DNA from: an uncultured Chlorobiaceae bacterium
GTDB lineage: Bacteria; Bacteroidota; Chlorobiia; Chlorobiales; Chlorobiaceae
Length of the DNA: 41,927 bases
Assembly (NCBI GenBank): GCA_903824295.1
Contig: CAIJWE010000079.1
Span: 1 to 41,927 of the forward strand
Reading direction: 5' to 3'
Below, piece by piece: positions 1-41,927 of the stretch (position 1 is the stretch's first letter; each line of letters opens with the position of its first letter). Both the position numbers and the translations under genes were made by a program. Below the pieces are notes generated by a model. That model made no database searches. It saw only the letters and a program-made list of their open reading frames with translations, and had not been told where the DNA came from.

Positions 1-1980
1 ACCTGGAGCTTCAACCTGAACGACCAGCTCGACCATGTGAGCGGAACGGGCGGCGACACGAGCACGACCCTGCAGAACGGCAGCGCTGGCACGATGGGCT
101 CCCTGAACTTCAGCTCCCTGGTGACGGTGACCGACAAAGATCAGGATCAGGTGATTCTGGGCAACCTCACCGGCGGCAGCAACCTCTTCACGGTCGCGAT
201 CCAGAACGACATCCCGATAGCGGTCAATGATTCAAATGATACCGTCAACTCCCTTACGCCAACGTTTTGGGTTGTCGAAGGCGGAGATATTACAAAGACC
301 TTCCTCTGGAATAGAACGGAGACGGTCATGAATTCAGACGGCTTGCCAAATCCTCTACATTATGGAATATCCGGTAATGTTCTGACCAATGACAAGCCGG
401 GTGCAGACGAATCGATCAAGGTTACCCAGATTACCTATCCATCCGAGACGCTGGGAGTAAGCCTTACCGTTGCGGTTACCACTGACCCTGCCGGAACGAC
501 GGTCGATACCTATTATGGTCAGTTGACCATCTACTCCGACGGTCGGTTCGAGTATATATCGGATCCCTTCGCCGAACATCCTTTGGGAAAGGACAAGGTG
601 CTCGACAGCTTTACCTACACGGTGGAAGATCATGACAAGGACACCTCGCAGGCAAGTTTTCAGGTTGTTGTTCAGGATACCGTGCTTACCCTTACTGCTC
701 CGGACGTCGTAACCATCGATGAAGCCAATTTGCCGGCAGGAAGTATTCCGAATCCTGCTCTCCAGACTAAGCCTGGCATTATACCAATTGTCAGGGGAAA
801 AGATAATCTTGCGGTGTCGTTTAATACGAACCGCATTGATCTTCCAAACACTTTTTTGAATAGTCAGGAACAGACTGAACATAATGAATACGCAGACGGT
901 CTTTCACCGACAGATGGAACGACATTCGGGCAGTTAACCTCTGGTGGTGAAGCAATCCATTACTACATAAGTTCTGTTAGAGACAAGATCATTGCCTATA
1001 CAGGAACGGATTTAGGTCTGCTGCCGCCGCCTGATGGTCAGATTGTGTTTATTGTGCAATTGTCATCGTATAATGATGCACCAATCAACCAGCTTCCCTA
1101 TACGGTTACCCTGAAAAAGCCGATCGACCATTCTTCCCTGATTCTTTATCAGGATCCTTTGACGGGAAGTGTTCTGAATCAGGTTGTCATGCAGTTTAGC
1201 GTCAAAGCAACAGAGCTGAATGATAATGATGTTATCACGACGATGATTACTGTCACGGTAATAGATGATGAGACATCCGGTTCACGGACTCTGCCTGGAG
1301 TTGTAACGCCGGAGGATAATGCCATCATCATATACGGCAAGAATGCTGATATCACATCCTTCAATACGACGGTTCCTGCGTATGGCATCTTGAATGGTCC
1401 ACAACATGGCACTGTGCAGGTCAATAATAATGGGACGCTGACCTACACTCCCGATCTCCACTACAGCGGTTTGGACAGCTTTGTTTTTACCCATATCGAT
1501 GAAGATGGAGTTACAACGACGGAAACAATCGTGCCGGTTACGGTAATTGCGGTATCGGATACACCGACAACCGGCAATGATACCCTGCTGTTTGACTCTG
1601 CTGTTTCTGCCAACTATATGGATATGCTTGATGGTACCGATACCCTGTTGTTCAAGAGCGGGGTGGGTCTTGATTTTACTTTGAAGAGTCTGGATACCGC
1701 AAATATCAAAAGTCTCGAAGTTATCGACTTGTCTGTTACCGGGGCAAATGGAATAACCAACCTTGATGCGGCTGATGTTTTTAGTATTACCGATTCACCC
1801 AGCCATAATCTGTACATTCTTGGGACAGTCGAGGACAGTGTTCAATTACAAAACGGTTTGGTTGTTGGTGGGTCAACTTCTGAAACTGTTAACGGAAACA
1901 ACTATACGATGACGCACTATACTGATGGAACTTCAACGGTTTATGTTCAGGCCGGTGTTTCTGTTACGCAATACCCATAA
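1..1980 (+). CDS. Large repeat adhesin, C-terminal part (type I secretion substrate), partial
   Basis: The reading frame is open from base 1 to the TAA at 1978-1980, so the gene starts outside the window and at least 659 residues are visible. The protein is Thr/Asp/Val/Gly-rich with beta-sandwich repeats. One VCBS/Ig-like unit (about bases 220-680) carries AVNDSNDTV, GNVLTNDKPGAD, LTIYSDGRFEYI and DSFTYTVEDHDKDTS. A second cadherin-like unit (about 1300-1560) carries PEDNAIIIYG, GTLTYTPDLHYSGLDSF and DEDGVTTTE. The last 140 residues (LKSLDTANIKSLEVIDLS, NLDAADVFSITDS, a YILG-VEDSVQL segment) resemble the C-terminal target region of type I-secreted adhesins. I see no RTX nonapeptides in the visible part. 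The TolC gene and the exporter genes follow on the same strand, which supports export by that system. The first ~200 bases are much more GC-rich than the rest. Role as a surface adhesin is inferred from the domain type. Confidence 0.85.
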   Translation, partial: TWSFNLNDQLDHVSGTGGDTSTTLQNGSAGTMGSLNFSSLVTVTDKDQDQVILGNLTGGSNLFTVAIQNDIPIAVNDSNDTVNSLTPTFWVVEGGDITKTFLWNRTETVMNSDGLPNPLHYGISGNVLTNDKPGADESIKVTQITYPSETLGVSLTVAVTTDPAGTTVDTYYGQLTIYSDGRFEYISDPFAEHPLGKDKVLDSFTYTVEDHDKDTSQASFQVVVQDTVLTLTAPDVVTIDEANLPAGSIPNPALQTKPGIIPIVRGKDNLAVSFNTNRIDLPNTFLNSQEQTEHNEYADGLSPTDGTTFGQLTSGGEAIHYYISSVRDKIIAYTGTDLGLLPPPDGQIVFIVQLSSYNDAPINQLPYTVTLKKPIDHSSLILYQDPLTGSVLNQVVMQFSVKATELNDNDVITTMITVTVIDDETSGSRTLPGVVTPEDNAIIIYGKNADITSFNTTVPAYGILNGPQHGTVQVNNNGTLTYTPDLHYSGLDSFVFTHIDEDGVTTTETIVPVTVIAVSDTPTTGNDTLLFDSAVSANYMDMLDGTDTLLFKSGVGLDFTLKSLDTANIKSLEVIDLSVTGANGITNLDAADVFSITDSPSHNLYILGTVEDSVQLQNGLVVGGSTSETVNGNNYTMTHYTDGTSTVYVQAGVSVTQYP

Positions 1981-2047
1981 TAAGGCAACTTGTCGTGCTG
2001 AGTGGTATATTATAATCAGGAAGAACAACTCAACAACATCTTTATCG

Positions 2048-3466
2048 ATGGTTACGAAACAGACAACAAACAGGGAACTGAAAGCTTTTGCTTTTGCGCT
2101 CATGCTGCTCTGCTTTGGGTCACCGCGAATAGTCGATGCGAAGTCGGTAACGGTGAGTGAAGCGGTTACCCAGGCACTCAATACCAACCCGGAAATCAAG
2201 GCAAGGTTTCATGCTTTCCGGGATGTCTATGAGGAGCAGCATGTAGCCTATGGTGGCTATTTGCCAAAGATTAATGCAAGTGCCGGTATCGGGCATCATT
2301 GGCTTCAATCGGAAAGCAGTGGTGAAAAACATTACTGGGGCCAGGGTGTACGCCTTGAGCTTTCCCAGATGCTTTTTGATGGATTCTACACCAAAAGCCA
2401 GGTTTGCCGTCTGAAATTTTCGGGACAGGCGCGATATTTTGAGTTTATGGATTCGATGGAAACGGTTGGTCTCGAAAGTTTCAGGGCCTATGTTGATGTG
2501 TTGCGCTATCGTGAAATGCTCAATCTTTCGAAGAGAAATTACGAGTACCATAAGGAGATTTACGCTCTGATCAGCAGCCGTGTTCGTGCCGGAGTTGCAG
2601 CAGGGGTGGATATGGAACAGATTGCGGCCCGTCTTGCGCTGGCACAGTCGAACTACCTTATTGAATTGAGCAACCAGCATGATGTGAGTGCCCGTTACCA
2701 GCGCTATGTAGGAGAGTTGCCTGAAAAAAATCTTGCTCCGGTGGTGTTGCCTGAAAAGGGTATACCGGCGACGGCAATTGAAGCGCTGAAGGAGGCTTAT
2801 CAGCACAATTCCGGATTTCTTGCCACCCTTTCTGATATCCGTGCAGCAAATTATGCGGTTGACGTCCAGAAATCGAAGTTCTATCCGCGTCTTGATTTCA
2901 AGGCATGGCATGACCGGTCTTGGAATCTGGATGGTATTGATGGCCGGCGGGATGAGAGTACGGCTGAGGTTGCCTTGACCTATAATATTCTCAATGGGGG
3001 ATCGGACAGGGCGGCGGTGCATCAGTACCGTGAAAAAATGTATCGTGCGATTGACTTGAAAGACAAGTCGGCGATTGAGTTGCGCCAGACCATATCCATA
3101 GCGCATAATGAGAAGCTTTTGATAGCCGAGCAGTTGAAGTATTTTGACCGCCACTACAAGAGTATGGAGCGGGTAAGAGAGTCCTATCACCAGCAGTTCA
3201 CCATTGGAAAACGGACGTTGCTTGATTTGCTCGATACGGAAAATGAATATTATCAGGCACGTCGTGCTTTTTATAACGGTTTCTTTGACCTGACGATTGC
3301 GAAGGCGAGGACGTTGGCGGCGATGGGTCAATTGCTGACGACGATGGGTGTGGTGCGCGGAGAGATGCCGAGCCTGCGGGATATTAATGTTCCAATGCCG
3401 CATCCAACGGAACGGGATTTGCCGCCATTGGTAGAGCCTGATCGTGAGACTCCTGATTTTTTTTGA
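2048..3466 (+). CDS. TolC-family type I secretion outer membrane protein
   Basis: A 472-residue outer-membrane channel protein of the TolC/AggA type, forming the exit duct of a type I secretion system. The reading frame is open back to 1925, but that would overlap the adhesin and place 41 unlikely residues in front. ATG 2048 instead begins directly before a good signal peptide (hydrophobic FAFALMLLCFG, probable cleavage after VDA). The mature part starts with VSEAVTQALNTNPEIKAR, the usual first helix of outer-membrane efflux proteins. It has the two-fold OEP layout, with a conserved second-half motif near QQFTIGKRTLLDLLDTENEYYQAR. Length is normal for the family. It lies 67 bp after the adhesin and 63 bp before the prolyl isomerase, in the order adhesin-TolC-PPIase-ABC-HlyD. 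No clear Shine-Dalgarno sequence is visible. Confidence 0.9.
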   Translation: MVTKQTTNRELKAFAFALMLLCFGSPRIVDAKSVTVSEAVTQALNTNPEIKARFHAFRDVYEEQHVAYGGYLPKINASAGIGHHWLQSESSGEKHYWGQGVRLELSQMLFDGFYTKSQVCRLKFSGQARYFEFMDSMETVGLESFRAYVDVLRYREMLNLSKRNYEYHKEIYALISSRVRAGVAAGVDMEQIAARLALAQSNYLIELSNQHDVSARYQRYVGELPEKNLAPVVLPEKGIPATAIEALKEAYQHNSGFLATLSDIRAANYAVDVQKSKFYPRLDFKAWHDRSWNLDGIDGRRDESTAEVALTYNILNGGSDRAAVHQYREKMYRAIDLKDKSAIELRQTISIAHNEKLLIAEQLKYFDRHYKSMERVRESYHQQFTIGKRTLLDLLDTENEYYQARRAFYNGFFDLTIAKARTLAAMGQLLTTMGVVRGEMPSLRDINVPMPHPTERDLPPLVEPDRETPDFF

Positions 3467-3529
3467 ATTGATCAAGGTATGAGCGTTGATGAAAAAGTTT
3501 TTTTGTAATTCCTTTTTGTACGGTCTGTT

Positions 3530-4243
3530 ATGTCTGTAGTTCTGACTGTAGGGAAGAGGGAGTTTGAAGGTGATGATCTGTTGGCGCTGCTTTCAGGACA
3601 TAATGTGTTGCCGCAACTGATGGAGGCTATTGTTGTTGACCGCTCGTTGCGTTCTCTTGGGTGCAGTGCCGCAGCGATTGCGGACTATTATGGTGCTGAG
3701 GTGGCGGCTGATGCGGATTTTCTGCAGAAAAAGAGGGCTCAATTGCGGCTTGAAGGGACGAGGGAGGAAGATCTTGATTTTTTTATCAGTCGTCCCGTTC
3801 TGCTTCAGCTTTTTAAGGAGCAGCGATTTGTGCCGCTGGTCGGGAGTGCTTTTCTGAAATTGAAGGCAGGCTTTGACAGTGTGGTTTTTTCCATGCTGCG
3901 CAACAAAAACCATGAATTGATCAGGGAGCTCTTTTTTCGTATTGAATCGGGAGAGGAGAGTTTTGATTCACTTGCTGCGCGTTATGCAGAGGGACGGGAG
4001 GCTGCGAGTGGTGGTCGCCTTGGCCCGATGGAGATGCAGCAGTTGCATCCTGCGTTGGCCGGATTTTTGTCGACGGCTCAAACGGGGGTGGTCAATCCGC
4101 CGGTGGTTATTGACGGTTTTGGAGTCATTACTTTGTTGCATGAAAAAAGAGCGGCAAGGCTTGATGATGCAATGAAACAGCATCTTGTTGATCAGCTCTT
4201 CCGCGAGTGGGTGAAGGGTGAGGTTCATGCATTTTTTTACTGA
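3530..4243 (+). CDS. Parvulin-like peptidylprolyl isomerase associated with the secretion locus
   Basis: A 237-residue protein whose C-terminal half (about residues 120-215) looks like a PpiC/SurA-type rotamase domain: ESFDSLAARYAEGREAASGG, then RLGPMEMQQLHPALAGF and a closing VIDGFGVITLLHEKRAARL. The N-terminal half is helical, as in SurA-like chaperones. There is no signal peptide or membrane segment, so it should be cytosolic, unlike SurA or PpiD. Placed between the TolC gene and the ABC exporter gene, it may keep the adhesin or the exporter domains in an export-competent fold; this is inference from context. Catalytic activity cannot be judged from sequence alone. ATG 3530 is chosen because it gives full length and follows TolC without overlap. 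Confidence 0.78.
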   Translation: MSVVLTVGKREFEGDDLLALLSGHNVLPQLMEAIVVDRSLRSLGCSAAAIADYYGAEVAADADFLQKKRAQLRLEGTREEDLDFFISRPVLLQLFKEQRFVPLVGSAFLKLKAGFDSVVFSMLRNKNHELIRELFFRIESGEESFDSLAARYAEGREAASGGRLGPMEMQQLHPALAGFLSTAQTGVVNPPVVIDGFGVITLLHEKRAARLDDAMKQHLVDQLFREWVKGEVHAFFY

Positions 4244-4305
4244 ACCAGGGTTTTGCCCTTTGCCGTCAGATTGGGTGAAGGGATTTATTTATAAGGAAGT
4301 TAACC

Positions 4306-7300
4306 ATGTCGAATACCGTCGATCCTGCTCGTGCCTCTCTTTGCCGCGTTATTGAGGGGATTCCCCTCTTTTCTGCCTTGCCGGCGGATAAAATCGGCAT
4401 GCTCGCTGATCTCTGTTCAATGGGAGTGTATACTATAGGGAAGCCGATTATCAGCAAGGGGATTCTGCCGGAATCGCTTTATCTGATCAGTTCGGGGGTG
4501 GTGCGATCGCTCTATCAGGAGGGTGGCACCGGGGCCGTGCAGACGTTGAGGCTTCTCGGGCCTGGAGAGCTGTTCGGCTGGGTTAGCCTGATGCGCCGTC
4601 AGCCAACGGAGATTGTTACGGCTTCTGAAGAGACTACCTGTCTTCAGATTCCTCTCTTGTCTCTGAGCAAGGTAATCAATGAGTTTCCGTTTCTTTATGA
4701 TCTGCTGCAGGGGAGAAGCGACCCTTCGGAAATTGCGGTCTTGCTCGAAAGCATCTACAGCAATGATCCGAAGCGAGGTGTGCGCATGGTCGAATCTGGT
4801 TTTTTGGGAATCAGGGAGCTTTCGCAGCATCTTTTTTCGTCGGCGGTGGTTGTTGATACCGGTTTCAGCAGGTCGATTCCCCCGAACAAGCTTCAGTGGT
4901 TTGTCAGCCGCAGCGATGATCCGGCATACCTGCCAGGCAGTGAGTATCGGCCTGCTTCGGCTGAAATACCAGGCTCACATGCATTTCGTCTTGTAGGGCT
5001 TGATTTGTCGTGCATCAAAACTGAGCCCTCTCAACCGCCGGAGAGGAGCCTGAAGGTTCCTCCACAGGAAGTTGGGTCGGTTGCTGTTACTGCTGTGCCG
5101 GAGCGGGAGAGGGGAGTGCATGAACGCGATCGGCAGAGGAGGGAGTTCAATTGTCAAACAGAAGAGGAGACGGGAAGCAGCGCGTCCAAAGGATTTCCTT
5201 TTTTCAGGGGGCGGGGTGCTGTTGAGGAGACGACGGCCTGTTTTCTTATGTTCGGCAAGTATATGAATGTTCCGGTTAAAAAAGATCTGATTCAGAGCAT
5301 TATAGGAAACCAGTATACCCGAAACGGTCAGATATCGCTGCAGGATTGCGGAGGTGTCGGGGTGGTGCTTGGTCTGAAAGCTCAGGTGGTGAGTTTTGGG
5401 CCTGAGGCTCTTCCGCGGCTGAAACTTCCGGCCCTTATCGCCTGGGACAAGAGTTTTGCCGTGCTTTACCGGGCTTCATCGAAGTCCGTGATGGTTGCAG
5501 TCCCCTCTTCATCCGGTATCAAAGAGCTTGGTGTCAAAGAGTTCTGGGAGAAATGGGATCATCCCGGGGAGGCGCTTGTGCTTGATGCGAGGGAGGATAC
5601 TCCTGAAAAAAAGTTTGGCTTTGACTGGTTTGCGCCCTCCATCAAAAAGTATCGTGCGGTGCTTGCCGAGGTGATGATCGCCTCATTTTTTACCCAGATC
5701 ATGACTCTGGTCAATCCACTGCTTTTCATGGTCATTATTGACCAGGTCATTGTCAAGAACAGTTACTCAACACTGCATGTGCTTGGTACCTTCATGCTCG
5801 CTATTGCCATTTTGCAGGCGGTGCTGAACAGCTTGAGAACCTATCTTTTTGTTGATACTACCAACCGCATTGATGTTGCTCTCGGGGCGGAGGTGATTGA
5901 TCATCTTTTGCGTTTGCCGTTGCGTTTTTTTGAGAAGAGGCCGGTGGGTGAGCTGAGTTCACGAATTGGTGAGCTTGAGCATATCCGTCAATTTTTAACG
6001 GGTACGGCTCTTGGTGTTGTGCTTGACGCGGTTTTTTCATTTGTCTATGTTGTTGTTTTGTTTGCATTCAGTTGGAAGCTTGCGGTGATGGCTCTCTCTA
6101 TTGTTCCTGTGATCGGGCTGATAACGTTTCTGTTATCGCCCGTGATCAGAAAGCAGTTGCGGGAAAAAGCTGTACGTCACAGTATGACGAATGCCTATCT
6201 GATTGAGGTGCTTTCAGGTATTCAGACGGTCAAGTCGCAGAATATTGAGCTGCGGGCGCGATGGAACTGGCAGGAGAAGTATGCCGCTTATGTGAAGGAG
6301 GGGTTCAAACCGGTTGTCTCTGGTACCATTGCCAATTCCGCGAACTCTTTTCTCAGTCAGGCTTCCGGGCTTATTGTGATCTGGGCTGGCGCTGCTCTTG
6401 TGCTGAGCAATGAGTTGACCCTTGGGCAGCTTATTGCATTTCGTATGATTGCCGGTTATATAACGAGTCCTGTGATGCGTCTTGCCCAACTCTGGCAGAA
6501 TTTTCAGGAAACCGGTATGTCGCTTGAGCGGCTTGCCGATATTGTCGATACCCCGCAGGAGGGTGGCAAGGATCAGTTGTCGCAGATTCCGCTTCCGCTC
6601 ATCAAGGGTGAAATTTCATGTGAAAATATCTCGTTCCGTTTCAGGGAGCGGGCGCCCATGGTGCTGAAAAATGTGTCGGTGAGCATACCTGCCGGTTCTT
6701 TTGTGGGAGTTGTGGGAGAGAGCGGATCGGGCAAGAGTACCTTTGCGAAACTTATCCAGAGGCTTTACCCGCTTGAAGAGGGGAGGATTTTTATTGATCA
6801 TTACGATATTGGCAAGGTTGAACTCAATTCGCTCAGAAGCCAGATTGGTATTGTGCCGCAGGATCCTATGCTTTTTAATGTTTCGGTCAAGGATAATATT
6901 GGCCTTACCAATCCTGAGGCGACGGATGCTGATATTATCAATGCGGCTCAAATAGCCCAGGCTCATGATTTTATTATGGCGTTGCCAACTGGGTACAATA
7001 CGTCGGTTGGCGAAAAGGGCTCGTCACTCTCAGGCGGTCAGCGGCAGCGGATTGCCATTGCGAGAACAATTCTGCAGAATCCGGGGCTTATCATTCTTGA
7101 TGAGGCGACCAGCGCGCTTGATGCGGATACGGAAAGCCGGTTAACGGCACAAATGATTACGGCATTCAAAGGCAAGACGGTCTTGTTTATTACGCACAGG
7201 CTTAATTCGGTGAAAGGGGCTTCCATGATACTTTGTTTCCATGACGGCTGCATTGATGAAATTGGTACCCATGATGATCTTATGGAGCGAAAAGGACGCT

Positions 7301-7362
7301 ATTATTCGCTCTTTCAGAAGCAGTCGTTTTCCATTCCGGTTATGGAGGGAGGCCTGTCATGA
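4306..7362 (+). CDS. Type I secretion ABC exporter with N-terminal cNMP-binding-like domain and degenerate C39-like domain
   Basis: A 1018-residue inner-membrane exporter fusing permease and ATPase. Residues ~15-130 form a cyclic-nucleotide-binding-like beta barrel (IPLFSALPADKI, GPGELFGWVSLM). Residues ~150-300 are a linker with a basic/Glu-rich stretch. Residues ~304-430 are a C39-peptidase-like fold. About 450-740 is the six-helix ABC membrane domain, and ~768-1010 the nucleotide-binding domain. Walker A is GESGSGKST (804-812, Lys810), the signature LSGGQ is at 908-912, Walker B ends in Asp932-Glu933, and the H-loop is His964, so the ATPase should be active. In the C39-like domain the catalytic Cys site reads ETTAC (Thr for Cys), the His site reads KSF (Ser for His) and the Asp site reads VP, so it cannot cleave a leader and probably only docks substrate, as in HlyB. 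The stop overlaps the HlyD start (ATGA). Confidence 0.92.
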   Translation: MSNTVDPARASLCRVIEGIPLFSALPADKIGMLADLCSMGVYTIGKPIISKGILPESLYLISSGVVRSLYQEGGTGAVQTLRLLGPGELFGWVSLMRRQPTEIVTASEETTCLQIPLLSLSKVINEFPFLYDLLQGRSDPSEIAVLLESIYSNDPKRGVRMVESGFLGIRELSQHLFSSAVVVDTGFSRSIPPNKLQWFVSRSDDPAYLPGSEYRPASAEIPGSHAFRLVGLDLSCIKTEPSQPPERSLKVPPQEVGSVAVTAVPERERGVHERDRQRREFNCQTEEETGSSASKGFPFFRGRGAVEETTACFLMFGKYMNVPVKKDLIQSIIGNQYTRNGQISLQDCGGVGVVLGLKAQVVSFGPEALPRLKLPALIAWDKSFAVLYRASSKSVMVAVPSSSGIKELGVKEFWEKWDHPGEALVLDAREDTPEKKFGFDWFAPSIKKYRAVLAEVMIASFFTQIMTLVNPLLFMVIIDQVIVKNSYSTLHVLGTFMLAIAILQAVLNSLRTYLFVDTTNRIDVALGAEVIDHLLRLPLRFFEKRPVGELSSRIGELEHIRQFLTGTALGVVLDAVFSFVYVVVLFAFSWKLAVMALSIVPVIGLITFLLSPVIRKQLREKAVRHSMTNAYLIEVLSGIQTVKSQNIELRARWNWQEKYAAYVKEGFKPVVSGTIANSANSFLSQASGLIVIWAGAALVLSNELTLGQLIAFRMIAGYITSPVMRLAQLWQNFQETGMSLERLADIVDTPQEGGKDQLSQIPLPLIKGEISCENISFRFRERAPMVLKNVSVSIPAGSFVGVVGESGSGKSTFAKLIQRLYPLEEGRIFIDHYDIGKVELNSLRSQIGIVPQDPMLFNVSVKDNIGLTNPEATDADIINAAQIAQAHDFIMALPTGYNTSVGEKGSSLSGGQRQRIAIARTILQNPGLIILDEATSALDADTESRLTAQMITAFKGKTVLFITHRLNSVKGASMILCFHDGCIDEIGTHDDLMERKGRYYSLFQKQSFSIPVMEGGLS

Positions 7363-8348
7363 AAAATCCATTTGCTGATGATTTGATTGGTCAGGGAGAG
7401 GTGTTCAGCCAGTCTCTGTTTGTGCCGAGGGCGATACTCTGGACTCTTGTGCTTGCTTTTTTTGGTTTTATTGTCTGGGCATCAGTTGCTGAAATAGATG
7501 TTTCGATTCCTGCGGCAGGAAAGCTTGAGCCGACTGGTGAGGTCAAGAAGGTGCAGGCGGCTATCGAGGGAGAGGTGAGTCTTTTGCGTGTTGAAGATGG
7601 GCAGCGGGTTAAAAAGGGAGAGGTGCTCCTTGAGATGGTCCCTGTTTTGTCGGTTGGTGAGGAGTCGAAACTCAAGTCGCTGGAGATCAATCTGGCCAAT
7701 GCACGCCAGCAGTATGCGACTGAGTCGGTACTGCTTGGAAAATTACGCTCTCTGCTCAGTACTGCTGCCGTTTCACAATTTGAGGTGGAACAGAAAAAAC
7801 TGGATGTGCTGAAGCTTCAGGCACAGATTGCTGACCTCTCGGAGCAGATTAACAAGCAGCGCTATATGACCGGTCAGGCCACAGGGTATGAGTCGATAAC
7901 GGCTCCGGTGAGCGGTACGGTGTTTGATCTTCAGGTAAAAAAGGGGACGATTGTCAGTTCCGGTCAGGTGATTCTTAAAGTTGTGCCTGATGATAATCTG
8001 ACAACCAAGGCTTTTATTTCAAATCAGGATATCGGTTTTGTTGTTGAGGGACTGCCGGTAGATGTGCGGCTTGATGCATTTCCTTCGGCCGAGTTTGGTG
8101 TTATCAAGGGGAAGGTGGTTCAGGTTGGTTCTGATGTGCTTGCGCCTGACGATATCATCAAATTCTATCATTTTCCGGTCAAGGTCGAGCTGGAACGCCA
8201 GTATCTGGAGGTTAATGGCCGAAAAATTTTTCTTCAGTCGGGTATGTCTGTGGGAATGAATATCAAGGTGAGGAAGCGCACCGTCATGAGTATTTTTACC
8301 GATCTCTTTACCCAGCAGGCCGATGCTATCAGCCATATCAGAAAATAG
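7359..8348 (+). CDS. HlyD-family membrane fusion protein (type I secretion adaptor)
   Basis: A 329-residue periplasmic adaptor that should link the upstream ABC exporter to the TolC-type channel. It has a short cytosolic N terminus, one membrane helix at about residues 25-45 (AILWTLVLAFFGFIVWASVA), the lipoyl/barrel-sandwich strand KVQAAIEGEVSLLRVEDGQ, a helical hairpin (~100-165), the second lipoyl half (ITAPVSGTVFDLQVKKGTIV) and a beta-barrel end. HlyD itself is about 478 residues, so the coiled-coil hairpin here is short. The ATG overlaps the exporter stop by four bases, implying translational coupling and a dedicated pair. The next gene starts 22 bases downstream, so the giant glycosyltransferase is probably on the same transcript. 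Confidence 0.92.
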   Translation: MKNPFADDLIGQGEVFSQSLFVPRAILWTLVLAFFGFIVWASVAEIDVSIPAAGKLEPTGEVKKVQAAIEGEVSLLRVEDGQRVKKGEVLLEMVPVLSVGEESKLKSLEINLANARQQYATESVLLGKLRSLLSTAAVSQFEVEQKKLDVLKLQAQIADLSEQINKQRYMTGQATGYESITAPVSGTVFDLQVKKGTIVSSGQVILKVVPDDNLTTKAFISNQDIGFVVEGLPVDVRLDAFPSAEFGVIKGKVVQVGSDVLAPDDIIKFYHFPVKVELERQYLEVNGRKIFLQSGMSVGMNIKVRKRTVMSIFTDLFTQQADAISHIRK

Positions 8349-8369
8349 CTCCCTATCCTGAATACCTCA

Positions 8370-11300
8370 ATGATGCATCGTAAAGCTACAATTCCGAAGC
8401 GCGGTGCGGCTGTTGTTGCATCTGAAGTGGCTATTCCGGGAGGGAGCGGACGTAACGAATCCAGTTTGCTGTCGGCGCTGGCTTTGCATCAACAGGGCCT
8501 GTTTGATGAAGCTGAAGCACTTTATCGAGAGATTTTACTCTCACAGCCCTCCCATTTTGATGCCTTGCAGCTTCTTGCCTCTGTGGAGGCTCAGAAAAAG
8601 AACTCCCTTGATGCCGTCGAGTTGTTTGATCGAGCGCTCAAAATTAATCCCGATCACCCCTTTATCCTCAATAATCGTGGCAATGCGTTGAAAGAGTTGA
8701 CGCGCTACGAAGAGGCTTTGGCGAGTTATGACAAAGCCATAGCTCTTTATCCGGATTATAGTGATGCTTACAATAATCGTGGTAATGTGTTACAGGCATT
8801 GAAGCGGTTCGAAGAGGCGATCGTGAGCTATGATCGGGCTCTTGCACTGCAGCCTGACTTTGCTGCAGCGCACAATAGTCGTGCGGATGTGTTGCTTGAA
8901 ATGAAGCGTTTTGGTGAGGCTTTGTCGGGTTATGACCAGGCGATAGCGCTTCAGTTGGATGATGCCGATACGTACCATAATCGTGGGAATGCGTTACAGG
9001 AGTTGAGGCGGTACAAAGATGCGTTGCTGAGTTATGAGCGGGCTCTTGTCATCGAGCCTGATTACCGTTTTTTGTTCGGAATGTGCCTGCATGTAAAAAT
9101 GAAGTGTTGTGACTGGGGATTTTTTGATGATCAGGTCAGTCAACTTGCCGAAAGAATAGGGCGTCACGAAAAAGCAGCGTCACCGTTTTCTGTGCTTGCC
9201 GTGTCTGATTCGCTCTCTTTGCAGAAAGAGGCGGCGATGATTTTTGTGCAGGATGAATTTTCTGAAAGTCAAGCTCTTCCGAAAATATTGAAGCGTGCCC
9301 GACGCGACAAGATTCGTATCGGTTATTACTCCGCTGACTTCCATGATCATGCAACGACCTATTTGATGGCCGGGCTGTTTGAAATGCATGATAGAGGGAA
9401 GTTTGAACTTTTTGCGTTTTCATTTGGAGCGGAGAGCAATGACACCATGAAAAAAAGGGTCGAGGCATCATTTGACCGTTTTTTTGATGTGCGATTTCAA
9501 TCAAATCGAGAGGTGGCGATCCTGTCGAGGGATTTGGAGATCGATATTGCCGTTGATCTCAAGGGTTTCACCGGGAATGCCCGAACCGGAATATTTGCCT
9601 TGCGGGCAGCACCGATACAGGTTAACTATCTTGGCTATCCCGGTACCATGGGTGCTGACTACATTGATTATCTTATTGCAGACCGGACACTGATACCGGA
9701 AAGCAGTCAGGCCGGTTACACCGAAAAAATAGCTTATCTCCCCGACAGTTATCAGGCGAATGACGCGATGCGCCGTATTGCAGAGAAGGTGTTCACCCGA
9801 AAAGAGTCGGGTTTGCCGGAAACAGGATTTGTTTTCTGTTGTTTCAACAATAATTATAAAATCACTCCGGCTACCTTTGACGGGTGGATGCGGATTCTCA
9901 AGCAGGTGCCGGAGAGTTATCTCTGGCTGCTTGGTGATTGTCCAGAGGTTGAGGATAATTTGCGACGTGAGGCGACTGAAAGGGGTGTTCAGGCTGATCG
10001 GCTGATTTTTGCACAGCGCATGCCTCTTGCTCGCCATCTTGCACGGCACCGCCTGGCTGATCTTTTTCTGGATACCCTGCCATGCAATGCCCATACAACG
10101 GCCAGTGACGCATTGTGGGCGGGATTGCCTCTGTTGACCTGCATGGGGGAGTCGTTTGCAAGCCGTGTTGCGGCAAGTTTGCTTAATGCCATTCAGTTGC
10201 CGGAGCTTATTACTGCAACTCAGGAAGAGTATGAGGCGCTGGCCGTTGAACTTGCCACGAAGCCACTACAGTTGCAGCATATCCGGCAAAAGCTGGAGCA
10301 GAACCGACTCACGGCACCCTTGTTTGATACGCAACGTTTTACCGGGCACCTCGAAGAGGCTTACCGGGTGATGTACGAGCGGTATCAGGCCGATTTGCCG
10401 CCTGCCCATCTTTTTATAGAACCATCACTTCGATCGGGCAAGAAAAAGATGAAGCAGGTGCCTGTAAAAAAACGCACTTCTTTGGGAGTGAGGTACGGCG
10501 ACAAGAGTGCCGATACAACTGAAGACGCGGTGCCGTCACAAGATGCGTATGCTTCGAAGCTGGAGTCGGCCCTGATGTTGCATCAACAGGGGCTGCTGGA
10601 TGAAGCTGAAGCGTTGTACCGGGAGATTTTGCTCTCACAGCCTTGCCACTTTGATGCGCTGCAGCTTCTGGCATCTGTTGCGGCGCAGAAAAAGAACTCC
10701 CTTGAAGCGGTTGATTTGTTTGACCGGGCGCTTCTCATCAATTTCGAGAATCCCTTTGTGCACAATAATCGTGGCAATGCGTTGAAGGAGTTGCAGCGCT
10801 ATGAGGAGGCATTGGCGAGTTATGAGCATGCCATAGCCGGTAAAGCTGATTATGCGGATGCGTTTTATAATCAGGGAGTGGCATTAACGGAGTTGAAACG
10901 CTTTGAAGAGGCCGTGGCCAGCTATGATCGGGCTATTCTGTTGAGGCCTGGTTATCCGGCAGCTTACTATAATCGAGGCAATGTGTTGAAGGAGTTGCAC
11001 CGCTGTGAAGAGGCGCTGGAGAGCTATGAGCGTGCCTTGGCCATAAGGCATGACTATGCGGAAGCCTGCTACAACCGTGGCGTCGCGTTACAGGAGCTGC
11101 AGCGCTGTGAAGAGGCGCTGGAGAGCTATGAGCGTGCTTTGGCCATAAGGCCTGACTATGCGGAAGCTTGCTGCAGCCGTGGCGTCGCGTTTCAGGAGCT
11201 GCAGCGCTATGAAGAGGCGCTGGAGAGCTATGAGCGTGCCTTGGCCATCAGGCCTGACTATGCGGAAGCGTTATTCTCTCAAGGTTTTTTATTCGTGGAG

Positions 11301-14300
11301 TTGCAGCGCTATGAAGAGGGGCTTGCGAGTTATGAGCGTGCCTTGGCCATAAGGCCGGACTACGCTGAAGCTTGCTGTAATTCCGGCTTTGTGTTACAGA
11401 AGCTTAAACGGAATGAAGAGGCCGCCTGGTGTTATGAGAGGGCCATCACACTCAAGCCTGACAATGCAGAGTTTCACGGCACTCTTGGTAATGTGTTGCA
11501 GAATCTGAGACGATATGAGGATGCGTTGGCAAGTTATGACAGGGCCCTGGCAATATGTCCTGAACAGGAAACGTTTTATGCAAATCGAGGTGTTGCCCTG
11601 GAGGCATTGAAGCGCTACGCGGAGGCGGTTTTAAGTTATGACCAGGCTCTTGCACGTAAGCCTGATTTTGCGCGTGCGCACTATAATCGCGCACTTTCAT
11701 TAACGCAACTAAAGCGATATGAAGAGGCGCTTGCAAATTTTGACAAGGCTTATGAACTCAGGCCTGACTATAACCTATTGTTTGGTCAACGTCTCTATTA
11801 TAGAATGAAAATTTGTGACTGGAGTGCTTTTTTTGATCACGGTTATCAACTTGTCGAAATAATAGAGCAACATGAAAAAGCAGTGTCACCGTTTTCTGTT
11901 CTTGCAGTAGCCGATTCGCTCTCTTTGCAGAAAGAGGCTGCGTTGACCTACGTGCAGGATCGATTTCATGGAATTACTCCGCTTCCGGCTATTACTAAGT
12001 ATGAGAGGCGTGAAAAAATCCGCATTGGCTATTTTTCTGCTGATTTTCATGATCATGCAACAACTCACCTGATGGCAGAGTTGTTTGAGGCGCATGACCG
12101 GTCTCGGTTTGAGCTTTTTGCCTTTTCGTTCGGGCCGGAGAGCAAGGACGAGATGAGAAAAAGGGTTGCTGCCTCCTTTGATCGTTTTCTGGATGTGCAA
12201 TCCCTGGCAGATCTGGAGGTGGCGATGCTCTCAAGGGATTTGGAGATCGATATTGCCGTTGACCTGAAAGGGTTCACAACAGACTCGCGTACCGGGATAT
12301 TTGCCTTGCGGGCAGCACCGATACAGGTTAACTATCTTGGCTATCCCGGTACCATGGGTGCAGAGTATATTGATTATCTTATTGCTGACCGGGTACTGAT
12401 ACCGGAAAGCAGTCGGCCGTATTACACTGAAAAAATAGTCTCTCTTCCGAACAGCTATCAGGTGAATGACACAAAGCGTCGCATAGCCGAGAAGATTTTT
12501 ACCAGAGAGGAGTGCGGCCTGCCGGGAAGTGGGTTTGTTTTCTGCTGTTTCAACAATAACTACAAAATTACCCCTGCCACCTTTGATGGATGGATGCGGA
12601 TGCTCAAAGCGGTGCCGGAGAGTCTGCTCTGGCTCTATGAGGATAATCCAAAAGCTGCGGATAATTTGCGACGGGAGGCGGCTGCCAGGGGTGTTGACGC
12701 TGAGAGGGTGATTTTCGCGAAGCGTCTGCTTCCTGCGGAACATCTCGCAAGGTATCGGCTGGCCGATTTGTTTCTGGATACCTTGCCGTGTAACGCTCAC
12801 ACGACGGCAAGTGATGCCTTGTGGGCCGGGTTGCCTGTGCTGACCTGCATGGGCGAAGCGTTTGCTGGCAGGGTGGCGGCGAGTCTGCTCCATGCCATCC
12901 AGTTACCTGAGCTGATTACCTCAACACAGGAGGAGTATGAGGCGCTTGCGATTAAACTTGCCACCCATCCGGAAGAGTTGGCTCAGATCCGTCGTAAGCT
13001 GGAGCGGAACCGGCTCACAACACCACTGTTTGATACGCAGCTCTTTACCGGCTACATTGAAGAGGCTTACAGAGCGATGTATGAGCGCTGTCGGGCTGAT
13101 TTACCGCCTGATCATCTCCATATCAAACCCTCTATCATTAATGCAAAGTTGAGGCCTATGAAGGATTTAGGTGTTCCTGCACCGGAAGATGCCCAATCTG
13201 TCGCTCCTTCTCAAACAGCAGAGAGTGATCATGCGGCCATGTTACAATCGGCATTGACCTTCCATCAACAAGGCCATTTTGATGAGGCCGAAGCGCTGTA
13301 CCGGGAGATCTTGCGCTTACAGCCCTGCCATTTTAATGCGCTGCAGCTTCTTGCAACAATTGCAGCACAAAAAAACAATTCAGCGGACGCTGTTGCGTTA
13401 TTTGATCGTGCGCTCAAAATCAATCCTGATCACGCAAGTTCACTGAATAATCGTGGCAATGCCTTGAAGGAGTTGAGGCGGTATGAAGAGGCTTTGTTGA
13501 GTTACGATAAGGCTCTTGCACGCAAGCCGGATTATGCCGAGGCTCACTGTAATCGTGCGAATACGTTAAAGGAGCTGAAACGCTACGAAGAGGCTGTGGC
13601 GAGTTATGATCTGGCGATAACCTTCATGCCTGACTATGCGGATAACTACTATAATCGTGGTATTGCATTACAGGAGCTGAGCCGCTATGAAGAGTCTGTC
13701 GCGAGTTATGAAAGGGCTATCGCGCGTAAACCTGATTATGCTGAGGCTTACTTTAACCAGGGTGCGGCGTTAAGGGAGCTGAAACGATATGAAGAGGCGC
13801 TGTTGTGTTACGATAAGCTTCTGGTCATACAGACTGATAACGCTGAGCTTTTTTCTCGTCGTGGTATCCTGTTCCTGGAGTTGATGCGTTATGAGGAGGC
13901 GTTAGTGAGCTGTGACCATGCTCTTGCACGTAAACCGGATTCTGTGAAGGCTTACTCAAATCGAGGTGTTGCGTTACAGGGATTGAAGCGCTATGAGGAG
14001 GCGTTGGTTTGTTATGATAAGGCGATTGCATTAAACCCGGACCATGAAAAGTCTTATTCAAATCGAGGGAACACTTTGATGGAGCTGAGACGACATGGGG
14101 AAGCGCTGGCGAGCTATGACCGGGCAATAGCACTCAACCCTCAGTGCGTGGAGCCTTACTCGAATCGTGGTGTTGCATTGCATGAGTTGAAGCGGTATGA
14201 AGATGCGGTATTGAGCTATGACAAGGCACTGGTTCTCAAAACTGATTATGCCGATGCCAACAGTAATCGGGGTAATACGTTATTCGCGTTAAAACGCTAT

Positions 14301-17300
14301 GAAGAGGCCATTGCCAGTTATCGCAGGGCTCTTGAACTCAAGCCTGATTATGATTATTTGTCGGGAATGTGTCTCTATTCCATGATGCATATCTGTGACT
14401 GGAGTGCTTTTGATGATCACCTTCATCAACTTGCCGAAAAGATAGAGCGTCACGAAAAAGCATCATTACCATTCCCTGTTCTTGCAATGGCAGATTCTCC
14501 CTCTTTGCAAAAAGAGGCCGCATTGATTTATGTGCAAAATACGTGTCCCGAAAGTCATGAGCTTCCTGAAATTTCCAGGCGCGCTCGTCGTAATAAAATC
14601 CGCATTGGGTATTATTCGGCTGACTTTCACAATCATCCAGTCTCTTATTTGACGGCCGAGTTGTTCGAACTGCACAATCGGGATTCATTTGAGGTTTTTG
14701 CCTTTTCATTCGGGCCTGATACTCGGGATGAAATGAGAAAAAGGGTTGAAGTTGCCTTTGACCGCTTTTTTGATGTCCGAAACCGCTCTGACCTGGATGT
14801 CGCAAAGCTTTCGAGAAGTCTTGAAATTGATATTGCCGTTGATCTGGGAGGCTTCACAACAGATTGCCGTACCGGTATCTTTGCCTTGCGTGCCGCACCG
14901 CTGCAGGTTAACTATTTGGGATACCCCGGGACAACAGGAGCTGAATATTTTGATTACCTCATTGCCGATGCAACGTTGATACCCGAAAGCAGTCGGCCGT
15001 ATTACACTGAAAAAATCGTCTCTCTTCCTTACAGCTTTATGGTAAATCATGCCAATCGTCGTATTGAAGAGAAGGTATTTACCCGCGAGGAGTGCGGCTT
15101 GCCGGAAAAAGGGTTTGTATTCTCTTGTTTCAACAATAACTATAAAATTACTCCAGCCACCTTTGCCTCCTGGATGCGGATTCTCAAGGAGGTCGCAGGT
15201 AGTGTTCTTTGGCTTAATGAGGCAAATCAGGGAGCCGTAAATAATTTACGACGGGAAGCTCTTCGATGGGGTATTGATGCGGAGAGAATTGTTTTTGCAA
15301 AGCGTACAGACTTTCCTGCATATATGGCAAGGCTTCGTTCGGCAGATCTGTTCCTCGATACGTTGCCCTATAATGCCCATGCTACGGCAAGTGATGCCTT
15401 GTGGGCCGGTTTGCCGGTGCTGACCTGCAAGGGGGAGTCATTTGCGGGCCGGGTGGCGGCAAGTTTGCTCAATGCCATTGGGTTACCTGAGCTGATTACC
15501 TCAACACAGGATGAGTATGAGGCGCTTGCGATTGATCTTGCCACTCATCCGGAATCGTTGGCGGAGATTCGCCGGAAGCTGGAGCGAAATCGACTCACAA
15601 CTCCACTGTTTGATACGCCGCTCTTTACCGGGCACATTGAAGATGCTTACCGGGAGATGTATGAGCGGTATCAGGCTGATTTGTCGCCGGATCATTTTTC
15701 TGTCAAGCCATCGTTATCTCGCGGCAGGAGTAAGTCGAAGCGCATGCCGTTGGGGGATTGCAGAGCGATGGTACCTGAGGATCAAGCATCAGTTGCTCTC
15801 TCTCAAGCGGTTATGGCTGATCATGAGGCTCTGTTGCAATCGGCATTGACCCTCCATCAACAAGGTCGTTTTGATGAAGCCGAAGCGTTGTACCGGGAGA
15901 TTTTGCGCTCGCAGCCGAGCCATTTTGATGCGTTACAGCTTTTGGCAACCATTGCAGCACAAAAACGGAATTTTTTTGAAGCTGTTGCGTTATTTGACCA
16001 GGCGCTTACCATCAATCCTGATCATCCGGGAGTGCTCAATAATTTTGGCAATGCGTTGAAGGAGTTGAAGCGGTATGAAGAGGCGTTATTGAGTTATGAC
16101 CGTTCTGTTGCGCTGAAGCCGGACTATGCAGAGGCGTATTCAAATCGTGGTGTTGTGTTAAAGGAGTTGATGCGCTTCGAAGAGTCTTTATTGAGTTATG
16201 ACACGGCTCTTGCATTGAAGCCGGATTATGCTGAGGCTTACTCCAATCGAGCTGTTGCGTTACAGAAGTTGATGCGTTATGAGGATGCGTTGTTGTGTTA
16301 TGACAAGGCTCTTGAACTTAAGGCGGATTATACGGAAGCATATTCAGGTCGTGGTGTTGTTTTAGAGGCTTTGAGGCGCTATGAAGAGGCTCTGTTGAGT
16401 TATGAACGGGCTATAGAGCTTCAGCCGGACTATGCAGAGGCGTTTTCAAATAGCGCGGTTGCGTTGCAGAAGTTGATGCGGTATGAGGAGGCTTTGTTGC
16501 GTTATGACAAGGCGATAAAACTGCAACCTGACGATGCGGATGCGTATGCAAATCGTGGTGTTGCCTTAGAGGCCTTGAGGCGCAACAAGGAGGCTTTATT
16601 GAGTTATGACAACGCTCTTGCACTTAAACCTGATTTTGCGCGTGCGCACTATAATCGAGGCCTTGCCTTAACGAAACTAAAGCGATACGAAGAGGCGCTC
16701 GCAAGTTATGACAAGGCTCTTGAGCTCAAGCCGGATTATGATTTTTTGTTTGGAATATCTCTGCATACGCAAATGCAGATGTGTGCGTGGATCACTTTTT
16801 GGGATGATGTTCATCAACTTGCCGGAAAAATAGAGCGGCACGAAAAAGCAGCACCACCCTTTTCTGTTCTTGCAATGGCTGATTCTCCCTCTTTGCAAAA
16901 AGAGGCAGCATTGATTTATGTGCAGGAGACATTTCCTCGAAGTCACGCGCTCCCGGATATACCAAAGCGTGCCCGGCATGAAAAAATCCGCGTTGGCTAT
17001 TTCTCTGCTGAATTTCATGATCATGCAACGACTCGCCTGATGGCAGAGCTGTTTGAAGCGCATGACCGATCGCGGTTTGAGCTCTATGCCTTTTCATTCG
17101 GGCCGGAGAACCACGACGAGATGAGAAAAAGGGTTGCGGCCTCTTTTGATCGTTTTCTTGATGTCCGATCTCTTTCAGACCGGGATGTGGCGATTCTGTC
17201 AAGGGATTTGGAGATCGATATTGCTCTTGACCTGAAGGGGTTCACGACGGATTCGCGCACCGGGATATTTGCCTTGCGTGCAGCACCGATACAGGTCAGC

Positions 17301-18902
17301 TATCTTGGTTATCCCGGCACCATGGGCGCCGAATATATTGATTATCTTATTGCTGATGAAACGTTGATACCTGAGGTCAGTCGGCGGCACTACACTGAAA
17401 AAATAGTCTCTCTCCCGCACAGCTATCAGGTGAACGACACCAAGCGTCGCATAGCCGAGAAGATTTTTACCAGGGAGGAGTGCGGCCTGCCGGCAAGTGG
17501 TTTTGTTTTCTGCTGTTTCAACAATAACTATAAAATCACTCCAACCACTTTTGACGGATGGATGCGGATTCTCAAAGCGGTGCCGGAGAGTGTACTCTGG
17601 CTCTATAAGGATAATCCCAAAGCTGCGGATAATTTGCGACGGGAGGCGGCTGCAAGGGGTGTTGACGCTGAACGGCTGATTTTTGCAGAGCATTTGCTGC
17701 TTCCCGAGCATCTTGCAAGGCATCAGTTGGCTGATCTCTTTTTGGATACGTTCCCGTGCAATGCCCATACAACAGCCAGTGATGCCTTATGGGCGGGGTT
17801 GCCGGTGTTGACCTGCATGGGTGAATCATTTGCAAGCCGGGTGGCGGCAAGTCTGCTCAATGCCATGCAGTTACCGGAGCTCGTTACCGCTGCGCAGGAG
17901 GAGTATGAGGCGCTTGCGGTTGAACTTGCCACCGATCCGGAAAAGCTGGGGCGGATTGGCCGTAAGCTGGAGCGGAACCGATTATCAACACCGTTGTTTG
18001 ATACGCAACGTTTTACCCGGCATCTCGAAGAGGCTTACAGGCAGATGTATGAGCGATATCAGGCTGATTTGCCGCCCGATCATCTTGCGCAACTGGTACA
18101 TGGATCTGCAAAGGTTCCTGCAACCAATCAACAAACAGGATCAATGGAGGATATGCTTATGCAAATCTTTCAAAAAGTTAATCCTGATCGATTATCACAT
18201 TTTTTTAGATTGGTCAAACCCGTAACAACCAATTATCCCCTTATCAGAATTGGTGGTCAGTTTGATGGTGGATATTTGATTCCAGACGATTTGGATGGCA
18301 TTGAGGTATGTTTTTCTCCTGGGGTATCAACTGTTGCCGATTTCGAAGTTGATTTGGCAAACCGGGGAATTGAATGTTTTATGGCTGATTATTCAGTTGA
18401 TTCGCCGCCCATTCAGCATAAATTATTTCATTTTGAAAAAAAATATTTGGGACCAAGTGAAAACTCAATGTATATGACCCTCGAAAATTGGGTGAAAAAA
18501 AATGCAGCGAATCAAACGGATTGTATTCTGCAAATGGATATAGAGGGTGGTGAATATGGTGTGATTTTTGATACAAGTAGCGAAATTTTAAGGAAATTTC
18601 GAATTATGGTGATTGAGTTTCATGCCTTGTATGCCCTGATTGACAAATTCGGATGGGAACTCATTACCCTTTCCTTTACAAAAATATTGAAAGATTTTGC
18701 TCTTGTTCACATTCATCCCAACAACTGCTGCCCATCTATTATCTATGATAAATATGAAATTCCTCCCGTGCTGGAATTTACATTTTTGAGAAAAGACAGA
18801 ATAAAGAATACCGGGCCGTCATTAGTTTTTCCACATCCCTTGGACAGAAAAAATGTGCCGCAAAATGATGATTTTCCACTGCCGGATTGCTGGTATAAAT
18901 AA
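8370..18902 (+). CDS. Giant four-module TPR-GT41 (SPINDLY/OGT-like) glycosyltransferase with C-terminal FkbM-like methyltransferase
   Basis: A single uninterrupted 3510-codon ORF. I count four modules, each a TPR array of 34-residue units followed by a GT41 catalytic region: 6 TPRs (from residue ~29), 12 (~728), 11 (~1620) and 9 (~2485), 38 in all. Each module opens with a similar HQQG-FDEAEALYREIL segment. Each catalytic region keeps the His matching human OGT His498 (H327, H1229, H2089, H2885), the Lys matching OGT Lys842 in NNNYKITP (K497, K1399, K2259, K3055), a DALWAGLPLLT-like strand and the PLFDT-x-x-FT end. All four could therefore be active. Module 3 differs (HNHPVS, NAHATA). From residue ~3264 an AT-rich tail encodes an FkbM/Methyltransf_21-like domain (DIEGGEY). 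There is no signal peptide, so it is cytosolic. GT41 enzymes move GlcNAc or other sugars to Ser/Thr/Asn; the linked adhesin is the obvious candidate substrate (inference). ATG 8373 is an equally possible start. Confidence 0.93.
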   Translation: MMHRKATIPKRGAAVVASEVAIPGGSGRNESSLLSALALHQQGLFDEAEALYREILLSQPSHFDALQLLASVEAQKKNSLDAVELFDRALKINPDHPFILNNRGNALKELTRYEEALASYDKAIALYPDYSDAYNNRGNVLQALKRFEEAIVSYDRALALQPDFAAAHNSRADVLLEMKRFGEALSGYDQAIALQLDDADTYHNRGNALQELRRYKDALLSYERALVIEPDYRFLFGMCLHVKMKCCDWGFFDDQVSQLAERIGRHEKAASPFSVLAVSDSLSLQKEAAMIFVQDEFSESQALPKILKRARRDKIRIGYYSADFHDHATTYLMAGLFEMHDRGKFELFAFSFGAESNDTMKKRVEASFDRFFDVRFQSNREVAILSRDLEIDIAVDLKGFTGNARTGIFALRAAPIQVNYLGYPGTMGADYIDYLIADRTLIPESSQAGYTEKIAYLPDSYQANDAMRRIAEKVFTRKESGLPETGFVFCCFNNNYKITPATFDGWMRILKQVPESYLWLLGDCPEVEDNLRREATERGVQADRLIFAQRMPLARHLARHRLADLFLDTLPCNAHTTASDALWAGLPLLTCMGESFASRVAASLLNAIQLPELITATQEEYEALAVELATKPLQLQHIRQKLEQNRLTAPLFDTQRFTGHLEEAYRVMYERYQADLPPAHLFIEPSLRSGKKKMKQVPVKKRTSLGVRYGDKSADTTEDAVPSQDAYASKLESALMLHQQGLLDEAEALYREILLSQPCHFDALQLLASVAAQKKNSLEAVDLFDRALLINFENPFVHNNRGNALKELQRYEEALASYEHAIAGKADYADAFYNQGVALTELKRFEEAVASYDRAILLRPGYPAAYYNRGNVLKELHRCEEALESYERALAIRHDYAEACYNRGVALQELQRCEEALESYERALAIRPDYAEACCSRGVAFQELQRYEEALESYERALAIRPDYAEALFSQGFLFVELQRYEEGLASYERALAIRPDYAEACCNSGFVLQKLKRNEEAAWCYERAITLKPDNAEFHGTLGNVLQNLRRYEDALASYDRALAICPEQETFYANRGVALEALKRYAEAVLSYDQALARKPDFARAHYNRALSLTQLKRYEEALANFDKAYELRPDYNLLFGQRLYYRMKICDWSAFFDHGYQLVEIIEQHEKAVSPFSVLAVADSLSLQKEAALTYVQDRFHGITPLPAITKYERREKIRIGYFSADFHDHATTHLMAELFEAHDRSRFELFAFSFGPESKDEMRKRVAASFDRFLDVQSLADLEVAMLSRDLEIDIAVDLKGFTTDSRTGIFALRAAPIQVNYLGYPGTMGAEYIDYLIADRVLIPESSRPYYTEKIVSLPNSYQVNDTKRRIAEKIFTREECGLPGSGFVFCCFNNNYKITPATFDGWMRMLKAVPESLLWLYEDNPKAADNLRREAAARGVDAERVIFAKRLLPAEHLARYRLADLFLDTLPCNAHTTASDALWAGLPVLTCMGEAFAGRVAASLLHAIQLPELITSTQEEYEALAIKLATHPEELAQIRRKLERNRLTTPLFDTQLFTGYIEEAYRAMYERCRADLPPDHLHIKPSIINAKLRPMKDLGVPAPEDAQSVAPSQTAESDHAAMLQSALTFHQQGHFDEAEALYREILRLQPCHFNALQLLATIAAQKNNSADAVALFDRALKINPDHASSLNNRGNALKELRRYEEALLSYDKALARKPDYAEAHCNRANTLKELKRYEEAVASYDLAITFMPDYADNYYNRGIALQELSRYEESVASYERAIARKPDYAEAYFNQGAALRELKRYEEALLCYDKLLVIQTDNAELFSRRGILFLELMRYEEALVSCDHALARKPDSVKAYSNRGVALQGLKRYEEALVCYDKAIALNPDHEKSYSNRGNTLMELRRHGEALASYDRAIALNPQCVEPYSNRGVALHELKRYEDAVLSYDKALVLKTDYADANSNRGNTLFALKRYEEAIASYRRALELKPDYDYLSGMCLYSMMHICDWSAFDDHLHQLAEKIERHEKASLPFPVLAMADSPSLQKEAALIYVQNTCPESHELPEISRRARRNKIRIGYYSADFHNHPVSYLTAELFELHNRDSFEVFAFSFGPDTRDEMRKRVEVAFDRFFDVRNRSDLDVAKLSRSLEIDIAVDLGGFTTDCRTGIFALRAAPLQVNYLGYPGTTGAEYFDYLIADATLIPESSRPYYTEKIVSLPYSFMVNHANRRIEEKVFTREECGLPEKGFVFSCFNNNYKITPATFASWMRILKEVAGSVLWLNEANQGAVNNLRREALRWGIDAERIVFAKRTDFPAYMARLRSADLFLDTLPYNAHATASDALWAGLPVLTCKGESFAGRVAASLLNAIGLPELITSTQDEYEALAIDLATHPESLAEIRRKLERNRLTTPLFDTPLFTGHIEDAYREMYERYQADLSPDHFSVKPSLSRGRSKSKRMPLGDCRAMVPEDQASVALSQAVMADHEALLQSALTLHQQGRFDEAEALYREILRSQPSHFDALQLLATIAAQKRNFFEAVALFDQALTINPDHPGVLNNFGNALKELKRYEEALLSYDRSVALKPDYAEAYSNRGVVLKELMRFEESLLSYDTALALKPDYAEAYSNRAVALQKLMRYEDALLCYDKALELKADYTEAYSGRGVVLEALRRYEEALLSYERAIELQPDYAEAFSNSAVALQKLMRYEEALLRYDKAIKLQPDDADAYANRGVALEALRRNKEALLSYDNALALKPDFARAHYNRGLALTKLKRYEEALASYDKALELKPDYDFLFGISLHTQMQMCAWITFWDDVHQLAGKIERHEKAAPPFSVLAMADSPSLQKEAALIYVQETFPRSHALPDIPKRARHEKIRVGYFSAEFHDHATTRLMAELFEAHDRSRFELYAFSFGPENHDEMRKRVAASFDRFLDVRSLSDRDVAILSRDLEIDIALDLKGFTTDSRTGIFALRAAPIQVSYLGYPGTMGAEYIDYLIADETLIPEVSRRHYTEKIVSLPHSYQVNDTKRRIAEKIFTREECGLPASGFVFCCFNNNYKITPTTFDGWMRILKAVPESVLWLYKDNPKAADNLRREAAARGVDAERLIFAEHLLLPEHLARHQLADLFLDTFPCNAHTTASDALWAGLPVLTCMGESFASRVAASLLNAMQLPELVTAAQEEYEALAVELATDPEKLGRIGRKLERNRLSTPLFDTQRFTRHLEEAYRQMYERYQADLPPDHLAQLVHGSAKVPATNQQTGSMEDMLMQIFQKVNPDRLSHFFRLVKPVTTNYPLIRIGGQFDGGYLIPDDLDGIEVCFSPGVSTVADFEVDLANRGIECFMADYSVDSPPIQHKLFHFEKKYLGPSENSMYMTLENWVKKNAANQTDCILQMDIEGGEYGVIFDTSSEILRKFRIMVIEFHALYALIDKFGWELITLSFTKILKDFALVHIHPNNCCPSIIYDKYEIPPVLEFTFLRKDRIKNTGPSLVFPHPLDRKNVPQNDDFPLPDCWYK
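8454..18084 (+). repeat. Four tandem copies of a TPR-GT41 module inside one gene
   Basis: Four diverged direct repeats, starting near 8454, 10549, 13229 and 15826. Unit lengths differ (about 2.1, 2.7, 2.6 and 2.3 kb) mainly because TPR number differs (6, 12, 11, 9). The catalytic parts are strongly alike in DNA: bases 9591-9655 and 12297-12361 are identical over 65 nt, while the module 4 counterpart has several silent changes. Such long exact matches suggest recent duplication or ongoing gene conversion. Confidence 0.85.
10956..11363 (+). repeat. Near-identical 102-bp TPR-coding tandem repeats
   Basis: Four consecutive 34-codon units (starts 10956, 11058, 11160, 11262) in the second TPR array. 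Blocks such as GAAGAGGCGCTGGAGAGCTA recur at 11007, 11109 and 11211, exactly 102 bases apart, with only scattered changes between units. The fourth unit is more diverged. Because the period is a multiple of three, gain or loss of units would keep the frame. Confidence 0.85.
18146..18161 (+). promoter_or_regulatory. Possible internal ribosome binding site and start for the methyltransferase domain
   Basis: GGAGG at 18146-18150 is followed eight bases later by an in-frame ATG at 18159-18161 (residue 3264 of the giant protein), exactly at the junction between the fourth glycosyltransferase module and the AT-rich methyltransferase-like tail. Most genes here have weaker Shine-Dalgarno sequences. 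The tail could therefore once have been, or still be, translated as a separate ~247-residue protein. There is no stop codon in between. Confidence 0.4.
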
Positions 18903-19087
18903 CGCTGATCACAATAAGCGGCCAACAGCAAGTTATTCGGTAATTATACCCGAAACTGGGTCAAATCAATTTATACGTTATTTTATGCCGCAGACTATCT
19001 CAGGGCGATATTTCGGAACCGATGGAGTGGTGATAACTCTGTTGGAGCACCTGGCACTGACTGCAGCATAATTGATATTTTAAAAAA

Positions 19088-20473
19088 GTGTTTAATTCTG
19101 CAAACCCATTTATGCAATTCTACTCACAACTTGGACAGGACAAATATCTTTTTGAGCGATTTTTCCTCGGAAAACGCGACGGGATTTTTGTCGATATCGG
19201 CGCTTACGATGGTAAAACTTTTTCGAACACGCTCTTTTTTGAGCAATCTCTCGGCTGGACTGGCCTTTGCATTGAGCCGCTGCCAAGCGAGTTTGAAAAG
19301 CTTAAGAGTTGTCGGACTGCGACCTGTGTCAACACTTGTGTCTCTGACTACAACGGCATCGGCGATATGCTTGATGTGGATGTGACCAATGACGCCAAAA
19401 TGTTGAGTGGTTTGATTGAGAACTACGATCCGCGTCACGTCGAGCGCATTGACCGGGTTTCGATTCAGAAAAGTGTCATCCGTGTTCCAGTGACGACCCT
19501 CAATGATTTGCTTCAGACCAACAAGTTTACCAAGGTCGATTATTGCTCTATTGATACCGAAGGGTCGGAGCTGAAGATTCTCATGAGTCTTGATTTCGAA
19601 CGGTATGATATTTCGCTCTTTACGATCGAGAACAACTACAAGGATGGTCGTATTGCAGAATTTATGGCACAGAAGGGATATGAACTGGTCGTTGAATTTC
19701 ATGGGTACGATCAGCTCTATAAAAAGAAATCGGTAACGATGCTCCCGCGTACGACGGTTATTTGCGCCGTTTGGCATGGCGATCCGAACCGCCTTGATCT
19801 GCTTGAGGGGCAGATGGCCAATCTCGACCAGCAGACACGGCCGATTGATCGTGTTTACGTTTTCGATGGAGGCGATAAGCCGCCGCAAAATCTTAAAGGC
19901 CATGTCGTCATAGCGCATGACAAATTGACCATATATCAAGCCTGGAACCTTGCGCTTTCGACGGTGCAAACTCCCTACGTCATGAATCTGAATCTTGACG
20001 ATCGATTGGCCCCGGACGCCGTTGAGGTAATGGAGAGTGCGCTTGATGCTGGAAACGATCTGGTTGGCGCTGACTGGAAGATTTGCTATACCCAGGAGGA
20101 AACCGACGCCGTTTCCCCTTCATTCCTTGCCAGTGAACTGCCATTTGTTCCTGCATGGCCACCAGTGGGAGAGCGCACCCGATTGGGCAGTGGAACAGGC
20201 TCGCGCGGTACTTTTGGTCCGGCTTGTATGTGGCGTACACATCTGCACCAGAGTCTGGCCAAGTATCCATATCAGTTTGGCGATGGCACGCTGATCCGCG
20301 TGATCGGTGACGCCGTTTGGTGGCGTTTGCTTGCACAGAACAAAAAGAAAATCCAACGAGTTGCGCGAATCATTGGCAACTACTACAGCCATCCACAAAA
20401 TCAGGCAGAGTTTCGCAACTCAGCGATAGAAGAAGAGGAGAGGTTGAAGCTGTCTGGAATACGCTTATTGTAA
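19088..20473 (+). CDS. FkbM-family methyltransferase fused to a GT2-like glycosyltransferase
   Basis: A 461-residue two-domain enzyme. Residues ~9-215 are an FkbM-type methyltransferase: QLGQDKYLFERFF, the SAM-binding GIFVDIGAYDGKTFSNT, ending in GLCIEPLP, and CSIDTEGSELKILMSLDF. Residues ~218-461 resemble a family 2 glycosyltransferase: TTVICAVWHGDPNRLD, VYVFDGGDKPPQ, a YQAWNLALS helix, then MNLNLDDRLAPDAVE with the DD motif that normally binds the metal-nucleotide sugar. There is no signal peptide. It probably adds and caps (by O-methylation) a sugar, completing the glycan begun by the upstream giant enzyme; this pathway is inference. The start shown is GTG 19088; ATG 19112 is a plausible alternative and loses no conserved residue. 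It follows the giant gene after 185 bp in the same direction. Confidence 0.85.
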   Translation: MFNSANPFMQFYSQLGQDKYLFERFFLGKRDGIFVDIGAYDGKTFSNTLFFEQSLGWTGLCIEPLPSEFEKLKSCRTATCVNTCVSDYNGIGDMLDVDVTNDAKMLSGLIENYDPRHVERIDRVSIQKSVIRVPVTTLNDLLQTNKFTKVDYCSIDTEGSELKILMSLDFERYDISLFTIENNYKDGRIAEFMAQKGYELVVEFHGYDQLYKKKSVTMLPRTTVICAVWHGDPNRLDLLEGQMANLDQQTRPIDRVYVFDGGDKPPQNLKGHVVIAHDKLTIYQAWNLALSTVQTPYVMNLNLDDRLAPDAVEVMESALDAGNDLVGADWKICYTQEETDAVSPSFLASELPFVPAWPPVGERTRLGSGTGSRGTFGPACMWRTHLHQSLAKYPYQFGDGTLIRVIGDAVWWRLLAQNKKKIQRVARIIGNYYSHPQNQAEFRNSAIEEEERLKLSGIRLL

Positions 20474-20842
20474 TAGAGCAGTGTTGTTTGATTGATCCGG
20501 TATTACGATTGAAATGGCTTATATCTACTTCAAATGGGTGGGTTTTTTTAGGGTTACAATAAATCTCCTGTATTCCCGGCGAGCAATTTCGACCGGGTTG
20601 GAGCTGATACCGAGTTTGTGTTCTCTATGGCCGTTGCATCAGATTCGTTTTTTTTGTCTCTGCGTTGGCTGAGGCACCTGCAACAGGGTGCGCCAGCCAG
20701 ATTTTTTTTGAAAGCGTTGATTTCTTCTCGCTTATTTCTTGGAATATGTGTATTTTGCAAGTAACGACTGCGTTCAGGTTGCGTGTCTCAGCCGGTTTTT
20801 TTATGGGGTTGTTTTAGTACGTCAGTGTGGAAGGAGGTGGTG

Positions 20843-20881
20843 ATGGTTTGTTGTTGCCTGCAGCAAACGGGAGTAGGGTGA
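20843..20881 (+). CDS. Possible 12-codon leader ORF with three consecutive Cys codons
   Basis: AAGGAGG at 20831-20837 sits five bases before ATG 20843. The peptide reads MVCCCLQQTGVG and stops at TGA 20879-20881. The Shine-Dalgarno match is near perfect and better than at most genes here. The Cys run is reminiscent of cysteine-rich leader peptides, but no cysteine or sulfur gene follows. Translation and function are unproven and it may be chance. Confidence 0.2.
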   Translation: MVCCCLQQTGVG

Positions 20882-20905
20882 CAGTTGCGTCGGGGGAGGA
20901 ATTTT

Positions 20906-20944
20906 GTGACAAAGGTATACGTTAGCGTTTACGGTTGGTACTGA
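20906..20944 (+). CDS. Possible second 12-codon leader ORF rich in aromatic residues
   Basis: GGAGG at 20895-20899 precedes GTG 20906 by six bases. The peptide is MTKVYVSVYGWY, ending at TGA 20942-20944, 44 bases before the ATG of the DUF1566 gene. Three Tyr and one Trp in twelve residues could serve as a ribosome-stalling leader, but no attenuator hairpin was clearly recognised. Low confidence. Confidence 0.18.
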   Translation: MTKVYVSVYGWY

Positions 20945-20988
20945 ATTTTTAGTGAAGATGTGTTTGTTAACAATAATTACAAGTGATT

Positions 20989-21489
20989 ATGCGGTGTTTT
21001 TTGCAAATATTCATGCTTAGACTTGTGAGGATGCTGGTGCTTCTGGGTCTTTGTGTTGTTTCTGTTTCACCCCTTTTATCTGCGGACCCCATCAATGTTG
21101 GAGATGAATATGGGGGGGGCAAGGTTTTTTATATTCTACAGCCGGGTGATCAGGGTTACAAGGCGGGTGAGTTGCATGGTCTGGTTGCAGCCAATGAGGA
21201 TTTACCACAGGAGTCGCTCTCCTGGTTTGAGGCCAAGGCCGCAGTGGAGAGGATGGAGGTTCGCGGCAATAAGGGATGGAGTTTACCGAATGTGAAGGAG
21301 TTGAGTCTGTTGTATCAGAGTAAGGATCTGGTGGGTGGTTTCAGGGATTACAGCTATTACTGGAGCGGAACTGAGGTTGACCGCCAAAAAGCGTTGACGA
21401 TTGATTTTTTTAATGGAGAAAAGGTCATCAGCATGAAGTCGGGTACCCTGCCCGGGATCAGGCGTATCCGTCCAGTACTGAAGTTTTAG
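20989..21489 (+). CDS. Secreted DUF1566 (Lcl C-terminal-type) protein
   Basis: About 166 residues with an N-terminal signal peptide (LVRMLVLLGLCVVSVSPLLSA, likely cleaved before DP) and a single DUF1566-type domain. Visible hallmarks are GGGKVFYILQPGDQG, a W-(5-20)-A helix (LSWFEAKAAVERM), GWSLPNVKELSLLYQ, YYWSGTE, a short F-NGEK strand and the closing RRIRPVLKF. DUF1566 domains occur in exported proteins of many Gram-negative bacteria and resemble C-type-lectin/FGE-like folds; the function here is unknown. Start choice is uncertain: GTG 20983, ATG 20989 and ATG 21013 all leave a workable signal peptide. The gene stands alone between two spacers and is probably not part of the secretion locus, although a surface or periplasmic role would fit. 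Confidence 0.8.
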   Translation: MRCFLQIFMLRLVRMLVLLGLCVVSVSPLLSADPINVGDEYGGGKVFYILQPGDQGYKAGELHGLVAANEDLPQESLSWFEAKAAVERMEVRGNKGWSLPNVKELSLLYQSKDLVGGFRDYSYYWSGTEVDRQKALTIDFFNGEKVISMKSGTLPGIRRIRPVLKF

Positions 21490-21562
21490 ATTGTTTATGC
21501 GTGGTGCGTTGTTTTTGATTATACTGTCGGTTGTGAAGTTTTATTATTGAGTTTGTTTTGCC

Positions 21563-22123
21563 ATGATTACTCCAAATCAGACGTTGCTGCTGATTATTGA
21601 TGTGCAGGGTCGCCTTGCCCAGAGCGTGGTTCGCTCAGCGGCTCTTGTGAATGGTATAGGAAAACTTGCGAGGGCTTGCAAGATTCTTGAAGTGCCCGTT
21701 CTGTTGACCGAACAATATCCGAAAGGGCTGGGGGCGACCGTTGATTCTTTGAAGGAGTTGCTGACCGATTCCGTTGCGGTCGAGAAATTGTCGTTCAGTT
21801 GTTGCGGATCCCCGGAATTTATGAGGCAACTTCGTTCATTCAACCGTAATGATATTCTGGTTGCCGGTATGGAGGCCCATGTTTGTGTGTACCAGACGGC
21901 GGTTGATCTTGTTGAGTTTGGTTACAATGTTCATCTGGTGACCGATTGTGTTTCGTCGAGAAGTGAAGAGAACAGAGCCCTCGGAATTCGCTGTATTGAA
22001 AAGGCTGGTGCTTCGCTGACCAGCAGTGAAATGGCGATTTTTGAATTGTTGCGTGTGGCTGAAGGCGATCGCTTCAAGGCAATCTCCAACATCATCAAAG
22101 AGCAGTCAGCAGTGGACAATTGA
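21563..22123 (+). CDS. Isochorismatase-family cysteine hydrolase
   Basis: A 186-residue cytosolic hydrolase of the isochorismatase/nicotinamidase superfamily. The expected catalytic triad is present: Asp13 in LLIIDVQGRL, Lys75 in VEKLSFSC and Cys108 in GMEAHVCVYQTA. A cis-peptide-type turn (GMEAHV) and the final helix (SSEMAIFELL) match the family. It resembles the YcaC-like group of uncertain substrate rather than PncA, since the PncA metal-binding motif is not obvious. It follows the DUF1566 gene after 73 bp and may be transcribed alone. Its stop codon TGA lies inside the first heptanucleotide repeat, so the last residues (AVDN) are encoded partly by repeat DNA. Confidence 0.88.
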   Translation: MITPNQTLLLIIDVQGRLAQSVVRSAALVNGIGKLARACKILEVPVLLTEQYPKGLGATVDSLKELLTDSVAVEKLSFSCCGSPEFMRQLRSFNRNDILVAGMEAHVCVYQTAVDLVEFGYNVHLVTDCVSSRSEENRALGIRCIEKAGASLTSSEMAIFELLRVAEGDRFKAISNIIKEQSAVDN

Positions 22124-22185
22124 CAATTGACAATTGACATTGTACAACGGTCAACTGTCCGTTGCCCGTTGCCCGTTGCCCGTTG
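22115..22185. repeat. Two adjacent heptanucleotide tandem repeats between convergent genes
   Basis: GACAATT is repeated three times at 22115-22135. After a 23-bp link, CCGTTGC is repeated three times plus six of seven bases at 22159-22185. The link and second array form a small inverted repeat (CAACGG/CCGTTG). The arrays begin inside the isochorismatase stop region and end directly at the lpxK stop (22186-22188). Heptamer repeats of this kind are known as STRR elements in cyanobacteria; copy number may vary between strains. Confidence 0.85.
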
Positions 22186-23253
22186 TCAGCTCATTCCAAC
22201 AGTTTTTCGGAGCATCTGCTGCAGTTTCTCCTTCCCTTCGAAAATATCGGTTTCGATTTTCAGGTAGTAGCAGGGTCTTGCAGTGATAATGCGGATAAGT
22301 TCGGGATGGCCAAGCATCCGGAAGTAATCTTTTTCGGTTGTTATGAGGCTGAGTCCTTTGGTTTCCGCTTCCCGGCGAATAGCTTGCAGCTTTTTAATAC
22401 TATAGGGTGCATGGTCACGAAAAAAGCGGTGTGCTTCGACGCTTACACCCTCTTGCCTGAGGCTTTCCAGAAAGCTTTGGGGTGAAGATATCCCGGCAAA
22501 GGCGAATGCTTTGATATCTTTCATGGAGCGAGCCTCTTCAGAAGTGGTAAATGCGCCTGAAACGCAGACCAGTTCAGCAGTTTTAATGCGGGCTTTGATG
22601 ACAGGAAGGCCGGTTTTCTCCAGTTTTTTTTCTATGGTTTCCGCTGTATCGGGATTGTTGATTTTGTTGAGCACTATCAGGTTTGCTCTTTTAAGGTTTT
22701 TCAGCGGCTCCCGTAATCGTCCTTCGGGCAGCATTTTTGCTTTTGAAAAAGGTTCTGATGCGTTGATGAGAGCGATGTTGAGCTCTCGGTGGATTTGGCG
22801 GTGCTGGAAGGCATCGTCGAGGATAATGACCGATGGCAGCCTTTTTGCAAAGCGTTGTGCAAGGTAGGTTATGGCATCTTTTCGCTTTTCGGCAACCATG
22901 ACAATGGCGTTGGGGTTGTTCCATGCGAGCATTGCTGTTTCATCACCGGCCTCTCTGCTGCCAAGCATGATTTTTTGACCGTCTGAAACAAGTTGTACCC
23001 CTTTTGATTCCCGTCGATATCCCCGTGAGACGATGGCCGGTGTGCATCCGATAGAGAGATAGTATTTGACCACCCAGTCAACGAGCGGCGTTTTTCCTGT
23101 ACCGCCGACGGAGAGGTTTCCTATTGAAACAACAGGAATTGGTGACTGCCATGCTTTGAAAAAATGGCGGTCAAACAGTGTATTGCGAAACAGCACGATA
23201 CCATGAAAGAATAGAGCCGCAGGTCTGAGCAGTATGGAGAGTGGGTTATGCAT
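22186..23253 (-). CDS. lpxK: Tetraacyldisaccharide 4'-kinase
   Basis: A 355-residue inner-membrane kinase that phosphorylates the 4' position of the lipid A disaccharide. It has the N-terminal membrane-anchoring segment (LSILLRPAALFFHGIVLFRN), then PVVSIGNLSVGGTGKTPLVDW containing the P-loop GGTGKT, followed by GYRRESKGVQLV, GDETAMLA and the LDDAFQHRQIHRELNIALIN motif of LpxK. The frame continues upstream to 23325, but ATG 23253 (MHNPLSILLRP) fits the family start and overlaps the acyltransferase gene by only eight bases. Its partner gene upstream is also an envelope-lipid enzyme, consistent with a two-gene lipid A operon. The stop abuts the heptanucleotide repeat. Confidence 0.93.
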   Translation of the reverse strand: MHNPLSILLRPAALFFHGIVLFRNTLFDRHFFKAWQSPIPVVSIGNLSVGGTGKTPLVDWVVKYYLSIGCTPAIVSRGYRRESKGVQLVSDGQKIMLGSREAGDETAMLAWNNPNAIVMVAEKRKDAITYLAQRFAKRLPSVIILDDAFQHRQIHRELNIALINASEPFSKAKMLPEGRLREPLKNLKRANLIVLNKINNPDTAETIEKKLEKTGLPVIKARIKTAELVCVSGAFTTSEEARSMKDIKAFAFAGISSPQSFLESLRQEGVSVEAHRFFRDHAPYSIKKLQAIRREAETKGLSLITTEKDYFRMLGHPELIRIITARPCYYLKIETDIFEGKEKLQQMLRKTVGMS

Positions 23254-23857
23254 GGCTGAGCGTGATTGAAAGTTGCTTTGTATATGATTGGAGCTCTTGT
23301 TCGTTATTGAATTCAGGAAGATCAATAAGGCGGAGCGTTACCGTTGTTCTGCTGAAAGGTTTTGGAATTTCAAACCTGTCCCAGCTTTTGAGTTTCCATG
23401 CCGCTGTATGGTGGATATCAGCAAAAACAAGCGGATAGTGGTTCTCTGAGGCTAAGCGCAACATGCCGAATTTGAACTGGTTGGCGGGGCCGCGTGGTCC
23501 GTCGGGTGTTAAAGCGATAATATCGTTTCTCTGAAGTGAGTGATGCATGGCGCGCTTGACCTCATCGCCTCCTCTTGAGCTTGATCCCCGAATGAGTGAG
23601 AATCCAAGCCGATTAAGCGTTTCGGCAAGGATATTGCCGTCTTCAGAGCTGCTTACCACGGCGGTAATTTTTTTCTGGGGAAAGAGTGTTTGGGCAAGAA
23701 GCCAGCCCGTGATCATTTTTCCGTGCCAGAAGGTGAAAATGGCTCCTTTTTCAGGGAGCGGTGTAAGCCCTGTTGTTACTGATATCCGCAGGCTTGCGTA
23801 AAGAAGCTTCAGCGCAATGGGAATGATATGGCGGGAAATCAGCAAAGAGAGCGGCAT
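23246..23857 (-). CDS. DUF374/lysophospholipid acyltransferase-family protein
   Basis: A 203-residue protein of the DUF374 branch of the lysophospholipid acyltransferase superfamily. Visible motifs are FTFWHGKMI (the usual His-x4-Asp motif replaced by a His-Gly-Lys form typical of this branch), SSSEDGNILAETLNRLGF, RGSSSRGGDEVKRAM and LTPDGPRGPAN. One hydrophobic N-terminal segment suggests membrane association. It lies directly upstream of, and overlaps, lpxK, so a role in lipid A or another envelope lipid is likely, but the acyl acceptor is not known. Translation of lpxK is probably coupled to it. The 178-bp spacer to purD is divergent and must hold promoters for both directions. Confidence 0.85.
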   Translation of the reverse strand: MPLSLLISRHIIPIALKLLYASLRISVTTGLTPLPEKGAIFTFWHGKMITGWLLAQTLFPQKKITAVVSSSEDGNILAETLNRLGFSLIRGSSSRGGDEVKRAMHHSLQRNDIIALTPDGPRGPANQFKFGMLRLASENHYPLVFADIHHTAAWKLKSWDRFEIPKPFSRTTVTLRLIDLPEFNNEQELQSYTKQLSITLSHA

Positions 23858-24035
23858 GGGTGTTGAAAATAATTGTCTATCGGGGAAGTCGGGAGCACGA
23901 GAATAAGTTTTTTAATTATTAATTTTGCGACAAGCGCATTATATACTGGCTATGTGTGATAAACACGGCGTCAATTTAACAAAACGTGCCGATAAACCAC
24001 AGGGTCAAATACGGCAAATGCCCAGAGTGAGAGTT

Positions 24036-25316
24036 ATGAATGTTTTGATTATAGGAAGTGGTGCGCGTGAACATGCCATGTGCAGCTCTGTCGCTCTGAG
24101 TGCAGGTGTGCAGAGCGTTTTTGTGGCACCAGGGAATGGCGGTACCGCCTTGATGGGTGGAAAGGTCTCTAATGTGCCATTGACGGCCACTTCGCTGGAT
24201 GGCCTGCTTCGTTTTGCGGTCGACAACGATGTCGAATTAACTGTTGTCGGTTCGGAGTCTCCGCTTGAACTGGGTATTGTGGATCTGTTCCGCAGGGCGG
24301 GGAAGAAAATAGTCGGTCCGACTCAGTCTGCCGCCCGTCTTGAGTCAAGCAAGCTCTTTTCCAAGGCGTTCATGCATCGTCACGGGATTCCTACAGCCGG
24401 GTATTCTGTTTTTCGGGATGCTCAGTCTGCAAGTTGCCACATCGGTCTGGCAGAAACGCGTTATCCCCAGGTTATCAAGGCAAGCGGTTTATGTGCCGGA
24501 AAAGGTGTTTATATCGCTTTGGACAAGGAGCAGGCATTGAGTGCAATCAGAGAGCTGTTTGAAGAGCGTATTTTCGGCGATGCCGGAAATGAAGTCGTCA
24601 TTGAGGAGTTCCTGCAGGGAGAGGAGGCGAGTGTTTTTGCTCTGACTGACGGTACGGCATTCCGGCTCTTTTTGCCAGCTCAGGATCATAAGCGTATCGG
24701 TGATGGCGATACCGGAAAGAATACCGGCGGTATGGGCGCCTATGCCCCGGCGCCGCTGGTGACGGCGGAGGTGATGCAGAAGGTTGTGGAGCGGATCATC
24801 CTGCCGACTCTCAAAGGTATGAGGGATGAGGGCTCTTTGTATACCGGATTTTTGTATGTTGGGCTGATGATAGACAACGCGGAACCCTTTGTGGTTGAGT
24901 ATAATGCGCGTATGGGCGATCCAGAGTGCCAGGTGGTGCTTCCGTTGTTGAAGAGTGATTTTGTTCAGGCTCTTATGGCAAGTGTTGACGGTTCGCTTGA
25001 TGATGTGCCCTTTGAGATGCACCGGAAATCGGCGGCAACGGTTGTTATCGCCTCCGGCGGTTATCCTGACCATTATGAAACCGGAAAGCTTATTACGCTT
25101 TCTGATGAGCTTGCTGCTATGGAGGATTGCATGCTCTTTCATGCTGGAACGGCTTATGAAGAGCAGCAGCTTGTTACTGCGGGTGGACGGGTTTTTTCGG
25201 TTACAGCGCTTGGTTCAACGCTCAGGGAGAGTATTGATCGCGCTTACCGTGCGGTTGAAAAAATCTCTTTTGCGGGAGCCTGTTACCGTACTGATATAGG
25301 AGCCAAAGCACTTTAA
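24036..25316 (+). CDS. purD: Phosphoribosylamine-glycine ligase (GAR synthetase)
   Basis: A 426-residue ATP-grasp enzyme making glycinamide ribonucleotide, the second step of purine synthesis. It starts MNVLIIGSGAREHA (phosphate-binding N domain), followed by GPTQSAARLESSK, IKASGLCAGKGVYIA, GDGDTGKNTGGMGAYAP, and the Mg-binding YNARMGDPECQVVLPLL near the end of the ATP-grasp domain, then a C-terminal barrel-sandwich domain. ATG 24036 is used because homologues begin at this MNVL; the in-frame extension back to 23925 is unconserved. A weak GAG-rich Shine-Dalgarno lies just before it. It is the first gene of a same-strand run with the JAMM protein, carB and trpC. Confidence 0.95.
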   Translation: MNVLIIGSGAREHAMCSSVALSAGVQSVFVAPGNGGTALMGGKVSNVPLTATSLDGLLRFAVDNDVELTVVGSESPLELGIVDLFRRAGKKIVGPTQSAARLESSKLFSKAFMHRHGIPTAGYSVFRDAQSASCHIGLAETRYPQVIKASGLCAGKGVYIALDKEQALSAIRELFEERIFGDAGNEVVIEEFLQGEEASVFALTDGTAFRLFLPAQDHKRIGDGDTGKNTGGMGAYAPAPLVTAEVMQKVVERIILPTLKGMRDEGSLYTGFLYVGLMIDNAEPFVVEYNARMGDPECQVVLPLLKSDFVQALMASVDGSLDDVPFEMHRKSAATVVIASGGYPDHYETGKLITLSDELAAMEDCMLFHAGTAYEEQQLVTAGGRVFSVTALGSTLRESIDRAYRAVEKISFAGACYRTDIGAKAL

Positions 25317-25337
25317 TCTTCAGTCAATGGTTGTTCT

Positions 25338-25769
25338 ATGAAATTGCCCAGGCGTCAATTTGAGATTATTCAGGAACAGGCGTTTCGTGAGTTGCCCTAT
25401 GAATGTTGCGGGCTGCTTGTCGGAATACAGCAAAGCGATTACAGGGGAAATGTGGAGAACATCGTCTATGAGGTTGCGCCTTGCCTGAACTGTCTCTATC
25501 ATGGCAAGGAGCAGGGCTTTGAGATCGCCCATCAGGAGTATCTTGATGTGGAGCGTGAGGCGAGGATGTTTGGTTATGATATCGTAGGCTCATACCATTC
25601 TCACATCAACTCTCCTGCTCTCCCCTCATTGCATGATGTTGATTTTGCAAGTCCCGGTCATACGTTGCTGATTATTTCGTTGACCAATGCGCGACCGAGG
25701 GAGGTTACAGCATGGCTGAGAAGGGAGTCGGGAGGGTTTCATCAGGAGCAAATCCGTGTTATTGAGTAG
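25338..25769 (+). CDS. JAMM/Mov34-type metalloprotease-like protein
   Basis: A 143-residue protein with a full JAMM zinc motif: the upstream Glu22 in YECCGLLVG, then GSYHSHINSPALPSLHDVDFA, giving His-Ser-His and the Ser/Asp pair of the consensus E...H-S-H-(x)7-S-x2-D. Bacterial stand-alone JAMM proteins of this size often remove C-terminal extensions from ThiS/MoaD-like sulfur carriers (Mec+ type) or are uncharacterised; no sulfur carrier gene is visible in this window. It follows purD by 21 bp and precedes carB by 88 bp, so it may be co-transcribed with purD. The substrate is unknown. Confidence 0.85.
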   Translation: MKLPRRQFEIIQEQAFRELPYECCGLLVGIQQSDYRGNVENIVYEVAPCLNCLYHGKEQGFEIAHQEYLDVEREARMFGYDIVGSYHSHINSPALPSLHDVDFASPGHTLLIISLTNARPREVTAWLRRESGGFHQEQIRVIE

Positions 25770-25857
25770 TTTGCCCTGTGCGGGTGCCAATAACTCTGCA
25801 AATATTTTGTACATTACCTTTTTTTAAGCTTACCAAGTATTAAACCCCCTTAATAAC

Positions 25858-27336
25858 GTGCCAAAGCGGGAAGATATAAAGTCGATTTTAGTGATTGGTG
25901 CCGGCCCTATTGTGATCGGGCAGGCCTGTGAATTTGATTATTCAGGTACTCAGGCGTGTCGGGCCCTCAAAGAGGAGGGGTACAGGGTTGTGCTGGTGAA
26001 CAGTAACCCGGCTACCATTATGACTGATATAGAGTTTGCTGATGCAACCTATATTGAGCCGATTACGCCGGAATATGTACAGAAAATTATTGAGCGGGAA
26101 AAGCCTGATGCGCTTCTGCCGACCATGGGAGGCCAGACTGCTCTGAATATTGCGGTTGCGCTGGCTGAATCGGGTATTCTTGAACGGAATGGAGTTGAAC
26201 TGATTGGTGCGAAGCTTCGTGCGATCAGAAAAGCTGAAAATCGTGAATTTTTCAGCGATGCCATGAAAAAAATCGGTCTTGAAATGGCCAAAGGGTATTT
26301 TGTCCGCAATGAAAAAGAGGCAAAAGAGGCGCTTGAGGAGATAGGGCTTCCGATTGTTATCAGGCCATCGTTTACGCTTGGCGGTACCGGTGGAGGTTTT
26401 GCTGAAACCAAAGCTGATTACTATGAAGCGGTTCGGAGGGGGCTTACTGAAAGTCCTATCAGCGAAGTGCTTGTTGAGGAGTGCCTGTCGGGATGGAAGG
26501 AGTATGAGCTTGAGGTTATTCGTGATCTGGCTGATAATGTCATTATTGTCTGTTCAATAGAGAATTTTGACCCGATGGGGGTGCATACCGGTGACAGTAT
26601 TACCGTTGCTCCGGCACAGACGCTTACTGACCGCCAGTACCAGCAGCTCAGGGACGCATCGATCCGCATTATCCGCGAGATTGGTGTTGAGACCGGCGGC
26701 AGCAATATCCAGTTTGCTATCAATCCCCTTGACGGGCGTATTGTGGTCATTGAGATGAATCCTCGTGTTTCACGCAGTTCCGCGCTGGCCTCAAAGGCAA
26801 CCGGTTTTCCTATTGCAAAAGTTGCGGCCAAGCTTGCCGTTGGTTACCGGCTTGACGAGATTCTCAATGATATTACCAAAACAACTCCGGCCAGTTTTGA
26901 ACCGGCGATTGACTATTGTGTTGTCAAGATTCCGCGCTGGGATTTTGAAAAGTTCAAGAATGTTGATGCCCGTCTTGGTGTACAGATGAAGTCTGTCGGC
27001 GAGGTGATGGCCTTCGGACGGAACTTCAGGGAGGCGTTGCAGAAATCGCTTCGTGGCCTTGAAATCGGTCGTGCAGGGCTTGGCTCGGACGGCAAGGATG
27101 TGATTAATGTTCTGGATATGACTCCGCAGCAGAAAAAGTTTGCCAAAGAGGATATTCTTGAAAAAATCAAAATCCCGAAAGCTGACCGGCTCTTTTATCT
27201 TCGCTATGCCTTCCAGGCTGGAGCTACCATTGAGGAGATACACCAGTCGACCGGTATAGACCGCTGGTTCCTCGACAATATTCTCCAGATTGTTGAGCTT
27301 GAAAGCGAACTTCGCGAATTGGCGGCAGCAGTCTGA
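25858..27336 (+). CDS. carB: Carbamoyl-phosphate synthase large chain, N-terminal half (split CarB)
   Basis: A 492-residue protein covering only the first synthetase unit of CarB, which is about 1070 residues in Escherichia coli. GTG 25858 gives [17 protein letters not shown], which matches the usual CarB start. Present are the pre-ATP-grasp domain ([29 protein letters not shown]), the ATP-grasp domain that phosphorylates bicarbonate ([49 protein letters not shown]) and the start of the oligomerisation domain ([18 protein letters not shown]). It then stops; the second ATP-grasp and the regulatory MGS domain are absent and do not follow, since trpC begins ten bases after the stop. Split CarB chains occur in archaea, Aquifex and Chlorobi, so the other half should lie elsewhere. 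It serves pyrimidine and arginine synthesis. Confidence 0.92.
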
Positions 27337-27346
27337 TCATGCTATT

Positions 27347-28117
27347 ATGAGCTATCTTGTCAGGATTTTGGAGGAAAAAAGGGGTGAGGTAAAGGAACTG
27401 CAAAAGGAGAGGCCTGCACAGCGTTACGAGGAGCTGCAGGGCTCTCTGGCTGCGACCCGTGATTTTACCGGGGCAATCCGGCGCCGGGAAGGGGGATTGA
27501 AGCTTATTGCTGAAATCAAGAAGGCATCTCCTTCGCGGGGTCTTATTGTTACTGATTTCGATCCTGTTGCCATTGCTCGCCGTTATGGGGAGATTGGTGC
27601 CTCGGCCTATTCCGTGCTGACTGACCGGCTCTTTTTTCAGGGTTCGATTGAGTATCTCCAGATGGTAAGTCGTTCATTTTCGTTGCCGGTGCTGCGCAAG
27701 GAGTTCATCATTGATGAGTCCCAGATTTTTCAGTCCCGTTTGATCGGTGCTGATGCCATTCTGCTTATTGTGGCCGCGCTTGAACCGTCGCAACTTGCCG
27801 ATTACCTGCAGTTGGCAGCTTCGATAGGTCTGCACGTGCTTGTGGAGGTGCATGACCGTAAAGAGCTGGAGCTGGCCATTGAGAAGGGTGCCGGGGTCAT
27901 TGGTGTCAACAACCGGGACCTGCAAGATTTTTCCCTCAAACTTGAGACCTCGCTCTCGCTTCGACAGTTTATTCCTTCAGATGTTGTCGCGGTCTCCGAA
28001 AGTGGCATGAAAAGCTCTGCCGATATCGCCCTCATCGAGCAGGCATCGTTTGATGCCGTGCTGATCGGTGAGGGGCTGCATACAAGCTCCGAGCTTCGCG
28101 AAATTACCTGGTCATAG
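27347..28117 (+). CDS. trpC: Indole-3-glycerol-phosphate synthase
   Basis: A 256-residue TIM-barrel enzyme closing the indole ring in tryptophan synthesis. Conserved segments appear in barrel order: [13 protein letters not shown] (catalytic Lys region), [78 protein letters not shown] and [14 protein letters not shown] 27347 lies ten bases after the carB stop; an in-frame extension inside carB is less likely. It is a monofunctional enzyme, not fused to TrpF. No other trp gene is nearby. Its last 14 bases overlap the end of the convergent rpe gene. Confidence 0.95.
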
Positions 28118-28769
28118 CTCTTATTTTTGCCGCTGTTTGTGCTGGATTGGCCGCCTTGAAGAATGCGGTGCCGGCAATCAGCGCATCGGCTCCAGCCGAA
28201 ACAACCTCCTGTGCATTTTCTTCCGTAATTCCGCCATCAATGGCAATGACCATCTGTGGATTCTCTTTGAGGCGCATCTCATGGAGCTGGCGGATTTTGC
28301 CGATGGATGAGGGTATAAACTTCTGCCCACCGAAGCCGGGATTGACCGACATGAGAAGAACAAGATCAAGATCGGGCAAGATGGATTCGAGTGTCGATAC
28401 CGGTGTTCCGGGATTGATGGAGACTCCGGCTTTTGCGCCAAGGCTTTTGATGAACTGAATGGTGCGGTGCAGGTGCAGGCATGCTTCCTGATGCACGGTG
28501 ATCTGGTGGGAGCCGGCCTTGATAAACTCTTCAATGAAGCTGTCTGGATTGGCTATCATCAGATGGGTGTCAATGACCATTGGTGTGCACGATGCAATCG
28601 CCTGTACGATGAGTGGCCCGAAGGTGATGTTGGGGACAAAGTTTCCATCCATGATATCGCAGTGCATCCAGTCGGCTCCCGCTGTTGTGGCAATTTCAAT
28701 GGAGTGCTGAAGCCTGGTGAAGTCAGCCGAAAGGATTGATGGTGCAAGGAGCGTGGATGGTGCCGGCAT
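28104..28769 (-). CDS. rpe: Ribulose-phosphate 3-epimerase
   Basis: A 221-residue TIM-barrel epimerase interconverting ribulose-5-phosphate and xylulose-5-phosphate. Motifs: [15 protein letters not shown], the metal-binding [46 protein letters not shown], the [14 protein letters not shown] loop, [13 protein letters not shown] and the phosphate-binding [13 protein letters not shown]. Length is typical. It is the last gene of the minus-strand series below pheA/polA, 44 bp after the Omp85 gene. The 3' end overlaps trpC antisense by 14 bp, leaving no room for a terminator between the two stop codons. Confidence 0.95.
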
Positions 28770-28813
28770 GGTGATACGTTCTTGATCGTGAAAAAAATAG
28801 ACCGCCTAAATAA

Positions 28814-31015
28814 TTAAAAAGCTTCGCCAATTCCAAAATTGAAGGTGTAGTCACCGATATTCAATGCTGAGAAGCGCCATGGTTTCTCTTTCGATGGATC
28901 ATGGAGTTTATAGGCGAAATCAAAACGGAAGGGGCCTATGGGTGAGCCTATCCGCAGTCCGATGCCTGCGTCCCAGGCGAACTCTTTTGTCAGTGCTTCA
29001 AGGTTGAAGCCATAAAGTCCTTTTCTGTCCCAGATGTTTCCGATATCAGTAAAAAATGTTACACCCGATGGCTGATTGAAGAGGCTGAAAAACTTTTGCC
29101 GGTATTCCAGATTGAGTTCAAGTTTGATGTCCGCACCAAAATTAGCCGCAGCCTTGCTGGTGCTTCGCCCAGGTCCGAGGGTATTGAAAAGCCAGCCCCG
29201 CATACTGTTTGGCCCGCCCGCATAAAAACGGCGTTCTTCAGGAGTTGTTTCAGCTTTACCGTAGGGGGTCATCCATCCGATCACTCCTCTTCCGGCCAAC
29301 TGACCATTTTGAGAGAGGTTTTTTACGAGCCCCAGACCGCTTTCAAATTTCAGATATTGTGAATAGGTCGTGCCGAATATTTGTGGATCCGTTTCGCTGA
29401 ATCCGCTGTATTTTTTGGTGTCGAGATAGGTATCAATCAACCATGCCAGGCTTCCGGACTCTTCAAGAAGAAGATCGAAGTTCCAGATGGTCTGTTCCGG
29501 AAGAACACGCTGACGGTTTGTGGTGTTGAAGCGAAGTCGAAAGGTTTGGTTGACATGCGTGTCCAGAAGGCTGTCGATCCCTACTTTGACGGCGGCTTCA
29601 TTGGAGGGGTCTATGCCGATATTATTGGCAAGATCGGTTTTAAAAAGCTGTTTGAACCCTTTAAGCGAGTCTTTTTTAACCCATTCAAATTCAAAAAAAT
29701 CAAAAGTCAGTCGCGATGATGGGTTCAGGCGGGCGCTGTATGTTCCCCGGATCAATCCGTTTTTGTTTGAGAGCAGTACAGGCAGTTTTGACGTCGAGTA
29801 TTCAAGGGTTGTTGCATAAAAGTTGCCGTTTTTTTTGAGAACCGGCATGACAAGGCTGCTTTTCAGGTTGAACTCGTAAGGAATTACCTTGGCATATTGG
29901 TCTTCGCCAAGATTTTGCAGCAGTTTGTTGTTGTAACTGGCTTGGGTGCCGTATTCCGTTGATGTGCGGAATTGTTCGGCTCCTCCGAGCAGGTTTCTGT
30001 TTTCATAAGCAAGTGATGCGCCGAAAAACAGAGAGCCGTATCGGTTGTCAACCAGTATTTTTGGTTCTATCTGGTGCTTGGGTGCTGTTTCAAGATGGAT
30101 GGTGGTGTAGAGCTGGTCGGCGTGTACCGAGTCAGGGATGATGTAAATGGAAGAAAAGAGATTGGTCGAACCAAGATTTTGCAACGTGCGCTGTTCCAGA
30201 CTCTGGCGGGTAACGCTGCCCGGGCGGAATTCGATGGATGAGGTGATCAGACGCGGGGAAATTTTCTGGTTGCCGAGAATTGTACCGCTGATATTACCTT
30301 GTGTGAATGTTTTTGTCTTTGGTGCGTTATCGTTTTTTAACGGATTGTGAACCACCGCATTGATTGGGCCATATTGCAGTTGTTTCGGCAGTTTCAGTTG
30401 AAAAAGGAGGCCTGCACGAGTGCCAACAGTGTCAATTTTGATGCGGATACTGTCTTGATGAAAAAAGGCAAAGCCATACTCTTTGAAAAACGAGATAGTC
30501 CGATCCCTCTCCTCAATGAGTCGATCAACGGAAAAAATATCATTGACGTTCAGCCGTTTATTTGTGAGATACTCTTTTTTGAGTTCTGCCGGAATCTTTT
30601 CAAGTCCCTCATAGGTGACGAAGTCAACCCTTGACGGCTCATTTTCATGGATATTGATGTTGAGGGTTAACTTTTTTCCGCCGTTTTTTCGGGTAATGGT
30701 GGTATCGACGGCAGCGAAAAAATAGCCTTTATAGGTATAGAGTTTCTTGATGAGGAAGATGTCTTTTTCAAATTCACCTCCATTAAAGGGCTTGCGGGAT
30801 CTTCCGAAGAGGCCGAGTCCAAGAAAGGAGCGCGGTTCGGATGTGGATATGATCAGGCGAAGTTCCTCCGCACTGATCGCCTTATTGCCGCTGAAGTGGA
30901 TTTTTCCGACATAAGGCGACCGGTCAGCTTCTTTCTTCCCTGCGTCAACAGTACGGCCCTGTGCAGAACATGCACAGAGCAGAAGAAAAACGATAAGAGC
31001 GAGTGCTTTTGCCAA
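28814..31015 (-). CDS. Omp85-family outer membrane protein (TamA/BamA-like)
   Basis: A 733-residue outer-membrane assembly protein. After a signal sequence (LALIVFLLLCACSAQG, possibly lipoprotein-like because of the LCAC motif) come POTRA-type repeats over residues ~35-330 (IHFSGNKAISAEELRLI; GSVTRQSLEQRTLQNLGSTN as the last one) and a C-terminal 16-strand barrel (~340-733). The barrel has the loop-6 motif in a variant form, PNSMRGW instead of the usual VRGF/Y, followed by the strand GVTFFTDIGNIWD and an end FRFDFAYKL. Such proteins insert or translocate barrel proteins or lipids. It is not evidently the main BamA, because the POTRA part is short and the environment has no lpx/skp neighbours. 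It follows the DUF2795 gene by 19 bp. Confidence 0.86.
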   Translation of the reverse strand: MAKALALIVFLLLCACSAQGRTVDAGKKEADRSPYVGKIHFSGNKAISAEELRLIISTSEPRSFLGLGLFGRSRKPFNGGEFEKDIFLIKKLYTYKGYFFAAVDTTITRKNGGKKLTLNINIHENEPSRVDFVTYEGLEKIPAELKKEYLTNKRLNVNDIFSVDRLIEERDRTISFFKEYGFAFFHQDSIRIKIDTVGTRAGLLFQLKLPKQLQYGPINAVVHNPLKNDNAPKTKTFTQGNISGTILGNQKISPRLITSSIEFRPGSVTRQSLEQRTLQNLGSTNLFSSIYIIPDSVHADQLYTTIHLETAPKHQIEPKILVDNRYGSLFFGASLAYENRNLLGGAEQFRTSTEYGTQASYNNKLLQNLGEDQYAKVIPYEFNLKSSLVMPVLKKNGNFYATTLEYSTSKLPVLLSNKNGLIRGTYSARLNPSSRLTFDFFEFEWVKKDSLKGFKQLFKTDLANNIGIDPSNEAAVKVGIDSLLDTHVNQTFRLRFNTTNRQRVLPEQTIWNFDLLLEESGSLAWLIDTYLDTKKYSGFSETDPQIFGTTYSQYLKFESGLGLVKNLSQNGQLAGRGVIGWMTPYGKAETTPEERRFYAGGPNSMRGWLFNTLGPGRSTSKAAANFGADIKLELNLEYRQKFFSLFNQPSGVTFFTDIGNIWDRKGLYGFNLEALTKEFAWDAGIGLRIGSPIGPFRFDFAYKLHDPSKEKPWRFSALNIGDYTFNFGIGEAF

Positions 31016-31034
31016 GCATGAATCCCGTTTTGTC

Positions 31035-31262
31035 CTATGTTAATGGCTCTTCATCACCGTAGCCAAAGTCCTCGTCTGTCGGGTAGTCAGGCCATACTTC
31101 ATCAAGGCTTTCATACATATCATCGCTTTCAGGAAGGTCAAGCAGATTGTCGATCACCTGTTGGGGAGCGCCGCTCCTGGTTGCGTAATTGATTAGTTCA
31201 TCTTTTGTTACAGGCCATGGAGCATCAGCTATATGACGGGCAAGGTCTAAATTCCAGTACAT
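31035..31262 (-). CDS. DUF2795 protein
   Basis: A 75-residue acidic protein. The core AWPVTKDELINYATRSGAP (with Asp for the first Ala here, i.e. DAPWPVTKDELIN) and VIDNLLDLPESDDMYESLDEVW match the small DUF2795 family, which consists of short helical proteins of unknown role in Chlorobi, Actinobacteria and Proteobacteria. There is no signal peptide or metal motif. It sits 24 bp after the M23 peptidase gene and 19 bp before the Omp85 gene, so it is probably co-transcribed with envelope genes. Confidence 0.8.
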   Translation of the reverse strand: MYWNLDLARHIADAPWPVTKDELINYATRSGAPQQVIDNLLDLPESDDMYESLDEVWPDYPTDEDFGYGDEEPLT

Positions 31263-31286
31263 ACTACGTTGATTGAGTTTTTCAGG

Positions 31287-32048
31287 TTACGAGTTATTGC
31301 CGCTCGGTTCCGGTAAAGTTTTTTGTGTTGTGATAAACTTGTCCGGATTGTTTTCATCAAAGAAATAAGCGGTTGGGTTGACTTTTATGTTATCCTTCTG
31401 CACTTCATAGTGAAGATGAGGTCCGGTTGATACACCGGTGTTACCGGAAAGTGCGATGATTTCTCCCCGGGAGACTTTCTGGCCCTGGCGAACAAGAGAT
31501 TTGAAGAGATGGGCATAGATGGTTTTGAAGCCGTATCCGTGATTAATGGCAATTTTTTGGCCATACCCTCTGTCATATCCAGAAAATGCGACAACTCCGT
31601 CACCTGTCGAATGTACCCTTGTTCCTTTGGAAGCGGCAAAATCAATGCCAGAGTGAAAAAGAGTGACATTATAGATCGGGTGCAGCCGACGTCCGAAAGA
31701 GCTGGTAATTGAGCCGCTGACGGGTTTAATGTTTGGTACGCTGGAAAAAAAGGAGGTTGGATTCGGGTTTTCAGCAAATTCTGTCGATTCACCGGAGCTG
31801 TTTTTCTGTGACTCTATCTGCAATATTAACTGCTCAATCATCTTTTCAGTGTTGGCAAGCAGTTTTTCGGTACTGTTTTCCTGGGCACTGTTTTTGCTTT
31901 CAGCAAGGAGTGGCGCAGGATTCCAGAATAGTGATGAGAGCAGGGTAACCGATAGAACAAGCGCTTTGGCAGGGATGTGCCCAAAGAGAAAACCTCGCAC
32001 TTTCGTGCAGTATTCAGATTGAGCTATAAATCGATTGTTCGAAGTCAT
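31287..32048 (-). CDS. M23-family peptidoglycan endopeptidase
   Basis: A 253-residue exported protein. A long, positively charged N region precedes a hydrophobic segment (ALVLSVTLLSSLFW) with probable cleavage after LLA. A short coiled-coil-like stretch (residues ~60-85) leads to the LytM/M23 domain. Zinc ligands are visible in FHSGIDFAA (His and Asp) and HLHYEV (second His), with GRRLHPI, GYGQKIAINHGYG and the GNTGVSTGPHLHY block typical of active enzymes. It should cut peptidoglycan cross-bridges in the periplasm or serve cell separation. It lies 81 bp downstream of polA and just before DUF2795. Confidence 0.92.
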   Translation of the reverse strand: MTSNNRFIAQSEYCTKVRGFLFGHIPAKALVLSVTLLSSLFWNPAPLLAESKNSAQENSTEKLLANTEKMIEQLILQIESQKNSSGESTEFAENPNPTSFFSSVPNIKPVSGSITSSFGRRLHPIYNVTLFHSGIDFAASKGTRVHSTGDGVVAFSGYDRGYGQKIAINHGYGFKTIYAHLFKSLVRQGQKVSRGEIIALSGNTGVSTGPHLHYEVQKDNIKVNPTAYFFDENNPDKFITTQKTLPEPSGNNS

Positions 32049-32129
32049 GGGATATCGGGTATAGTTATGCCTGAACAGGAATGCTTTCGATGGTCAAATA
32101 TAAGTAAACTTTTTTGTATAAGGCAATGA

Positions 32130-34964
32130 TTAGTGGGCTTCCAGCCAGTTTTTTCCAATACCGGTATCGACCAGTACTGGTACGGTTTTTAGTCCACAAG
32201 TTATTGCAGCATCAATCATTGCCTGTTCAACAAGGTTTGAAAGCAGCTCTTTTTCTGCATCAGTGGTTTCAAAAAGTAGTTCGTCATGTACCTGGAGCAG
32301 CATGACGGATTTCATGTTTTGCTGTCGCATCCTGGTGCTGCAGAGGTTCATGGCACATTTGATGATGTCAGCGGCTGTTCCCTGAATCGGTGTATTCATG
32401 GCGGCCCTTTCCGCGGCTTTTTTCAGGTTTGTATTCCGGCTGTTGAGGTCAGCAAGGTAACGGCGCCGTCCAAGGATGGTTGAGACATATCCCTTTTTTC
32501 TTCCGGATTCAATAATATCCTGCAATGATTCGAAGAGTTTGGGATACTTGGATATGTAGGTGTCGATAATTGCTTTGGCCTCTTTTTGCTGGATATTGAG
32601 TCTTCGTGCAAGGCCAAAAGGCATAATGCCGTACAGAACTCCGAAATTCACCTCTTTTGCCTTGCGTCGCATATCGCTGGTAATTTCGTCGGTGTCAAAA
32701 ATCACTTTTGCGGTTGCGGTGTGAATGTCTTCACCGTTCAGGAATGCATCGAGGAGCTGGGGATCTTTGGAGATTTCGGCGGCAATTCTCAGCTCGATCT
32801 GTGAATAATCGGCCGAGAGCAGCCATTTTTCAGGCGATGAGGGTATGAATGCTTTACGGATCTCTTTTCCGAGCGCGGTGCGTATGGGAATGTTCTGGAG
32901 ATTCGGTTTTGATGATGAAAGTCGACCTGTTGCTGTGACATATTGATTGAACGTGGTGTGGAGTCGGCCTGTCAGGGGGTTGACCATTTTCGGCAATGCG
33001 TCAATATAGGTGCTTTTGAGTTTCTGCAGGCTCCGGTATTCAAGGAGATCACCGGCAATGGGATAGAGTCCGGCAAGCTCTTCGAGTACTTCGACATTGG
33101 TTGAGTAGCCTGTTTTTGTCGCTTTTTTTGGCGGAAGGCCAAGGAGCGTGAAGAGGATATGGGCAAGCTGTTTCGGGGAGTCGATGTTAAAGTGGGAGCC
33201 AGCAGCGGCATAAATTTTTTCTGTCAGCAGTTCGAGCTCTTTTTCTGCTTTTTCAGAGGCATGTTCAAGATGAACGGTGTTAATGCAGACGCCCTCATAC
33301 TCCATTGCGGCAAGAACAGCGACCAGCGGAAATTCAATGTTTTCACAAAGCCAGAGCAGCCCGGTTTCAGGTTCCAGTTTTTTGCGGAAAAATCCCTCAA
33401 GCTGAAGGGCAAGATCGGCATCCTGACAGGCATAGTTCGAAAGCTTTTCAGCTTCTACCTCAAAAATATGCAGCTTTGTTTTTCCAGTTCCGACCAATTC
33501 ATCGAAGGTTGTGGTCTGGTATCCAAGATGGAGGGCTGACAGGTCATCGAGATTGTGGCGCTCATCGGGGTTGAGCACATAGCTCGCAAGCATGGTGTCG
33601 AATCCTACAGGAGAGAGTTCTATGCCATATTTTTTCAGGACGAGCATGTCGTATTTGAGGTTCTGACCGGTTTTTGGCAGATCACTATCTTCAAGCAGCG
33701 GTTTGAGGAGTTTGAGCGTTGTTTCACGCTGAAGGGCGCTGTTTGCAAAAGAGATGAATCGTGCGGTTCCAGCCTCTTTGCAGATTGAGATACCGGCCAG
33801 TTCAGCTTCAAACGTATCGAGACTGGTGGTTTCTGTATCGACGGCGATACGCCGGGCTCCCTGGAGCGACGTTATCAGTTCATGCAGTTTTTCCTCTGTA
33901 TCGATACGTGCATAGTCAGCCCCCTCTTGAGGGGATCGAAGTGCTGGTGACTGGTTCTCAGAATGAGTGGCTGACTCGTCAGAGAGTGGCTCTTTTCCTG
34001 AGGGATTTTGCAAAAGTTCTCCGAAAAACGCCGATACTCTTGATGCAACGGTTTTAAGACCCAGTTTTTGAAGCAGCGGAAAAAGTTTTTCAGGGTCTGG
34101 TAATCCACAGGCAAGTTCTTTCAGGGTAACAGCAATCTGCAGGTCGGTGCGTATGGTGACCAGTTCAGTTATCAGGCCGAGCGATGGCTGAAATTCCTGC
34201 AGGCTGTGACGGTTTTTCGGGGAGATGTCGTCAAGATGCGCATAGATATTCTGCAGGGAGCCATATTTGCCAAGCAGGGAGGCGGCGGTTTTCGGGCCAA
34301 TACCTTTCGCTCCTGGAATATTGTCTGAGCTGTCACCGGTGAGGGTCAAAAACTGGGTGAAGAGTTCAGGCGGAACCCCGAATTGTTCGGTAATCTCCTT
34401 TATTCCAAGCAACTCAAGTTCATTCTGGTTGTTGCCGGGTTTGAGGATATTCACCCCTTCGTGCACCAGTTGGGCAAGATCCTTGTCGGGGGTTACAATA
34501 TAGACCTGGCAGGTTTCTGCGAATTGACGCGCAGCGGTGCCGATAAGATCGTCGGCCTCGTATCCCGGAGCTTTGATGAGTGGAATATCGAAGGCTTCAA
34601 GGAGCTCGAAGATGGTATCAAGCTGCATGATGAGCTCTTCAGGCGGCGATGGTCGATTGGCCTTGTAGAGAGGGTAGAGATGGTGGCGAAAGGTCTTTTC
34701 TTTGCTGTCAAATACCGCGGCAAGGTAGTGCGGCTTAAAGGTTTCGAAGATTTTCAGCAAGGCAGAGGTAAATCCGTAAATTGCCCCGGTGGGCATTCCC
34801 TCCAGGCTTGTCATGCCTGCCCGTTGCAGGGCAAAAAAGGCGCGGTAGACGATGGCCATGCCGTCGAGCAGAAACAGCGCGGGTTTCACGGGTGTCGGTG
34901 AGGGTTTTTCAGCAGTAGCCTCTACGGTGGCGGGAGAAAAAAAATCGAGCTGTCGCTGGTTCAT
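32130..34964 (-). CDS. polA: DNA polymerase I
   Basis: A 944-residue three-domain repair polymerase. The N-terminal ~300 residues are the 5' nuclease (LFLLDGMAIVYRAFFAL, GYEADDLIGT, TGDSSDNIPGAKGIGPKTA). The middle is a 3'-5' exonuclease with intact metal motifs (AVDTETTSLD; NLKYDMLVL; YACQDADLAL), so proofreading is expected, unlike Taq polymerase. The C-terminal half is the polymerase (motif A SADYSQIELRI, motif B RRKAKEVNFGVLYG, motif C LQVHDELLFE). A ~20-residue N-terminal extension (MNQRQLDFFSP...) precedes the nuclease; QLDFF resembles a sliding-clamp-binding motif (Q-x-x-L/M-x-F type), which is inference. Its ATG overlaps the pheA stop by four bases. Confidence 0.97.
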   Translation of the reverse strand: MNQRQLDFFSPATVEATAEKPSPTPVKPALFLLDGMAIVYRAFFALQRAGMTSLEGMPTGAIYGFTSALLKIFETFKPHYLAAVFDSKEKTFRHHLYPLYKANRPSPPEELIMQLDTIFELLEAFDIPLIKAPGYEADDLIGTAARQFAETCQVYIVTPDKDLAQLVHEGVNILKPGNNQNELELLGIKEITEQFGVPPELFTQFLTLTGDSSDNIPGAKGIGPKTAASLLGKYGSLQNIYAHLDDISPKNRHSLQEFQPSLGLITELVTIRTDLQIAVTLKELACGLPDPEKLFPLLQKLGLKTVASRVSAFFGELLQNPSGKEPLSDESATHSENQSPALRSPQEGADYARIDTEEKLHELITSLQGARRIAVDTETTSLDTFEAELAGISICKEAGTARFISFANSALQRETTLKLLKPLLEDSDLPKTGQNLKYDMLVLKKYGIELSPVGFDTMLASYVLNPDERHNLDDLSALHLGYQTTTFDELVGTGKTKLHIFEVEAEKLSNYACQDADLALQLEGFFRKKLEPETGLLWLCENIEFPLVAVLAAMEYEGVCINTVHLEHASEKAEKELELLTEKIYAAAGSHFNIDSPKQLAHILFTLLGLPPKKATKTGYSTNVEVLEELAGLYPIAGDLLEYRSLQKLKSTYIDALPKMVNPLTGRLHTTFNQYVTATGRLSSSKPNLQNIPIRTALGKEIRKAFIPSSPEKWLLSADYSQIELRIAAEISKDPQLLDAFLNGEDIHTATAKVIFDTDEITSDMRRKAKEVNFGVLYGIMPFGLARRLNIQQKEAKAIIDTYISKYPKLFESLQDIIESGRKKGYVSTILGRRRYLADLNSRNTNLKKAAERAAMNTPIQGTAADIIKCAMNLCSTRMRQQNMKSVMLLQVHDELLFETTDAEKELLSNLVEQAMIDAAITCGLKTVPVLVDTGIGKNWLEAH

Positions 34965-35803
34965 TCTGCAACCACTCCGTAACTTCCGAGAACCTTGACC
35001 ATGGTGGCAAATTCGCGGAGATGGCTTATAGCGTTGTGGATATTCTGATCGTTCTGGTCTCCGATAAAGTCAACATAAAAAAGGTACTCAAAAGCTTTTT
35101 TCCTGAACGGTCTTGATTCGATTTTTGTTAGGTCAATATTACGCATTGCGAAGGTGGCCAGAGCCTTGAAAAGTGATCCTTGTTCGTTGGGGAGCGTGAA
35201 CGCGATGGAGGTCTTGCGTTCCGCACTCTCCGGTGCAGGTTCAGGGTGAAGGGGTGCAGGATTTTTTGCATGGGCGATGCAGAAAAAACGGGTTATGTTC
35301 CACTCTTCATCGGCCAGATTCTCCTGCAGGATTTCAAGCCCGTAGAGTTCGGCGGCCCTTTTTGATGCTATGGCAAGTTTTGTTGCATCCTTGTCTGCGG
35401 CAATCATTTTTGCGCTGCCGGCCGTATCGTATGCTACTTCAGCCTTGAGATGCTGGTGAGTTGCAAAAAAGTTTCGGCACTGAGCCAATGCCTGCGGGTG
35501 GGAAAGTACCTTCCGGGCATCTTGTATCGATGAGCCCGGAATACCGAGCAGGCAGTGTTTCACTTTGACAAAAGTTTCTGCGACAATGATGACCGGATGT
35601 TGAAGCAGCAGGTCATAGTTTTGGTGAATGCTGCCGCCAAGTGAGTTTTCTATTGGTATGACGGCATAATTGACCTTGTGGTTTTCAACGGCAGCAAAAG
35701 CCTCTTCAAATGATTCGAATGGTTTTGGCTCTCCAATTCTGAGAGCGGCGATTTCACTGTAGGCTCCTGGTTCACCCTGATAGGCGGTCATTACGTTTGT
35801 CAT
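34961..35803 (-). CDS. pheA: Prephenate dehydratase
   Basis: A 280-residue enzyme converting prephenate to phenylpyruvate for phenylalanine synthesis. It is monofunctional, with no chorismate mutase domain. It starts MTNVMTAYQGEPGAYSE, the family's N terminus, and has NSLGGSIHQNYDLL, the NITRFFCIA motif (the Thr-Arg-Phe active site) and a C-terminal ACT domain with ESRPFRKKAFEYLFYVDF, the usual Phe feedback site. ATG 35803 is preferred over the upstream in-frame ATG 35878 because homologues begin at this point and the extra 25 residues are Lys/Asn-rich and unconserved. The stop overlaps polA (ATGA). A divergent 117-bp spacer separates it from yebC. Confidence 0.95.
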   Translation of the reverse strand: MTNVMTAYQGEPGAYSEIAALRIGEPKPFESFEEAFAAVENHKVNYAVIPIENSLGGSIHQNYDLLLQHPVIIVAETFVKVKHCLLGIPGSSIQDARKVLSHPQALAQCRNFFATHQHLKAEVAYDTAGSAKMIAADKDATKLAIASKRAAELYGLEILQENLADEEWNITRFFCIAHAKNPAPLHPEPAPESAERKTSIAFTLPNEQGSLFKALATFAMRNIDLTKIESRPFRKKAFEYLFYVDFIGDQNDQNIHNAISHLREFATMVKVLGSYGVVAE

Positions 35804-35920
35804 TGTTTTTTCTTGTTGGTAACTTGCGGGAATACCATTGGATTTGATTTTATTTAAAGAAAATAAATCTATTATCATAGGCAGACGCTTGAAGGGAATA
35901 ATAAATCACCATTTTTTATT

Positions 35921-36673
35921 ATGTCAGGACACAGTAAATGGGCAACCATTAAGAGAAAAAAGGCAGTAACCGATCAGAAAAGGGGGAGTTTGTTCACCAA
36001 GCTGGTCAAGGAGATTACGATTGCGGCGAAAATGGGTGGAGGGGATGCTTCGGGCAATCCCCGCCTCCGACTTGCGATTGATACGGCAAGGGACAATTCC
36101 ATGCCGATGGAGAATATCCAGCGTGCTATCAAAAAGGGAACCGGGGAGCTGGAGGGGGTAACCTGGGACGAAATCACCTACGAGGGGTATGGCCCTGCCG
36201 GTATTGCGCTTATCATTGAGACGGCAACGGATAACCGGAACCGTACGGTGGCTGATATTCGTCACATTATGAGTCGTAACAACGGCTCCCTTGGTGAAAG
36301 TGGCAGTGTTGCCTGGATGTTCCAGCGCAAGGGATCGCTTGATGTTCCCCGTTCGGCATCCAGCGAGGATCAGCTTATGGAACTTCTGCTTGATGCAGGC
36401 CTTGAAGATCTTGGTGTCGATGATGAAAACTATTTTACGATCACAACCGATGTGAAGGATCTTGAACGGGTTAAAAAGGTGCTTGACGAGTCGAAGATCA
36501 AGTATGAGAATGCCAAAATTGATCTGGTGCCGGAAAATTATATCGTGCTTGAGGCTGATGATGCCCGCAAGGTGATCAAGTTGATTGATGCGTTTGAAAG
36601 CAATGATGATGTGCAGTCAGTCTACACCAATATGGAGCTCAGCGAGAGTGCAATGAGCAGTTTAAACGAGTAA
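35921..36673 (+). CDS. yebC: YebC/TACO1-family protein
   Basis: A 250-residue member of the YebC/TACO1 family, which in other bacteria acts as a transcriptional regulator and as a factor easing ribosome stalling at proline-rich sequences. It starts [22 protein letters not shown], and contains [46 protein letters not shown] and [13 protein letters not shown], all standard. Length matches the family. It lies four bases before ruvC, the same order as in many bacteria, so the pair is one operon. Confidence 0.96.
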
Positions 36674-36677
36674 CAGG

Positions 36678-37244
36678 GTGGTTGTACTTGGAGTTGATCC
36701 TGGAAGCCGTATAACCGGTTATGGGGTGGTTCGTCAGGAGGGCGGTGGTTTTGTGGTGCTCGCATCTGGTGTTATCAGACTTAACCCCCGGAGTACCCAT
36801 GCCGAGCGGATCGGTCAGATATACAGGGCGCTTGAGAGGGTGATTACCGATTTTCGGCCTGGGTGCGTCGCTCTTGAGACGGCTTTTTTAAGCAGGAATG
36901 TACAATCGGCGCTGAAGCTGGGTCAGGTGAGAGGAGCGGTTATCGCCCTTGCGATGAACAGGGAGCTGTTACTGCACGAGTATGCTCCCCGTGAGGTTAA
37001 GTTGGCTGTGACCGGAAAGGGTGCGGCAAGCAAGGAGCAGGTGGCATTTATGGTTGCAAGGCTGCTTGCCCTCACGTTGGTTCCAAGGCCCTTTGATGAG
37101 ACTGATGCTCTGGGTATTGCACTGTGTGATCTGCTCAGAGGTGAAAGCCGGGAGCCTCTTCTGCCGCAGACAAAAAGCCGGAAGAGTGGTGCGGGAAACT
37201 GGTCGAGGTTTGTTGGTGCTTCTCCCGATATGGTTATCCGGTAG
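36678..37244 (+). CDS. ruvC: Holliday junction resolvase RuvC
   Basis: A 188-residue endonuclease cutting four-way junctions together with RuvAB. GTG 36678 gives [10 protein letters not shown] with the first acidic residue Asp7. Glu67 in VALETAF and the pair Asp140/Asp143 in [14 protein letters not shown] complete the metal site. [15 protein letters not shown] and [21 protein letters not shown] are family blocks. The C terminus after ~155 is a short basic tail. It begins four bases after the yebC stop, suggesting translational coupling. ruvA and ruvB are not in the window. Confidence 0.95.
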
Positions 37245-37314
37245 TTTTCCCGGCGCTAAACGGGTGACGTTGCGCGGTGTGTCGTGTCAGTGATGTAATT
37301 CTAAATTCAAAACT

Positions 37315-37869
37315 GTGGAAGGTCGCATTTTAAATCTCCCGAATTTTCTCAGTTTTCTGAGAATAATCCTGATACCCTGGTTTCTCTATTATTTTCATAC
37401 CGGCCATCTTGACATAGCTATTGTGATCATGATTGTGGCGGTCTTGACCGACTGGTTTGACGGGCAGGCGGCCCGTTGGACGAACGAGGTTTCCGAGATG
37501 GGAAAAATTCTTGATCCTCTTGCCGACAAGCTCTGTCTTGCCAGTGTAGCGCTCTATTTTCTCTGGGTGGGCCAGCTTCCCTTGTGGTTTGTGCTTTTTG
37601 CGGTGCTCCGTGATTTTCTGATTTTTCTTGGTGCGGGGTATGTAAAATTTCGTCATTCCGTTGTGACAACGTCACTCTGGCCGGGAAAATGGGCTGTTGG
37701 CTTTGTCTCCATGATGTTTATTGCCATGGTCTGGCCTCATCCCTTTTTCCGCAACTATCCGGTGAAGGAGTTTTTTTTGTATCTCTCTACCGTCATGCTT
37801 TTTTATTCATTTCTTCTCTACTGTGTCAGATTTATTAAAATTCATAAGGGACTGGAGTTTAAGGCCTGA
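37315..37869 (+). CDS. pgsA: CDP-diacylglycerol-glycerol-3-phosphate 3-phosphatidyltransferase
   Basis: A 184-residue integral membrane protein making phosphatidylglycerophosphate. It opens with NLPNFLSFLRIILIPWF and carries the complete CDP-alcohol phosphatidyltransferase motif: Asp46, Asp49-Gly50, Ala53-Arg54, Gly63, Asp67 and Asp71. Several hydrophobic helices follow. GTG 37315 is the start used; there is no better ATG before the conserved NLPN block. It could also be another CDP-alcohol transferase of the same family, but size and the N-terminal motif fit PgsA. It lies 70 bp after ruvC and converges on lpxC-fabZ. Confidence 0.85.
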   Translation: MEGRILNLPNFLSFLRIILIPWFLYYFHTGHLDIAIVIMIVAVLTDWFDGQAARWTNEVSEMGKILDPLADKLCLASVALYFLWVGQLPLWFVLFAVLRDFLIFLGAGYVKFRHSVVTTSLWPGKWAVGFVSMMFIAMVWPHPFFRNYPVKEFFLYLSTVMLFYSFLLYCVRFIKIHKGLEFKA

Positions 37870-37997
37870 GTTTCGACCGGCATTTTTCACTTTTTGAAAA
37901 CGTTTTCCCCCTTTATATCCCTTCCACGACACACGGTTCTTCCGTAGATTAATTCTTCCTTTCCTGATATGGACAACTTTACCGCAGTGAAATGAAT

Positions 37998-38030
37998 TAA
38001 ATAAATATTTACTCATAAAATATTTATTTA
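37998..38030. repeat. A/T-only inverted repeat
   Basis: Perfect 13-bp arms, TAAATAAATATTT (37998-38010) and its complement (38018-38030), with a seven-base loop. It sits between convergent genes. It may be a weak terminator or a protein-binding site. Confidence 0.6.
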
Positions 38031-38151
38031 TAGGTAAATAGCTGGTCTTGGCTGTCTCTGTCTGCGGATGGGGGGATGTTGATAACTTGTTGATGAAATG
38101 TGGAAGGGGCGGTCCGGGCAGCTCTTTGCAAGCCGTTTTATTGCAGGTCAA

Positions 38152-38175
38152 CGATGGTGCCGGGTGGCACCCTCG
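38152..38175 (+). terminator. Candidate hairpin terminator
   Basis: Arms CGATGGTGCC (38152-38161) and GGCACCCTCG (38166-38175) pair with one mismatch around a GGGT loop, followed on the plus strand by TTTCTT. This could end pgsA transcripts, although it is ~280 bp downstream of the stop, or lpxC-fabZ transcripts from the other side. The U-tract is modest. Confidence 0.4.
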
Positions 38176-38192
38176 TTTCTTGCCATCTTCTC

Positions 38193-39596
38193 TTACTTGT
38201 TTTTTGGTACCACAGTTGCCATAAGGGATGCCTCGCAGACAAGTTCACCTCTTACATAAGCCTTTGAGTCAAACTGGCAGACGGTTCTGCGCTTGTTGGT
38301 GATGGTTGCTTCAATGACCAGCGTGTCGCCAGGAAGCACCGGCTTGCGGAAGCGGGCCTTGTCGATACCCATGAAGTAGACGACGCTCTCCTGAATATTG
38401 TCGTTGCCGTTGAGCATCATGATGCCGCCGGTTTGGGCCATGGCTTCAAGAATGAGCACGCCCGGCATGATGGGATTTCCAGGGAAATGTCCCTGGAAGA
38501 AGGGCTCGTTGATGGTGACGTTTTTGATCGATACAATTTTTTCATCAAGTTTGAACTCCACAATCTTGTCGATCAAAAGGAAGGGATAGCGGTGGGGGAG
38601 TATCTTTTGAATCGCGTTGATGTCAAAAATGACGCCCGCCTTTTTCTCGTGCTGGTACTGCCGGGCAAGTTTGTTGCGGTCGGCATACTTTTTAAGCTGC
38701 TTGACGAATTCCACATTTGAGGCGTGACCGGGACGGGCTCCGAGCACCTGCGCCTTGAGCGGCATACCGAGGAGGGCAATGTCGCCGAGAAGGTCGAGCA
38801 GTTTATGGCGTGCGGGCTCATTTTTAAAGCGCAGTTCACGGTTGTTGAGGATACCGTTTTCACCAAGCACAAGATTTTGGCTCTCCAGGTCGAGTTTTTT
38901 GCCAAGTTCGGCAAGCTCCTCTTTGCCCATAGCTTTATCAATAATGACAATAGCGTTGTTGATATCGCCACCCTTGATGATGCCCTGGTTGGCAAGAGCC
39001 TCAACTTCGCTGAGAAAACAGAAGGTTCTGGAGGATGAGAACTCTGTGAAAAATTCCTTGTCGAGGTCAAACAGGCCTGAGTGCTGTGAGCCGAGTGCCG
39101 GATTTTTGTAATCGACCATGACGGTTATGCGGAAGCTGTCGAGCGGCAGTGCTACAATATCCACTCCATTCTCCGCGTCATGGTATTCAATTGTTTCATC
39201 AATGACGAGATAATTTTTCGGTTCATCCTGTTCCTGGAAGCCAGCTTCGAGGAGTGCTTCAGCGAAGGGGTGTGAGCTTCCGTCCATGACCGGTGGTTCC
39301 GGCCCGCTCATTTCTATGCGGCAGTTATCGATCTGAAGCCCGTACAGTGCACCAAGCACGTGTTCGGTGGTATGGACTTTTACGCCGTTGAGTGCAATGG
39401 TGGTGCCGCGCAGGACATCAACCACATTTTCGATCAGGGCGGGTATTTCCGGGCTGTTTTCAACATCGGTACGCACAAACCGATATCCATAGTTTACCGG
39501 TGCAGGTTTAAAAGTGATCACGCACTCTTTGCCGGTGTGCAGTCCTGTACCACAGAGAGAAGCTTCTTTTTGAAGCGTACGCTGATGAATGAGCAT
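38193..39596 (-). CDS. lpxC/fabZ: Bifunctional UDP-3-O-acyl-N-acetylglucosamine deacetylase / 3-hydroxyacyl-ACP dehydratase (LpxC-FabZ fusion)
   Basis: A 467-residue fusion. Residues 1-~315 are LpxC, the zinc deacetylase that commits UDP-GlcNAc to lipid [15 protein letters not shown] with His79, [25 protein letters not shown] and GARPGHASN supply the zinc and catalytic residues. Residues ~325-467 are FabZ, the dehydratase of fatty acid elongation: [33 protein letters not shown] with the catalytic His and Glu. Both active sites look complete. The fusion is known from Bacteroidetes and Chlorobi and joins two enzymes competing for 3-hydroxyacyl-ACP. It is downstream of the inositol monophosphatase-like gene by 143 bp. 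Confidence 0.97.
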
Positions 39597-39739
39597 AGTG
39601 GAATCGTGTTGCTCCTGCCGGGGTTGGATCCTTGCAGGAAATGAAGAGACACAAGGTGTAATGAAGAAAAAATTATTTGTTTCAAGGTACTAAAGAACTC
39701 TTTCTGGTTCAAATCAGGCGTATCACAGAATGCTTTTTG

Positions 39740-40549
39740 TTACGGTATTTCTGTTTTAAAGTATTTCAGTGCTTTTTCAAGCAGAAGGGGATGAGTCGTG
39801 TTGTTGCCAGCAATAATGCTTTGCCGGTGAAAAACCTCCGGATCTCCCGTAAAGTCGGTGACGGTTCCGCCTGCTTCGCGGACAAGCAGCACTCCCGCAG
39901 CAAAATCCCATGGAAAGAGCTTGTACTCCCAGAAACCGTCAAAGCGGCCGCAGGCGGTATACGCAAGATCAAGAGCGGCCGACCCTGCACGCCGGATACC
40001 GGCAGAGTCGTGAATGACCTCTTTGAGCATGTCGATAGAGGATTCCAGATAGTGATACTCTTTGAACGGAAGACCGGTTCCCATGAGAAAAGTCTCTTTC
40101 TCTGTGCGGCTTGATATGGTAATCGGTTTTCCATTAAGAAAAGCGCCTTGACCGCATTCTGCGTAAAAGAGCTCCTTCAGGACGGGCTGGTAGACTACAC
40201 CGGTGAGCAGTTCATTATTCTCATCTTTCAGTGCAATGCTTATCGAGAATACAGGAAAGGAGTGAATAAAGTTAAGGGTTCCATCAAGAGGATCGACAAT
40301 CCAGCTTCTTCCTGAAGAGCCATTGATTACCGTGCCCTCTTCGCACTGCATGCTGTCTTCGGGAAAACTTTCCGTGATGATTGAGCTGATGGCTGCTTCA
40401 CAGGCTTTGTCGACGTCGGTTACAAAATCTTTGAAATCTTTTGGCTGGATTTCAGCAAGCGTGAGTTCTCCGAATTTTTCAAGGGTGATTGCTCCTGCCG
40501 CATGAGCTGCCCTGATGGCAGTCTGCAGCTCATTACTTTTTTTTCCCAT
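39740..40549 (-). CDS. Inositol monophosphatase-family phosphatase
   Basis: A 269-residue Mg-dependent phosphatase of the IMPase/SuhB family. Motifs: KDFKDFVTDVDKACE, the metal ligand Glu in QCEEGT, WIVDPLDGTLNFIHSFP (central Asp-Pro-Leu-Asp-Gly-Thr), GIRRAGSAALDLAYTACGRFDGFWE and WDFAAGVLLVREAGG. ATG 40549 (MGKKSNELQTA) is chosen; the in-frame extension to 40663 is unconserved. It may act on myo-inositol-1-phosphate or a related sugar phosphate (HisN-like activity is possible); substrate cannot be assigned. It is transcribed towards lpxC-fabZ. Confidence 0.92.
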   Translation of the reverse strand: MGKKSNELQTAIRAAHAAGAITLEKFGELTLAEIQPKDFKDFVTDVDKACEAAISSIITESFPEDSMQCEEGTVINGSSGRSWIVDPLDGTLNFIHSFPVFSISIALKDENNELLTGVVYQPVLKELFYAECGQGAFLNGKPITISSRTEKETFLMGTGLPFKEYHYLESSIDMLKEVIHDSAGIRRAGSAALDLAYTACGRFDGFWEYKLFPWDFAAGVLLVREAGGTVTDFTGDPEVFHRQSIIAGNNTTHPLLLEKALKYFKTEIP

Positions 40550-40734
40550 GCAACTAAAAATATTAATATTGAAGTGGCGGCTAATATACCATTTCTTCCG
40601 GGAATTCGGGATAGTCTCCTCTTTTTGCGCCAACCCCTGAAGCGTCGAGCTCCAGCCTGGCATTCCCGGCAGCCAGAAAGATCTTTCTGTTTTTTGAGTT
40701 ATACTGGTATTGTTATTCGATAACCTTAATTCTG

Positions 40735-41217
40735 ATGATTATGAAACTTGATTTTCCAAAGCTTGCCCTCTCAATCGGCTTGTGTTTTGTGTTTGCCTAT
40801 GCGGGCAGCACGTTTACTCCTTTACCGGGTTCTGAGTGGTACTACCATTTGCTTAACAAACCTTCGTGGAACCCGCCTGACTGGCTGTTTCCTCCGGCAT
40901 GGAGTCTGCTTTTTCTGCTCATGGGTATAGCTCTCTATCTCGTTGTGATGCAGTGGGATAAAAATAAAGCGGTGAAGGGCGCCCTGCTTGTATTTGGCTT
41001 GCAACTGCTGCTCAATCTTGGCTGGTCAGCGGCTTTTTTTGGTCAGCACTCCCCGTTGCTTGCGCTGGCAGTGATTGTTCCGCTCTGGTTGACCATTCTC
41101 TTGACCATTGTGAAATTCAGAGCAATTTCATCACTGGCAGGTAATTTGCTGGTGCCCTATCTTCTTTGGGTAAGTTTTGCCACTGTTCTGAATTTTACGA
41201 TCTGGCAGCTCAATTGA
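40735..41217 (+). CDS. tspO: TspO/MBR-family tryptophan-rich sensory protein
   Basis: A 160-residue membrane protein with five predicted helices. Family signatures are LNKPSWNPPDWLFPPAWSL (the Trp-rich loop and start of helix 2), LLLNLGWSAAFFG (helix 3), VPLWLTILLTIVKF and LLVPYLLWVSFATVLN with the final NFTIWQLN. TspO binds porphyrins and cholesterol-like ligands, and in photosynthetic bacteria it influences tetrapyrrole metabolism and pigment gene expression in response to oxygen or light; this fits a green sulfur bacterium but is inference here. ATG 40735 and ATG 40741 are both possible starts. A strong terminator lies 60 bp after the stop. Confidence 0.93.
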   Translation: MIMKLDFPKLALSIGLCFVFAYAGSTFTPLPGSEWYYHLLNKPSWNPPDWLFPPAWSLLFLLMGIALYLVVMQWDKNKAVKGALLVFGLQLLLNLGWSAAFFGQHSPLLALAVIVPLWLTILLTIVKFRAISSLAGNLLVPYLLWVSFATVLNFTIWQLN

Positions 41218-41276
41218 GTATGAAAAGGTGGTCACTCGGCCATATCTGAAAGAAGAGGGTGTTGGAGATAAAAATA

Positions 41277-41321
41277 AAATCGGGGAAAAGCGCAGACTGG
41301 TGCTGCGCTTTTCCCCGATTT
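41277..41321. terminator. Strong bidirectional Rho-independent terminator
   Basis: A perfect 19-bp stem (41277-41295 with 41303-41321) around a seven-base loop. The stem core is CGGGGAAAAGCGCAG, flanked by A-rich DNA on the left and T-rich DNA on the right, so U-tracts are available in both directions. It sits between the convergent tspO and acs genes and should end both transcripts. Confidence 0.9.
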
Positions 41322-41352
41322 ACTTTTGTTGATCGTCAAAAGCGGTGACGCT

Positions 41353-41927
41353 TTAGTCGCTTTCCTGATCGCGAAGGTTTTCGAGCACACCAAAATCTTC
41401 AAGTGTCGTGACATCTCCCTTGATCTCATTGCTTGTGGCAAGTTCGCGAAGAAGACGGCGCATGATTTTGCCGCTGCGGGTTTTTGGAAGTCCTTTGGCC
41501 CATCTGATTTCGTCAGGTTTGGCAATCGGTCCGATCTCCTTGGCAACGTGGTTGCGCAGGGCTTCGCGGAGTGTCATGTCGCCGACATATTCATCTTTCA
41601 GCGTAACGAAGGCGACAAGGGCATTGCCTTTCAGCTCATCAGGACGGCTGACAACGGCAGCTTCTGCAACGGCTTCGTGCGATACCAGTGCGCTTTCAAC
41701 CTCGCTGGTGCCGAGGCGGTGACCAGAAACGTTGACCACGTCATCGACACGTCCCATGATCCAGATATAGCCATCCTCATCTTTGCGGGCACCATCACCG
41801 GTAAAGTACATGCCAGCGAAGTCCGACCAGTAGGTTTTTTCGTAGCGATCGTTATCGCCATAGATGGTACGGAGCATTGACGGCCATGGTTTTTTGATAA
41901 CAAGGTATCCGCCTTCATTGGCAACAC
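41353..41927 (-). CDS. acs: Acetyl-CoA synthetase, C-terminal part (partial)
   Basis: The frame is open to the right edge, so only about the last 190 residues of a ~650-residue enzyme are present. Visible blocks are typical of Acs: [37 protein letters not shown], the hinge [52 protein letters not shown] and the C-terminal [16 protein letters not shown] carrying the catalytic Lys that is controlled by acetylation in other bacteria. It activates acetate to acetyl-CoA, which green sulfur bacteria co-assimilate with CO2. It ends just after the shared terminator. Confidence 0.96.

Follow-up and report, generated by a model that had tools for sequence, protein, structure and literature searches.

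GT41 glycosyltransferases are usually described with a single catalytic head. What, then, is to be made of one open reading frame that encodes four such heads beside the exporter of a long secreted adhesin: is this layout real, and what might it do? We addressed this question in a 41,927-nucleotide stretch of DNA, here called the window, which is contig CAIJWE010000079.1 of an uncultured Chlorobiaceae bacterium (assembly GCA_903824295.1). The whole genome comprises 2.85 Mb on 131 contigs and is about 99.98% complete. Its closest named relatives place it among uncultured Chlorobiaceae MAGs, and it is probably a lake MAG itself.

Four TPR-GT41 modules in one reading frame

The open reading frame at positions 8370-18902 encodes 3510 residues, and the Pfam Glyco_transf_41 model matches this protein in eight stretches (1177.6 bits) that form four pairs of N-lobe and C-lobe; each lobe exceeds the model's cut-off in all four modules. 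The catalytic cores (residues 314-676, 1216-1578, 2076-2438 and 2872-3234) are each exactly 363 residues long and align without gaps at 70.5-85.1% pairwise identity. All four modules have equivalents of OGT H498 and K842, namely H327/K497, H1229/K1399, H2089/K2259 and H2885/K3055. Divided by 34 residues, the lengths of the TPR arrays in modules 1-4 come to 5.79, 11.79, 10.79 and 8.79, corresponding to 6, 12, 11 and 9 TPRs. The chain has four catalytic regions versus one in the usual GT41 architecture, a number that is not a strict criterion of the family. The parts of the protein, all on the forward strand, are:

8370-18902, +: polymodular TPR-GT41 glycosyltransferase, 3510 residues, from ATG to stop with no internal stop; start 21 nt past hlyD
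8475-9065, +: module 1 TPR array, about 6 TPRs
9309-10397, +: module 1 GT41 catalytic core (H327, K497)
10569-11771, +: module 2 TPR array, about 12 TPRs
12015-13103, +: module 2 GT41 catalytic core (H1229, K1399)
13251-14351, +: module 3 TPR array, about 11 TPRs
14595-15683, +: module 3 GT41 catalytic core (H2089, K2259), with Tyr and Ala at the positions of OGT C917 and T921
15843-16739, +: module 4 TPR array, about 9 TPRs
16983-18071, +: module 4 GT41 catalytic core (H2885, K3055)
18072-18899, +: FkbM-like methyltransferase tail, residues 3235-3510, with a DIEGGE motif (from Pfam and a homologue; AF2 model of low confidence)

A preliminary description of this DNA had proposed four TPR-GT41 pairs in one uninterrupted frame, each keeping the His498-like and Lys842-like residues of OGT, with 6, 12, 11 and 9 TPRs. 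The reading frame and the Pfam lobes confirm the pairs, all eight residues are present at the numbers it gave, and the array lengths bear out the repeat counts. The domain scan that it had proposed as a check finds the GT41 fold signature and the key residues in every module.

The gene closes a type I adhesin-export operon

The genes around this reading frame are:

1-1980, +: BapA/Bap/LapF-like type I secreted adhesin, C-terminal 659 residues, cut by the contig start (Big_9, Cadherin_5, T1SS-143 and tandem-95 repeats; matches weak but concordant)
1925-3466, +: TolC-family outer membrane channel (TIGR01844 at 254.8 bits, over the cut-off; OEP)
3530-4243, +: PpiC-type peptidyl-prolyl isomerase (Rotamase, E=2e-7)
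4306-7362, +: ABC transporter for type I secretion, with N-terminal cNMP-binding and C39-like domains (best match TIGR01846 HlyB at 715.7 bits, just under the cut-off)
7359-8348, +: HlyD-type membrane fusion protein
19088-20473, +: fusion of an FkbM methyltransferase with a GT2-like domain, 185 nt downstream of the GT41 reading frame

An ABC exporter, a HlyD adaptor and a TolC channel adjoin a repeat adhesin, the gene content expected where an adhesin leaves by type I secretion. The GT41 reading frame thus lies near a long adhesin and its exporter, in line with the long repetitive adhesin that the preliminary description had suggested as a substrate. The GT41 gene is the last of the operon, spaced as if co-transcribed. 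The order TolC-PpiC-ABC-HlyD-GT41 is found in the window and at three other loci (L027, L110 and L144), the HlyD-GT41 pair also at L109, and the junction from the hlyD stop to the GT41 start aligns with its 21-nt spacing in all five of these species. A scan for promoters and terminators gave nothing better than shuffled sequence. The FkbM-GT2 fusion is possibly a further glycan-processing enzyme, and conserved housekeeping genes lie 3' of it. The N-terminal cNMP-binding domain of the ABC transporter (4306-7362) and the presence of a PpiC gene within the operon are unusual for adhesin exporters.

One locus, L145, carries the same adhesin exporter and right flank, with the Lcl gene directly after the exporter and without a GT41 gene. 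There, the sequence that follows hlyD begins ATGACGC..GCAGAA and resembles the GT41 start of L109, so that the gene has probably been lost from L145, with a possible remnant of its start at 8700-8945. More distant exporters (L146-L150; about 71% identity in the ABC protein) lie at other loci and likewise lack a GT41 gene. Since all of these adhesin secretion systems do without it, GT41 is not needed for export.

Module order and selection in a second genome

The Chlorobiaceae MAG E-4_bin-114, represented by the contigs L027 and L164, has the same operon and right flank as the window. The exporter proteins of L027 are 92% (TolC), 90% (PpiC), 96% (ABC) and 98% (HlyD) identical to those of the window; L164, the 3' part of L027, carries Lcl, isochorismatase, LpxK and GARS at 79-95%. 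Modules 1, 2 and 3 of L027 are closest to modules 1, 2 and 3 of the window (87.3, 87.6 and 89.0% identity), a pairing recovered in the module tree with supports of 100/99, 99/93 and 100/100, and the linkers between modules correspond by position. Module 4 is split in this MAG, with its start on L027 and its end on L164, where the best match is window module 4 (83%). For the complete orthologous modules 1, 2 and 3, dN/dS is 0.132, 0.153 and 0.126, so these modules at least have been kept functional. The preliminary description had suggested that arrays of different length could confer different substrate reach or step-wise modification. The TPR match counts of arrays 1 and 2 differ between the window protein and this closest relative, and exact array length is therefore not strictly conserved.

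Within the reading frame, the four cores share 72-85% DNA identity, exact internal repeats reach at most 65 bp, and module 3 falls in another clade than modules 1, 2 and 4 (support 98/85). A recent tandem duplication is ruled out by this tree position together with within-ORF dS values of 0.55-1.42. Between the window and L027, the GT41 cores (0.42-0.51) show about twice the synonymous divergence of the ABC, HlyD and PpiC genes (0.17-0.25), and inter-module recombination is a possible cause.

A chimera fusing separate genes, which the preliminary description had named as a way in which it could fail, is very improbable and we reject it: the genome is a draft and contigs of relatives often end within the GT41 gene, but module order, linkers and flanks correspond in two diverged, independently assembled genomes, and the internal repeats are too diverged and too short (see above) to favour it. 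The 3510-residue layout is confirmed as real.

Each module resembles O-GlcNAc transferase

The AF2 model of module 1, run with 44 relatives, has a pLDDT of 94.0 and a pTM of 0.89 and joins an N-terminal TPR superhelix to a GT-B fold; the arrays of all modules are recognized by sequence. In Foldseek, the best PDB matches of module 1 are animal (human and fly) OGTs and XcOGT (TMt 0.90-0.93, r.m.s.d. 2.2-3.3), followed by SPINDLY, which is less similar to the modules than OGT and XcOGT by both structure and sequence. XcOGT is also the top sequence match of the module 3 core. Against the NGTferase model, module 1 scores 26.6 bits (cut-off 1000), and TPRs are present; both place it outside the HMW1C/NGT group. 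Every one of the 131 catalytic domains compared keeps the equivalents of H498, K842 and T922, and from their sequences the four modules of the window protein are apparently active.

XcOGT (XCC0866, PDB 2jlb/2vsy) shares with module 1 its fold (TMt about 0.91), the combination of TPRs with GT-B, the catalytic His and Lys and the lack of an intervening domain. Its chain, however, is a single module of 568 residues, whereas the window protein has four modules with longer TPR arrays, a tail and a place in an adhesin-export operon. Human and animal OGTs and plant SPINDLY, also of GT41, likewise show the TPR-GT41 order and the equivalents of H498 and K842, but have a single catalytic region, and the intervening domain of OGT is absent from the window modules.

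A proposed multi-headed glycosyltransferase for the adhesin

From these analyses we consider it reasonably probable that the protein is a multi-headed protein O-glycosyltransferase of the cytoplasm whose dedicated substrate is the type I-secreted adhesin encoded nearby, which the enzyme would decorate before export. Each TPR array would capture a stretch of unfolded adhesin, in the way that FlmG binds flagellin through its TPR domain, and each GT-B head would move a sugar from a nucleotide-sugar donor onto Ser or Thr. Four heads per chain could modify the many acceptor sites of a long repetitive adhesin quickly, before the adhesin leaves through the ABC-HlyD-TolC exporter. The tail, probably a methyltransferase in the window protein, may act on the sugar once it is in place.

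There are precedents for parts of this scheme. In FlmG of Caulobacter, a TPR domain at the N terminus binds flagellin and a GT domain forms the C-terminal part (PMC7591256). The modular pairing of a substrate-binding TPR domain with a GT, and the cytoplasmic modification of an exported protein, are what is proposed for the window protein as well; FlmG, however, is a single module of 596 residues with flagellins as its substrate. HMW1C, also of GT41, acts on an adhesin that is glycosylated in the cytoplasm before secretion (PMC3983070). HMW1C/NGT thus parallels the proposal in that a GT41 enzyme serves one secreted adhesin before export, and differs in its N-glycosylation, in an AAD domain in place of TPRs, in two-partner secretion and in its single module. 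The bacterial GT41 enzyme TtOGT showed no in vitro activity on protein substrates (PMC4683255), which counts against the proposed function. Ser+Thr enrichment of the adhesin as a sign of glycosylation was not found, with about 22% beside GT41 and about 21% without it (L145). Polymodular GT41 genes at loci lacking an adhesin, and adhesin exporters lacking GT41, likewise weigh against a dedicated role.

Possible non-equivalence of heads and exchange of tails

An alternative is that the heads are not equivalent but differ in their donors or in the step at which they act, and that the tail finishes a defined oligosaccharide on the substrate. Module 3 differs from modules 1, 2 and 4 at the positions of C917 (Cys to Tyr) and T921 (Thr to Ala); module 3 of L027 has the same Tyr and Ala, and the separate clade of module 3 points the same way, as does variation at H920, T921 and D925 among other family members in the 131 domains. 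But Tyr is the commonest state at the C917 position (89 of the 131) and XcOGT has it too, so a change of donor need not follow from it, and module 1 of L027 has Tyr where that of the window has Cys, so the difference is not fixed by module position. We therefore dropped a reading of the donor sugar from changes of this type, Tyr being the family norm.

Ordered action would also fit the chains of L168, L062 and L100, which mix TPR-GT41 with TPR-GT9-like modules, and the variety of the terminal enzymes. Across polymodular GT41 proteins the tails are FkbM-like, DUF5672, PS_pyruv_trans or unnamed, and at this very locus they vary by species: FkbM-like in the window, DUF5672 in L164 and an unnamed domain in L108 and L167. 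Recombination that swaps the terminal enzyme may be the simplest reading of these differences. In L108 (4790-5791) and L167 (1714-2715) the common C-terminal domain follows a remnant that resembles a truncated module start; this domain has no Pfam match, and in L167 no PHROG match either. We regard ordered action by non-equivalent heads as unlikely.

The methyltransferase tail of the preliminary description stands as likely, if weakly supported. The window tail falls just short of the Pfam FkbM cut-off (22.4 against 22.7 bits, E=1.5e-4), and its AF2 model has a pLDDT of 50, whereas L155, a standalone homologue encoded on contig C18 of this genome and 49% identical to the tail, passes that cut-off with 32.2 bits.

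Polymodular GT41 proteins are rare but recurrent

The preliminary description could be read as implying a one-off layout. A search for the architecture in other genomes does not support this: several Chlorobiaceae, Methylococcales and Nitrosomonadales have it, as does contig C80 of the window's own genome, nearly all examples coming from MAGs. The C80 protein (L106 9994-16527) has 2178 residues in three modules; its gene is flanked by that of a universal stress protein and by meaB/methylmalonyl-CoA mutase, with no adhesin nearby. Methylococcales MAGs and Crenothrix have 2-6 GT41 modules, some with TPR-GT9-like modules between them. Two Methylococcales proteins of about 4430-4450 residues (L074 2483-15781, with six GT41 modules, and L062 7280-20629, with TPR-GT9-like modules as well) end in a divergent GT41-like domain; a methyltransferase gene lies directly upstream of the L062 protein. 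A Nitrosomonadales MAG with 53 GT41 lobe matches in its genome encodes a protein of 4628 residues (L168 4862-18745) that combines four TPR-GT41 cores with TPR-GT9-like stretches and ends in a polysaccharide pyruvyl transferase tail. Among others, the proteins of L027+L164, L106, L074, L062 and L168 are like that of the window in having tandem TPR-GT41 in one frame; they differ in module number (2-6), tails and loci, and those of Methylococcales and Nitrosomonadales add GT9-like modules. In a draw of 121 genomes from the family of a Methylococcales relative, GT41 was present in 45, and long multi-match frames in only a handful. The polymodular layout is rare but recurrent.

Polymodular GT41 genes also lie away from any adhesin or type I secretion gene on C80, in L031 and in L168. 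These loci, and the existence of an adhesin operon without GT41, would suit a different substrate, be it some other surface protein or a carbohydrate, the operon position being incidental. Against this stand the hlyD junction conserved in five species and the match of the TPR-GT41 heads to protein-modifying OGTs, and we hold such a substrate to be doubtful.

Module trees show separate GT41 expansions, the arrays of Chlorobium and Methylococcales having arisen separately. Three single-module GT41 genes lie side by side at L044 (417-6786) and three likewise in L043, possibly the precursor state of fused arrays. Such neighbouring genes could be the raw material of a by-product, in which TPR-rich genes recombine, fused copies persist with little advantage and module number has no special function; the separate origins, the varying module numbers and the absence of the gene from L145 agree with this. 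We give it still less credence, because modules 1-3 keep the same order in two species, each under strong purifying selection, and the catalytic His and Lys are never lost among the 131 domains. Dedicated glycosylation of the adhesin remains our preferred reading of the window protein.

Implications

In keeping with the preliminary description, which knew of no enzyme with this layout, a literature search, with most subscription papers outside its reach, found no published description of tandem GT41 proteins. The single modules are ordinary GT41; what is new is how they are arranged, their conserved association with an adhesin exporter and the variability of the tails. The window protein seems to be one member of a class of multi-enzyme glycosylation proteins not described before. 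A bolder proposal, which we advance only tentatively and think improbable, is a distinct class of glycosylation megaenzymes in which TPR-GT41 modules, with or without TPR-GT9-like modules, would act on exported proteins in assembly-line fashion together with an exchangeable terminal enzyme, for example a methyltransferase, DUF5672 or a pyruvyl transferase; if true, such enzymes would resemble polyketide synthases in logic. With a conserved four-headed GT41 beside an adhesin exporter, it can be tested directly how TPR arrays choose long substrates, whether the heads cooperate and how bacteria may decorate giant adhesins before secretion. Its active-site variants in one chain and its species-varying tails provide a natural set of parts for studies of protein glycosylation.
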